DNA of 64,000 bases, taken from assembly GCA_021234155.1 (NCBI GenBank), contig JAJEKV010000075.1, positions 2,783,280 through 2,847,279 of the forward strand. Reading direction: 5' to 3'. Positions 1 through 64,000 of the stretch are shown in pieces. The translations under genes and the position numbers were made by a program. Source of the stretch: Isoetes taiwanensis. Its lineage: Eukaryota; Streptophyta; Lycopodiopsida; Isoetales; Isoetaceae. Below the pieces are notes generated by a model. That model had not been told where the DNA came from. It searched no databases and was given only the letters and a program-made list of their open reading frames with translations. The number at the start of each line of letters is the position of its first letter. The first letter of the stretch is position 1.

Positions 1-290
1 TGCTATTTTTCAGAAATGACGAAAATGTTTTTTAAATGGAAGGGCATTTTAGGTGATACGATAATATAAAACAATTATGACTTTGAAAATTTCAGCTCTG
101 TTTTAAATGATTCTACTGTTGTTGGACAGACCTCACTCTCTATAAGTTGCATGAAGGACTTTCTAGTTTGATTAGTTACAAAGAAGTTATTAGTATTTCA
201 GCCAAACACTTTTGGGGGCATTTTGGTAACTTTTGGAAAGTACAGCGGCATTTGGTAATTTTTCCTAAATGGAATGAGGTAAGGGTCCTC
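1..290. repeat. Dispersed repeat R1, copy 1
   Basis: About 290 bp matching 52640-52890 in the same orientation. Shared blocks include the run around agggcattttaggt and the run around ggcattttggtaacttttgg. The copies differ by substitutions and small indels, so this is an old dispersed repeat. No coding potential is seen in it. The family is not recognised. Confidence 0.7.
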
Positions 291-439
291 GCTCTCCACT
301 TTGCTTCTAGAAAATGGATGAACGCTCTAAGACTTTTGATTTTTGATGCAGAAAAACAGGGTGCGTGGGCTCTCTTTAAACCATAGGTCTAGAAAATTAC
401 TTGAATCCAACTGGTGGCAACCATTCGATGGAATGGAGT

Positions 440-545
440 TCGGTGTAACTAATCTACAACAGGATCTAGGATCTAGAGATTATCGCGATAATCTCCATAT
501 CTAGCCATTGATATTTGGATCGTGTGGCTCCGGCATGGCAATTTT
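440..545 (+). repeat. Repeat R4, copy 1 (inverted partner at 53136-53243)
   Basis: About 105 bp beginning taactaatctacaacagg. It contains the hairpin gattatcgcgataatc and ends near ggcatggcaatt. The reverse complement of 53136-53243 matches over its whole length, with gattatcatgataatc at the hairpin. The two copies face each other some 52 kb apart. They may be two insertions of one MITE family or the ends of a large element; no matching target duplication is visible. Confidence 0.65.
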
Positions 546-981
546 TGATGTTCACACTACGCACGGCATTTAGAAATCCCACTTGGAGCATGCATTTTTA
601 CTTCCGAAAAAAAAGGGACCCTGAAATTATAGGGCCAAACAGCAGGTTTTTTCAATCCGAAAAACACAGTCGAGATTCAGTCGATTCAATCCGTCCGTCC
701 CCTGCTTCCGTCCGTCCCCTGCTGTCCCCTTCTAACCGGCGCCGCCAATATTTCCGGCGGATAAATGCCGGAAAAGCAAGAAAAGGATAAAATTTCAGGG
801 TCCATTTTTTTTTCGTCGGTGAATTTCAGCGACCTCGAAATTTCACCGAAATTACACCTTCCTAAAAAATTGGTCAGCAGGTCTAAAACCTCCACTTCGG
901 TAAACACACGTGCTCATCAAACTGAATCTACCCACAAAAGTGCTCAAAATATTTGCATTCTGCCCACAAAATATCCAAAAT

Positions 982-988
<7 letters not shown>
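546..988. other. Unannotated stretch
   Basis: No supportable gene. There is a short duplicated run (cgtccgtcccctgc, twice near 690-720) and blocks of low-complexity sequence leading into the (TC)n tract. Small ORFs here overlap on both strands and show no recognisable domain. Confidence 0.5.

Positions 989-1045
<57 letters not shown>
989..1045. repeat. (TC)n microsatellite
   Basis: Uninterrupted TC dinucleotide tract of roughly 28 units. ORFs that read through it as Ser-Leu or Arg-Glu repeats are artefacts of the tract. Confidence 0.97.
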
Positions 1046-1047
<2 letters not shown>

Positions 1048-1315
1048 CGTCGGCCAGCTTCATGGATCATGGTTGCACAGTTCGGTCCAAACAAAATTTT
1101 CCATAAAAGCGGGAGTTACCTAAATACTAGATGTCGCTAAATTTCACGGGTGCCAAAATGGCTCCTCCCTTTAACGGAAAAGTGTAATGGGAACCCTAAC
1201 AACGATTAGGGGCATTTTGTCTCTCAAAGGGAGAGCCAAATTTTTGACTCTCCCTTCATCTCTCGCCATCTCCCATCTCTCCCCATCTCTCAAATTGTCT
1301 CTCAACCCCCATGTG

Positions 1316-1480
<165 letters not shown>

Positions 1481-1579
1481 GTTTGTGAGCACGGGGGCCA
1501 GCCCTCGCTAATGATGGGTGGAAAAAGGTGGAAAAAATACAAAAGAAATTTTTTCACACGGAACTGGGCACTAAAATGC

Positions 1580-2395
1580 AAACGCCATATGATATGATGT
1601 TAGGAGAGTGCGGGATGCTACCCCTTGAAGCTGAAGCTCCTTGCAAAACCTTGCATTATCTGCATAAGGTTTTATATGATATGCCCAGGAATAGCTTGCT
1701 AAGAATTGCCGCAGCAGAGAGTAGTGACAAAGGTTGGTATGCGGATATTAGTAGATGGTCGGGTGAAATGGGGATGGATATTCACGAATTGCGAGATGAA
1801 TCAGAAGATATTGAGGGATGGGTTCTAAGAGTGTTCTCACTAAGACATGGAGCACGCCACCGTGAAGAAAGAGTACTATCGGACTCGGATGAATCCCACA
1901 TTGAAGGCAACAAGTAAAGATCTTAGTGAACCCATATCTATGAAGCATAGGCAAGCAATTGCGAGGATCCGGTTAAGCTCGCACCATCTTGGTGTGGAGG
2001 TAGGGAGATGGGCAAACATCGCTCATGATCTTAGACACTGTAACTTGTGTAGTGACGGTGTGGTGGAGGATGAGGCTCATATATTACTTTGTTGTCGTGT
2101 TTATTCAGACTTAAGAGTCATACATGGGATCAGTGCTACCTCCCTTGAGGAGTTCTTTCGGTACCCAGGGGCATCCATTGGGGGATATATTGTTGACATT
2201 CTTAAACATAGAGATGCTTGTTTGAAAAATCAGAAGGCACGAGAGGAGCCCAGTGTGTTACTCTCAGAAGACGCACTGGATGACTTGTTTTATAATTTTG
2301 AATGTAACTTGTAAACGTCTCATAGACCTGGTGGTCTCGAAGACGAAATAATAGATTTCATTTCATTTCATTTCTTTTTGTTGTTGTTTTTTTTT
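1580..2395 (+). pseudogene. LINE retrotransposon 3' remnant (RT zinc-binding region)
   Basis: The 3' end of a non-LTR retrotransposon ORF2 in two frames. Frame one (about 1591-1917) holds a stretch like the region after the reverse transcriptase (LHYLHKVLYDMPRNSLLR). Frame two (1847-2314) holds ISMKHRQAIARIRLSSHHL followed by CNLCSDGVVEDEAHILLCC. That is the zf-RVT pattern of plant LINE and LINE-derived proteins. A frameshift near 1850-1910 separates the two parts. The catalytic reverse transcriptase and endonuclease are absent, so this is a 5'-truncated copy. After the stop comes a short tail with repeated atttc units and a T run, consistent with a LINE 3' end. The 5' boundary is not defined. 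Confidence 0.75.
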
Positions 2396-5300
2396 TTTTA
2401 TAACTCATGGGTTTAATTATTCATGCATGTGAGTAGTACACAGTAGGTATGATAGCTTTTGTTGGACCATGGTTCTAAAAGTTAGAGCTTGAGTGGGGTT
2501 GATAAACCCTTTATTTTAAACTAAGGGGAGTGCACACCAATAATATAGTCTGTAGTATTGGTTGTCTTGAAATACTCGGACCATGGTTCTTTATGGCTTA
2601 TGTGGCCATAAGCATGCTAATACTTGGCTTTAGTTTTATAAAAATACAAGATATCTAAATTAACAGGGTATAATATTTATATGGCACTAGGGTAACGTGC
2701 CCCTCCTTTTCTGTATATCTCCACAAACTGTCTAGATCAATGGTTTAGGGCACTGGCATTGGAAACATAGATACGATTTACATGAGTTAAGTCCGGTCCA
2801 CGCCTACAAACCCTGATTGAGGACCAAAGTAGTAGGGGCAGTGGGCAAAACGTCTATTCCGGGTACAAGGGCTGGAACTCGAGGTATGCTACCCTGACAA
2901 AAAGGCAGCCGCAGCTACAAACTTCTCTGAATATATAGATCTTGTAAGCTATAGGCAAGCTATAAGTATGGTCCAAGATCTTGGATTGACAGGATAGCAT
3001 GCCAGAATCCGGAAGTAGGTGTCCTTGTGGTACAGATTATGGGCGGGAATAAATGCCCTGGGGATAATTACTATAACTACAGGATGTTTGAGCATTCAGA
3101 CGAATTTGATTCTGATGGGTGCCATATTAGCCCTAATGCTGAAGAAGTGTTAGAAGAAGGGTGGCTGGCTGTCGAGTTCAAGGCTTGTCTTGGTGTAAGG
3201 CTGACTGATATGGAGGCTGAAGCTTACTCTGGAGGTAAACGCCCATGGCATAACTATCAAGGATCTGGTGCCCAAAAGCAGAGGTATATGGGCAAGCAAA
3301 GTGGTGAAGGTAGCAGATTTGCAGGCTCTAACTACAGAGACAATGTTCCAGACACACAAGAGAGGATGATCTAGAGTGTGAACTCGAGGACATTTAGGTT
3401 TGGATCAGATAAATCTAAATGTAAATGTGAGATAAATTGATACTGATTCTTGCATAACAAAGCTGGATGTAAATAGGTAAAACAGGTGGTTTTTCAGATA
3501 ATAGTCCTTTAGGATATATACATACATCTCAAGTTAACCTTTTATGGGTTTTTGGCAATGGTCACGATGGTGCTTACTGTTGTTGTATAACAGTAAGGTT
3601 TTATAGGTGATACCACAGGAGTTGTATTGATAAATTTTAACTTTAAGCTTAGAGAATATATAAGCATTTCAGATTGATCAAGTTTAGGCTTTAAGATTTC
3701 TGGCTAGGTATTGAATTGAGGGTAAAACGGGTTACAATAGGTGACCAGCGAAAAGCTGAGAAACCTAATGTACCTTTTGGCCCCTCACTCATTACCATTC
3801 TTATGCTAATGTTGTGTTGTTTGGCTGCAGATACCGGTTTCTATTCCTATTGTCGTCTTTTTTATTTTCAAGTTCAAACCCTGGCTGGAAACATGGATCA
3901 TATTTACGGAGTTCTAAGATGAAGCACACTAAAGAAGCTGATACACTGCTGAGCATAGTCTTAAGGGAAGAATTACTTACCTCGGTCTATAATTGTAGTT
4001 GAATTCTGAATATGGAGACAACAAGGACATGATCCAGAATATGAACTCAGTATGTTATTGCTGTTTTTTTGTTGAAAGTCTGGTGGCAGCACAGTATGCC
4101 TGCATATTACCCATTTTTCGAATGCAGAACATTTAACCTTTTAGTGGCACTACATAGACATAATGATGATGCTGTTTATGTTTCTATCCAAACAGTGAGT
4201 ATTTTACAGTTGTATACCTGAAATTGCATATGAACACAAAATGACAAGTTTATATTTTGATTGAAATTCTGGTAGTAGTAATGGTAAAATGCATACTTCC
4301 CATTTTTTATACAGAAATGCTGGAAATTTAGTGGCAGGCTGACCATTTAGTGGCAGTACGTAGAACTATTGTAGAAGTTGGTTATTTTCTTATACATACA
4401 GTGTGAACATGACAGTTTAATGCTTGAAAGGCATATGGTAGTTTGCGTGGCATTAGTGCAATACTCCACATATAGCTGAAGGTTGTTTCCTGCTACAGTT
4501 TCTGTAGTTTTGCTTTAACAGTATCTAATTTAAGATATAGGTTGCAGTGACCATTAATTCAATACGTAATGATCAGGAGTTCACCAGTTGCATAAATAAT
4601 ATATTTAAGAGGATAAAGGACACAAGTTATGATAGAGTTTCTAACAGTAAGGCTAGTAATGGATACAGAGATACACGCTTCTAAATCTTAAGAAAACATA
4701 ATGGAATGCTGCTTAGAAAATCATAACAAAATCACAGATCAGATATAAGTGAGTCATATAGGTCGTAAAAGACAAACATAGACCGAGTTAAATACGAATT
4801 AGTCTGCAAAGGACCAATCCTAAACTTGACGTGAATGCAGGAGGGTATAAAGTAGTAGTTGGTGGTTTTGACATTACTTGTAAGATTGATCTAGATTCAA
4901 TATGATTGTGTAAAGACTTGTTAACATTAAACACTTGTTTATGACCCACTAGGGTTCATCTAGTTTCAATGGTTTAAATAATTAATTTTGACTATGGACT
5001 GGATACCCAAGGTTCTGAGATGAATGATGCCATCAGGGAACTTGTTCCTAGTATGGGAAGATAAGACTACAGTGGGGATTGACCCATGTAGATGTCATGG
5101 CTAGTTGGCTGCTGTCTAGGCTAGTGTGGACTGGATTTTTTTTTTCCTTGCAAATAAGAGATTTTGCCATAGCCAGAAGCTCCAAGGAGAAAGAAAAGGA
5201 TCCGAAGATCATAATTCTACTCAAGAAACTCCTCCTGCAAGCTTGCGCTAGAAGGGATCAATTATTTAGGTCTTGGTCCTCATCCTTGGAGCTAAAAATA

Positions 5301-5479
5301 CTCCCAAAATTTCTCGTCTTCCTCTTCGTCCAAATTCGAATCCTAAGGAATAGAGATGTTTTGCTTTTTGTAGAGGACAAAAAAAAAAAAGCAAAAGAAA
5401 AGAGAGGGACAAGAAGAAGCAAGCAAAAGGAAGAAACAAGCTTCTTGCTAAGGACCCAAGCTTATTTGTCGGGGCCAAA
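2396..5479. other. Stretch without a confident gene
   Basis: AT-rich sequence with several small ORFs. The best is 3027-3374 on the plus strand (115 codons, charged and glycine-rich towards its end), with no recognised domain and no paralogue in the window. It could be an exon of an unknown gene or chance. No repeat structure, RNA gene or terminal repeat was recognised here. Confidence 0.4.
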
Positions 5480-5960
5480 AGCGTGATCTTGTCGGTCCAA
5501 AAGATTGAAATTGCCGGATTAAGGGATAATCTTCTCAAGTCTAGTTTAATGAGAACAACCCAACTGACTTCGCAGGTTATTTTGCATAACCCACTTTAGG
5601 AGAGGGTTAGCTTCCTCAAATAGGCAGAAATGTAACTAGACTGACATATATTCATGAACGAGGAGTAAACTATGAACAACAGTAATAATACTACCAGGTA
5701 ACACCTATGGACACCCATAATCCATAATGCAATGAGGGACATCCTACTCGGTCAGACACTAAGGATTCATACTACCTAGATAAGATCAAAGTTATAACAT
5801 TTGGGATCCTACCCAGCCAGACACTAAGAGTTCAAACTAACTAGATAAGATTATCATGCTAACTACGAGTATATGTTATATTAACAAGTAATTTATGGAG
5901 CGAACATTTCTTTGGTTCTAAACATGTGGAGTTGGACACACTATTAACATCCAATGTTTG
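5480..5960 (+). repeat. Dispersed repeat R2, copy 1
   Basis: Direct-orientation match to about 54250-54955. Shared blocks include cttgatcttgtcggtccaaa, aagattgaaattg, ggttattttgcataaccca and atgttatattaacaagtaat. The second copy has extra internal sequence. Both copies contain short internally repeated phrases (agataagatcaaag, cagacactaag). It carries no ORF of note and the family is unknown. Confidence 0.75.
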
Positions 5961-6300
5961 ATTATACAATACAGAAATAATCTTAGCATATTCATTATGT
6001 ACAATAGTCAAAATTTCATCAACGCGATGGCATGTGCACATATAAGATTGTTTTTGCAATATAAAGCATGATTTCATTAATTGGAGAAAATAATGCAATT
6101 TTGAGAATTTTAAGCACACCTAATTTGCTCAAGCACAAATACTTTCACCTAGTTCTCGAGCCCAAGAAACATGAGGTAATTAACATACACATATACATAC
6201 AAATTATGTGTTATACTTGTACGTGTACATGATACTTGTAGAAGCCCAATAATGGCACTACATTCTACACCAATAATTCACATCAATAATTTTACTTCAC

Positions 6301-6308
6301 TATAAAAA
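6301..6308 (+). promoter_or_regulatory. TATA box of the small gene, copy 1
   Basis: tataaaaa, 43 bp before the ATG at 6344, preceded by a conserved block (caataattttacttcac). The second copy has the same block and a TATA (tataaaag) at 7007-7014. Conservation of the block in both tandem copies supports a real promoter. Confidence 0.6.
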
Positions 6309-6343
6309 TAGCTCGATTCGGGGGTAGAGGTCATTCATCTTCC

Positions 6344-6586
6344 ATGGCTTCCTCGATGCCTCGTTCAGAGCACATCCGATCTTTCAAGTGCTACTTGAGC
6401 TACAACGATCTGAACGAATGCGCTAGAAATGGTATTAATCTTGATCCATGGCTCCAATCTAAAGCTGATGGTCCTGCTAGTGCTTGCAAGAAGCTCACTC
6501 GTGTTGTGGTCCACATTTACTGGCTTCCTGATCAGGAGATCTATGAGCTGAATAGCATCACGAGCTTTGGTGTTAATGATGAATGA
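6344..6586 (+). CDS. Small unknown protein, tandem copy 1
   Basis: An 80-codon intact ORF. I do not recognise the family. A start at 6344 fits the TATA box 43 bp upstream. The paralogous copy (7024-7086 joined to 13185-13343) aligns along the length. Shared features are a KC pair near residue 15, S..(N/S)DL, NLDPWL against LLDPYL, a VxVHIYWLP against IMIHLIWLP-like strand, YE(L/I)..IT and an acidic end (NDE against DDE). Retention of these through diverged copies argues for past selection on the protein. There is no signal peptide and no membrane segment. It could be a small single-domain protein of the host, or a cargo gene of element A, whose DUF7869 gene ends only 139 bp beyond copy 2. Confidence 0.6.
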   Translation: MASSMPRSEHIRSFKCYLSYNDLNECARNGINLDPWLQSKADGPASACKKLTRVVVHIYWLPDQEIYELNSITSFGVNDE

Positions 6587-7023
6587 ATCTGTATCTGCTA
6601 AGGATATAATAATGACATGAGTACCTATGAAGTATATATTACAATCACTGTTATCAGTGATGACTACTGTATTTGTTTATGATATAATAATGGTATGAGC
6701 ACCTATGCACTATGTAAGGATGTAATAGCACAATGAATATTGTTTGATGTATCATACCTGAGTGTAGTGTAAGGGTGTGCTCTTCGACTTCCAGTATATC
6801 TGCAAGCAGTCCCTAATTTCAAGCACACCTGAATTACTCAAGCACAAAAACTTCTACCATATTAAAATCCACAAAACACGTTTTAAAAGCATACACATAT
6901 CCATACGAAAGATGTATTATACTTGTATGTATACAACAGTCTTATACACGAGCAATAATGGCGGTAAAGTCTACCCCAATAATTCACCTCAATAATTCTA
7001 CTTCACTATAAAAGCTTCTCACA

Positions 7024-7086
7024 GTTCACCACATCGAGGCGATCAAGTGCTCAATGAGCCACTCTGATCTTGTCGGTTGCCTAGAC
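7024..7086 (+). pseudogene. 5' part of small unknown gene, copy 2, cut by hAT
   Basis: The coding start of the tandem paralogue of the 6344-6586 gene. It reads in frame as far as the 8-bp target duplication. The only ATG in this frame is at 7054, about ten codons inside the point matching copy 1, so the original start may have been lost or the protein may be shorter. The reading frame resumes after the hAT element at 13185; with one copy of the duplication removed the two parts join in frame. Confidence 0.6.
7079..7086. repeat. hAT target-site duplication, left
   Basis: gcctagac, identical to 13177-13184 on the other side of the element. Eight bases is the duplication length made by hAT transposases. 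Confidence 0.93.
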
Positions 7087-7194
7087 CAGGGATAGGTTCA
7101 ATACGGTTTGACGCTTTATACCTTTAATAATGCATTATGAATTGAATGATACTGGCACAAATTTGCCGTGATAAAACGCAAAAAAATAATCTGA

Positions 7195-7500
7195 AAAAAA
7201 CAATTCCGGCGGTTAAAAAATTTCGCGACGCCGAAAACAACAAAATCGCGTCTGACGCTGAAAATATTTTCAGCGACGCTGAAATTTCGGTTCACGTCGC
7301 CGAAACCAAATTTTTTTCGGCGTGCGTGAAAACCACGCCCGCAGCGTCGCCGAAAATATTTTCGTGTCGCCGCGGTTTAGTTGTTTTCGCGATACGCCGA
7401 ATAATTAAACTTTCGACGTCTGAAACTGAAGATTTTCGGCGACGCCGAAAATATTTTCGCGTCGTGGTTTTGTTGTCTTCGCGTACGCGAAAATTTTCGA
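7195..7500. repeat. hAT left subterminal repeats
   Basis: Many copies of gacgctgaaa, gacgccgaaa and the palindrome gaaaatattttc, in both orientations. The same words occur at the right end (12840-13080). They are probable transposase binding sites. ORFs through this block are repeat artefacts. Confidence 0.75.
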
Positions 7501-7909
7501 GCTGTTTTGCCCGGTTTACTAAGCAAAAAAATAATTTGCGCCAATTGTTTGGCCCTCGTTTTGTGGCAATCATTAATAGTATATATAAGAAAAACGTGAT
7601 TAGCCCTAGAATTCACCTCGAACGTTGACCGCCAGGTTGAGTCAAAATACTCCTTGGGAAACGGTTTGCCTTTGAGGTGTCGTTTTTCGAGTCACGAGCC
7701 TGACGTTGGATACTGGAACGTGAGTTTACCCGGCCCCTGGTTTTTCCAGCCTTGGGTTCGTGATCCGCTTCCATAGAATATCCTATAGGGTCCGTCCAAC
7801 CCCCTTGATTCTTTCGCGGAGCGTCGGCGTAACATATGCATTGTGAGCTTGCTCCTTTGCATATATCGTCTTCCTTTAGTTCGTGTAATCAAGGAGTCGA
7901 TAAGAGACA

Positions 7910-9215
7910 TTGTCGACAGTCCGAGCAATGGTGGCTACCGGTCACGCATCTACCTCTGGAGGTGCAGGCAGCGGTCATGCATCCACCTCTAGAGGTGCGA
8001 GGGATCGTGTGCCGTGGCGGCCACGGGATCGCAACTCGCCCACGTGGTCGCCAGATGCTCGAGTTGCGGGTCGGAAAAGAGGCCCAGAATGGGAGTTTAT
8101 GAAAGAGTTTGGTGTAAATGAGTGGCAATGTGTGTTTTGTGGATACTCATCGGTAAATGGTTCTGCAACAAGAATTCGAGCTCACATCTTACGTGAACGA
8201 GACGCCGGTGTCGCAACTTGTACCGTACCGCATCTGACTTTACTTGCGAAAGGATGCCATTGAAAGATTGTCTCGACTGGATGGGATACGCAAAACGAAG
8301 AATAATATGAGAAAAAGACAAGTTACGAATACTCAAGAGCAGTGCCGGGCAGGAGCAGACGAAGATAACTATACCACCCCCTTGGGACAAAGATACCAAT
8401 CGAGGGGTGGACTAGGGTCAATAGGTATAAGCACGGAGAAACAGAGAATGATAGAGACAATTGAAATAGTGGAAAGACAGACGAAGCAACAGAGGGTTGA
8501 TCATTGCTTAACATCAGAGCAACTGAAGAAGACGCAATTGAAGGTTGTAGAGGCATTTTTATATGCTGGGTTGTCTCCACATATTTTGGAGCACAAAGCA
8601 ATGAAAGAAGCCTTCCAGGAAGTTGCCAAAGCAGGACCGGCTTTTAGATTGCCTTCATACAAGCATGCCAACAATAAAATGGTTGATGAAATACATGGAA
8701 AAATGGTTGAGAGGGTGGAGATGAAGTTGTGTCGTGTGACTGAAGCGCGGCCAGCTTCATTAGTGACTGATGGTTGGAGCAATGTAAACAAGGACCATCT
8801 TATTAATTTCATGATCGTGTATCCAGGGGGTGAAGTATTTTTGAAAACCGTAGAAACCAAAACTGACCAAGTGACCGGAGATTGGATTTTTCAGAAAACA
8901 AAGGCCGTGATAGAGAGTTTTGGACCGAAGAGAATATTTCAAGTTGTAATGGATAACGCGTCTAATTGCAAGCTAGCGGGTCAATTATTGGAGTCCGAAT
9001 TTTCAGGGTTGCATGCTACTAGTTGCCAATGCCATTGCCTGAACCTATTGCTGAAGGACTGGTTCTCACAGCACACGTGGTTCAAAGATCCTATTCAGAA
9101 AGCGCTGCTGCTCTCTCCATTTGCCGAGCAGCTGACATCTCAAGCTCGTTCTCCATGCCATGCTGCCAAGGAGGGGGGGGTCCTCAAATTAGAGGGAACC
9201 GAAAAATCATGTTGA
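7910..9215 (+). pseudogene. hAT transposase (BED finger and DUF659-type region), truncated
   Basis: Two overlapping ORFs. The first (7910-8263) contains a BED-type zinc finger: W-QCVFCGYSS followed by a spaced RIRAHIL. The second (8244-9215) continues with EAFLYAGLSPHILEH, LVTDGWSNVNKDHLINFMI and VVMDNASNCKLAG, then SCQCHCLNLLLKD. That is the DUF659/hAT order, including the first catalytic Asp (TDGWS) and second Asp (MDNAS). A frameshift separates the finger from the core. The ORF drifts out of similarity after about 9080 and the C-terminal dimerisation domain is missing, so the copy cannot be autonomous. Its orientation matches the element. Confidence 0.85.
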
Positions 9216-10190
9216 TCCTGCTGCTCTGACGCACCCACATTCCGTGGAATTGGGTTCGATTCTTCGTCCTGTTCGTGGGACATAATTTGGAGTGCTGACT
9301 TCTATAGGTGCCCTGACTGACTTGTATAGGTGTGCTTTGATTTCTTGTCTTTATAATTTTCGTTAGCTGCGACATATAAAAAAGCACAGAATAAATAACA
9401 CAAAAAACACACGAAAAGAAAAGCCAAGCTACACAACACACATGGACAATAATCTTTCAAATAGCATCAGATAAGTGTTTAATAAATTTATTTGGAATAT
9501 TATGTAATACAAGGATGTTTGAATGTAAGTGAATATGCACGCTAGGCGTGACTAGGACCAGCTTGGTCTAATGCATCGTCGCCACCCTGGCCAAGTTGAA
9601 GAATCCAATCTGATTCCAATTGTGGCCTCGTGCACGGAATTGGAGAGCAATGAAAACTGCTCCGCATTGTGTCAAGTAGCTGGGCCATATCAAATTTTCG
9701 TGTTTTGTCCCTCATTGGCGACTCAACGCAATGTTTCAAATAGTCGCACATTCTCCGATGCTTGCCTTGCTGCTCCAAGTTTTTTTTTTTGTTGAAGGCA
9801 AGATTTTTATTAATAATAATAAATGGTACATAAACCTTATTAAGGATCCCTTGAAGGGCCAGATAGGAAGAATTATTCCCATAACAACTATAATTACACT
9901 AGCACAGTTGTAGAGAAATTCAGTACTCCATTTGAAACCCCGCTCAACTTCTTCCCTCTCAGAGCAAGTACTACGGGGACCTCTAACAAATTCCCTCTAA
10001 CAAGTTCTTGTGCGGTACTAGAGAAAGGAGTCACCCTCTTCCCGCTCTAAGCTGTACTACAGGAGCAAGATTCCTCACTTTCTTGAATCCTTCACATCCG
10101 CCCTAGTGCCATATAGAAGTTGTCGTCCTGAAGACCAGATTAAGATTTAAAGCGCATATGCTCAAGTTTAGCCACAAAAACTGATCAGCC
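9216..10190. other. hAT interior without a confident gene
   Basis: Minus-strand ORF 9542-9778 (ending in a Gly/Asp-rich tail) has no recognised domain. Most of the rest is AT-rich. It may be filler between the deleted transposase and the captured minus-strand gene. Confidence 0.4.
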
Positions 10191-10731
10191 CTATTCAATT
10201 GGCATCAAACAAAGACTACCTGTTAAATGATGGATCAAGAAACACCTAAGTTCCAGCCCCGTAAGCTGCTCCAAGTTTCCTATTGACTCCATGTAGGAGT
10301 GCTTACTAGCAAAGTCAGCTAAGTAGTAGACAATGCACGCTGCCCCGTGTAAATCAAAGTCAACCCTTGCAGGCACTGTCTTCGAGCCACTACCAAAAAA
10401 AAAGATCATCATGCATATATGGATGCCTGGCCCTTTCCATCTCAATTCTTTTCTTACCTTCGCCATCCATACCCTTGTAATGCCATCGTTTTACCTCCAC
10501 TGTCTCGTGGATCAACCTGGATTCACCCCAATCACAAATGCCAATGTATACAGCCTGAGGATTAATACATCCCTTCTCCTTTCCATAATCAAAATGGAGC
10601 AATATATTGCCCCGATGCAAGTCCATATGCAAATATCTTTCTTGATGGAGCTTTAAGCCCGCTCTGAATGACATTGCTAAGTCCCCAACCCTAGAGGCAA
10701 CAAATAATTCTTTCTTTTCAAGGCTCCTCAA
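10191..10731 (-). pseudogene. Protein kinase-like fragment captured inside hAT
   Basis: The minus-strand ORF 10390-10731 contains LHQERYLHMDLHRGNILLHF and, later, IGICDWGESRLI. These resemble the catalytic loop (HxDLHxxN, with Met before Asp) and a DWG in place of the DFG motif of eukaryotic protein kinases. The downstream ORF (10191-10466), in another frame, continues with DFDLHGAACIVYYLADF, which resembles the helix-F region. The frame change falls at the A9 run at 10395-10403, suggesting a homopolymer frameshift. The N-lobe with the ATP loop is not seen. Lying antisense inside a hAT element, this is best read as a captured host gene piece. It could also be part of one longer minus-strand gene reaching 11856. 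Confidence 0.5.
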
Positions 10732-11100
10732 GCAGCCTCAAGTCCGCTCAACTCGGGGACAGCTCCCAACTTCTTAAATGCAAGCTCTGCAAAGGCATTG
10801 GACCCATGACTTGTAAAGAAGGTTGCCAACGAACCTCCATTCCAAAAAGGGAAAATTAAGCCTTGTCTTTCTAGGCCGGTTGTGCTACCAATGCAAACAG
10901 ATTATACACCCGTGCCTAACTTGCATTCCCGACTCCCTCATGTTCTTCAAAGATAGCTTCCACTAACTTATTGGGTTCTCAGACTATGCTGAAAATTATT
11001 ATGTTGAAGTTTTACACAATAAGGTTCATCCTTAATAAAACTAGACCCTAAAATATTGCACTTATACATTTGCGCCATATGAACCGAGAACCAATTAGAT

Positions 11101-11856
11101 TTATTCTTTTATTATTTGTGATGAATCTACCATGGCAAACCAAGTAGTCTTGGCATCTGCTCTTCTACGAGCTTCCCACTCCCTATCTGTCTCACTAGGA
11201 CGTTTGGCTTTTATGGTTTGCGCCAACACTTTCTTAACAAGATGGGGGGGTTGATGGGCTTCTTTCTTCAATTTTCTGTTGGTCCACGCCGCATTCCATG
11301 TGCTGGCTTTTTCTTTCAACTCTAGCCTCAAGCGATGACTACTCAAATTTGCAACTTCTGTGATCATATTGCCGGTAGTGCGGCTAATATTACCCACTAT
11401 CCATGTATACCTCTCTTGCTCACTTTTTTCAGGCTCTAGCTCCATCATTCAAGCTTAAAAGCCCTCTCGGCATCTTTTACCAGCCCCGCATGGTAGTCTA
11501 GCCATCCTTCCTCACCGCTAGTAATCAATTCCAAATCCCGAAATGAGGCATTGCCGCGGCCGATTACACAACCAGTTCATGAAATCTGGTCTCAAAGTAG
11601 ACCATGCTTGTTGTGGTCTACTTCTTTTCTGTGGCAGCGTCTCTTTGAAGATGACTCAGGTTGCGCTCAGAGTCTTTGTGTTTGAGACGCCAATGCCTCT
11701 ACTGGTTAGCGGCTCTATCTGAGACACTAATGCCACATTTGGTTGCAAGTTAACTTCCGCTCTCTCTTCCGAAGTCATAACTTTTTTTAAGGGATTGTCT
11801 AGCGTGGCTAGCAAAATGCGACTCCGCGATAATACACATGGCCCGACAAAGAACAC
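11101..11856 (-). pseudogene. Minus-strand coding fragments of unknown family
   Basis: Two ORFs on the strand of the kinase-like fragment. 11101-11448 is 115 codons, charged, with a predicted helical centre. 11656-11856 is 66 codons, starting MFFVGPCVLSRSR. Neither shows a domain I recognise. Their strand and position fit upstream exons of the same captured gene as the kinase fragment, but no convincing splice sites were established. They may be chance ORFs. Confidence 0.3.
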
Positions 11857-12322
11857 CTACAAGTCAAGCAAAGATAAAACTTTCAATTTAGTGCTTAGCA
11901 CATGAGGGTAAATCAACTCACTTTAACCAAAACAAAACACTAATTTTACGCTTCCTACACTAAGACCCTAACATGAGTATGTATGTGCAAGGCCAAGGAT
12001 AGGGTAACAAATAAAAGGACCAAAACACGATTTATGATCTATAGCCCAACTCTTTCGCCAAAATGCAAGGCTAGCAAGTTTTAAATGCATTGCACTTGTC
12101 CCAGGTCACGCTTTTTTCAAAAGACGAGACCAATCGAATGCTTATCAAAACATACGCCAGTTCCTATATTAGTGTCGGACTTTCATCAACAACACCATCA
12201 GGAACTAGGGTGTGAATTGATAAAACATTCTCCTAACCCTTAATAAAAGTGCAACGCACACCTTTCGACACCGCGTGACCAAGGCCAACAACGGCGTCAG
12301 GCGAGGGTTATACTCTTAATAA

Positions 12323-12345
12323 AGATAGATAGATAGATAGATAGT
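12323..12345. repeat. (GATA)n short microsatellite
   Basis: About five to six gata units inside the hAT element. Confidence 0.9.
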
Positions 12346-12839
12346 ATTTAGGGAGACCCTAGTTGCCTTAAGCTTCAGCAGTGCCACCCACCCTCGGCAT
12401 GGCGCAAATAAATGCGGCAATACCAGGCAAGGGGCATGCCTATGCTCTTGGCAACACGCAACCCTAAAAAAGCCCTCTCAGTTGTCGTTTAAGGGAAGGC
12501 AACCAATTTCTTTTCTTTTTTGGTTTTTTTTTTTTCTTTACTTTACTCTTAAATTATTATTTGCTTAAATTATTATTATTATTTTTTTTTCTAAAATAGG
12601 CCAAGCTCAGCCCACAGAACAAGGCACTCACCATCGTTACGCCCCTTACACAAGGGGCAGCAGGGGGCCTAAATCATGGACCTAACCTGGCCTACCTATC
12701 AAAAAAACAAAAAAAAAAAACCTAAAAATAAGAAAAACAAAAAAAAAAATGGTTTTGGGTGGCAAATTGCAAGGTTGGGCGTAGGAAATACCTTGTTTTT
12801 GGCATAAAAATCTGAATCCGCCAGGCCAATATATAAAAA

Positions 12840-13080
12840 TTTCGCAGACGCTGCGAAACTTTTTCGCGACGCCGAAAACCGCCAGACGCTAACATCGCTG
12901 CCGGTTTGGCGACGCTGGTTAAATGCCAAAGTCGCGACGAAAAAACTTTCGCAGACGCTTTCACGAAGTCGGACTGTACTTTTGCGGACGCGAAAACTTT
13001 GTATTCAAGCGTCTGTAAGTTTTTTCACAGACGCTGCTTTAAGCTTTCAGACGCTGAATTTTTTTCCCACGGCCGGGAGG
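12840..13080. repeat. hAT right subterminal repeats
   Basis: Repeated cagacgctg, gacgccgaaa and gacgctg words in both orientations, mirroring the left end. They are followed by attttattaaaaaatacg repeats just inside the right terminal inverted repeat. Confidence 0.75.
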
Positions 13081-13176
13081 TTTTTATACGTTAAATACGT
13101 ATTTTATTAAAAAATACGTATTTTTTGACTTTATACGTCAGGAATTTTAATTTTGTACGTATAGAACCTATCCCTG

Positions 13177-13184
13177 GCCTAGAC
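13177..13184. repeat. hAT target-site duplication, right
   Basis: gcctagac, an exact copy of 7079-7086, directly after the terminal CCCTG of the element. Confidence 0.93.
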
Positions 13185-13343
13185 ATGGGTCTTCTTCTTG
13201 ATCCCTACTTGCGAAGAAAAGCTTTGGGCGCTGAGATTCGTTGCCCTCAGCCAATTCGTGTTATGATCCATCTAATTTGGCTTCCTGAGCGCAATAGCTA
13301 TGAGATATCAGGGATCACTACTACAGCTGTTGATGATGAATGA
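13185..13343 (+). pseudogene. 3' part of small unknown gene, copy 2
   Basis: Begins with the codons for MGLLLDPYLRRKALG and ends ..ITTTAVDDE, aligning with the C-terminal two thirds of the protein at 6344-6586. The frame is continuous with 7024-7086 once the hAT and one target duplication are removed. The stop is followed by 138 bp before the tail-to-tail DUF7869 gene of element A. Confidence 0.6.
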
Positions 13344-13481
13344 ATCACCTGTTTAGCATTGTATAGTGTAAGAGCTCTTGTGTTGAGATGAAAAATGCAG
13401 AGCGTAATGAATAATAACTAGTCTATTGTAACTTGCATGTTATATATGATATAGTAATTATGTAAAAGAGCATTGCCTACC

Positions 13482-16400
13482 TCAAGAGTTCTCATCATCG
13501 TCGTTAGCTTCTTTAGCCACTAATTCTTGCAACTGAGCCCCCACACTACTGGGGATCACCACTGACAATGGCCTGGTCTCTACGGCCCAACCATAGTCTA
13601 TTGTTTTCAAATGTTGGTAGCGTGGCGGGTCATTAGGATTGGGTCTCCAATTCTTGCTCCAGCAATCCCTATACTGCATTGCATATGAGGTTCCCTTTCT
13701 GGCAACAGGCTCAAACCAAGAGACAAACACCTCTTCGTAATGTGGGAGATTAGGGTCCTCTATTGGGTCCTCTTCGACAAAAGCCATCCACGTCGGCCAG
13801 TTATCACGTGGCCTCATTAGCAAGAGCATTCCTTTCTTGACATCTTGGTAGGGGTCGAATATTTCAACTAGGTTCTTGGGTCTATGGGTAAAAGCATGTT
13901 AGGGTGTACCACTTTTGGAACCTGCAAAAGTACATACACTAGGTACTTCTGAACTGGGTACTTTCTCATTTTTCTTTTCATTAAAACTAATACAAAAATC
14001 CAAAATAAAAGTCAAGGACATGGTAATATTCAAAGTTAAGGTAAAGATAATGCTATCGAAGACCAATATATATATATAAAAAGTTATAAAACATACCTTA
14101 TATTGAGATATTATACAGGTACCCAGTACCCAGTCCTGGCTACCTTTTTAGGTACCTTTTTAGTCACTAAATAATACTTTTTAAGGGACACCCTAACATG
14201 CTTTTACCCCTACCCGAGAAAGGCCCTACGTAATGAGATGCTTCAATGTGCTCATCCACAAACACGTTCCAATGCACTTTGCCTGGTGCTGGGCCAGAAA
14301 TCCTAAATGACAGCTCTACCGGGCTGCACGTCCCCAAGCACTCGCAGCAAGGTGGACCAGTAGTCAATAACTTCATTCATATATGTGTTGGACCATGAGT
14401 TATCGCCAGCTCTAGAAATAGCTGCCCAGTGCATCATGTACTTGGCAATAGAAGCTCTCAATGCACCTATATCTTTCAAGCTCCCATATGGCTGCACGAC
14501 CTTAGGTGACCCTCTCGGAATCATAGGTAAACCTTGGGCATCCTCCTTCCACATTCTGATTCCCTTTTCAGGGAGCCACTCCCTATGCCCTGGCCTCATC
14601 TTGTAGAACATTAGTGGCCATCCATCCTTCATGCAGAACTTGAAGAGTAGAGGTTCCAAATGACCACATAAACGGTCCTTCTTATCAGGGATAAAACCTT
14701 TCACGAATTCCTTCCAATTAGGAACCTCTGACACAAGGTAAGGTGAAGGAGACTTTGAACTACACTGCCTGAAGAGTTGCATAAGCTCTAGAATAGTCAA
14801 TGCATCTGATCTTCTCATTAGAGCAGAGTAGTTTCCAAAGAGGGCATCTATGTCATCGTGGGTGTGTCCAACCATCATGAATCCCAGCTGCACTTGATCA
14901 AAGACACCTAACCAAACCAAGTATGACAAGTAAGAGAAAAGATATCTATTCTTATTTTGACCTGAGCAATTATCTAGCTGCAAGTAAAGCCTCCTAGGCA
15001 ACTTGTTCGGTACCATGGGGCCTTTGTTAGGAGGCATAAAATCATTTCTACTGCCATTTACCATTTTTGTCCTAAGGGCATCTGTGTTTAAAATTGCTCC
15101 ACCCCAGCTGCTTTCAGGATGATCTGTATCTCTCAAATGGCCCCAATTATCCTCAGATTTATTCTCCAGTGTCTTCAAGGTATGATTCAAGGATCCCACA
15201 TGAAAATTAGAATCATCAGGCCAGAGGTCCAGTGAGAAGTGGCCCAAGGCACCTATACCATGGCCGTGCATGAGAGCACCTGTAACACTCACCTTCAGTC
15301 GTTCACCCCTCCATACAGACTTTGCTAGCTTTTCTAGACGAGGGACCAGGGTCTTATTCTGATCCATCTTATCATGTATAATGGTTAAAGCGTGCTCAGG
15401 AGATCTATGAGACAAAGCTCTCGGGACCGATAAAAGGCTCCTACATGAAATCTGGGCCGTCATATGTGATTTTCTCTCCATTGCAAGTACCCTTCTTTCA
15501 TTTGGATCTCTGGTCTTAGCAAGCTTTTCCTTTATGACAATACAGGTGTTACACTTAGAAAATGCTATCCTCTTAGCTATTGCCACCTCTGAATGATTCT
15601 CTTTCCAAGCAGACAGAAAGGACGAAGGAGAAATATGCTTGCCTGTCATCTCTGTAACGGTAATATCTACTTCTTGGTGTATATCCTTCTTAGTCAAGAC
15701 TGAAGGTAGCCTCTTAACATTTTGTCTGCTACCCTCGCTCGTAATTTTCGAGCGGTGTGGCATCGTCTCTGCGTTTTCATCTATGAACATAGATAGCACA
15801 GCATTGCCAGCCAAAGTATGAGACCTTGGCTTCTTAGAACCACTATTTCCGTGCTCAGCAATTCTGTGGCCATCATTGAAGAGCTTCTTCCACTTGTAAA
15901 AAGTGGAAATGGGTATGCCATAGGCTTTATGCCATGCTTTCACGCACACCTGTTTGTTATTCAACATCAGGTTGCGGACTACACCATTTTCAGAGCAAAG
16001 ATCTAGCATGTTATATGCAAAGGTTGTGCGCTCCGAGGACTTCATGTTCCAGTAAAAGGTTCTCATGCAAGCTATCTCCTTGGATGTAAAATTTGCACAG
16101 CATCTTTTCATGCAGCACAGTGATGACCTGAAGTCTAAAATAGCCTCAGCACTAGTTTTTCTTTCACATTTGGTCTGTGCTGGACGTGTCCCGGGTCTCC
16201 GATTGACCATGCGGTAAGGTCTCTTTTTGGTGATGCCAATTTCGGGTCTAATGGAGTAAGGTTCATTCTCCACATCCTTCTCCTTCATTGCAACCACGAG
16301 AGTAGAACCTGGAATGTTATCAACGAGCACGAAGACTATGGGCCATCTTACAAGGTCATGCAGTTGGGGCATTTCTGCACAGGCTTGGCAGTGCATAGAG

Positions 16401-16921
16401 ATCTTTTCGGGCATTGGAAATAGGCTCATGATAGTAGCAGCTATCGAGCCTTCCCCTAACTTCACGTCAGCGACAGCATGGTTTGGATCGGCAAAAACGA
16501 TAACACCATAACCGTAAGCCATGTGGCAGCATTCATGCATGAGTGTGCATGCCTTCTCAACTAACTCATCTCTAGAAAGCCCTTGCACATGATTCGTCTC
16601 ATTATTGGCTAATCTCTCATTGCCTCCGACCTGCCAGTTTATGCGTTTAATCTGTCCTGGTGGTGTGCAAACTTCTTCCTCTCTCACAAGCTGACCAGCA
16701 ATGTCCTTCTTGTACCACAACACAAAACTCCCCACAACTTCACCAATTTTTTCTATTTCCAGCTCGGGAATTGGTAGTGGCAACTGTCCATCCAAAACAT
16801 TCACAATCGAAACAACCACCATACCCTCCGGGACAATCGAATTGTGATGGCGCTCGAAATTGTGGACTCTTCCTTCTGCCACCTTTTTCCCCAGCAGATA
16901 AAGCGAGATTACATCCGCCAT
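13482..16921 (-). pseudogene. Element A DUF7869-like DDE-type gene
   Basis: An 872-codon ORF (16921 to 14303) plus a C-terminal piece (13829 to 13482). Residues 1-75 resemble the N-terminal DUF8039-type domain of plant transposon proteins (VAEGRVH, LPLPIPE, VGSFVLWY). A helix-turn-helix-like stretch lies near 324-348 and a CNTC zinc pair at 457-460. The core has IIHDKMDQNKT (Asp517), LYLQLDN (Asp650) and VGHTHDDID (685-692), as in DUF7869 proteins. The spacing fits an RNase H-fold D-D-D triad; that these are catalytic is my inference. The copy is damaged: a frameshift near 14305-14330 precedes SFRISGPAPGKVHW, and a 324-bp MITE (13886-14209) interrupts the C-terminal coding sequence, which resumes as KNLVEIFDPYQDVKKGMLLL and ends in an acidic tail (DDDENS). 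It is divergent from the ParB-methyltransferase gene at 46525, from which element B separates it. Confidence 0.75.
13886..14209. mobile_element. MITE inserted in the DUF7869 gene of element A
   Basis: A 324-bp element with terminal inverted repeats GGGTAAAAGCATGTTAGGGTG. It has subterminal repeats of aggtac and gggtac in both orientations and no coding capacity. The target duplication is not clear (ctat on the left, ctac on the right). A related end (accacttggaaccct, aaaagtacc, ttaggtactt) lies at 60847-60901. Reading of the host gene resumes on both sides, so the insertion is in coding sequence rather than in a clear intron. Confidence 0.75.
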
Positions 16922-16944
16922 CCTACAAACAAGAGGTCGTGAAT

Positions 16945-17213
16945 ATCGCGGCCGCGATCTTCGTAAGCAAATAGAACTCTACTACAAAACGACAACTGGG
17001 AGATAAAAAATGCTTTCGCCACCGCGATCTTATCGAGCATAGGCAAGAACGCGGTCGCGCTTTCTGCAAGCATTCACACTAGCTGTTTAGATAAGAACTC
17101 ATGTGGAAAACACATGTCGAGATTAGCATGTGGTTTCGACTCATACTTATAAATATATCGGAGTTCTTAAGTAAATAGCAAGTGTAGATGGTTGAAGATA
17201 TCGCGACCGCGAT
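16945..17213. repeat. Element A palindromes, upstream cluster
   Basis: ATCGCGGCCGCGAT at 16945-16958, a variant centred on gcggtcgcgc at about 17051-17060, and ATCGCGACCGCGAT at 17200-17213. A half site (ccgcgatctta) lies near 17032. They sit just upstream of the minus-strand DUF7869 start, in what was the shared promoter of element A before B inserted. The same palindrome recurs around and inside the plus-strand gene at 46.3-50.7 kb. Confidence 0.85.
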
Positions 17214-17322
17214 CTCGTCGAGCACAAGAGTTAAAGCATTGACTTCCAGACTAAAGCATTACTCTTACCTCACAGATCTGGAAATGGTGGCGTCAACGTC
17301 TCCTTGTAGCCAATGACCCGTC

Positions 17323-17326
17323 AGAA
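17323..17326. repeat. Possible 4-bp target duplication of element B, left
   Basis: agaa, matched by 45426-45429 just outside the other end. Four bases could match by chance, so this rests mainly on the inverted repeats inside it. Confidence 0.4.
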
Positions 17327-17396
17327 AACAAAGTTTAAAATGAAACACACTTATTTGCTGGAAACGCACTTTAAAAGGAATCTTTGAAAGATTCCC
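17327..17396 (+). repeat. Element B left terminal inverted repeat
   Basis: About 70 bp matching the reverse complement of 45362-45425, with gaaac, cacttattt, gcacttt and gaaagattcc blocks conserved in order. The right copy also contains an internal hairpin (gcacttcttaaataagtgc). Confidence 0.75.
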
Positions 17397-17749
17397 TAAA
17401 ATTCCCTTAAAAAAGTCCATTTTTAAGATTTTTTTGTGACAGGTGTGACAATTTAAGTAATTTAGGTACCATTTTGAGGGGTTGATTGAACATAACTTTC
17501 GTGCAAAAATTTTAAATAGCAATTTTCATCCTCCTAAACTAGAACAAAAAATAGTTACTTTTATAAAGTGTAGCAAAAAAGGGGCAGTAAAAAAAATAGC
17601 AAGGGTAGTAGAGTGACAAAGAAGTGATATATTCAAGGTTGTGAAAATTGTACAAAATTATGAACAAAATTGTCAAAAATATAGGACATTTTGACAAACA
17701 CTCATCACCGTGACTTTTCGTTCTTTACATGTTCGAAGTCATCTGGACA

Positions 17750-18645
17750 AACTTACATTTTGCAGCAAGATCGGGATGCATCTCATCCTCCGACTCATTT
17801 AATCCACGATCACTTGAGCCTTCATCCTCGGCTTCACTCTCAAAGACTTTGGATGTACTCGAGCGATCTTCTTCCTCACTTTGTCTACAAGTGAGTCTTC
17901 ATCATCATCTTTTTTGCCACCTTTCTAGGTTGTTTGTCTAATCCACATGCCGACCTTATTAAAGTTTGAGTGAATATCGTAACTTATTAGCAGCGGTCGT
18001 AACAAAGTCATATGCAAGAACCTTTACTTCAGCTAGATCTATGACAAGAAAGGTTTTGCTTTGGACTTTGCTCTCTTTCCACTCTGTTTTACCATCTCCA
18101 AAGTATAACTCCCACCCGAAAGCATTGGCGGCATTCGCTTTCATCCGAAGGCACTTTTAGTTGAGTGGGAATTCCATCCTCTTTGTTACCTCCAAGTACT
18201 TTAGCTAGCCGAATGGCTTCCCGTTTCATCATTATCACCGGGACAGCTATGAGCATTCCTTTCTGAAATCTCGAGGACCGGAACCGGATACTCGAGCAAC
18301 TTGTTGTGCCGCGGCGTCTGGGGCGGTGTACATGACTCTGTCATCTTCATCTGAGCTAGCCAATATCTCTACTTGTTCCTCTTGATTCTCAACTTGCACA
18401 GGGAGAGTTTGCCTAGATGGCCAGTTGAATGTAACTGTTCTTCGACCTTGTAATGAAGCTTGCAACATGTCACGTTGTCGAGAAAAAAACTGAGGCCACC
18501 ATAAAGCATCTGCCTCCCCAAAGTGGTTAGAGCACGACTGAATACTTGTCTCAATATAATCCAATGATTTGTTTGAGTCAAATGCTCTTCCCTCCTTTTT
18601 ACTCTTTGTGATTTCTTTCAAGCTTTTTAGAGGCATTTGCTCTGC
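17750..18645 (-). pseudogene. 3' part of element B DUF7869 gene
   Basis: Continues the gene broken by the LTR retrotransposon. The minus-strand frame ending ..NTSSMLS at 31835 joins, after the AGAGA duplication, directly to AEQMPLKSLKEITKSKKEGR here. It then runs through DDRVMYTAPDAAAQQVAR to GMLIAVPVIMMKREAIRLAK. That last segment corresponds to GMLLLMRPRDNWPTWMAFVE of the element A gene. A frame change near 18130 leads into WELYFGDGKTEW and FLVIDLAEVKVLA (ORF 17959-18144), the expected C-terminal beta-rich segment. A further acidic and basic tail may extend to about 17750. The frame change makes it non-functional or requires an unseen splice. Confidence 0.65.
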
Positions 18646-18650
18646 AGAGA
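18646..18650. repeat. LTR retrotransposon target duplication, left
   Basis: agaga, identical to 31830-31834. Removing one copy and the element restores the minus-strand DUF7869 reading frame exactly. Confidence 0.93.
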
Positions 18651-20296
18651 TGTGACGGTCCAGGGGAATATACGCCATAAATACGTATATTCCTGGATCC
18701 GTCACCATACAAGTCTATCTTCATAGCCTTGTATACCATAGATTGTATACCATAGATTGTGGCATGGCTAAGTTATTCTCATAACTTAGCCAACCATAGG
18801 TTAAGCCATTATCCACGTGGCCTTAACCTATTGGGGCACCGCCACACAGGACTCACCCGATTAGTGCCACGTGGCATCCTAGGTGGACCTAACTTATATA
18901 GGCTTAAACCCTAACCCTAGACCTCTTTCCAGCCCTAGCACCCAGAGACTCACCTACTCGTTCGAAACCCCGTTTCGAACATCGTTTGCTGTGGCATAGA
19001 CTGGTGCAGCAGCCCCAGCAGGGTAGACTCGTTCTTGGAGTAGGAGCGGCATCTCGTGAGTCGGAGACCATGGAGGCACACGGATCTGGAGGGAGAGCTT
19101 CAGGAGCAGGTATGTAGGATAGTGATTGTGATAGCTCATCTGGAAATTAGCATTCCAGATATGCTAGTATTTTGTATCTAGAGTAGAGCCATCCTAGAAC
19201 CCATATTCAACATCTTGAACCCTAATCAAGGAACCTTAACTATTAGTTAGATTTGTATGATTAGGTTAAGATGTTCTTCTTATGATTATTCTCATGATGT
19301 GATGAGTATGGATGTTGGTTGATCTTGTTTGCTCCTCTTGTATTGGGAAGGGGGGTAGAGACCTAGAGCCATATGTAGTATGCTCCTAGAGTAGATCCCT
19401 TAGTTCCTATTAGTTGCGGCTCAGGCATAGGAGCCCACCAGGCTATTGAGGCTATGATATGACTCCAAGCACCATATAACGGGGCTAGAGGGAAAGTGGA
19501 GGGGAGGATCCCTGCCGAAGGGGGCTTCGGGGATCCCATAGTGGGCTAGGCTTATGGTCGGTCACTTAGCAGTGGGCCGAGCATGGGTCCGACACCTCCC
19601 CGGGCAATGGTGTTGCCCTGCCTCTCGAGCTGCAAGTGTTGGCTTGGCTCTCGTTTTGGGGGGTTCAGTCCGGGTACGAATCGTGTGTCGCCACGATTCT
19701 CTAGCCGCCCACGGCACCTCTAGATCCCGGGAAGGGGAGATGCAACCCTTCCCCGCCTCATCGGACCAGGGGAGATGCAACTCGGAGTAGTCCCGATGGG
19801 TGATGCCATGGGATTGCGTGTCCGGAAGGCTAGAGTCTGATCTAGCCCATTTGCAAAGTATGCACAGGAGGGGCGGATGGAGTGGTCAACCCTAGCCATT
19901 GTTCTATGCCAGCCCTCGCCATTGCCATGACTCGGTTGCGCTCTATCTTGAGGCCTAGCCCGGTCACAGTCATCCTCCCACGAAGTCCGGAGCGGGGTAG
20001 GAGCTCTCATGTTTTATGGTTCGTGATTATCATCTTTGCCTTGGTTTATGAGTGATGCACTACCCTTCGAGGTAGTATTTGTATATGTTGATGCTAGTTC
20101 TGACGTGTTATCGCTTCCGCTGTTATAGGAGCCCATAGGGGAAGGGCGCCCAAAGACACCTTTCGTGTTCCCTTCCCGCACTAAGAGTCACCTCGAAAGC
20201 GGGTAGACGAAGGGGCCCATGCGGTTGCCGAGCCGGGATGGGGATTTCTCCGCGGCGCTGCGGCCGGGCGCCGTACGTTTAGCAGGGAGCGTCACA
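18651..20296 (+). repeat. 5' LTR
   Basis: 1646 bp, TGTGACGG to GTCACA. A TATA box (ttatata, 18894-18900) lies in the U3 part, followed by aaaccctaaccctaga, which sits near the probable transcription start. It matches the 3' LTR throughout apart from scattered substitutions and indels, including a duplicated ataccatagattgt in this copy. Confidence 0.96.
18894..18900 (+). promoter_or_regulatory. LTR TATA box
   Basis: ttatata, present at the equivalent place in the 3' LTR (about 30425-30431). It is the probable promoter of the retrotransposon transcript and hence of the H3 ORF. Confidence 0.6.
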
Positions 20297-20297
20297 A

Positions 20298-20309
20298 TGG
20301 TATCAGAGC
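20298..20309 (+). other. Primer-binding site (tRNA-Met)
   Basis: tggtatcagagc, starting 1 bp after the 5' LTR. This is the usual initiator tRNA-Met complementary sequence of plant LTR retrotransposons. Confidence 0.92.
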
Positions 20310-20869
20310 GATGTTCTTGGTTGACCAAGAACTAGCACTGACCATAACCATGAAGTAGTCTAACAGGCCTATAGGGGTGTGAAATAAACATTTCCACCAT
20401 CGAACCGCGAAAATGGGGGAAAAATTTTTCTCCTAGGCAGTGGGTCAGGACTTAGTTCAAGTGTTAGACGAAAGTTGAGCGAGTCAAATTCATCTTCTAG
20501 TAAATTTGGAGTGAAAATTATGCATCTGCATCAAATTTCACCTGAAATGGGTCGAAGAATCATGCCAATCGGAGACCCAGGTGAAAAATGGCGCAAATTC
20601 ATAGGTTGCACTTCGAACCATTAGAAAAATTCGAAAATCTAAGTATAATATCAATTAATATAGATTTAACATATACATTAATAGTTAAATAATTACTAAA
20701 TATGGTGTAATTAATAAGGGGGGCTAATAAATAGGGGTAATTATGGTAGGAGAATATTCCCAGGGACCCTCCTTTTTAAATATCTGACACCTCATTCTCT
20801 CTCTCCAACCCTTCACCTTCACCTCTCTCTTGCTCAGCCTTACGTCACCCATTTCCTGAACCACAAGAT

Positions 20870-21967
20870 ATGGCACGCACCAAACAAACCTACAGGAAGC
20901 CTGGACCAAGACCTACCCTCTCCATGGCGCAGGCAGCAGGGCGACATGTGAAGAAGATCCCGGAGCACCTCCGACCCAAGAAAGGGGAAGAGGAGCTTCC
21001 CCCCAGCAGCAGCAGCGGCGGCGATACGTATCATGATGCCGAGGAGAGCCCCAGCAGCATCTCGTCATCGGGAGGCACACAGAGAACAGATGAGTCTCGC
21101 CACTTCGGGCCCTCGGATACCGAGGTGGAGGAACAGGTGGAAGAGCAGCACCACCACCAGACCGACGAAGCGGGCCCTTCAGCGCCCAAAAAGAAGGGGA
21201 AGGAAAAAGTCGCGGAGTGGCCAGAGGAGAGGGCCGCCAGGAAGAAGCGGGAGCGGGAGAGGGAGCTGAGGGAGCAGGAGAGGCGGACCAAGAGGAGGAA
21301 CGACGGCCCTCGCCGGACCGTCGTTATAGAAGAGGCCCGGCCGGAGGAGGAGCACCAACAGGAGGGCGACGGAGACGAGGAGGAAGAAGAGCAGGAGGGG
21401 GACCCCGACGCTAGGCCACCCTACCCTAAGTGGCCGGAACCACCTAAGGTGGTGAAGAAGCAAAAGGTAGGGGAGCGGGCATTCGCGCTCCAGCAGGACC
21501 GCGAGTTTAAGCGGAAGATGGTGGCATACAAGGAGTACCTTCGTCGTTGGACGAGGTACAATGAGTGGTATTGCCGCCAGGAGGTGCAGCGCGTCGTGGA
21601 GGGCGGCAGGCCGAAGAAGAACCAGCCCAAGCCACCCCCACCGAGACCGGAAAAACCCAAGAGGGTTCACCACGGGCCGAATAGCACATACGCCCGGGTG
21701 TTTAGGGAGATTCGGCACTTCCAGATGTGCACGAATCTCCTGATAAGGAAGGCGCCCTTCGAGCGTCTCCTTAGAGAGGTTTTGCAGCAGTTCCGGACCG
21801 ATTACAGGGTTACCCCTCTAATGACCCGGGCTCTGCAAGAGGCTTCCGAAGCAGAGCTGGTCCAGCTCTTCGAGGAAGGGAACCTCTGCGCTATCCATGC
21901 TAAGAGAGTTACCCTTATGCCCAAGGATATTCACTTAGCACGAAGGATTCGCAGAGAGAGGCCTTAG
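20870..21967 (+). CDS. Histone H3 with a long insertion, encoded by the retrotransposon
   Basis: An intact 365-codon ORF, the first after the primer site. It starts [10 protein letters not shown], the H3 tail start with Lys4 and Lys9 in register (Ala7 replaced by Tyr, Ser10 by Pro). [11 protein letters not shown] near residues 26-36 recalls the H3 VKKPHRFRPG segment. About 235 extra residues follow: Ser-rich, then highly charged and helical, then proline-rich. Residues 273-365 form a full H3 histone fold: VFREIRHF (alpha N), [15 protein letters not shown] (alpha 1), a loop 1 of canonical length (FRTDYRV), [20 protein letters not shown] (alpha 2) and [18 protein letters not shown] (alpha 3). 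It ends RRERP, where H3 ends RGERA. The unextended loop 1 argues against CENH3. Expected to act in the nucleus, perhaps with H4. Its retention while pol has decayed is striking. That it enters nucleosomes is inference. Confidence 0.95.
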
Positions 21968-22195
21968 GCCTCAAATTTTGTAAATTTTGTAGGAAAGCTA
22001 AATTTTCATGTAACTATGTTTCTTATTAATATAAAAGTTATTTTCCCTCTATAATTAGAAAAATGTTGTATGCTTGAAATATAGGAAATAGAACCCAATT
22101 GTGGTAGAATTCTTCATAGCATGTCTAGAAACACCCTAGAAATCATGACTACAACAAAATTTTGGCAAAAAAATCATCTAAAATGCTGAAAATCG

Positions 22196-22490
22196 GGCCA
22201 ACCGGGTGAGACCGCGCCTAGGGCCTCTGCGTTCCCGACGCAGGCGCGTTTCGCGCGGATTCACCCGACTGGGCCCAAAATCAAGCTTCTAGATGTCAGT
22301 TTTGCTCAAAATAAGTTGCTAGTTAGGTTAGAATTGGCCCAATTAGCCATATTAGCATCTTCAAATTCCCTAAATTGACCAAAAATTGGCCCAAAACAGG
22401 CCAACCGGGTGAGACCGCGCCAAACGCGTTTGCGTCCGCGACGCGGAGGCCATCCGCGCGGATTCACCCGGGTCAGGCCATCTTTGAGCC
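22196..22490 (+). repeat. Two long hairpin repeats between retrotransposon ORF1 and ORF2
   Basis: Two copies (about 22196-22270 and 22401-22476) begin gccaaccgggtgagaccgcg and end gcgcggattcacccg. Each can pair cgggtga with tcacccg and cgcg with cgcg, giving a long imperfect stem. The loops differ. They lie in a leader-like non-coding gap of about 800 bp between the H3 ORF and ORF2. Confidence 0.7.
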
Positions 22491-22772
22491 AAATTAGCCA
22501 AATTTGATCCAACCAACTGCCATGTAGTGTTTCTTGCCTTGTTTTGCTTAAGTTTGCACTTCATGGTAGTTCATTTGGACACCCAGAGCCATAGAACCAA
22601 GGTCGTCTTAGGTAGGTACTTTTTTTGCACGAACCCCGAGGTCACCCATAGTCTATAAAAAATAGGCCCCATTTGCCATTTTTCTTCCTACAGAACTGCT
22701 CCCAGCCCCTTAGGCGATTTTCTGATCCTCCACTGATCCTTGCAAGCCATTTTCTACACCCTTTCCTGCTCA

Positions 22773-24158
22773 ATGGCGCCCAGCAACTTTGAGAGATGGT
22801 ACAATGCTGCCAGCCATATCCATCAGCTTCCAGTAGATCAAGCCTTCTCTGTGTTTGATCACTTGTTTGATCTTCACGCAACTTTGACTAGAACACCCTA
22901 CTACACAGACATTATGTGCCAATATGACCAGCAGGTCCTGCCTTGGGAAGTTAGACTGCCTCCTAGGGGAGGGAATTGGGTTTCCCTTGAGACACTTACC
23001 CAAGCCTTAGGTCGAGAGTTGGCAGGATCCAAAGGCAAGAAGCAGCTATGGGATAGGACTAGGACCATGCCCGATTACATGACCTGCAGACATAATAGGC
23101 ATAGGTACCTTTCAGCTCAGACAGCCCTTGCCCTCTTCATGCACTATAAGTCAATCAACAAAGTAGGGGAACCCTCTGTTCAGCCCTTAGACTTAGCGCC
23201 ACTTGATACCCGTAGAGCCCAGGATCAAATCCTGAATATAGAATCCTCCGCCTACGAATATTATGGCACGACGTCGGGGGCACCATCTCTGCAGATCCAT
23301 GAAGACTACGAGCAGCTAGGGGAGCAGAACCCAGAATGGGAGAGCAGGGAGGCAACAAGAATGAAGAGGTACGCGTCGAGGCACGACGACGACATGAGAA
23401 CAGCTACCGACCCACCAGTCGGCATCACAGCTCTGTCACCGATAGTCATCGACGGGGAGGAGTACATTTTTGCAAATGACATCCTCAACTTGTCCTATTG
23501 CCAGGAACAGGGTCTTCGAATCGACGAGCTCTTGGGCATGATAGCACACGGGAAGAGCACAGACCTCATCGACTACTCATACCAGGAGATCCCAAGGGAG
23601 CTGGCGGAGAGACACTCTTATGCTGGGGAGACAATGTCGGATATAGCAGCCTATCAGCAGATAAGGGAGATCTATCGACAGCAGGAACCTATCATCTCAG
23701 AGGAGGAGTTCCAGCAGATACAGAGCACACTCTACAAACCAGGGAAGGGCCCAAGCTCAAGCCGACCAGTTCGAGCCAGGAGCATGAGGGAAGGGTCCAG
23801 CAGCATCAACTTGGACAACGCAACCAGCATGTGGAGGGATCATGAAGACCTTATGGCGGTGGATGCCTACGGCGAAGCAGCTCAAAGGAAGGGCACTGGA
23901 TCGCGAGGCGTAGGGAAGGGCGGCACGCCGCTACTATCTTCCAGCCCTCAGCCAAGGGCAAATGATAGTCTTCCACAAGGAGTTCAGCCCAAGGGGGGAA
24001 GAATCCGTGGCACTTCTCATAGCACTTTCGGGCTTCGGGCAGCACTCGAAGATATACGCCCATGCCGATCACATCATTCTTTTTCAACGAGGCGGTCAAG
24101 GCCCATTGCCTCGACTTTGGGAGAGGGCACCTTAGGGATGCAACACTTTCGATGGTAG
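22773..24158 (+). CDS. Retrotransposon ORF2, unknown protein upstream of gag
   Basis: About 461 codons from the ATG at 22773 (MAPSNFERW), the first good start after a short leader. I do not recognise a domain. The N-terminal 150 residues look globular (SVFDHLFDLHATLTRTPYY, SLETLTQALGREL, TALALFMHY). The middle is acidic and polar. The C-terminal third is Ser, Gly and Arg-rich (KPGKGPSSSRPVRARS). A TAG at 24156 is followed in frame by about 47 more codons of similar composition to a TGA near 24299, so the TAG may be a CAG-to-TAG change. Part of the region near 23900-24150 also reads well in another frame, so an indel is possible. It could be a nucleic-acid-binding or structural accessory protein; no function is assigned. 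Confidence 0.6.
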   Translation: MAPSNFERWYNAASHIHQLPVDQAFSVFDHLFDLHATLTRTPYYTDIMCQYDQQVLPWEVRLPPRGGNWVSLETLTQALGRELAGSKGKKQLWDRTRTMPDYMTCRHNRHRYLSAQTALALFMHYKSINKVGEPSVQPLDLAPLDTRRAQDQILNIESSAYEYYGTTSGAPSLQIHEDYEQLGEQNPEWESREATRMKRYASRHDDDMRTATDPPVGITALSPIVIDGEEYIFANDILNLSYCQEQGLRIDELLGMIAHGKSTDLIDYSYQEIPRELAERHSYAGETMSDIAAYQQIREIYRQQEPIISEEEFQQIQSTLYKPGKGPSSSRPVRARSMREGSSSINLDNATSMWRDHEDLMAVDAYGEAAQRKGTGSRGVGKGGTPLLSSSPQPRANDSLPQGVQPKGGRIRGTSHSTFGLRAALEDIRPCRSHHSFSTRRSRPIASTLGEGTLGMQHFRW

Positions 24159-24582
24159 CAGAACAACGCCGAGAACTCCCGAACCGAGATGGCCCGAGCA
24201 CTTGAAGGAAGATCGACGAGGAACATCTTGCGCAACCTCGGCAAAGGCCTCCGATTCAGGGATGTCAAGAACTTCTTCAGGCTTTCGGGAGGCCATTGAA
24301 TAGTTGTAAAATTTTCTTAAGTTTTGTGCTAAATGTTTCTTGTACCCATTGTGCTAAGATATATCTACCTTATCATGTAATCCTTATGTATTAATGACTA
24401 TTAACTGTTTTGTCAATGTAAGGCTTTGTATGATTTCTTATAACTAAAGATAATTCAATTGCAAGTAAAATTGATCAACATCTAACCCAAATAAAATGTA
24501 TTGATGATCAATCCTTGCAGCAAGGAACTCAAGTGCAGGATCTCAAGATCAGCACCGACCACGCAATTGGGTACCAAGGAAC

Positions 24583-26328
24583 TTGTTTGGCAGAGAACAG
24601 GAAGACTTTGAGCAGGATATGTCACCAGAGGCAGTCAACGCAAGGTTGGTGCAGATGAGGAACCAGATGCAACACCTCATCAACTGGGCGACACCTCTCA
24701 TGAATGCACAGGAAGATGGTCCTCCACCTCCACCTTGTTTTCCGGGTGGTGACGAAGTCCCTCAGCAGGAAGGGGAGGGCAACCAGGGGAACGTCAGGGA
24801 TAGGAGAAGGAAGAGGAGAACCAGGAGTCCATCATCATCTAGCTCCAGCTCATCAGATAGCTCTTCCAGTGAGGACAGCTCTGGCTCCGACAGTCAGTCG
24901 GGCACACCTAAAGCAAGGAAAAGAGCAAGAAAGACAGATGACTATCAGAAAAAGGTGGATAGTGCTATGAGCAATGTATGGAAGACAAGGAAGCTCGGCC
25001 AGTTCTCAGGGAAAGACAGATCAGGCATGGAGGCTGAAGCATGGCTTGATGAAATGGAAGAATTTGGCAACTCATACGGTATGAAAGACAAGGACATAGG
25101 GAAAGTTGCTACAGCTAACCTTATTGGACCGGCAAGGATCTGGTGGAAGGGATATGCTAAATCCAACAAGCTGAAGAGGAACAATTGCAGGTTTAAGACC
25201 TTCAGCAAGGCTTTCCGCAAGCACTATGTGCCAAGGTCTCATACTAGTAGACAGATTCAGCAGTTTTACAGGTTGAATCAGGGTAGCTTATCAGTGGCTA
25301 AGTATACCGAAGAATTTATGAGGCTCAGGCTGCATGTTCCTGGAGTCTCAGAGAGGCAAGCCGTGGATACTTACATTGAGGGGTTGAACAGCAATATCAA
25401 GAGGCTTGTTAGAGCAATCAACCCGAAGTCAGTTGCACAGGCCGAAGATAAAGCTATAAGTTTAGAAGAGGCACCAGCAACTCCAGCAGAGAAGCAGTCA
25501 ACCTTCAGGGGTAAGAGTTCAGGGCAGTATCAGGGACAATATCAGGGTAAGCAATCAGCAGCTACACCATCAGGGAGTCAGCAGCAAGGTAAGGGTCAGA
25601 GCAAAGCTTTTGGGGACCGTAAGCCACAGAATGCATCAGGGGGCAGCGCTCTTAAGCGTCTCCTAGACAGTCTGCCGAAGGAAAAGAGACAGGAATGCAT
25701 TGAGAAAAAGCTATGTTTCAGGTGCTTCCAGCCAGGGCACCGAACACATGATTGTCCATTCGTCATGCAGTCAGCCTTGGCAGAACTCTTGGATTGGGAC
25801 TCCCCAACAGAAGCGGACGAGGACGACGACCAGCAGGAGGGCCAGGACTTCATAGATGGTGAGTGCCACATGACAGGTGATATAGAGAATCAGTCAACTG
25901 TCATCGCTGCGGACGGGATCATAGATAGTAATCCTTATGTAGTCCTCATAGATACAGGTAGCTCTCATAATTTTGCATCTCCTAGATTGGCTGCTCTAAT
26001 GAAGAACAAGGTATTGAAGTCTAAGCCAAGGCCAGTAGCTATGGCAAACGGCGCCATTCGGCACACTAAGGGGAGGAGGATCACCTTTGACATAGACCTT
26101 AGTGGGGCTAAGTGGCCGATGGGAGCAGAAGTCATGGACATCGGAAGATATGATCTGATAGTGGGGATGGAATTTTTGAAGCCAGCCAAAGCCATGATTG
26201 ATTGCGACCGGAATGAAGTCACCATGACGGCACAGGCGGCAAAGTTGATAGTGAAAGGTAAGAAGCTAGATTCTCCCTATGCGGTGTATTTCTTTGAAGC
26301 GACTAAGGAAGAGTATAGAAAGGAATAA
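24583..26328 (+). CDS. Retrotransposon gag and aspartic protease
   Basis: About 581 codons. The frame is open upstream to about 24517, where a tccttgcag splice acceptor-like site occurs, so the true start may be a spliced one or the ATG at 24619. Domains in order: acidic and Ser-rich N-terminus (residues 40-110), Ty3 gag core (about 140-290: EAWLDEMEEF, NLIGPARIWWKG, FSKAFRKHYVP), Gln/Gly-rich linker, one CCHC knuckle (CFRCFQPGHRTHDC), and a protease with the catalytic DTG in VVLIDTGSSHNFASP and a later FDIDLSGAKWPMGAEVMDIG segment. Function: capsid assembly, RNA binding and polyprotein cleavage. This ORF is intact. Confidence 0.9.
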   Translation: MFGREQEDFEQDMSPEAVNARLVQMRNQMQHLINWATPLMNAQEDGPPPPPCFPGGDEVPQQEGEGNQGNVRDRRRKRRTRSPSSSSSSSSDSSSSEDSSGSDSQSGTPKARKRARKTDDYQKKVDSAMSNVWKTRKLGQFSGKDRSGMEAEAWLDEMEEFGNSYGMKDKDIGKVATANLIGPARIWWKGYAKSNKLKRNNCRFKTFSKAFRKHYVPRSHTSRQIQQFYRLNQGSLSVAKYTEEFMRLRLHVPGVSERQAVDTYIEGLNSNIKRLVRAINPKSVAQAEDKAISLEEAPATPAEKQSTFRGKSSGQYQGQYQGKQSAATPSGSQQQGKGQSKAFGDRKPQNASGGSALKRLLDSLPKEKRQECIEKKLCFRCFQPGHRTHDCPFVMQSALAELLDWDSPTEADEDDDQQEGQDFIDGECHMTGDIENQSTVIAADGIIDSNPYVVLIDTGSSHNFASPRLAALMKNKVLKSKPRPVAMANGAIRHTKGRRITFDIDLSGAKWPMGAEVMDIGRYDLIVGMEFLKPAKAMIDCDRNEVTMTAQAAKLIVKGKKLDSPYAVYFFEATKEEYRKE

Positions 26329-27556
26329 GGTGGATTACATCTTGAGGATGGAATCAGTTGAGCCAGGCAAGCAGGATGGAAGTGACCCAAAGGGAAATCA
26401 GTTGCCCAGGCAGATAGCAAGGCTTATTTCAGAGTTCAAGGATGTATTTCCGGATGAAATCCGGCACCGCCACCTTATAGGGGTGTGGAATGTAAGATCA
26501 CATTGGCTCCGGATCACGAAAGCCTACCAGTAAGGCGCCATATAGAATGAGCACCCCAGAATTGATTGAGCTCAAGAAACAGCTTCAGGAATTGCTCGAG
26601 CTTGGATTTATAAGAGCAAGTGTGTCTCCTTTCGGAGCACCTATACTCTTTGTGAAGAAGAAAGATGGGAGCTTAAGAATGTGCATAGACTATCGCCAGC
26701 TTAATAAGCAGACGATAAAGAACTAGTATGCATTGCCAAGGGCAGATGATCTAATGGACCAGTTACAAGGAGCAAAGGTATTCTCTAAAATTGATTTGAG
26801 GTCGGATACCATCAGATAAGAATAAAAAGAGGATATCCATAAGACCGCTTTGAACAGCGGTATGGTCACTTTGAGTTTACATAGAATGCCCTTTGGACTA
26901 TCGAATGCTCCAGCAACGTTTATGCGCCTCATGAACGACATCTTCAGAGACTTCTTGGATGAGTTTGTTATTGTCTTCTTCGACGACATCCTAATCTACA
27001 GCAAGTCCCTTGAGGAGCATTGTCAGCATCTCAGGAAAGTGTTGGAGAAGTTGAGACGTCATCGGTTGTATGGGAAGCTCTCTAAGTGCCACTTTGCAAC
27101 AGGCCGAGTGGAGTACTTGGGGCATGTAGTAACATCCGAGGGAATCTCCACGAGATCCATCTAAAATTGAGGCAATAGTTGATTGGCCAGCTCCAAGGAA
27201 TGTGGCGTAAGTAAGAAGCTTTCGGGTTGGCGGGATATATTACGAAAAGTTCGTCAAGGACTTTGGGCGGCGGGCGCCCCTTGTCGGACCTCACTAAGGC
27301 CAAGAAGATTAAGGATTGGACTAGCCATTGGTTAGAGAAAGTCCAAGCTTCTTTTGAGAAGCTTAAAGAGGCCCTAACGACAGCACCAGTGCTTGTTCTC
27401 CCGGATCCGAGTAAAGATAAGTTGGTAGCAACAGATGCAAGCAAGATAGCAACAGGGGCAGTCTTGATGCAAGAAGGAAGGGTAGTCGCCTACGACTCGA
27501 AGAAGATGATGAACGGCGAAAGCAACGCTACCCAACCCATGATCAGGAGCTGCTAG
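26329..27556 (+). pseudogene. Reverse transcriptase and RNase H start, broken
   Basis: Continues pol after the protease. Reverse transcriptase motifs are recognisable in several frames: [20 protein letters not shown] near 26648, MPFGLSNAPATFMRLMNDIF near 26886 and VIVFFDDILIYSKSLEEH (active-site DD) near 26968. The first part carries an in-frame TAG near 26725 and frameshifts near 26515 and 26810-26830. The RNase H start is at 27340-27520 (VLVLPDPSKDKLVATDAS). The lesions make this copy unable to make its own pol, so it would need helper copies. Ty3 family. Confidence 0.9.
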
Positions 27557-27570
27557 CCATTGTCAGGGCA

Positions 27571-28668
27571 TTGAGGATATGGAGGCATTATCTGCTGGGA
27601 AGGAAGTTTCAGTTGGATACCGATCACCAGAGCCTTCAGTATCTCTTCACCCAGCCACTCCTCAACTTAAGACAAAGGAGGTGGATGGAATTCCTTGAGG
27701 AGTATGATTTTGATATTATATATAAGCCTGGTAAGCTTAATGTTGTAGCAGATGCCCTCTCCAGGAGACCATTTCAGACAAGGACGCATTGTAATGCGAT
27801 TTCCACTCTTTCGAGTGAGTTTGGCAAGAAGATTGAGGAGTCCTTGCCAACAGATGTGGACTTCAAGGAGGTATGGGAAAGCCTTTCCAAGGAAGCCAGA
27901 ACAGATAAGGAGCGGGAAGCCTTCAAGCATTATAAGAAGGAAGGCAACCTGTTGTATCACAAGCATAAGTTGTGTGTGCCCGAATCATCAGGGGTAAGGA
28001 AGCTAATTCTTCATGACACACATAACAGCCCAATAGCAGGGCATGCTGGCTTCATGAAGACCTATTTCAAGATTCGAAGTAGCTACTTCTGGCCAGGAAT
28101 GAAGAGGCAGATAGCTGCATATATTCGGGATTGCCAGCTTATGTCACTGGAGACCAAAAGCGAGCAACTTCGGATTCCAGGTGCTCTTGAGCCATTGGGG
28201 GTGCCAAATGCAAAGTGGGAGGTCATAAGCATGGATTTCATCACAGGTCTCCCTAGAACTCTTCGAGGCAAGGATGCATTGATGGTTGTCGTAGATAAGT
28301 TATCTAAGATGGCACATTTTGTGCCTTGCAAGACTACTGACACCGCATTAGATACTGCCAAGTTAATTGTAAGGGAGATTTTCAGACTCCATGGCATGCC
28401 TCGGGAGATAATATCTGATAGGGATTCCAAGTTTATGAGTGCCTTCTGGCAGGACCTCTTCAGCACCATTCAGACGAAGCTCTCCATGAGCACGGCATAT
28501 CATCCCCAAACAGATGGCCAGACGGAGAGGACGAATCGGATCATTGAAGACATGCTTCGGAACTATGTGTGGAACAAGCAGTCCAAGTGGGATGAGTACA
28601 TCCACTTGGTGGAATTCGCCTACAACAATTATGGCGGGAGTCATCTCAGATGTCTCCTTTCATGGTAA
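27571..28668 (+). CDS. RNase H end and integrase core
   Basis: 365 codons. It starts inside RNase H (YLLGRKFQLDTDHQSLQYL, then NVVADALSRR). The integrase zinc region (LILHDTHNSPIAGHAGFMKT, then DCQ) lacks the first cysteine of the usual CxxC. The integrase core has MDFITGLPRT (first Asp), REIISDRDSKFMSAFW (second Asp) and STAYHPQTDGQTERTNRIIE (Glu). The frame is lost at about 28640 just before the next part. Function in the family: insertion of cDNA into chromosomes. Confidence 0.9.
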   Translation: MRIWRHYLLGRKFQLDTDHQSLQYLFTQPLLNLRQRRWMEFLEEYDFDIIYKPGKLNVVADALSRRPFQTRTHCNAISTLSSEFGKKIEESLPTDVDFKEVWESLSKEARTDKEREAFKHYKKEGNLLYHKHKLCVPESSGVRKLILHDTHNSPIAGHAGFMKTYFKIRSSYFWPGMKRQIAAYIRDCQLMSLETKSEQLRIPGALEPLGVPNAKWEVISMDFITGLPRTLRGKDALMVVVDKLSKMAHFVPCKTTDTALDTAKLIVREIFRLHGMPREIISDRDSKFMSAFWQDLFSTIQTKLSMSTAYHPQTDGQTERTNRIIEDMLRNYVWNKQSKWDEYIHLVEFAYNNYGGSHLRCLLSW

Positions 28669-29321
28669 ATTACGGGTACCAGTGCTTAACCCCGGATACC
28701 TGGCACAATCCTGTGTCCAAGGTAGAAGTATCCCAGCAGATGTTAGGGGATATGCAACAGCTAGTGGAAGAAGTAAGGGGTTATTTATTGGCAGCAAGAA
28801 GTCGGCAGAAGAGTGTAGCCGACAAGCACAGGACCGTAAGAGAATTCAAGGTAGGCGATAAGCGTCCGTTGAAGATAAAGGTGAAGCAAGCCAAGCCAGC
28901 AGTTGGGAGCTGCAAGAAGCTTGCCCCTAGGTGGGCTGGTCCGTTCAAGATTTTGGAGAGAGTGGGCTCTCAAGCCTACAAGTTGGATCTTCCAGCCCAT
29001 CTCAAGGTTCACAAGGTCTTCCACGTAAGTTTATTAAAAAGGCACAATCCTAACCCTGAGGAGGTTTTGGATACTCCAACCTTGTTGGAAATGACGGAGG
29101 AGCAAGTAGAAATAGTGCCTGAATTGCTTCTTGATAAGTCATTCAAGAAGACTAGGAGGTCTCAGTTCCTCCAGTATTTGGTTAAGTGGAAGCACTTACC
29201 CGTGGAAGATGCGACATGGGTATTGAAGCAAGACTTGGAGAAGCAATACCCAGAGTTTATGAAGGAGTTTGATGGGCGAGTCGTCTCCGACTTGGTCGAC
29301 CCCGACTTGCCAGGTGGTTAG
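28650..29321 (+). CDS. Integrase C-terminus with chromodomain-like segment
   Basis: 223 codons in a frame shifted from the integrase core, overlapping it by about 20 bp. Residues 1-100 are the integrase C-terminal part (SPFMVNYGYQCLTPDTW, then LAPRWAGPFKILERVGSQAY and VFHVSLLKRHNP, the GPY/F-like module). Residues 165-205 read FLQYLVKWKHLPVEDATWVL, a chromodomain pattern (YLVKWKx....ATWE-type). In chromoviruses this module steers integration to marked chromatin, often H3K9 methylated. The usual aromatic cage is only partly apparent, so reader activity is uncertain. Confidence 0.85.
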   Translation: MSPFMVNYGYQCLTPDTWHNPVSKVEVSQQMLGDMQQLVEEVRGYLLAARSRQKSVADKHRTVREFKVGDKRPLKIKVKQAKPAVGSCKKLAPRWAGPFKILERVGSQAYKLDLPAHLKVHKVFHVSLLKRHNPNPEEVLDTPTLLEMTEEQVEIVPELLLDKSFKKTRRSQFLQYLVKWKHLPVEDATWVLKQDLEKQYPEFMKEFDGRVVSDLVDPDLPGG

Positions 29322-30173
29322 CTAGTATGTTGTTAGTTAGCCTTAAGCCTGGCGCATGCATTCTAGTTACTAGGGTGCATGTGCCAGAACCTTGGATCGT
29401 GTGGGCGATGATGGGATACACCTTTAAGGCATTCTCTAGGCCACACGCACCAAGAGGTGCGCATGACCATTAGGGTCATGTGAGTGAGGAATGAGGCATG
29501 GTGGGCGATGATGGGACATCGATCGGATGATCTCTATGCCACGATGCGGGGTACGCACACCTGGCCGTAGGAGGGTCATGGAGAAGGTTAAAGTGATCAT
29601 GCGCGATGATGGGATCGTGAGACGTTCCCTAGCTTCAAACCCGTGGGGCATGATGCACTAGGGGTACTTCGGCACCTAAACCGAAAGTACAAGGTAGCAC
29701 TTTCGATCATGGGCGATGATGGGAGCATCTTAAATGATCCTTAAGCTCAAATCCGAAAGGGCCATGATCTTGGGCAAGGTAGTAGGACAACCTTGAGTCA
29801 GTAGTTCGGCTCAAGGAGGTAAGAGGGGTGGTCCCCTAAAACCACAAATTATTAACTAAACTAACGTAATGTGCTCCTTTTGCAGGCAAGTAGAAGGTGG
29901 ACTTCAACGAGGAGCGCATTACGAGAAGATAGGGGGAGCCATAATTTAGATTATGAACCCTAATAACTCTTACAATAATGTTTTGAATTATCGTAAGAAA
30001 TAACCGTGTTAAGGCTATATAATTTTGTATAAGTACAAATATAGCCTAAATTTTTGACTTGAACTAATAAAACTTGATTGCTAAACTAAACTAAAGGTTA
30101 TGACATGTTGTTGCTTGTGCAGGCATAAGGTAGGTTCGTCACCTTAGCGCAATGCTGAGGACAGCATTGTCCT
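29322..30173 (+). other. Non-coding stretch before the 3' LTR with GGGCGATGATGGGA repeats
   Basis: No ORF of note. It holds four copies of gggcgatgatggga (one reads gcgcgatgatggga), near 29402, 29500, 29602 and 29708, about 100 bp apart. Each is followed by t or c-rich text and a clause ending ctctaggc, ctctatgc, cctagctt or cttaagct. This is a regularly spaced degenerate repeat. Its role is unknown; packaging or export of the RNA is possible. Confidence 0.7.
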
Positions 30174-30186
30174 AAGGGGGGGAGAA
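30174..30186 (+). other. Polypurine tract
   Basis: aagggggggagaa, directly before the 3' LTR, the usual plus-strand DNA priming site. Confidence 0.92.
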
Positions 30187-31829
30187 TGTGACGGTCCCGG
30201 GGGAATATACATGCATAAATACGTATATTCTGGATCTCACCATACAAGTCTATCTTCATAGCCTTGTATACCATAGATTGTGGCACTAGGGGGCATGGCT
30301 AAGTTATTCTCATAACTTAGCCAACCATAGGTTAAGCCATTATCCACGTGGCCTTAACCTATTGGGGCACCGCCACACAGGACTCACCCGATTAGTGCCA
30401 CGTGGCATCCTAGGTGGACCTAACTTATATAGGCTTAAACCCTAACCCTAGACCTCTTTCCAGCCCTAGCACCTGAGAGACTCACCTACTGCTTTCGAAA
30501 CCCCGCTTCAACATCGCTTCTTGTGGGCATAGACCTGCAGGCCCCCGGCCAGGTAGACTCGTTCTTGGAGTAGGAGCGGCATCTCGTGAGTCGGAGACCA
30601 TGGAGGCACACGGATCTGGAGGGAGAGCTTCAGGAGTAGGTATGTAGGATAGTGATTGTGATAGCTCATCTGGAAATTAGCATTCCAGATATGCTAGTAT
30701 TTTGTATCTAGAGTAGAGCCATCCTAGAACCCATATTCAACATCTTGAACCCTAATCAAGGAACCTTAACTATTAGTTAGATTTGTATGATTAGGTTAAG
30801 ATGTTCTTCTTATGATTATTCTCATGATGTGATGAGTATGGATGTTGGTTGATCTTGTTTGCTCCTCTTGTATTGGGAAGGGGGGTAGAGACCTAGAGCC
30901 ATATGTAGTATGCTCCTAGAGTAGATCCCTTAGTTCCTATTAGTTGCGGCCTGTGCATAGGAGCCCACCAGGCTATTGAGGCTATGATATGACTCAGCAC
31001 CATATAACGGGGCTAGAGGGAAAGTGGAGGGAGGATCCCTGCCGAGTGGGGGCTTCGGGGGATCCCATAGTGGGCTAGGCTTATGGTCGGTCACTTCATG
31101 TGGGCGAGCATGGGTCCGGACACCTCCCTGGGGCAATGGTGTTGCCCTCCCTCGAGAGCTGCAAGTGTTGGCTTGGCTCTCGCTTTTGGGGGTTCACCGG
31201 TGCACAATCGTGTGTGTCGCCACGATTCTCTAGCCGCCCACGGCACCTCTAGATCCTGGGAAGGGGAGATGCAACCCTTCCTGCCTCATCGGACCAGGGA
31301 GATGCAACCTGGAGTAGTCCCGATGGGTGATGCCATGGGATTGCGTGTCCGGAAGGCTAGAGTCCTGTCAGAGCCTGATCTAGCCCATTTGCAAAGTATG
31401 CACAGGAGGGGCGGATGGAGTGGTCAACCCTAGCCATTGTTCTATGCCAGCCCTCGCCATTGCCATGACTCGGTCTGCTCTATCTTGAGGCCTAGCCGGT
31501 CAGTCATCCTCCTTACGAGTCTGAGCCGGGGTAGGAGCTCTCATGTTTTATGGTTCGTGATTATCATCTTTGCCTTGGTTTATGAGTGATGCACTACCCT
31601 TCGAGGTAGTATTTGTATATGTTGATGCTAGTTCTGACGTGTTATCGCTTCCGCTGTTATAGGAGCCCATAGGGGAAGGGCGCGCAAGACACCTTCGTGT
31701 TCCCTTCCCACACTAAGAGTCACCTCAGAGTGCGGGGTAGACGAAGGGCCCATGCGGTTGCTGAGCCGGATGGGGGATTTCCTGCCGAGCGTACGGCCGG
31801 GCGCCGTACGTTTAGCAGGGAGCGTCACA
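30187..31829 (+). repeat. 3' LTR
   Basis: 1643 bp, TGTGACGG to GTCACA, matching the 5' LTR. It carries cactaggggg where the 5' LTR has a duplicated ataccatagattgt, and small indels in the GC-rich half. Confidence 0.96.
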
Positions 31830-31834
31830 AGAGA
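31830..31834. repeat. LTR retrotransposon target duplication, right
   Basis: agaga, matching 18646-18650. Confidence 0.93.
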
Positions 31835-34035
31835 GCATGGAACTAGTATTGGGGATGGTGCGAATGAATTGAATACCTGCTGCTGGCTGCCACTGCAAGG
31901 ATGTGGCATATTTCTTTCCTTGTAAGATGCCCTTGCCATCTACAAGTGAAATTTTGATCTGATGCTGAAATGTAATGTTTCTCAAGGGCTCAATAGCACA
32001 GTGACCCAGTTGATCTCTCCGAAAAATCCATTCTTTGAAATCATAAGTTTCTTCCAATAACTCGATGTCTGGACGAGGATTGTAGGAATCTTGGATAACC
32101 TCAATCATTGCTGGTAGGCTGAGAGCTTTTTTTCGAGCAAGACGTTTAGAGAACCTACTGAACATCTGATCAATTTGATCGTGTGTATGACCAACAAGCA
32201 GGAAACCAATCTTCACCTTCTTGAAGATTTGTTTCTCTACTAGCATAGCACAGTAAGCAAACAACGCCTGATTCTTATTTTCCCTTGTCGTGTTGTCTAG
32301 CTGAAGATACAGAACCGGTGGTATATGTTCTAGATTGGAAAGAAGCTTATTCAATATTGTGATAGTGAGATTTGGATCAGCATGAATATTTGGATAATTC
32401 AAAAATGCCTTGCAAGATAGTTTTCCATTAAATACCATAGCACCAACAACATGCAGATGTATGAAATCTTCTTCAGCAGCATCCTTAGGCACATTGACAA
32501 AATGTGGTAGGGTGGTCTTCTTCTGGTCCATTCCATCAATAACAACTGATATGTAGTTGAGTGGTTGTTCCAGTGCTTTCTTCCTATGTTTTGTCAATTT
32601 TCTCCTTTCCAAAGATTGTTGTTCCCTGTGCTTGTTCAGTTTCTCCTTCAATGCATCTGAAATGAAAATATGTTTAGGAAAGAACCTACTTTTGAGTAGA
32701 ACTAGGCAAGAACACGTCCTGGAAGCTTACTTTTAGTGTGAAGTGTCCTTGCATTTTGTCTCTGAGCTTTTAATTCAGAGCATGTAGCACAAACAGACAT
32801 CCGGTGCTTTCTAGGAATGGACATGCGAGAAAACTCTTTTTTCCAGAGCACAGTGAAGTAAGAGTAGCAGACATGGCGTTCTCCAGCCTCGACACACATG
32901 TCCTTGTAATTATCGTAGACTTCACGTTTCCTGAAGTTGTCACTCAAGTGGTACATGGGGCTGTTAGGGAGTTTCTCGCAACTCCTTAAAGAAACCTTCC
33001 ATCCAGGAAACACATTGAAGGGCATGAATTCTGGATATACCTCCTGAATGGCAGTAGTCATTAATGCCTGGATTCTTGTCAAGCCTTTTCTTCAGGCGGT
33101 GAAGTCGTCTGCTGCCTAAAGCATGAATCAATTTGAAGGCCGTTTGACAGACGGCGTGGCCACCAGCTGTGTAAGTAAACTTCTCACCACAATCTGGCCT
33201 AATATTGAAGGCTAAGTAGCCCCTTTGGTCTAGCAGAGTCATTGAACTGTAAGTATCACGAATCAACCTCAACTCCTTTAGTCCAATCTTAAGCAAACAA
33301 CGTTGAGAACAACAGTGCTTTGTATGTGTTGCCCGCAAGTGAGCCTCGTCCATGAGTTTCTTTCTTCTAACGGTTGTACATGCTTTCTTGTGTAAGTTAC
33401 GCTTAAGATTCTTACTTGCAGGGGCTTTGAATTCGAACATGGAGTCTTGTGGCTGAGAGATCTTGTGGCTGTGTTTCTTCGTCTGAGAGATCAACATGAG
33501 GTGTACTTGTAGATGCTGAGAGGTTTGATGTGGGCAAGTCCTGGGGGGAGGTGCTTTCCCTCTCTCTGGGAAAAAGTAATCGAGGCTGGTGACGTAGTTG
33601 ACCAGCTCCTGAAGTGTCGTAGTAGAACACAGGAGTTGCGTGTCGCTGACTGCTCCCACTTGTTGTAGTACCATTTAGTGAAATGGATGGAGTTGGTGTG
33701 ATTTGCCTCCATGGAGGGAGCCTACGGTGGACTATGGGCGACGTACTAAAATGAACTGGAGTAGGTAGTCTGAGCTCTCTAGCCTGTGGTGGAGTAAAAC
33801 GCATTGGTGGGGGCAAACGACGTTCAGGAGCAGGGTGTGGTGGAGTAAATTGAACTGGTGGTGGAAGCCGAGGTGGTCATGCTGGAGTAAGCTCAACAGA
33901 GCTGGGTGTTGGAATGTCGGAGCTAGAATATTCGTGACTACTTCCTGGTGTCTGTTGAGGAGGTGTGAAAGTCATTGCAGGAGGGAGCCTGCGAACATGA
34001 GTTGGAGGCTCTGCAGTTCTTTTCTCTCGAGCCAT
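31835..34035 (-). pseudogene. 5' part of element B DUF7869-like gene
   Basis: Starts at ATG 34035 (MAREKRTAEPPTHVRRLPP). The N-terminus has proline-rich repeats (RRLPPAMTFTPPQ, RLPPPVQFTPP, RRLPPPMRFTPPQ). A TGA at 33879-33877 interrupts them in frame; CGA would fit. The next block (CCSQRCLLKIGLKELR, AFKLIHALGSRRLHRLKKRL) matches the CCMKRCC and helix-turn-helix region of the element A protein. It is reached by a short intron or frameshift near 33410. Another frameshift lies near 33060. Then come CATC, a 74-bp GT-AG intron (32730-32657), and a core with VVIDGMDQKKTTLPHF, LYLQLDNTTRENKN and LLVGHTHDQIDQMF. The order of acidic residues is as in A. The LTR retrotransposon then cuts the gene; the rest is at 17750-18645. 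Several lesions make it a pseudogene. Confidence 0.75.
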
Positions 34036-34058
34036 ACTCAGAACGTTAGCGTCACACT

Positions 34059-34227
34059 GTATAAATTTATACGACAGAAGAACAGACGGTATAAATTTAT
34101 ACAGAGATGGTATAAATTTATACAGGAAAGGGAAACTCTTGGCGGCAGACAGTATAAATTTATACGGAGATGGTATAAATTTATACAGAGGAGGGCAACA
34201 TAGAACAGTAATGGTATAAATTTATAC
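34059..34227. repeat. Element B palindromes, promoter cluster (6 copies)
   Basis: GTATAAATTTATAC at 34059, 34089, 34110, 34152, 34173 and 34214 (14 bp each, all exact). They lie between the divergent starts at 34035 (minus) and 34425 (plus). Spacing is about 21 and 42 bp, i.e. about two and four helical turns. Confidence 0.95.
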
Positions 34228-34368
34228 GAAAACTCACAGACACTTGTATTGGAAACTTTATGGAGAAACGCTATACGAAACGACACTTAGCAGGGGTACT
34301 TAAGCCCGGCGCCGGCCACCCTATTTTCCATATACGCAGCTCGGAGTCGAAGGCGCTCGCGGTCCGCC

Positions 34369-34376
34369 TTATATAC
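34369..34376 (+). promoter_or_regulatory. TATA box of element B methyltransferase gene
   Basis: ttatatac, 56 bp upstream of the proposed ATG at 34425. It is preceded by a GC-rich block (gcgctcgcggtccgcc) and fits the short first exon model. Confidence 0.5.
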
Positions 34377-34500
34377 CCCTTCTTATTTGCTCTCCGGAAC
34401 GTCTATACGCTAGTCCATACGGTCATGGCCACGTAAGTCTACTTTCCGTACTGTTTTAGTTTCTCTTTTGTCTTAATCTGTTAGAGTGTAAGCCCCCACG

Positions 34501-34732
34501 GTATAAATTTATACCGAGATGGCTCTGGATCGGTATAAATTTATACGCCCCGTGCTCGAGCGGTATAAATTTATACCGTTAAAGAACACTTGCGGTATAA
34601 ATTTATACCGGATGTGTTCTGGAACGGTATAAATTTATACCGCTCGAGCACGGATCGTATAAATTTATACCGATCCAGAGCCATCTCGGTATAAATTTAT
34701 ACCGCTCTTGCTCGGGGCGTATAAATTTATAC
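34501..34732. repeat. Element B palindromes, intron 1 hierarchical inverted repeat (8 copies)
   Basis: Eight exact GTATAAATTTATAC units at 34501, 34533, 34563, 34595, 34627, 34657, 34689 and 34719, spaced 30-32 bp. The spacers are also inverted: gagatggctctggatc and gtgctcgagc on the left return as gctcgagcac and gatccagagccatctc on the right, around a central unit flanked by gaacac and gtgttc. The whole block of about 230 bp is a palindrome of palindromes at the start of the first intron. Confidence 0.95.
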
Positions 34733-35350
34733 CGTATCAAAATTGTTTTGGAATCTTGGTGTCTAGTGCTTAAAGAATAGACCCGAACCTTAATATTTTA
34801 GTAATATTGTTGTGTTTTAAGCTTAAATAAGACAAAAGAAGTGTTAATTTAATGTGGATTTTATGCCCTTTTAGCCTCCGTTTTTACTGTTTTTGTGTGT
34901 CAAAAAGTCGAAAAATGTTCTGTTTTTTACGAAAAAATGGGTTTTTTAACGCACAGTTCCGGCCCAAGGATAAAATTTGTACAGAAAGGCCAATCTTCAC
35001 AGGCTGCACCTCCTGTGCCACAGACATACGAACTAAAAGACCAGACGTGGTACGTCCACAGGGGCGCAAGAGAGAGCAAACCAACTGACGCGTACCTGTA
35101 CTTGTGCCATCAGTCAGGGAAGGGCAAGTACAAGGCCGATGAATATTATCCTGCCGGCGAAATTATAAACCTTTTGGCTACAGAAAACGAAGATGAACTT
35201 TTAATGAAGTGCATGCATGACAATGGGGAAGTCTTCTATGTTCTTAATAGTAAAATGCTTAGATTAAGCATGTGCAAGCCCAAAGACGTGCATGAGTACA
35301 TATCTGAAAATTACAAGGGCGGCTATGTAAGTTATTCTTAGTAGCTTTAC

Positions 35351-35364
35351 GTATAAATTTATAC
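35351..35364. repeat. Element B palindrome, intron 2
   Basis: One exact GTATAAATTTATAC inside the 77-bp intron 35327-35403. Confidence 0.95.
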
Positions 35365-36384
35365 CGTCATCCTCCTAACTTAACCCTGCATTACAGGATA
35401 TAGGCGTTGGTCAAAGGTCTGTGGTACCCCACTACTGTCGAAGCGGAAGAAAAAGATGAGGAAGTAGAAGAAGAGGAAGAGGAGGAAATAGTAATACCAA
35501 AGGGAAAGGGTAGGAAGCACTCACTGGTAGTAGATACACAGCCTCCCACCAAAAAAAAGTCTAGAGCCACAAAGTCATTGACTATAGAGGAGTCAGCAGA
35601 AGCTCTTCAGAAGGCTCCTGGAGCAGATATTGTTGTGAAGCCCGTAGATAAGTCAAGTGCTATTATAAAACGGGTTAATGCCACTAAACTGCTTAAGCAA
35701 ACAATTTCCTTGACATTGAGCACTATTAAGAGGCCGCCTAAAAATGAAGATGGGGTCAGAGTTCTTCAGGTACGAAAGCTGTACGCGGCTCATGTGGCTA
35801 TACTCAAGCAAAGAATGAGAAGGAAGCCTCATGCCCATGTGTCGCCACTAGTTGTAATGGTTGACAGGAGTCAGTGCAACCAACTAAAAGATTATAAAAA
35901 GGCTAACTTCGAGGATTACACATATTTTGTACTTGGAGGCACACATAGTTACAAAGCAAGGAAGGAACTTTCAAAAGAAGAATCCCGTAACGAAGTTTGG
36001 AAGAGCGTAGAAGCACATATCTACGTTGGAGTCACAGACGAGGAAGCAAAGGTCATTGCCGTGAGTCATAATCTCGACAATGACTTCAGACTAAAAATGA
36101 GTCTTATAGACAAGATCCGCTTCATGCACCGGGAGTATGTAGAGTTCAAGCAAGTGCATGGAGAGGACTTCAAAAAACAAAAGAACAAGCTTCAAGAACT
36201 TCGAGAAGCATGTGTCACAGAGTGCTGCCTCAGCTATGATTCAGATAAGAAGCCCATAATGGCTGTGAAGCAGTACGACAATTACTTCCAGCTTGCTTTC
36301 AGAGACGGTCAAGTAAGTAAAAGCTTTAATTTAGTTCTCTGTAGTATGAACTTTGTAAATGCGTACCAAGGAAGACCAGCCACG

Positions 36385-36538
36385 GTAAAAATTTATACTG
36401 TGCCTGGTCACGGTATGAATTTATACCGTGCCTGGCCACGGTTTAAATTTAAACCGTGCCCAGCCACGGTATAAATTCATACCGTGCCTGGTCACGGTAT
36501 AAATTTATACCGTGGCTGGTCACGGTATAAATTTATAC
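36385..36538. repeat. Element B palindromes, intron 3 (6 units, 28-bp period)
   Basis: Units at 36385, 36413, 36441, 36469, 36497 and 36525, exactly 28 bp apart. The last two are canonical. One reads GTTTAAATTTAAAC, where paired changes keep the palindrome. Others read gtaaaaatttatac, gtatgaatttatac and gtataaattcatac. The block is framed by gaagaccagccacgg and its reverse complement ccgtggctggtcttc, so intron 3 could fold as one long hairpin. Confidence 0.93.
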
Positions 36539-37616
36539 CGTGGCTGGTCTTCCGTGTGCAATTAAATAGTAGACTTCACAACAAACGCTTGCTCGCCATT
36601 CAACACTAAAATACTTGTGTTCGATCGTTGACAGGTGTGGGATCTTCAAGAAAGAATATTTTGTATGTTCGAAGATGGTGAGCTGAAAGAACAATCTACC
36701 TCTGCCGGAAAAAAACCAAAAAAAAATAATGAGGCAAAACAAAAAAACATGAGCATCGTACCCTGGACGCAGCTACAGGGTTTGAAAAGCAAAGAAATTT
36801 TTGTAAGACCTAGAAAAAGTTGTGGCCAAAGAATTCACTCTCGACGAAATGGCCAAAGAAGCTAAGACGTAAGCCACATTTCTTATGTCGTGTTCTTTTT
36901 TTCCTAATTTTGTCTGACCACATTTTTCCCTCTACAGTCAGAAAGACATTGTCACCTGCCAGGCAGAATTAATGAAGCAACTAAACCTGGAGGACTGGGA
37001 GGAGTGCAAGTCTTTATATCCAACCTCTACTACAGATTCTATTATCAGAGAGCACGCTGTTAATTTCAGTGGCTGGGTAAGTTGTGCAGAAAATACTTTT
37101 TGTTTTTGTGCCTTTGTCTCACAGTTTTCTTACAGAATAAGAAGAAAGGCCTACCAACAGGATTTTTAAACCTGGTTCGTAGGGCCAAGGAGGAGAGGCA
37201 GAGACTGAAAGCAATTGAGCAAGGAAAGCAAGTCAGCACTAGCAGTTTTGACACTACTTACGAGAAATTTACTACATTTGGTCAGGACGTCCAGTACAGG
37301 GTTGTTCAGGGTGACTGCACGAGGCTGGGGACGCTTTTAGACAAACAAAACTTTACGTTATGCATTGCAGATATTCCTTATGGCTTCAAAATCAAGGATA
37401 GCACTTTTGACGAGGAGGCTTTTACTCACGTGCAAGTCCGTTCTTTCTTGGATGGCCTAAAAGAAGTCACGACATCCGGCCGGAGGGTCATCATTTTTCA
37501 TTCCGACTGCGGACGATGTCGGTGCTAAAGCCATTGGGAGTCATGCAACGCGGGCTTCGAAAACTGCGTATGGTAAGCTTTGAATTTCTTGCTTTTCTAG
37601 TTACTTTAACACCACG

Positions 37617-37688
37617 GTATAAATTTATACCACAGTCGCCTCGTGGTATAAATTTATACAGCAAGGCAATGGTGGTATAAATTTATAC
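37617..37688. repeat. Element B palindromes, intron 6 (3 copies)
   Basis: Exact GTATAAATTTATAC at 37617, 37646 and 37675, spaced 29 bp, inside the intron 37573-37761. Confidence 0.95.
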
Positions 37689-38434
37689 CGCCACACCACT
37701 TAACTAACTTATTTTGTTCGTTTTCTTTCCACCAATGTTTAATTGCTTTTTTGTTTGGCAGGCTAAAAACAAATGTCAAAGGACATGGTGGTGGTCCGCA
37801 ACAATAAGTCTGCTTTGAACATTTCCATATTGGTTTTTACAGCGCAGACGCCAAAAAAACCATGGTTCATTTCAATACGCAGAATGAAAAGACTCCACCT
37901 TGCAACGCCTTTCAGTTTCCGGCTGTTCTACAAAAATTGAGAGACCCACAACGACAAGGAGCTGTGGTATCTCATTATCAGAAGCCACAGCGGCTAATTA
38001 ATAATTTAATTCAATGCTTTTCTCGCCCAGGAGACTGGATTCTAGATGCATTTTCAGGCTCAGGCACCACAGCAGTTTGCGCCCTTAAGCAAGGGCGCAA
38101 TATTGTCTCCGTCGACATAGACCAGGACAAAATAAGTTTCATCAGGACGAGGATAAGCTCTTGTGAATCCTTTCCTGATGAAAACGAGGAACTAGGAGCA
38201 AAAAACGGTGCTGGCGATGTGAAAGGCACATATACAGAAATCCAGCCTCCACTTACGGGAAGAAAAGATGAGGAGGTGGAGTTTGTCGATCTGGAGCCTG
38301 TGGTGCCTGAGCCCGAGAAACAGCCTGAACCTGTACCATTGGAATCAGAAGGGGGCGTCTCTGCTGCTAAAACCTCGCAAGAGACTGATCCTAAGGGGTA
38401 CGAGAGTCCTGTGGACTGGGAAGAGCCACCTGTC

Positions 38435-38448
38435 GTATAAATTTATAC
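38435..38448. repeat. Element B palindrome overlapping the methyltransferase stop codon
   Basis: GTATAAATTTATAC begins at the last sense codon (GTA) and includes the TAA stop (38438-38440). This is the last of 25 units and the only one touching coding sequence. Confidence 0.95.
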
Positions 38449-38460
38449 AAACAGTATTTT

Positions 38461-41400
38461 AAATTAACTTTCATTGTAATCTATGTGCTAAGAATTTCAA
38501 TATATTTTGATGAAGATTTTTCAACTGAAAACTTTGTCTCTTTAACAATGCTTAATTAGAACAAATCTTTCTTGATTTATGATTTCACATTCTTTCTCTT
38601 TTCTATGTTTGATTTTCTTAGTACTTATATTAAGCTGGCAAAAAGACAAACTATATTTCCTTCTATTTTCAACAACAAATACTTAATGAGTTTTTAAATT
38701 TAATGTCTCTCTCCTCAAAACAAGCTTTTTGGGTTGCCCCTAGGTTGTTTACGTGGGTTTTTGGCATATCCTAGGTATATGCTAGAATATCCCTAGGATA
38801 TGCTGGTGACTGCTCCAAACCTCCTATTTCCTGTAAACTCTCGGTCAGCTGGTAAAGAACTCCACCTCTCATTTCTTGAAGCCAACTGGGTAACTGGCAA
38901 GGCAGGGATTGGCGCTTCAATCCGATGAAGAATAAGAACACATCTTGGTTCGAAAATCCTTAGTTAAGAACCGACCTGCTTAGTTAAGAACCGACCTGGT
39001 ATAAGCCCCCCAATAGTAATGTGCGATCGGAGCTTGCCCAGCATGATCATCTATCCTGGCCGCTTCAATCATTCCTTCAGAGGTAAGTTGTATCCAACCT
39101 CCTTCAGCTTTTGAATCTAATCTAAAACTTATCTGAGAGTTGGACATGAGCTTGAGCTGAAACGAGCTTGTGAAGAATCAAATCTTCAAGGTCCATCTGT
39201 GATATATGGTTGCATGCCGGTTATACCAAATTAGCTCTTCTGGCTTTAAGATTCATCCCCTTGCAGGTAATGCTTTTGTCTTTTACTCACTATTCCCCTG
39301 ACTTTTGTTTTGTGGTATGCATTAATATTTCAGGCTTCCCTGTTTTATGCTAGGTGCTTATATGATCGATGAAGGTTCTGAAGGTATTTTAGAGCAGAGC
39401 AGACCCTCTGTGTTTCGATATTCTTTAATCTTCCAGCCTGCTTCCCAAATCTTAAAAATATACTGGTGAATTTCTGCTAGAATAAGATGATGAAGATCTT
39501 ATTATTTCGCTTGAGGCAAACCCCTAAGATATGGTCCAATCTCAAGCAGCATGCCAACATCAAATAAGGATCTCCCTTATGTCTTTGTTCCTCTGTTCCT
39601 CTTATGCAATGGACAAGTTTATCATGAGTATATAGCACTATTGCCTTCAAATAGCATAGTAATATAATCAGTGATGCAGGTCTAGAATTGAAAGAGGGCT
39701 CTCCAACTTGCTTTTGAAGGACCAACTGAACATTATGTCATGCGCCATCTATCTGGTAATGAAGATTGATGTATAAAATCCACCTTACCCGAAAATTGTT
39801 AAAATCGTGTCCCATCCTAGATGATGTGACAGACCTATTGCCTTCTCTCAGCAGGCTAATAACTTTAAATTCATTTTATTACCCTTGAGTTAGGGGACTG
39901 ATGCGTTCTATATCCTTGGCCCTGTATATTGTTGTTTCCACTTTTTAGATGTAATCAACCAGGATAATCTAGAACTACTTCCGATGCCTCCCTCTACCTG
40001 CAATATATAGACCTTATGATTACTATATTTACCTTAATCAAAAGTGTTAAATACGCCTCTCCTGCGTAGTACCAATTACTGTTTCAAGTCTTCACACTGC
40101 TATGTCCTCTCTCTGCAACAGACAGCAGCATTTGAGCAAGAGATTGATAATTATTGTTAAATCAATAAGTATGACAGTAACCTTTATAACTTGCTCCCTC
40201 ATGACAGGCATTGGCTGCATGTCTACAGAAGAATCTATTTTTCTTTATATGGGGCATCTTTAGTATGTGTTGTGCATATAGAAGCCATTTTTTTATCGTT
40301 CGTTGTTGTAGAAGATGATTATTCTAGTTAGTCATTTAATGAATGGTCATTGTGAGTGTGCAGCTCTGTTTGATAGAGCAGAGACACGAGATTTGCCACC
40401 ATATCAAGTTATGTCATATCCATTGTCTGATCTTATCCAAGAACATCCAACAGCTCCCCCTCGGACACATTTCGACCCTCCAAGACCTTTGCAATATGAT
40501 GCAGTTTCAAGGTACATTAGATTGCAAAGAGATGGTCATCGTTTGCATTTCTTTTTTATAGCTTTAGATCCATTCTTCATTGAAGGCCTGAATTGGGGCC
40601 ACTCTAGACTCTGAGATGTGTTGATTTTATATGAAGATTCAGCATAAAAAAGGCTGGGCTTCCTGATTGCATTATTAGTTCAACTGCCACACGATTTTCT
40701 GGCATAACCTGACTGGTTTTCCTTTATATAGGGCATGTTTACTATGTCTTCCTTTAGAACAGATGTCTGCACACACTACTATCTTTTGTGCTCAAATGAT
40801 CTTTTCTTTTTGATTGCAGATATTATCTTTGATACCTACTCCAGGATGGCCTATATACTTGGGGGAATTATAGATTATTTTCTATCTGGGAATTTTATAG
40901 CCTCCGTTCTCATGTTCTGACTGATTAAACTAAGGTTTTATGCTTGCTCACCTTATATTTCGACTGCCCACAGAATATGGTCATGATGGTCATGACTGTC
41001 CCAACAAGAGCAGCCTCTCGCCTCTCAATTCAAGCATGGCAACATACAAATGGCAACATCCTTTTCCTTGGGTCATCTTTATAAGTTCATATCTGATCTT
41101 CCCTATTTATTTGCTTCATTTTACGCTAGTTGTGTGCTACTAGAGTGTGATACAAGGCCCAACACATTCTGTTATTATTATTATTTAAATCATACAACAA
41201 AATCTGACATTTGTTTTTTTTTTTCATCTTCCAAAGTACTTGAAGGTTGCTAAGGCATGCAATGGATTCTTTATACAACTTGGAGGTTTGTTAAATTCAG
41301 CTTATGGACTATCAAACAAGTGAATCATTGTGGAACACGTAGCAAACAAAAAATGGAGGATTGATATTTTTAAAAATATAATTATAGAATCTATGTATTT

Positions 41401-43233
41401 TCCATTTCCTTTTTTGAGAAGCCAAATGAATCTCACTCCAGCGTGGCAAATTGTTGGCGGCTATTCTTGCAAATGCTGGGGTCAGAGCGGGTCGGAGTCG
41501 CTGGTCTGATGCAAAGGATCTTGCAAATGCTGGGGTCGGAGTCGCTGGTCTGATGCAAAGGATCGAGTTAGCTATGGGCGCTGCAGCAACTTAAAGGACT
41601 CTATTTTAAACTTTGATGAACAGACTATCTTGGTTTTGTTGAAGGGCTTTCTATGGCATTTATCCTGAAATGATCAAAGAGGTATTGAACTGGATCAGCA
41701 TTCCAAGAATCAATCACACTCTAAGGTCTTTGACTTTTGACATTCTTTAGCTTTTACTATTTTCTATCTTTTACCATTCGCAGGGCAGTATTCATTGTAC
41801 TCACATGCCAATGGAGTTGAATCAATCATACTATGAAGACCTAGGCAAAGCAACTACTTCATTGAATTATATCACACTACAACCAGGCCTCTTATGGAAT
41901 CGATTGTTGGGTAAAATGAAAACGGTCCTAATAGCTAAAGTCTATCCCCAAAAAATGTGCATGGTCAAGGTAGGAAATAAGCTAGGCAATGACTAGTCAT
42001 AATAACTAGATATAATTGCAGCTACATTGTAATGGATACATCTCCAACTCCATGACTGTCAAATATATGTTAATCAAACTCAATCGACAATACCCACCGA
42101 CATTTATGCCCCTTTACATCTAAAATAAATCTCTTTGGATCATTACTTGCACTTGCATCACAAGAACAATACAATTCCGAATAATAGACCCTACACAACA
42201 ACTAAATCTCCTAGCGGCAACACACCTATTCGCTTAGTGATCTCTTCGAGTATAATGTGGAATTCTTACAATCATGAATAGTCACCTTAGGTTATTTAAT
42301 ACTGCTTTAAACAATAGACAACTTCACTAGAACCATGAACCATAAAAAGCGTCTAATGTAAACTCTTTTGGCCCACTACTTACATTTGCATCATGAAACT
42401 TGAAGAAATACTAACGATAGACAAAGAACCACCCACCCCACTATTCTCACACATTATTGTAGATAGAACAAGTATACTTAATAACCCATGAACTCTTCTC
42501 ACATAGTCTCCCTTCTTACCTTTGCATCAACCCAATGGTGCTTGAATTCTATGGATAAATTTCATATAAAACTAATCGCAGCCCTTGCCACATCGACATG
42601 CAACAATGGTAACTACCACATCAACATGCAACAACTATAACTACATTCTAATGCACGAATTCTAACAACCTTCATAAAATCTAAGAGAATTTTACAAAAT
42701 TTAAAAGAATGTAAGCGAACCTAAAGGTATCTTATAAAATTTAAGAGAGCCTAAGTCAATCTGTGGGAATATACATAATATCTTGAAAAACCTAAAGAAA
42801 TTCAGGAAAGCCTTGATGGAATCTCACAAAGTCTCATAGAATCACATAGAATCTTGGAGAATTTAAAGGCTTCTTGGGATAATTTTTGGAAATCTAGGGA
42901 AATTCTAAAAGAATCTCATAAAAACTTGCACCTATAGGAACTTGCACCATAGCAACATGGTAAATAGGAATATAATAACTTTTGAAAAGTCCCTAAAAAT
43001 AGTAACTTTTAGCTAAAATCTTGGAGAATCTCACAAAATATCTTCATAAACTCTTAGAAAACTGGAACATACACAAACTAGAACATGCACCATGACATAT
43101 AACAACTCTATACAAATGGTGGAGGAGCAAGCCTTCCAACCATCAACAACTAAAACCCCATTGCTTGTTCTCGTTAACCTCCATTGCTTGTCCTCATTCC
43201 TTTCGCATCCCATTAACCAGCCTCACACTGCAG
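38461..43233 (+). other. Element B interior with possible captured gene exons
   Basis: About 4.8 kb with only short ORFs. A clean exon candidate lies at 40364-40511: acceptor gtgtgcag, donor aggtacat, encoding LFDRAETRDLPPYQVMSYPL and HFDPPRPLQYDAVSR. Another stretch (about 41455-41580) reads LLAAILANAGVR, then twice a version of GLMQRIELAMGAAAT-type text made by a 45-bp tandem duplication (41467-41565). These may be pieces of a host gene captured with introns; I do not recognise it. A 20-bp phrase (cttagttaagaaccgacctg) is repeated near 38960-38995. Degenerate aatct/agaat phrases recur at 42660-42900. Confidence 0.4.
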
Positions 43234-44527
43234 ATGGCATCATCTAGTGGCACCAAACGCACAGCAAGCGGGGAATCTATGCACATGCCCAATTCAAAGT
43301 CAACAAAAACGATCCAAAAATCAACTTATTTGTTCGTTGCTCCTGGAAACGAGATACATGTCCTCGTTCTAATCCAATACAGAAACTTGCTACGACCAAC
43401 ATCCAACAGTTATAAGGCGTTAAATGTGGATGTCGTGGACGAGCAAGCAATGCACAAAATCACGGTAACTGCTGACGACGAACGCGGCATGGAATTACAA
43501 ACCATGTTGAGACCAGGTTTTTGGATCTCCATACGTAATTTCGCTGTAACGAAGAGAAACCCATTGTACGAGTACAGAGATTGTGTGAACACCATAAAGA
43601 TTCAAAGGAACACTGAAGTGACACCCATTGAAGGGCCTGGAGTGCTACTCTCCTTATTGCCCACAGACAGTGCAAACATACAATCACTGTTAAACGCGAC
43701 CCATGACCAACCCATACACGTCAACCTGCTAGTTGCTATTGTCGGGGTCAAAGAACATGCGATACCCTTGTTTGCTAATCGCAGATGGATGCGACAAAAA
43801 AGATGTCGCAGAACTAAAGTTCTGGCCTGAACATGCACATGTGTTTGACAAGCTCAAACACTTGTTTCTAAAAGGACGTAAACCCATTATCTTATTCAAG
43901 ACCCTAAAGGCAAGTACGTTCCGTGGCCAGACTACCTTAACATCTACAGAAGCTACAATGGCATTCAAGATTGTCGAGGACCCAGTGTCAAGTTGGTTTC
44001 CAGATGAATTATGGTTCCCAGACGATGACGTAGTACCAACACTCACAAATGAAGTCTTCGCAGCACACGTTCTACAAAATACCAATGTACATCTTCTACT
44101 ACTAAAACTAAGCCAAAATTGTCTTCGCTTTTTACTTTCTTTCATACAGCCCTCCACTAATCAAACATCCTTGCATGTACATATCTCAGGCACATTAAGA
44201 TTGAATATAACTAGCGAAAACAAGGTTGTCAAGACGTGCAATGCTTGCAACAAGGTAGTGCTGGACAGTCTCTGCGACACGTGCAAGAACGACGACATGA
44301 CAGAAGAGTTAACAATGTTCGGCGACATCGACACTGGATCCAACATGCTACATGTCACAATGGTAGGAGCATTGCTTGATAAATTCCTCGATTACCCATT
44401 AGGAGGCGCATTAGCTACAATGAAAGCAGATCCTCGATCATTCTGCCAAAGCATACTGAAGAGCCGGAGTAAATGCACATTTGAGCTCAACCACGGACTC
44501 CAAATCATTGCCTTCGACAGGATCTAG
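43234..44527 (+). pseudogene. RPA1-like single-stranded DNA-binding protein of element B
   Basis: An intronless gene in two frames, starting at ATG 43234 (MASSSGTKRT). The first frame has an OB-fold like RPA70 DNA-binding domain A (HVLVLIQYRNLLRP, then MLRPGFWISIRNFAVTKRNP and NTIKIQRNTEV). The second frame, from about 43780, continues domain B (DVAELKFWPEHAHVFDK, KPIILFKTLKASTFRGQTTL, DPVSSWFPDE). It then has a domain C with a zinc ribbon (CNACNKVVLDSLCDTC) and LHVTMVGALLDKFLDYPLGG. It ends at 44527. A single-base frameshift near 43775-43785 breaks it between domains A and B. RPA proteins coat single-stranded DNA during replication and repair. RPA-like genes are known from plant Helitrons, but neither a Rep-helicase nor Helitron ends are seen here. 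It may aid transposition of element B. Confidence 0.8.
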
Positions 44528-45361
44528 GCTCAAAACATGATCCATAACTATACAACAACAAAAGACATCCCTTCATATTTTTAAACAACTTTACTTGGCT
44601 TGCAACTTCCATGTATTCCATGCTGTTAAATTCTTAGCAACCTTCTTCACTTTAAAGTATTGAATTCTTCCTTCATACCCTAAACAAAATTCACATGCAA
44701 AACAATTCATAATTCTTAACATCTTTTGCACACACCCACCCCCAGTCTCTTGTTCCTCTATTTCGATTCTTCATAAATTGTTTCGTATGTTATCAACTAT
44801 CAAGTACTCTAATGTATATCATCCTATTAATAAACTCATGGTTTCAAGTACTCTATTGTCTAAAAGTACCAATTTCAATAAAATGTCAAAACATAACTTT
44901 CAACTACGATTTAAGCCACTTCACAAAATATGTACATCCATTCTCTCCTTTATTACACTTCTCCTTATGCTTCTGCCATCCTAGTTCCATACCACGCACC
45001 AAACACCAATACCTTGCGCTCAAATCCCAAAGTCAATATGTCCAACTACATCCTACTCCAACACCACCTCAACACCTAAGCAGAACTTAGTAATGCAAAT
45101 GCGTACCATCACCTTCACAAAATGTCAATGTCTTAAAATAGCAATTTCGATTCAAACACTCTATTGTCTACAACTACAACTTAAGCCACTTCACTCTCCG
45201 GCCATGGAGGGCAACCCTCCGTGCGCAGCACCTTGTTTTTTTTTGCCCTTTTTTAAAAATGAAAAAGCTTACAAAATGTTGCTTTTTTGGGGGTATTTCG
45301 AATGCTATTTGATCAACAATCTATTTTGCTCCCTATTTTGTCCATTTTTTTCAAGTTTCCA
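44528..45361. other. Non-coding right end of element B
   Basis: AT-rich, with short overlapping ORFs only. It includes ccatggagggcaaccctccg (near 45204), a small palindromic word about 220 bp inside the right end. No gene is supported. Confidence 0.5.
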
Positions 45362-45425
45362 ATTTTTATAAAGGAATCTTTCAAACGCACTTCTTAAATA
45401 AGTGCGTTTCATTTTAAACCTTGTT
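45362..45425 (-). repeat. Element B right terminal inverted repeat
   Basis: The reverse complement of the left terminus (17327-17396), ending ..cattttaaaccttgtt. It contains the hairpin gcacttcttaaataagtgc. Confidence 0.75.
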
Positions 45426-45429
45426 AGAA
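45426..45429. repeat. Possible 4-bp target duplication of element B, right
   Basis: agaa, matching 17323-17326. Confidence 0.4.
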
Positions 45430-46372
45430 GCTGCAGTGCCATAAAAACATATTTTGTATCATCCACAAAGAGAAAGAAAGCATATATTTGAAACACGTGA
45501 AAATTGTATAATAAATACAGCAGAGTGCACAGGTTTGCTGAGAACATCTATTTTTAAATATTCTAATCCAAAGTATCAGCAGGTATCTTATCAATCCATA
45601 TAATACATAGTGATGTTTCAGTAGAATCAATTCAATGCCGAGAACCCTGTAAGGAAACATTCTTTAAGGAAGAATTATTTATTATTGATCATGAACTAAC
45701 AGCAGATTCTTAACAGGTTGTAGTTATCATTGAAATTCATTGGAACATTAACTTTGAGTTCACTTCACTGAGAGATATGCATCAGGATAGCCCTTTTACC
45801 TCGCCCGAAAGACAAAATTCGAAGCAGTGGAAGAAATCGAAATGTATAGTGGCGCAGTGGTGCCGGATTATCGGCGCCTTTGTCGACACCTTCAATTGAT
45901 GCGGGATTCTGCAGCAAAACCTTTGGAGAACTTGGCACAGCTTAGGCGCAGCTCGAGCATCGCCGGGATCTTGCAAAACAAACAAATTTGAATTGGCTTT
46001 TCCCGCTTTCACTCTAATTGTTTGTTACCGAATTCAAATTTTCCTGTCACTGTCCATCCGTAATCTAGTTTCTTTTTCTGGCCTTTATGGCTGCTTAATA
46101 TGTCAGGTTCATTTAATGAACTGACTGTACGGGAGGAATTTGAGCGCGGACGTCCAAGTCGATAAAGACATCTTGTACGGATTGCGTGCTTTTTGCTTAG
46201 GGTATTTTCGCACGGTCGCATTTATGGCCGGTAATCAATAAAGCCCGCCGGCCGGTAATTAATACGGCCGGCGTATAATTAATGCGCCCGCACGTACGGC
46301 GTCATTATGGCTGGCACGACAATCCACGCATTATTATGCTCGGCGGGCATTTAATTTCCGCGGCCGCGTTCC
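45430..46372. other. Upstream region of the element A methyltransferase-type gene
   Basis: No gene is supported. The last 170 bp are GC-rich, with taattaatacggccggcg-like phrases and a palindrome variant (ccgcggccgcgtt, about 46359-46371) just before the TATA box. It continues the shared promoter of element A, whose other half is at 16922-17326. Confidence 0.5.
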
Positions 46373-46380
46373 TATATAAA
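46373..46380 (+). promoter_or_regulatory. TATA box of element A methyltransferase-type gene
   Basis: tatataaa, about 145 bp before the ATG at 46525, placed between two palindrome variants. Confidence 0.6.
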
Positions 46381-46419
46381 TTCGCGCCCAGCAATCTCAT
46401 ATCATCTCAGACAGTTTTC

Positions 46420-46879
46420 GGCGACCGCGATTTCTTCAACGCCTAGCGCCTTCGAGCTTGCAGCGGCTTCAAGAACCTCCCTAAAACGACCGGAATTTCG
46501 TATTCAGCCGGCGCCCGCGATCCCATGGCACCTAAGGACTCCCTCAGAGAAGGTAAATTCTAAGATTTCAGCTCAGCAAGATCGCCGCCGCGATCTTGCT
46601 TACTAGATTTTGTAATGTTTTGATTGCTATAACTGCTCAGGAAGATCGCGACCGCGGTCTTGCTGAGCATAGGTTTTCTTTTCTTGCCTTGCATTACTGC
46701 CACCCCAACAACGCGGCCGCGATGTTGTGGAGTAGTAGTATAGTAGCTCACCAGGATCGCGACCGCGATGTTCGTGAGCAGTGGTATTGTTTTCTTGCCC
46801 TGCTTAGCTGCTACACAACATCGCGGCCGCGATAGTGTGGAGTACTATTATAGTTGCTTGGAAAGATCGCGGTCGCGGT
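46420..46879. repeat. Element A palindromes, leader and intron 1 cluster
   Basis: ATCGCGGCCGCGAT-type units at about 46420 (half), 46581-46594 (atcgccgccgcgat), 46645-46658, 46711-46723, 46756-46769, 46820-46833 and 46866-46879. The centre alternates between CGGCCG, CGACCG and CGGTCG. Each is flanked by aag or cagg on the left and cttg or gttg-type text on the right. Six of the seven lie inside intron 1 (46553-46957), the same place as in element B. Confidence 0.88.
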
Positions 46880-49800
46880 TCTCTTGAGTAGTTTATACTT
46901 TTCGTTGTACAACATTATGCAGCCTATCAGGCACTCACCACAGGCTTTTGTTTACAGCCCTTGCTCTGTTTCGTGGACCGGATGTCGAACCCATCCGTAT
47001 TATAACCCCTTCTAATGAATGCAAATGGTGTATAGAGATTGCACAAGCAATACCACACATTAAAGGTGACCGCAGAAAGGACCTGTGCCTGTTCCTGCGC
47101 ACTGGAAAGAAACCTGAGGACGTTGAACAAGTTGGCATAGTGGTGGCAATGTGGGAAGGCACGAAGAACAATGTGCAAGATGCTATCATATGCAGCATCA
47201 AGAACACACACCAATTGCAGTTCCTGGAGTACATTCTGAAATGGCGCAATTATGACCCATCTATGATGACAGCCAGCAAAATGAACAAGCCAGCCACAGG
47301 AAAAAACGTCCCAACATCAGCTAAGGGTTATGGCTGGGTGTTGCCATCTTATGAATCTCTCTCTTTGTCAGGTATAAAGGGAAACAGAGACATCTTGGTA
47401 GGGTTCTCGGCATGCAGAAATGGTTTGTCCACAGACAAGAAGCCTCCGAGCTGTGCTTTGAAAGCAGTTCGGGACGAGAAAATGCCCTCGGTGATGGACA
47501 CCAATTGGCTAAGAGCCGTGGCCAAGAAAAAAAGTGTGAAGCCAATTGCTACTTTGGGAGAGCCTTCAGCATCAAAAACAGTTGTTGAAGAACCACAATC
47601 CACGATAAACCCCTCCGGTATTATTAACCCTACTCTTCCTCTTGCTTTAAAGGCCCCAGATAGCACTACATCTGGTGGATTTATTCCAAAAAAACTTACT
47701 ACTTTCAAAATTAACCTAATCTGAACACTGACGATACCCCGCAACCCAGCAGTTCTCAAACCCCCCCTTCTGTTACGGAAGCCTCCTCTAGACTAGCATT
47801 GACATGGCCACACGCACCTGCCATTCCAGTCGAGTTGAAGTTCAATCCGGAAGAGGAGCGCAAGATGGCAGAGCAAACCACTCAAAAGCTTGAACAATTT
47901 AAACGGTTTTACCCCTTAGGGGTTAATTGGTTTACCAAGATTTCTATTTTTGATTGTGAACCTGCACTAGCAAACCTGACACACCGAATGCGATCAAATG
48001 ACCATGTTCAAACTCTGGTTAAAAGCTTCAAGACATACCCAACAGAGGTCCTCACACCTGCTGACGTCGTGCCATTTGACCCTATTACCAGGTAACTGAT
48101 TCTTTATCTTTTGGACACTCGTTGTTTAGATTTGACTTGATGGTTGTCTATTTTTCAGGAGGAGGGTGACATGGAGCAATCCAGAGGATTTAAAGGGCAA
48201 GAATTTTTACATTATTTCTGGCAACCACAGTATTTGCGCGGCACAACTCCTTTGTTCGGTCGTCGGCCAGTTGGAGCAGCAACTAGAATTTGCTAAAGTA
48301 TATGCTAGAAGAAGATCGAGAGTGTTCAACGGAAATCTTACAGAGGAATATATAGAGTTGAGTATTCAATGCAACGAAGTAATTGCAAACACCGTCTACA
48401 GAGAGCCACTGATTGAAAAACCGCAACAACTTCGTCATCAGCACAAGGCTTATGGCTGTCCTCCACAAGGACCGATAGGGACTGCTACAACTTCAGCTTG
48501 GAAGGTATTTATTCATTTTCGACTCGCCAACATCGCGGCCGCGATCTTGATGACCTTTGCTTCTGCAGGATTTCCATGAAATTGCAACGACCACTTTTTG
48601 AAAGTGCAGGAGCTTAAAGATGAAAAACAATTCATCTTTATGGATGAGAAGGTTTTCAAGAAGTTAATGGAAGTTGCCGGACTGTGGGTGAACCGTAAGC
48701 TCAGTGACGACCATGGTGAGTTTCCGGACAAGCCATCCAAAGACTTCTTTAACAAGACCTGGCTCTGGTTGCTACGAGGTATGTCGAATGCAGAGGTGTC
48801 ACAGCTGCTCGATGAGATTATAGAAGGCAAGACGTATTTAAAGGTGCAGTCAGGGTATAGCGGGAGATTTGATTGCAAGCAACGGGCAACTGACATTAGA
48901 ACCCTAACTTTTATGAGGTGCAAAATTTTATCTTATGCCACAAATTTGCTGCAAAAGGATTTCGATAGCTGGGAGGAATTGCTTCAGGCTTTTCCTGATT
49001 TGACTGAACAGAGAATACTTAATATATCAGATACCGATACAGAGTACGTGAAGGCTAACTATAACAAGGATCATACACTAGGTAACCTACCTGTAGCCTT
49101 TCTGGAGCCAATCAGAAATATTCTAAAGCCAGAAGAGGCTAGAAAAAGAAAAGAAAAGAAAAATATTGTCATAGCAGTGACAAAGGATGGCATCCCTACT
49201 TCCTCCCCAAAGCAAGTCGAGAAATGCCACATTGATATTTATTGACATCCGAGGGATGAACAAGGTATGGGATTGCAAGAAATACACGATCTATTTACAA
49301 GGATAGCTACCATGACTACGCCAAAGTTTATCACTTGGTTATTATCATGCCTCGCGTGAATTTGCCCAATTGCTTGTACAAATGTAAGCAAATTCAGGGA
49401 GGTGGCCACCGCCTTTTTAGGTTCTTATGAAGAAATGGGTTGGGAGAGCAAATGAAGGGTGAAAGAATATCGAGACTATATTAGTCATATGTGCATTAAC
49501 AGGAGTGATGTTCGTAGCACCCTTGTGCAACCTGAAATGGAACTTCGCTATCTCCACACAAAGAAGGCTCCTAAAGCAACACCATTGCCTCCAATGCCGC
49601 TAACAGTAAATGAGGATGCCGATGAGAAGATAAAAAAGAAGTTTCAAACTCTTTTACAAAAACCAAGATACAAATGGGCGGCAATGGAAGGAGAGCTTGT
49701 ATTGAAATGCCAGCTGAAAACCTCGTATGCCTATTATATTGTTGATCACCGGTGCCCACCGACATCTCGCGCTATGCTCGATTTCTTTTTACGGCCGGGC

Positions 49801-50090
49801 AACTTCATCAGACGCTCTTATGCAAGGCAAAAAGAGCGTGGCCTTTGAAAGTTCAGCTAAAGTGTGCCATTTCCTGAGGGCCTTCTTGGAAACGCTTGAG
49901 AAAATGGCCACCAAACTACTGGGATCCAAGAAGAGGAGAAAGCAGAGAATGCGAGCCTAATCCTTTGCTGCCCAACATCAGTATTACCCAAAACACAGAT
50001 ATATCAGGGTTGGATACCATTTTGGATACCCTCGATGTTAAATCCTACGAGGAGAGAATGCAAGAAACAAAGCGCTTGCTGGAAGCTTAA
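46525..50090 (+). pseudogene. Element A ParB-like/methyltransferase-related gene, decayed
   Basis: Exon 1 is 46525-46552 (MAPKDSLRE) and exon 2 starts at 46958, after a 405-bp intron full of palindromes. A frame change near 47715 leads to exon 3 text up to 48091. Exon 4 is 48159-48504 and exon 5 starts at 48569. A ParB N-terminal pattern is clear: NLTHRMRSNDHVQTLVKSF, then FYIISGNHSICAAQLL (near 48208). Exon 5 (with a 1-nt loss in a T run at 48595-48599) matches the element B protein around SWEELLQAFPDL and PVAFLEPIRNILKPEEARKR. The methyltransferase half is degenerate: stops follow 49245, no DPPY-like motif is found, and RPGNFI (49792-49809) jumps in another frame to DALMQGKKSVAFES. The glycine-rich motif I has been lost. 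A helical tail follows to 50090. It is catalytically dead even where readable. Confidence 0.7.
48532..48545. repeat. Element A palindrome, intron 4
   Basis: Exact ATCGCGGCCGCGAT inside the 64-bp intron 48505-48568. Confidence 0.92.
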
Positions 50091-50695
50091 TTTTGACGGA
50101 AAAAGGTATTGAAGCCCTCGAGCCCACTTTTAAAAAATTAAGTGCGCTGAATGAGAAGATTGATGGGTACATGCCATTCTTGACAAAGCGAACATAAGTT
50201 TGAATACATGGGCGCATAAACACATGGAAATAGACCAACAAAGACATGGAAAATGACCAACAACACATGGAAACGCACCAAGATGAGGTCATTTGGGACA
50301 TAAGAGCATCAGTACACGGCAAGAAGCGTAAGCTCTTTCATCCACACGAGATTGCTACTCAATCCGGAGAAGGAACTTATAGGCGTGAACAAAGGTGGGG
50401 AGAGTGAAAATGCGAGCCCGATTCACATGTGGAGCGATCGCAAAGGCCATGGGTGTTGAGATTCCGTGAGGTCACAAAGTTATTCGTGAGATGGACACAA
50501 CACAAACTATAGAATTGGGTAGAGCGCATGTCATCCGCATGGCCAATGAAATGGGTGTGATACCTGATAGTGTATCTGAAACACAATCACAAGAATTATA
50601 ATTGCATTCCTCAAGAATGATTACTGTACATTACTATGTATTACCATATCTTTTTGTCCTTACTACTACTTCGTGCATGTTTAATGTTAAAAATA
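50091..50695 (+). other. Decayed 3' end of the element A gene
   Basis: Coding-like but frame-broken text, with repeated phrases such as acacatggaaa (three times in 50215-50275). It probably once encoded a helical C-terminal tail. It ends in AT-rich sequence with no further gene. Confidence 0.4.
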
Positions 50696-50709
50696 ATTGC
50701 GGCCGCGAT
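50696..50709. repeat. Element A palindrome, 3' flank
   Basis: attgcggccgcgat, one mismatch from the consensus (position 3, C to T), about 600 bp after the gene. It is the rightmost copy seen and marks a minimum extent for element A. Confidence 0.85.
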
Positions 50710-51599
50710 CCTCTGTGGCAAATACATAGCTTTAAATACTGAAATGTTTGTGCTATGCTTGCTCCACTGTACCTATTTTGTACGTAATGCTCTCATATGG
50801 TTTTAATAAAAGCTCATTATTTTGTCTCTTTTCTGCTGCGAAAGATTGCGTTCACGATTCTTGCGATAAGATAGAGCATTCCCTCCTACTACATTCTACT
50901 CACGATGGACCTTTGCATGAGCTGCGAATCATTGGTAGAATTTGTACAAAAAAACGCCAACTTTTACTCAGTTGCTAGTAGTTTCTGCACTATATGGCTA
51001 ACCACGAACCTATTTCATGCTAAACGAGAATTCCAAATTTCTCTAATTAATTAATTCATGCTTTATAGTGGCATATTCTTGTAGCACATGACTCTTTTAA
51101 CAAAATATTATTTTCCCTTTCCCACATAGTGGCTTAAAAAAAAATAAAGATTAAAAGAACATTGGCAAACTCATGAATAACATATAAAATATTAAATATA
51201 GCACAAATCCCATAACACATCGAAACAAAAAATTCCATTTTTTTTCCCCGATACAAAAAACGCGGCCAATAAAACGTGGCCACTATCAAAAAAATTCTTA
51301 AAGAGTCTGTTACTTTTAAAAATAACAAGCCCTTAAAAAGATAAACCAATAAAATAATTTAAGCCCTTAAAATAATATAAGCTTCTTTATTTCCCTTCTT
51401 ATTTTTAGCTACATCTTTTCCTCTTTATTTATATGAACTCTCAATGGTTCATCACGCACAAAACACCCCTGTTTTTGAATAAACATTTTCCCCCTAATAA
51501 AAAACTTGTAAAAACCAGTTGCCAACATAATGGCTTATTTGCTGTGACTCCTTTGACACATATATATTAAATAATTCCCTTTTCCAAAACTATATTCAT
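50710..51599. other. Stretch without a gene, possible right end of element A
   Basis: AT-rich. At 51263-51285, acgcggccaataaaacgtggccac forms a hairpin-like pair (gcggcc and ggccac). It resembles in layout the subterminal hairpin of element B, so the right end of A may lie near 51290-51350. No left counterpart was found, so this is only a suggestion. Confidence 0.3.
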
Positions 51600-52080
51600 T
51601 TTACTTATTACGATTTTGTGGCTAGAATTGTGGGGATGTTAGTAATCTTGTTTGATATCACCTTATAGACCATCTCAAAGCTCAAGTTTATTGAATACAA
51701 ATGCTTATCCCTTTAAGCAATTTGCTACCATATGGGCATGCATCCTTATTTCTTTTGTGTCTAGTAGCTACAAAGAAAGCTACTTCTTCTAGGGGGACAA
51801 TTTAATTGGTTTTTAAGTAGAAGTTAAGAGGATTATTCGCTTACTAGGGGAAAGATACCTGTCTTGATTTAAATCTTATGCATCATAGAGCAACCAACAT
51901 GGCCTAAGGTTTCAACCAGGCAATCACACTGTTCTAGTCCTAATTGATGCCATTGTCGGTGTGGGTATAGAAGCAATATGATGGCCCTCATCTTGCTTTC
52001 TGGCAGATAAAGATCATGCCATGAGCAAGAAGCTAGAGGGTTTGAGTGTAAACAAGGCCAAAGCGTCTACACAAAAGAAG
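51600..52080 (+). repeat. Dispersed repeat R3, copy 1 (empty site)
   Basis: Direct-orientation match to 54956-55266 continued at 56783-56860. Shared runs include gtttattgaatacaaatgct, tatccctttaagcaatttgc and gaaagctacttcttctag. The phrase attgtcggtgtgggtatag here is uninterrupted, where the other copy holds a 1.5-kb insertion. Confidence 0.8.
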
Positions 52081-52639
52081 AAACATAAGCCCCATAAAGG
52101 AAAAGCCAAGGATAGGAAATAGAGACGATTTTATGGTTTTGCTCTTACGAATAGCAACCATGGCTGTGCCATGTCGGAGATATGAATAATTGAAGAGGAC
52201 TCGACATTGCTTAAGAGATGAAACCGAGATATTTGCTAGCATTAGAAGGGAAATCAGTGAGTAAACAAATGTCTTGGGCAAATGATGTTCTCCTTTGCGG
52301 AAGAGGAAAATGGATTGGCATCAGATGTACTGAGAAGCAATTTCTAATGAAATGTAATGACAACATGTTTTGATTCAACATGAATTATACTGCAGAAGAT
52401 AATGCTCTTTTGCCTGCAAAATGCACGAAGGGAGAAATTGTTGCGCTTTTAGCTTTTCCTTGTCTTTAGAAAGGGACAATGGCCATGGTATTGATACCTA
52501 AAAATTTTGTATCTTACAGTTTCCTTCCAAGGCACGTTTGGAAAAAAGTCAAAACACATATCGACTATGCCAAAAACTTGGAAGGTGAGAGGGTGGGTTA
52601 GGTTATTGAAGGGAAAATAACTATAATGCTATTTTGCAA

Positions 52640-52890
52640 AAATTACTAGAATGCCTTTTAAACGAAGGGCATTTTAGGTAATACGATAATATAAAACAAT
52701 TATAACTTGAAAATTTCAACTCTGTTTTAAATGATTCCACCTTGATACTCTCATCTATAACTTCTGTGACCTCATTCTCTATAAGTTTCGTGAAGGCCAC
52801 TTCCTAGTTTGATTAGCCACAAAGAACTTATTGATATTTTAATCGAACACCTTATTTTTTGGGGCATTTTGGTAACTTTTGGAAAGCATA
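52640..52890. repeat. Dispersed repeat R1, copy 2
   Basis: Same orientation as 1-290, with shared agggcattttaggtaatacg and ggggcattttggtaactttt blocks. No coding potential. Confidence 0.7.
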
Positions 52891-53135
52891 GGCAAGTGGA
52901 ATTTCCTACTTCCGGCATAGTGGCATCTCGGGGGATACTTATTCAAAAGAGATAATACCATGTGCGTGCAGAGGGTGGCCAAAAATGCCCCCATATACGG
53001 TTTTATGAAAGACAAATTTAACCCCAAGTAGTGGCCAAAAACCCCATAACTCCTACGTGTACGTGTGGAAATGGTTCGAACCCCCCCCCCGCCACCACGA
53101 GTCATTCAGGTACATTGTATGGCACTCAAAGTGAA

Positions 53136-53243
53136 CCCCCCTTGAATCGCCATGCCAAAGCCACACCATCCAAATATCAATGGCGAGATTTAGAGGAGAT
53201 TATCATGATAATCAGTAAATCCTGTTGTAGACTAGTTATGCCT
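53136..53243 (-). repeat. Repeat R4, copy 2
   Basis: Reverse complement of 440-545, including the gattatcatgataatc hairpin and the tctacaacagga end. A C10 run lies just to its left (53084-53093). Confidence 0.65.
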
Positions 53244-53299
53244 AGCTCTTGGACATTTTCATTTAGTATGCAAAATTTAGCTTTCTCAATACTAAAACA

Positions 53300-54249
53300 T
53301 GGAGGAAGGCTTTCTTAGAAAATAAGGCAATTTTTTACATAGGCCGCTCAAGCTTTTATGTACACTCTCTAGGATCATTATTCTAGAACCTTGAATTTAC
53401 CATCATTTTGGAGCCATCAAAAGATGCCCCAGAAGCATCATTGTTGGAGGTTGAAATGGTGTCACATGGCATCAGGCTATACCATAGTTCATTAACTTTA
53501 GATTCACATAGAAATTCCTGTAAGCAACGGACAAGGGTAAATGATAAAAACATAAATCTGTACTTTCGTCAATATCTGCCAAACACATTGCAGCCCATTC
53601 TAATTCCAAGGGCTCGTGCATATTAACAACCATATAGTTTCAACAGTCAACAATACCAGTATATCAGATTGCTTGACATGGTCCATATGTTTTTCTCTGG
53701 GCCATAAAGGGAAACATCCTCGGTTCCCTGATAAAATGGCAACCCACTGACTGTAGCTGAATGTAGATATTGAATGTCAGTTCCAAACAAGTAATTAAAG
53801 CAAGAACAATCAACAATCTAAAAAACATGGAGCTCTTTGGCTGCACCTGTGATTTCAGCCAGATCTATGGCAAGCTCCCCTTGCTCTGTGGCCTTGCAAA
53901 CTCGCCCACATGCCCTGCAGACTCTGGGTCTGGGGCAGCCTCTACTGGAATCAACCTGCCATCGCAACCTCCTTGCCTGCTCATGATGTATGCAAAATGC
54001 TCTAACCTGCCCTATAACAAAATGCTCGATGCTTGTTTGTCAAGTATAGGACAAAATACCATCACAGTACACAAAAAGCATACATACATGGGTGAGCCTA
54101 TGGTAAACAATGCCAGGAAATGTCGTGCACACTCTATAAATACATATGATATACGAAGAGCTGAATACATGGTCAAATCATATAGAAACCATTGAGAAAA
54201 AGCCTTACAAATATATTTTTTACGCGATGAACCATTTTTTGTGATATTC
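53300..54249. other. Stretch without a confident gene
   Basis: ORF 53770-54195 (141 codons, plus) contains a Cys-containing stretch and an Ala/Gly/Ser turn region but no recognised domain. No paralogue is in the window. Confidence 0.4.
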
Positions 54250-54955
54250 GTGGCGAAAAGCTTGATCTTGTCGGTCCAAAAGATTGAAATTGTCAGATTG
54301 AGGAATAATCTTCTCAACCTCTAGTTTAACGAGGGCAACCCTCCCCTCTCGTGAATTATACACATAACCCACTCGGCCTACTGACCTCGCGGGTTATTTT
54401 GCATAACCCACTCTAGGAGAGAGTTAACTTCCTCAAAAAGTTTGGATTATGTGGCATAAAATTTTGCCCCATGAATTCTTCATATGGGCATTGCATAAAT
54501 ATAACTAGACTACCATATATTCATGAACGAGGACTAAAGTATGAACAATAGCAATAATATTACCAACTAATGCCCATAATCCATAATGCAACGAGGGAGA
54601 TCCTACTCCGTCTGACACTACAACTAGATAAGATCAAAGTTATAACATTTGAGGTCCTACCCGTTCAGACACTAGGGATTCAGACTAATTAGATAAGATT
54701 ATCATGATAACTAGATAAGGTTAGAGTTATAATAGTTGACTGGCTATTAGAGACAATAGACAAAAGACCGAAAGGGGGAGGGAAGAGTGGTCATTGTCAC
54801 GCAACATGTTGGATATGCGTTCCTTAAAAGGCCAATGCCAAGGTTCCATAATTGTTTTAGTTTGTAAGAATATATGTTATATTAACAAGTAATTTATCGA
54901 GCGAATATTTCTTTGGTTTTGAACATTTGGAGCTGGACACATTATTAACATCCAA
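54250..54955 (+). repeat. Dispersed repeat R2, copy 2
   Basis: Matches 5480-5960 in the same orientation, with an added internal block (about 54725-54860). It is followed immediately by R3 copy 2. Confidence 0.75.
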
Positions 54956-55309
54956 TCATTTTGTGGCTAGAGTTGTGGGGGTGTAAATAACCTTGTATCA
55001 CTTAAACCATCTCAAAGCTTTAAGTTTATTGAATACAAATGCTTATCCCTTTAAGCAATTTGCTAGCATATGGACATGCATCCTTATTTCTCTTTGTGTT
55101 TGATAGCTACGAAGAAAGCTACTTCTTCTAGAGAGACAATTGAATTGGTTTTTAAGTAAAAAGGCCTATCTTGAATAAAACCTTCTGCATCATAGAGCAG
55201 CCAACATGGCCTAAGAGGTCAACCAGGCAACCACAATATTGTTATCCTTTTGATACCATTATCGGCCGCCCACTTTATTGGCTCCCAAAACTAACTTGTC
55301 AGACCAAGC

Positions 55310-55613
55310 GGGTTCGCCCAGGCGAACCCCAAAAATTCGCCCAGGCGAACCCGCAAACGACGTGGCGGGACGGTCGCGGATGCGGGACGCCTGCGTGGCA
55401 TTGCTACCGGGTTCGCTTGGGCGAACCCAAACCAGGGTCAGACTCAGGCGTGTGGCATGGCGATCTCGCGATCTCGCATTGAATGCAACCGGGTTCGCTT
55501 GGGCGAACCCATCGGCGCTGAGGGGACTGCGGCGGGACAGGGCCGTATAGGGACAGGGCGGGACAGGGCGGTACAGACGGTCGGGTCCCTACCGGGTTCG
55601 CTTGGGCGAACCC
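55310..55613. repeat. Third palindrome family, left cluster
   Basis: GGGTTCGCYTRGGCGAACCC-type units at 55310-55329, 55335-55352 (partial), 55409-55428, 55491-55510 and 55594-55613. Three are identical (gggttcgcttgggcgaaccc), each preceded by accggg-type text. Units are in inverted form around a variable two to four base centre. Confidence 0.93.
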
Positions 55614-56516
55614 ACCTGCGGCCATACATGGCTGCGGCGGGACAAGTCAGACCAATCGGTTTTTTTTATTCGCCGGATCAAAGACTAAGGTGGGTCTTTG
55701 ATTTGCAGCATAATGCTTCATTCTTTTGTTCTCTAGAAGCTGAACAGTCTTTGGGTTTTTGGTCTTACACAGAGTTCTGATTTCTTAATGTAGGTTTGAA
55801 ATGATTCAAAAAACTTTCTTGATCAGAATAGGAATACCATCTTGATCAATGCTGGAGTAGAATGAAAAGCTATTCCGTTAAATTTGGCCTTGATCTGTAG
55901 CACATTGCTTGGCTAATTAGTTCGGTAGAAGCTCAACACTCTTTTGGTTTTGTCGGTCTCAAACAGAGTTGTAATGTCCTAGTTTAGGCATCAAAATACT
56001 GGCTGGATCAATGCCGGAATAGAATGGAAAGCTCTGTGTCGAATTTGGACACTAATTTCTTTTCGTACCGGAGCTCTATTTTTTTGTTTGGGGCTGTTTG
56101 TTGGCATGTTGCATGTATATTCTGTTATAAGTCCAAAAACGGTGTCAGATTAATGCCCTGTAGAATGACAGCCTTTAGAGACCATGCATTTTCACGCTCC
56201 AAGGTGGAAACAACCGCTAATCTGCGTTTGCAAAAGCTAGATCTGTGGCATTATTAGTGACTTCCTAGTATTTAATCTGATAACATTTGGGTTTTTTTCT
56301 CAGAGGGTGATCAATGGAAGGAAGCATAGCGCTGTTTGTTTAGTTTCTGGCTAGTTTGGTGAATCAACCGAACGGATTTGGGGCCGGAAACTGGAATGGA
56401 GCGCATGCGACCTTCTACGGAGGAAGCGATGCGTCGGGAACGATGGGTTAGTGACCCGAATCTGCTCTGCCTGCCACCCGGTTCTGCCACCCGATCTGTT
56501 AATGGCCCCCGCCGGT

Positions 56517-56739
56517 GGGTTCGCCTGGGCGAACCCGGCAGGGCAGCCATCACTAGTATTGGCACTGCCATCACACGTACTGCCAAACCCGGGTTTGGGT
56601 TCGCTTGGGCGAACCCGGTAGCTAATGCCACGCAAGTCCTGCCCCCGCGACGCTCCCGCCACGTCAGGGGTGCGGGTTTGCCTGGGCGAATCCGGCGGGT
56701 TTGCCTGGGCGAATTTCTGGGGTTCGCTTAGGCGAACCC
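56517..56739. repeat. Third palindrome family, right cluster
   Basis: Units at 56517-56536, 56597-56616, 56674-56693, 56697-56716 and 56720-56739. Two read gggtttgcctgggcgaa with C-to-T changes at CpG in one or both arms (56674 and 56697). Confidence 0.93.
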
Positions 56740-57041
56740 GCTTGGCCGCTGGAGTTACTTTCGGGAGCCGATCGAAGCACCGATTATCGGCGTGGGTATA
56801 GAAACAAAAAAATGATGGCCATCATTTGTACTTTCTGGCAGACAAAGATGACGCCATGAGGTTTGATTATAAAGAAAGAGCGCTCCCCTGTTTCAACTTG
56901 CGGCAGCTGATGGAGGAAGTCCAAAAATCCAAAGACTATCAACATGATTTGACAACGCCAAGGTCTGTATCAATTGCTACGAGGAAAATCCAATTGATTA
57001 TATATACAGAGGACTTCAAGCTAGAAACAGTTAAAAAATAA

Positions 57042-60000
57042 AGAAAGCTGGGGAGAATTCTGCAAAAAGGGACCCAAAAAAAAAAAAAAAACATGAAAAC
57101 TGACTCAGTTATTAACTTATCTCAACCATACAACATCTGCTTCATCATCTTAATCCGCTCCAGCGATTTGCTCCATCTCTGGTTTGCTCCATCCGATCTA
57201 CTTTGTACAGTCTACATGCCTCGGTGACAATTTTGTTTGGCATCTTAGAAGTGCAGTCTCCAAATATAATTACGTTTTTTTTATTGTACAATCTTTGGGA
57301 CGCCAAATTGATTACCTATATGGTTCCTACACATTTGCCGGGGAGAGGGAGGAGAGGATACATGTCAATCAAATATACGCTGGTCCCGACAGTCATGACT
57401 CCATAAAACATCATATCACAGGAGGGCAATGAACAAGATTGATGGATAAAGTTACGATGTGTAAACCATGGTATAGGAAGAGTAGACATGCAGCATATGT
57501 ACGTCCTAACCAATGCTAGATACCATATACACTAATGTAGATCAAAATAAAAAACAAGGAAGGAGAATAAGAATGCATGACAGGAGGAATAAAGGAATAG
57601 AATAGAATAGAATAAAAGCATATATATAGTGAAGTCCTCCCTAGGGATTACATCAAATATTTATATCTCATGTTAACAATATCCCGAAAGGGAGTTAGTG
57701 ACCATATCTGATGAACTTCATTAATTATATAACTTATATATCAGCAATTAGTTATATGGACGGGAAAAGATCGACCTTCTTCGATGAAACGAGTTTCTGC
57801 CAATCTTCAAAAAACTATATGAGACCAACCAATCCCAACAATGATGAGTCAATGGAGTCCAAGAATCAGAAGATTTTACTGAAGTCACTAGGAGTACATC
57901 ATCCAAATACCTAGGGGTGCATTTTAAAGGCAAAAGGGTCCATAATTTGAGACATATATGATGTAGATCGAACGGAATTCACAAAGTAAAGTTCAAAGCT
58001 AGGTGGCGTACAAGTGCATAAAAGACCAAGCTTAGCCCACATATGGCGACAATTTATGTTAGTAGCATCCGCCCCCTCCCCGGGAGGGGGAGGGGAGGGG
58101 GGTCGCAAATGCTACACAAGTCCAGTGGCCTTCTAGACCGATGGGACCGATGGGAATATACTCTATTCCCCTCCCTTTTTTATTGGATAGACATATTGAA
58201 ACGACAAAGATGCCTATAAGGTAGGATAAAATCAAAGCAAGGCTATGGAAGAAGATGATTCAGGTTTTTAATCTTATTGGCAGTTTAAATATTTCTTATA
58301 AGTCTGTTACATGGGAGGCCAGCAAGGAGATGCTCTTGTCTAAAACCCTTCCTTAGTTTAAAAAGTCCAGATTGTTGACCATTTATACAGAACACAAGCA
58401 AATGCCATCTTATTCAAACCTATCACAAATCCATTACTTCTCTTAGCCCATACCACCTAGTGAGTCAGAAGCTCTACAAAAGTCAAGTTTATGCATAATA
58501 CATTTTATGATGAGAAGACTAGTATAGTTAGCTGCCGAATCCAGGATGTTCCTTTGGCAGAAATGCAGATTGTTCACATCAATCATCCGAGCCAAAATTT
58601 GTTTAATATTGGACAACTAGAACCCTCATGATTACATTATAATAATAATAATAATAATAAAGTTTATTAACATCCATGAGACCGTAGGCCATGGACAAAC
58701 GGACTGAGTGTAAATATGAAACACTATTGAGATATTCAAAGAGTATTAACACTTAGCACTGTACAGGAGTTCTCGAAGGTAATGCCCCAAGTATGGGAGC
58801 ATTAAATGGTGCTGGAACAACTTATCCATGTGTATTCTTCAATCAATCATGAAATATTTGGCCTATAGATTATCATGTCTACGACAAAAATAAATGGCGC
58901 GTCTTTCAGTCTCAATGTCTTCATTACAAACACAGATTCTTTGCTCCTCCACAATATTCAGCCACCTCCCTCGTTCAATCATTATGAGAGCTCATACGAA
59001 TACGCCTTGCTATGGTCTAGCTAGAAAACATATTGTGAAGGCTCAAATATGGTTTTTATGCTCATGCTTTAGATTAAAGTCCCTAATATAATATTGAACT
59101 TTCTTCTTGGCAGATGTATCACAGTATGCTATAAAGGTGTTCGCTGTAGCACATGCTGATCTTGATATATAGTCTTCAAGAAACATCCATAGAACTTTAA
59201 CAAGTAGACAATTGGAGATGGTGTCTCGGTTACATGCACCCAAACAGACCAATATTAGCATGACAATAGTAATAAGGGAAGGGGCGTTAGGTAATGAGAC
59301 ACAATGGCTCTTCGCCCTTCACCTATTCTTAAACAAAGTAGAATGGTGTAATTTAAGCAACTTCATCACATATATATTCAAATTTATTAAGAAGAAATAT
59401 TCTAAAAATATTGGTGCCTGTCTGCCGACCCCAACCATTTTGTTCGTTGCTTCTTAGTTCTTCTGAAAACTCCCGCATGGCACTCTTTAGTCAGGATCAA
59501 TTATAAAATAATGTGCATTGTGCAGTATACGCAATTTTATGTCTCTTTGTGGGTAGACATGCTAACATATATCCTTGTGGACCACGAACTAGAGTAGGAT
59601 TAATCTATGTTTTGTATGTCTTAACCACCTCCAAGGCACTGGCATCCCGAAGCGTACTAAGGAAGCTTGCATCCAGGTACTGCTTCAATTAATCCAAGAG
59701 AAATTGGCGGAAAGCATTGAAAGAAGTAATGTCTTAGTCTATCTTTAATCGGAGAAAAGCTTGCCAAAAAGTTTCTTTATGATTTTTTGGGGAGGCGGGA
59801 AGTTATAAAATGATTTCGTGGTTGGTTTGCTCATTCGCTCCGTTGTCTTCAGCTTTCTGCTTTTCATTCAATTAAGTTATTATCAAGTTGTTATGATTAT
59901 ATTCGAGAGTGGATATATTAGTATCTGGGAAATTGACCCACTTGGCGGTAGCTATCTCTTATAACAGTATTATTCGCCTGGTTAGTCCTCTCAATTTGCT

Positions 60001-60802
60001 ATATTGGTTCTCTTTACCTATTACTATTAGTAAGCTTCCTTCAGATTTGATAACATATCAATTTTTGGTATCAACTGCTAAGGACTCGAGGTGCATATTT
60101 CTCTCTCAATTATGAACGTTCCTAGAATTTGCGTGTCTATGCAGTAGAAGCTTCATTGCCGAATTGTATTGTTGTAAAATGTGGCCCTTGATACAGGAAG
60201 TTGAACTTCAAATTGTTGAATGGTCTAAAATTGGCTCGCTTATTTTCAAATAAAGAGGCATTTGCTTCTTTTTTACATGGTCCTTATGGTCAGAAGTAGG
60301 TGCGACCTCCTTCTGCTCCTCTTCAATCTCTAGTTCAGTCTTCCATTGGTGCTTTTCAGGTCTTGCCTTCTTTATCATTTCATCTGCTTCCACTGTTGTC
60401 ATTATTCCTCCTTCTTTGAGTTCCTTTATAGTATAGATATCTATGCTTGTTGTCTCTCCTGATCATGTTGATGATAATATTGATGTATCTCATCTAGTTT
60501 GGATACCTAAGGTTATCATATATGATAGCAGCACTATTCAGTGTACCAAAGAGCCTTGGCAAAGGGTTAATTCTGCAAGGAAAAAGTCAGCTGTAAATTC
60601 ATGTAAGCCTAGTCCGACCAATGTGAACTTATCAGGAAGTGGCTTGTACCTACCACTCTTCCTCATCGTATTGTGTGGCATGGCAACTTGATGTCAGGTG
60701 ATAAGCAGTTAGATATTGTGAAATATGTTGATCATAATGAGGCAGCCAAATGCCTCATAGTAGTACAAGAGAGATGTTTTTTTATCGTGTATGGGTGGTT
60801 TT

Positions 60803-60804
<2 letters not shown>
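57042..60804. other. Long stretch without a confident gene
   Basis: Mainly AT-rich. Landmarks: a G/C-rich palindromic block (ccctccccgggagggg, near 58074), an (aat)n/(taa)n tract near 58639-58660, and small ORFs (57184-57432, 59212-59457, 60443-60691) without recognised domains. Nothing else can be supported. Confidence 0.4.

Positions 60805-60837
<33 letters not shown>
60805..60837. repeat. Poly-T tract (33 T)
   Basis: An uninterrupted T33 followed by ggggg. On the minus strand this is a poly-A tail-like run, possibly from a retrotransposed sequence. Confidence 0.95.
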
Positions 60838-60838
<1 letters not shown>

Positions 60839-60905
60839 GGGGAAGGGGGCATGCTACATATACCACTTGGAACCCTCAAAAGTACCTATATTAGGTACTT
60901 TGAAA
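60838..60905 (+). repeat. End of a MITE related to 13886-14209
   Basis: gcatgctacatataccactt, then ggaaccctcaaaagtacc and ttaggtactt, parallel the left end of the MITE in element A (gcatgttagggtgtaccact, ggaacctgcaaaagtac, taggtactt). The opposite end was not found, so it may be truncated. Confidence 0.6.
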
Positions 60906-61946
60906 ATTGATACCTTTGGTCAATCTGTAGTATTAAGAGGATAACAATACTATTGGAATAAAATTAATGATCAACTTTTGAACTTAATGCATACTAGAAA
61001 ATTGCCCACCTTCGGTGGGCAGTCGATGTAGTTGCATGGCAATAATTTTACAAGGCAAACTTTGTGGTTCTTGAAATTTGAAAGATAGTTAGCTTTTGTA
61101 GTCTGAAATTGAAAATGGTAAACTTGTAGTGTGCAATTTGTACGATTGTGGACAATGGCCTTGTGACATTTTCTTCTTATGCATTGAATTTTGCATTTAA
61201 ATGTAGAAAAAAACATAGCTAGCTTTTGTATTTTGCAATTGAAAATGGTAAAAGTTCTCGATATTAACGTGTGCAATTTGTATGGTTGTGGACAAATGCC
61301 TTGTAACATTTTCTTTCATCTTTATTGAAAGAACGTTATTATTCTTGGTAATAAATGTAATGTTGTTAACAAACTGTAAGACTTGATGGTGTAATTTTTG
61401 TAGTGGATTGTAGAATATGTATTTTATTTAACAGGATTTTTGATTCTTCTATGTATTGTATTTGAGTAACATCTTGGATTGTAAATTTTTGCCACCTTTG
61501 ATTCATGTAGTGGTCATGTTGTACAGATAATCAGGAAAAAAATTAAGCATACTATGTTTTTTATCATAAAAAATGGTTTGGCTATTTTTGAAAATCTTAG
61601 CATATTTTATGATCTATATTTAACTAAAGTTATAGATATATCTAGATTTTGTATATGTTTGGAGTTGGCTAAACTTTAGATTTAATTATTCCTTTAAATT
61701 TTTGCTTGGCTATTTTTCTTGAGTATAAAATACGAGCAATTTAAATAGTGTAGTGTAGGGTAGACATATTCCATGACAATTGCCAAACAATCAAGTAATA
61801 TATGTAGTAAAGAAAACTTTCAAATAAGCTTATAACATAGCTTATAATGACATTAACCATGTGCATCATAGTTCTTTAACTAAAAAGAACCTTGAATCGA
61901 CCAACTAAAGTTCTCATGCTCATTTCCACAATGCTCATCCAAGCTA
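60906..61946. other. Stretch without a gene, with a diverged local duplication
   Basis: AT-rich. About 61085-61170 and 61215-61310 are related: both contain agctagcttttgta or agttagcttttgta, ttgaaaatggtaaa, gtgtgcaatttgta and gttgtggacaa, then ttgtaacattttctt. It is a tandem duplication of about 130 bp. No gene is supported. Confidence 0.5.
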
Positions 61947-63180
61947 TTATTGTCCACTATAGGTTCCTTTGTCGAATGTTTCCTCGTGTAACTTAGAAGA
62001 TCCCCTGTGCTTGCATTCATTGTTCCATAACTCAAATGCCTTCTCATATGGAAAAGTCTCCATGGTGTGAGTAGTGCTATATAGTCTCAAACTTGCATCA
62101 AGGTTATCTTCAAGTCGGTCATGCAACTTATTTTTTATGAAGCTCAGTGTGCTAAAACAACGTTCATCTTCAACACTTCCAAGTATCATACACAAACACA
62201 AGTTTGCCAATTTAAAGTACTCTGAAATGGCCATCCTCAACACACTATTAGAATCCAATATTATCCAAAGACGTGTTGCGCACCAAACTCCAAGGGATCC
62301 TTTAAATCTTGAGTTTGGTGGTACATACTCTCCCCAAACAATCTAGACTGCAACATCAATTGCTCCCAATCGAGAAGACCTTGTATAGTTTCAGTACCAA
62401 TCTTTCTTGGAATGCAAAAGTAATCCTTGATAGTAGCCATCTTACTTTGAAAGATTTTATACACACCTGCCATTGAGCCCTTCCAAACTTGCGAAAAAAT
62501 AACACCTATAGCATCAAACACATCATCTCGTGGAAACCTGGAATGAAGCTCATTGACAAGATTGCGTGATACCTACAAAGTGAGAAGCATCAAGTATGTC
62601 ATATACACATTTTTCCCTCACTAAATGTATAACTTTCTCATGCAAATAAAAAATCAAATACATGCAAAATTGACATAGGGTTCAAAGAAGATTTACTTGT
62701 TTCATATGATGTTTAATTGTCTCAACCAAGTCCTGAAATTCAGAACTCTTCAATTCACACTTCCTGCAGTGGCTCCCTCTTCCCCTTGTTGTCCTAAAAT
62801 TCATGTGGAGAAATTGATCTTTGACACATATGCATAAATACCCCTCCTCATCATATTGCAGAAAGCTCTCATGTGATCCAACTTGAACCAATTTGTTCCA
62901 AACAACGAATTTCTCTTTATGTAGTTCAAAACATGACTTTCTAGCCAAAGTATCCACATATAAGTTTTCTATCTCAACTTACAAGGTTTTTCTAGCTATG
63001 GTATACTCAGGTATAAAGATTTGTCTATCTTGTGAAATCTGTATCATATAGTTTAGCTTCCTCGTCAAAGGTTGCATAACAAAGAGTGTAAGCATAGTCT
63101 CACAATCTGTCATAAGTCCCATTAGCTCAAATGCCCTTTGTGTCGTATTTTCATCATCATCATTCTGAATGCTAAAATAT
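61947..63180 (-). pseudogene. hAT transposase C-terminal half, remnant
   Basis: Minus-strand pieces in several frames. The last (62258-61947) is a hAT dimerisation domain: ISEYFKLANLCLCMILGSVE, then DERCFSTLSFIKNKLHDRLE. Upstream pieces 62521-62261 (VFDAIGVIFSQVWKGSM, WEQLMLQSRLFGES) and 62957-62682 (FELHKEKFVVWNKLVQVG, CVKDQFLHMNF) fit the preceding part of hAT or ZNF862/ZMYM-like proteins. Text to about 63180 continues in the same strand with a stop. No BED finger or catalytic first Asp is present in the window. It belongs to a different hAT lineage from the element at 7087. Confidence 0.75.
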
Positions 63181-64000
63181 TCATTTTGTTGTTATATATC
63201 ATCTATTCACTTCAATTTGAACATGGAAGGCACAAATACAGTTATACTGCTAAGAAAATTGTTTTCTTAGTTGCATGTTTGCAACTGTCTACGTTAGTAT
63301 GAAGCTTAATATAGTCATACTTTTAATTGTTATGAAACAATTTGGCTAATCACGCATCTATTGTTTTGTATACAAATTAATTTTTTCAAGTTCCAGGGAG
63401 TTTTTTTGGCTTTTATTGACATGAATAGTTTGTAGCCCGAAGCATAAATCTACATCTCTCGCCTCCCATATCTCTATTCATTTTCTTTGGGACTTTCTAT
63501 CTCTGTGATAGACTTTTTACAATCGTAGGAAATAGATGGTTTCTTTCTTATATATTGAAAACAACCATGAGAATATATCTTGAAATTTCAACATGTGATG
63601 CTAGAGAGGGTTCACATGGCGATCATTGGGCTTCGTCTGAAATTCTGGACAATTTATTTTGTGACGTCTATGTTTAGAATATGGCTTAAAAGTATCCCAA
63701 ATGAAAACTTTCCGAATGTAGGAGCCTCATCTTCTGCCATTCAACTTTCTCATCTTTGGGCCCCCTTTGGGCTTCTCTATAGTTGCACTGTTATCTTCAT
63801 GGTCGTAAAAGAGAATTATAGAGTTGGTATGTGTTTATTGGTGTAGTTTAGATTATAGTAAGCACAAGTTCAAGCATAGCCAAGGTGGCTTCTCTGAGAA
63901 AGTCACTAAGAATATCCAATCCAAGATTTTGCACTAAGGAGATTTTAGCATCCTCAGGATAGCTACACTATAATATAGACCGTTTTGGTATCATTCATAT
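63181..64000. other. Stretch without a gene
   Basis: AT-rich. ORF 63580-63846 (88 codons) has hydrophobic stretches but no recognised domain. No repeats matching elsewhere in the window were noticed. Confidence 0.4.

Follow-up and report, generated by a model that had tools for sequence, protein, structure and literature searches.

Histone H3 folds at the end of an accessory open reading frame in chromodomain Ty3/gypsy retrotransposons of Isoetes taiwanensis

Introduction

Transposon silencing acts through marks on host histone H3. Does a retrotransposon of the lycopod Isoetes taiwanensis encode an H3-like protein of its own, and is this protein kept for a use? The question is raised by an open reading frame (ORF1) in a stretch of 64,000 nucleotides (called the window throughout; coordinates refer to it). 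An original prediction made from the sequence alone had read this frame as an intact histone H3 with an insertion of some 235 residues, carried as cargo of an LTR retrotransposon. Here, we describe ORF1 and its element, the occurrence of related copies in the genome, the residues that these copies keep or alter, and the selection acting on them, and we weigh the roles that the protein may have.

Results

ORF1 combines an H3-like tail, an insert and an H3 fold

ORF1 (20870-21967, plus strand) encodes 365 amino acids from its ATG start and is thus 229 residues longer than the 136-residue host H3, which makes the predicted insertion length a fair estimate. Its translated N-terminus reads ARTKQT, with K4 and K9 present, and its C-terminal end is an H3 fold. 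Three parts follow one another on the plus strand: the H3-like tail (20870-20899), which is conserved except at residue 7 in the copies termed type A below; an insert (20900-21655) with a charged and acidic part followed by a basic and aromatic part; and the fold region (21656-21964), whose residues 49-131 are 61-70% identical to host H3 in type A. The Pfam Histone model matched residues 251-361 with E = 3.6e-28, and the top PDB match was a histone H3 chain (E = 2.5e-31), the best 60 of 177 PDB sequences at E <= 0.01 being examined. In the protein database, H3 proteins head the best 120 of 3,108 matches, and the ten examined are tandem H3s. A chance match is excluded by the Pfam and PDB E-values together with the relatives in the genome, and the predicted H3 tail start and complete H3 fold end are thus borne out. 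The insert has no recognised homologue: for residues 40-272, none was found among 2,534 candidates drawn from 5.8 billion proteins. Single-chain models of the window ORF aligned with 13 H3-bearing proteins and of the fold alone were of low confidence (mean pLDDT 44.9 and 48.1, respectively).

ORF1 lies inside a chromodomain Ty3/gypsy element

The element spans 18651-31829. Its 5' LTR (18651-20296, plus strand), which begins with TGTGACG and ends with CGTCACA, and its 3' LTR (30187-31829, plus strand) were recognised as direct repeats, most of the LTR being aligned and the edges inspected, and the 5-bp target site duplication AGAGA stands at the LTR edges on both sides (18646-18650 and 31830-31834). 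An exact primer binding site, TGGTATCAGAGC (20298-20309, plus strand), presumably of the initiator tRNA-Met type, precedes ORF1, which is followed on the same strand by ORF2 (22773-24158; no Pfam match above cut-off, relatives in the genome), gag with aspartic protease (24583-26328; Pfam Retrotrans_gag 1.6e-16, RVP_2 1.2e-9), a reverse transcriptase piece (26850-27164; RVT_1 1.3e-21), the RNase H end with integrase (27571-28668; RT_RNaseH, Integrase_H2C2 and rve) and the integrase C-terminus with a chromodomain (28650-29321; SH3_Tf2-1 1e-20, Chromo 1.5e-11). The domain order gag, PR, RT, INT, together with the paired LTRs, target site duplication and primer site, defines a Ty3/gypsy element; the Chromo match at the integrase end makes it a probable chromovirus, and a conserved extra ORF within the LTRs makes it a carrier of an additional ORF (aORF). 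The gag also carries a CCHC knuckle of its own, weakly scored by Pfam.

The two LTRs differ at 118 of 1,580 aligned sites (raw K2P 0.079). These differences are clustered, with long identical stretches between the clusters, which may reflect local sequence error or gene conversion, and because of this clustering no age is given from the K2P value.

Copies with an H3 fold recur at the same place

The genome examined comprises 1.66 Gb in 1,110 contigs. Exact motifs of the H3 fold (AIHAKRVT) and of the H3 tail (MARTKQT) occur 2,436 and 2,727 times genome-wide, host H3 genes included, the integrase motif HPQTDGQT 2,951 times, and the H4 motif YALKRQGRT three times, a count from which H4 genes could be hidden by an intron; each reversed-pattern control gave 0. 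H3 rather than H4 has thus been amplified, and on the scale of the integrase. A profile search of the contigs, starting from 8,705 unconfirmed first-look candidates, gave at least 150 histone matches, all above the curated cut-off. The top 15 fit the model as host H3 does, and the eight retrieved are 136 amino acids each; many further matches sit in longer open frames of up to 494 amino acids. With the window ORF as query and 112 of 21,558 first-look candidates scored, the same genome gave at least 113 rows, most of them full length and, besides the ORF itself, at 77-98% identity; 31 of the 113 contain a stop codon.

At least four ORF1 types, A to D, terminate in an H3 fold. Type A, sampled as the window and 40 further copies, all from stop-free rows, consists of the H3 tail, an insert of about 220 residues and the fold (41 copies). 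The other types were sampled as 20 stretches, each 9.9 kb long and containing another H3 match, chosen for best Pfam scores and long ORFs; 15 of these loci are of type B, four of type C and one of type D. Types B-D carry a different N-terminal domain ahead of the fold, common to all three at 30-34% identity and unlike type A; among 5.8 billion proteins searched, no relative of this part was found. No close ORF1 relative was confirmed when viral contigs were scanned.

The position of ORF1 is shared as well. An exact primer site lies upstream of it in 15 of the 20 B-D stretches (L011, L020, L022 and L025 have no exact site and L019 has one downstream only), and a same-strand gag match lies downstream in 18 of the 20, the exceptions being L016 and L020. 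In six more type A copies the leader is shared at 88-94%, and an exact primer site is found in five; both of the two followed downstream have ORF2 and gag, with broken frames. The 113 ORF1 and 93 ORF2 rows include 19 neighbouring pairs (the window among them), all on one strand and in the same order, with gaps of 764-813 bp in 17 and of 1,009 and 4,838 bp in two; within 6 kb, no pair in any other arrangement was found among these rows. An exact integrase motif lies 2-12 kb downstream of 21 of the 87 fold motifs listed, upstream of two and on the other strand of none; the remaining 66 have none at that distance downstream, as expected of decayed or truncated copies or of host genes.

An H3 fold between a tRNA-Met-type primer site and gag is therefore a recurrent arrangement and not a one-off capture, and with the LTRs and the AGAGA duplication bounding ORF1 and the same layout at tens of loci, its description as element cargo stands. 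The clustered LTR differences make local sequence error conceivable in the window, and one might suppose that the arrangement arose from an assembly join or from a host H3 gene, or a pseudogene of it, lying inside the element; because it is repeated at tens of loci and the ORF1-ORF2 gap hardly varies, we regard such an artefact as extremely improbable. The reverse transcriptase frame is indeed disrupted in the window copy, where only a piece matches RVT_1, while ORF1 is open. The earlier argument that H3 is favoured for this reason fails nevertheless: several other copies retain long open pol frames (1,246 amino acids in L023), and the copies with intact ORF1 were hand-picked.

ORF2 accompanies ORF1

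The 93 rows of ORF2 relatives in the genome, many of them open, come from 92 scored of 9,568 candidates. Many align with residues 1-384 only, and the end of the window ORF2 may therefore be atypical. No tblastn match at 1e-4 was found between the window ORF2 and the 20 B-D stretches; a comparison with B-D ORF2 profiles gave a weak similarity (hhalign E 6e-4 at a probability of 28), which leans weakly towards a single ancestral cassette. Between ORF1 and ORF2, 22190-22267 and 22393-22470 are direct repeats of 78 nt (81% identity), and the ends of each, CCGGGTGA...TCACCCG, could pair with one another.

The fold keeps contact residues and the tail loses Ser10

Sixty-one folds (41 of type A, 20 of types B-D), all chosen among well-kept copies, were compared with residues 49-131 of host H3. 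None of the 61 has an insertion or deletion, which agrees with the PDB result in assigning them to the H3 type. Identity to host H3 is 84-88% in types B-D, against the lower range given above for type A. R72, R83, C110, H113, K115, R116, T118 and K122 are kept in all 61 folds, and R49, R63, R69 and D123 in 60; we take these to be DNA-contact and H3-H3' contact positions. Type A has lost R42 (Gly in 40 of 41 copies), K56 (M, Q or H), K79 (V or R) and F84 (V or I), and it differs from host H3 at the chaperone positions 87-90. In type B, K64 is replaced by Arg in 14 of 15 folds, and type C has H87 and L90, presumably as in plant H3.3.

The type A tail reads ARTKQT[Y/A]RK without Ser10, compared with ARTKQTARKS in H3, and types B-D have another N-terminus. 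K4 is present in 40 and K9 in 39 of the 41 type A copies, and residues 1-6, 8 and 9 are the same in 39-40 of them. Residue 7 is Y in 21, A in 18 and G in one, one copy being without a tail; residue 10, present in 40 copies, is P, T, F, Y, A or G and in none of them Ser. Tyr7 and Pro10, highlighted in the original prediction, are thus correct for the window copy, and the loss of Ser10 is general in type A; Tyr7 is just one state among the copies, however, and Pro one of several at position 10.

The fold is under purifying selection in the sampled copies

Nei-Gojobori pairs were calculated on the parts of ORF1. The median dN/dS of the fold was 0.060 in type A (41 copies; 516 usable and 303 saturated pairs), 0.051 in type B (14 copies, L017 being omitted for its run-on end) and 0.016 in type C (4 copies, 6 pairs). 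Higher medians were obtained for the type A tail and insert (0.106) and for the N-terminal part of types B (0.151) and C (0.146), and every usable pair was below 1. Both these ratios and the residue counts lean to well-kept copies, type A being drawn from stop-free rows and B-D from best Pfam scores and long frames; copy choice alone is insufficient to account for the low ratios, because pooled pN in the type A fold is 0.077 at a pS of 0.56. Purifying selection has thus acted on the fold among the sampled copies, and dN/dS between copies lies far below the value of 1 that the original prediction had named for a one-off capture.

The part of PMC7264820 considered here reports that LTR elements capture genes, and ORF1 could in principle be a passenger, an H3 captured once and carried along without function. 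Fold ratios of 0.016-0.060 despite far diverged synonymous sites, and a fold retained while the remaining cassette diverges, make this highly improbable.

The N-terminal parts turn over around a constant fold

Of the ten pairs from eight loci that were compared along the element, five join loci of different types (B, C or D). In these five, DNA identity is 75-85% at the LTR end and 82-89% in gag, and it falls to 45-63% over the leader, the ORF1 N-terminal part and ORF2, with 69-72% in the H3 fold. Unrelated DNA, when aligned, is expected to reach about 45-63%. The gag protein of type D is 88-95% identical to that of most B loci (78% to L017, 71% to L024), and within type B the ORF1 N-terminal part diverges more than gag (62% vs 84% in L023/L018). 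By these comparisons leader, ORF1 and ORF2 would have been swapped between elements or have diverged fast, the H3 fold being the constant part. Type C ORF1 adjoins a gag near type B in L027 and more distant gags in L022 and L026; in L025 (type C), whose gag row is pieced together, gag is also distant, and its RT and INT lie close to those of type B. These mixed gags are a possible sign of cassette exchange.

Exact fold motifs lie within 1.5 kb of 13 of the 99 MARTKQT starts listed, 11 near 1.0 kb and two at the 333 bp that separate these motifs in host H3. The remaining 86 were considered as tail mimics that lack a fold, an interpretation rejected for all four retrieved, which contain broken or diverged H3-fold remnants. 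Three of these four relics (L077, L078 and L080) have a fold remnant of the form HFQ...LIP, of which LIP is CENH3-like, and they perhaps belong to an older H3-bearing family. The broken MARTKQT relatives suggest that the history is deep and has left many relics.

Origin of the fold

Between the element folds and host H3, pS is 0.76-1.09, and because synonymous sites are near saturation the capture appears old. In a fold tree of about 100 columns, type A forms a long branch (0.69, support 100/100), and types C and B are supported at 100/97 and 99/92; the order of host H3, B-D and A is not separated in this tree. AU tests with two provisional CENH3 sequences rejected neither a clade of type A with CENH3 (p 0.48) nor a single clade of all element folds (p 0.42).

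We considered whether the fold is derived from, or mimics, the centromeric histone CENH3 and directs the elements towards centromeres or away from them. The AU result for type A with CENH3 would allow it, and type A reads HFQ..TNLLI and RVTLM, which, like the HFQ...LIP of the broken relatives, we take to resemble plant CENH3. CENH3 has a longer loop 1, however, and this insertion is absent from all 61 folds; the type A tail is an H3 tail, and the two provisional CENH3 sequences stood apart in the first fold tree (99/95). A centromeric derivation is accordingly a distinctly unlikely account.

Discussion

The reading that we prefer, at a probability of roughly 60%, is that of a chromodomain Ty3/gypsy lineage with a selected accessory ORF, whose fold would pair with host H4 and whose variable N-terminal regions would serve as effectors that change chromatin. 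The putative accessory cassette would consist of ORF1 and ORF2 between primer site and gag. Through its intact fold ORF1 is expected to pair with host H4 and may enter H3-H4 complexes or nucleosomes, and the effector would be the N-terminal region, that is, the H3 tail together with the insert in type A and the other domain in types B-D. The likeliest benefit would be altered chromatin, either where copies of the element lie or where integration takes place, and this could mean countering silencing or guiding the integration complex. A more specific version, which we hold only tentatively, is that the elements deploy H3 variants of their own in nucleosomes with host H4, with marks kept (K4 and K9 in type A) or lost (Ser10, K56, K79), thereby rewriting chromatin at their copies and possibly offering a ligand to the chromodomain of their own integrase. 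If so, the turnover of the cassette while the H3 fold stays constant would record an arms race.

ORF1 might instead act in the particle or on the cDNA, where its basic histone fold, by itself or together with host H4, would package or protect nucleic acid like an extra nucleocapsid. Its place upstream of gag and the retention of most of the DNA-contact arginines examined suit such a role. Chromatin action is favoured over packaging because, besides most DNA contacts, the H3-H3' residues and the type A K4 and K9 are kept, which seems to go beyond what DNA binding needs; moreover, R42 is lost in type A, and gag has its own, weakly scored knuckle. Packaging is therefore an unlikely alternative, though one to be taken seriously.

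The proposed chromatin role has partial parallels. DNA methyltransferase (DNMT) retrotransposons are reported from Symbiodinium, in hundreds of copies, and from the charophyte Klebsormidium (KnitGypsy-Dnmt3); in the portion of that paper considered (PMC5890265) they resemble the present case in that a retrotransposon took up a host chromatin gene, and differ in that they carry a DNA-methylation enzyme whereas the element here carries a core histone; histones are mentioned there a single time. An orchid Ty3/gypsy element with an AlkB m6A demethylase domain likewise combines the backbone with an extra functional domain, and the screen of 121 angiosperm genomes in the same paper yielded 15 extra domains, its screen section naming no histone (PMC9289625). 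The aORFs of plant LTR retrotransposons are extra conserved ORFs besides gag-pol, some with nuclear proteins; in the sections of PMC7264820 considered they lie between pol and the 3' LTR and histones go unmentioned, whereas ORF1 lies between primer site and gag. Viral histones include bracovirus H4 and giant-virus H3, core histones with an altered N-terminus in a viral genome (PMC9145170), and bracovirus H4 joins host nucleosomes, as stated in the part considered of PMC5423620; the former source, in its corresponding part, treats histones of DNA viruses and leaves retroelements unmentioned, whereas ORF1 belongs to a retroelement. A host-factor review, taken into account in part, is also among the nearest literature (PMC12786077).

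Chromoviruses share the gag-PR-RT-INT-chromodomain backbone with the present element, and we know of none with an H3 ORF. In agreement with the original prediction, a survey of titles and abstract starts, among the papers listed from 5.39 million open-access ones and with subscription papers mostly outside it, found no description of an H3-encoding retrotransposon. If the chromatin role is true, an element lineage with its own H3 would answer the silencing defence in a new way, and "viral histones" would extend from DNA viruses to retroelements. The element H3s would also provide a natural variant series (no Ser10, M or Q for K56, new N-terminal domains) on what H3 must keep to work.

Other features of the window

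Two minus-strand ORFs match DUF7869 (31812-32651 and 14303-16921; Pfam 4.7e-54 and 1.8e-42). The former abuts the 3' LTR, and the element may therefore have inserted into a gene of this kind or next to one. An ORF at 37862-38440 has similarity to N6_N4 DNA methylases (6.6e-16), in a eukaryotic genome, and the ORF preceding it (37082-37528) has a weak methyltransferase match below cut-off. The DUF659 ORF at 8244-9215 is presumably of the hAT-transposase type, and a long (CT)n/(AG)n run at 1187-1597 translates as Ser-Leu and Glu-Arg ORFs.
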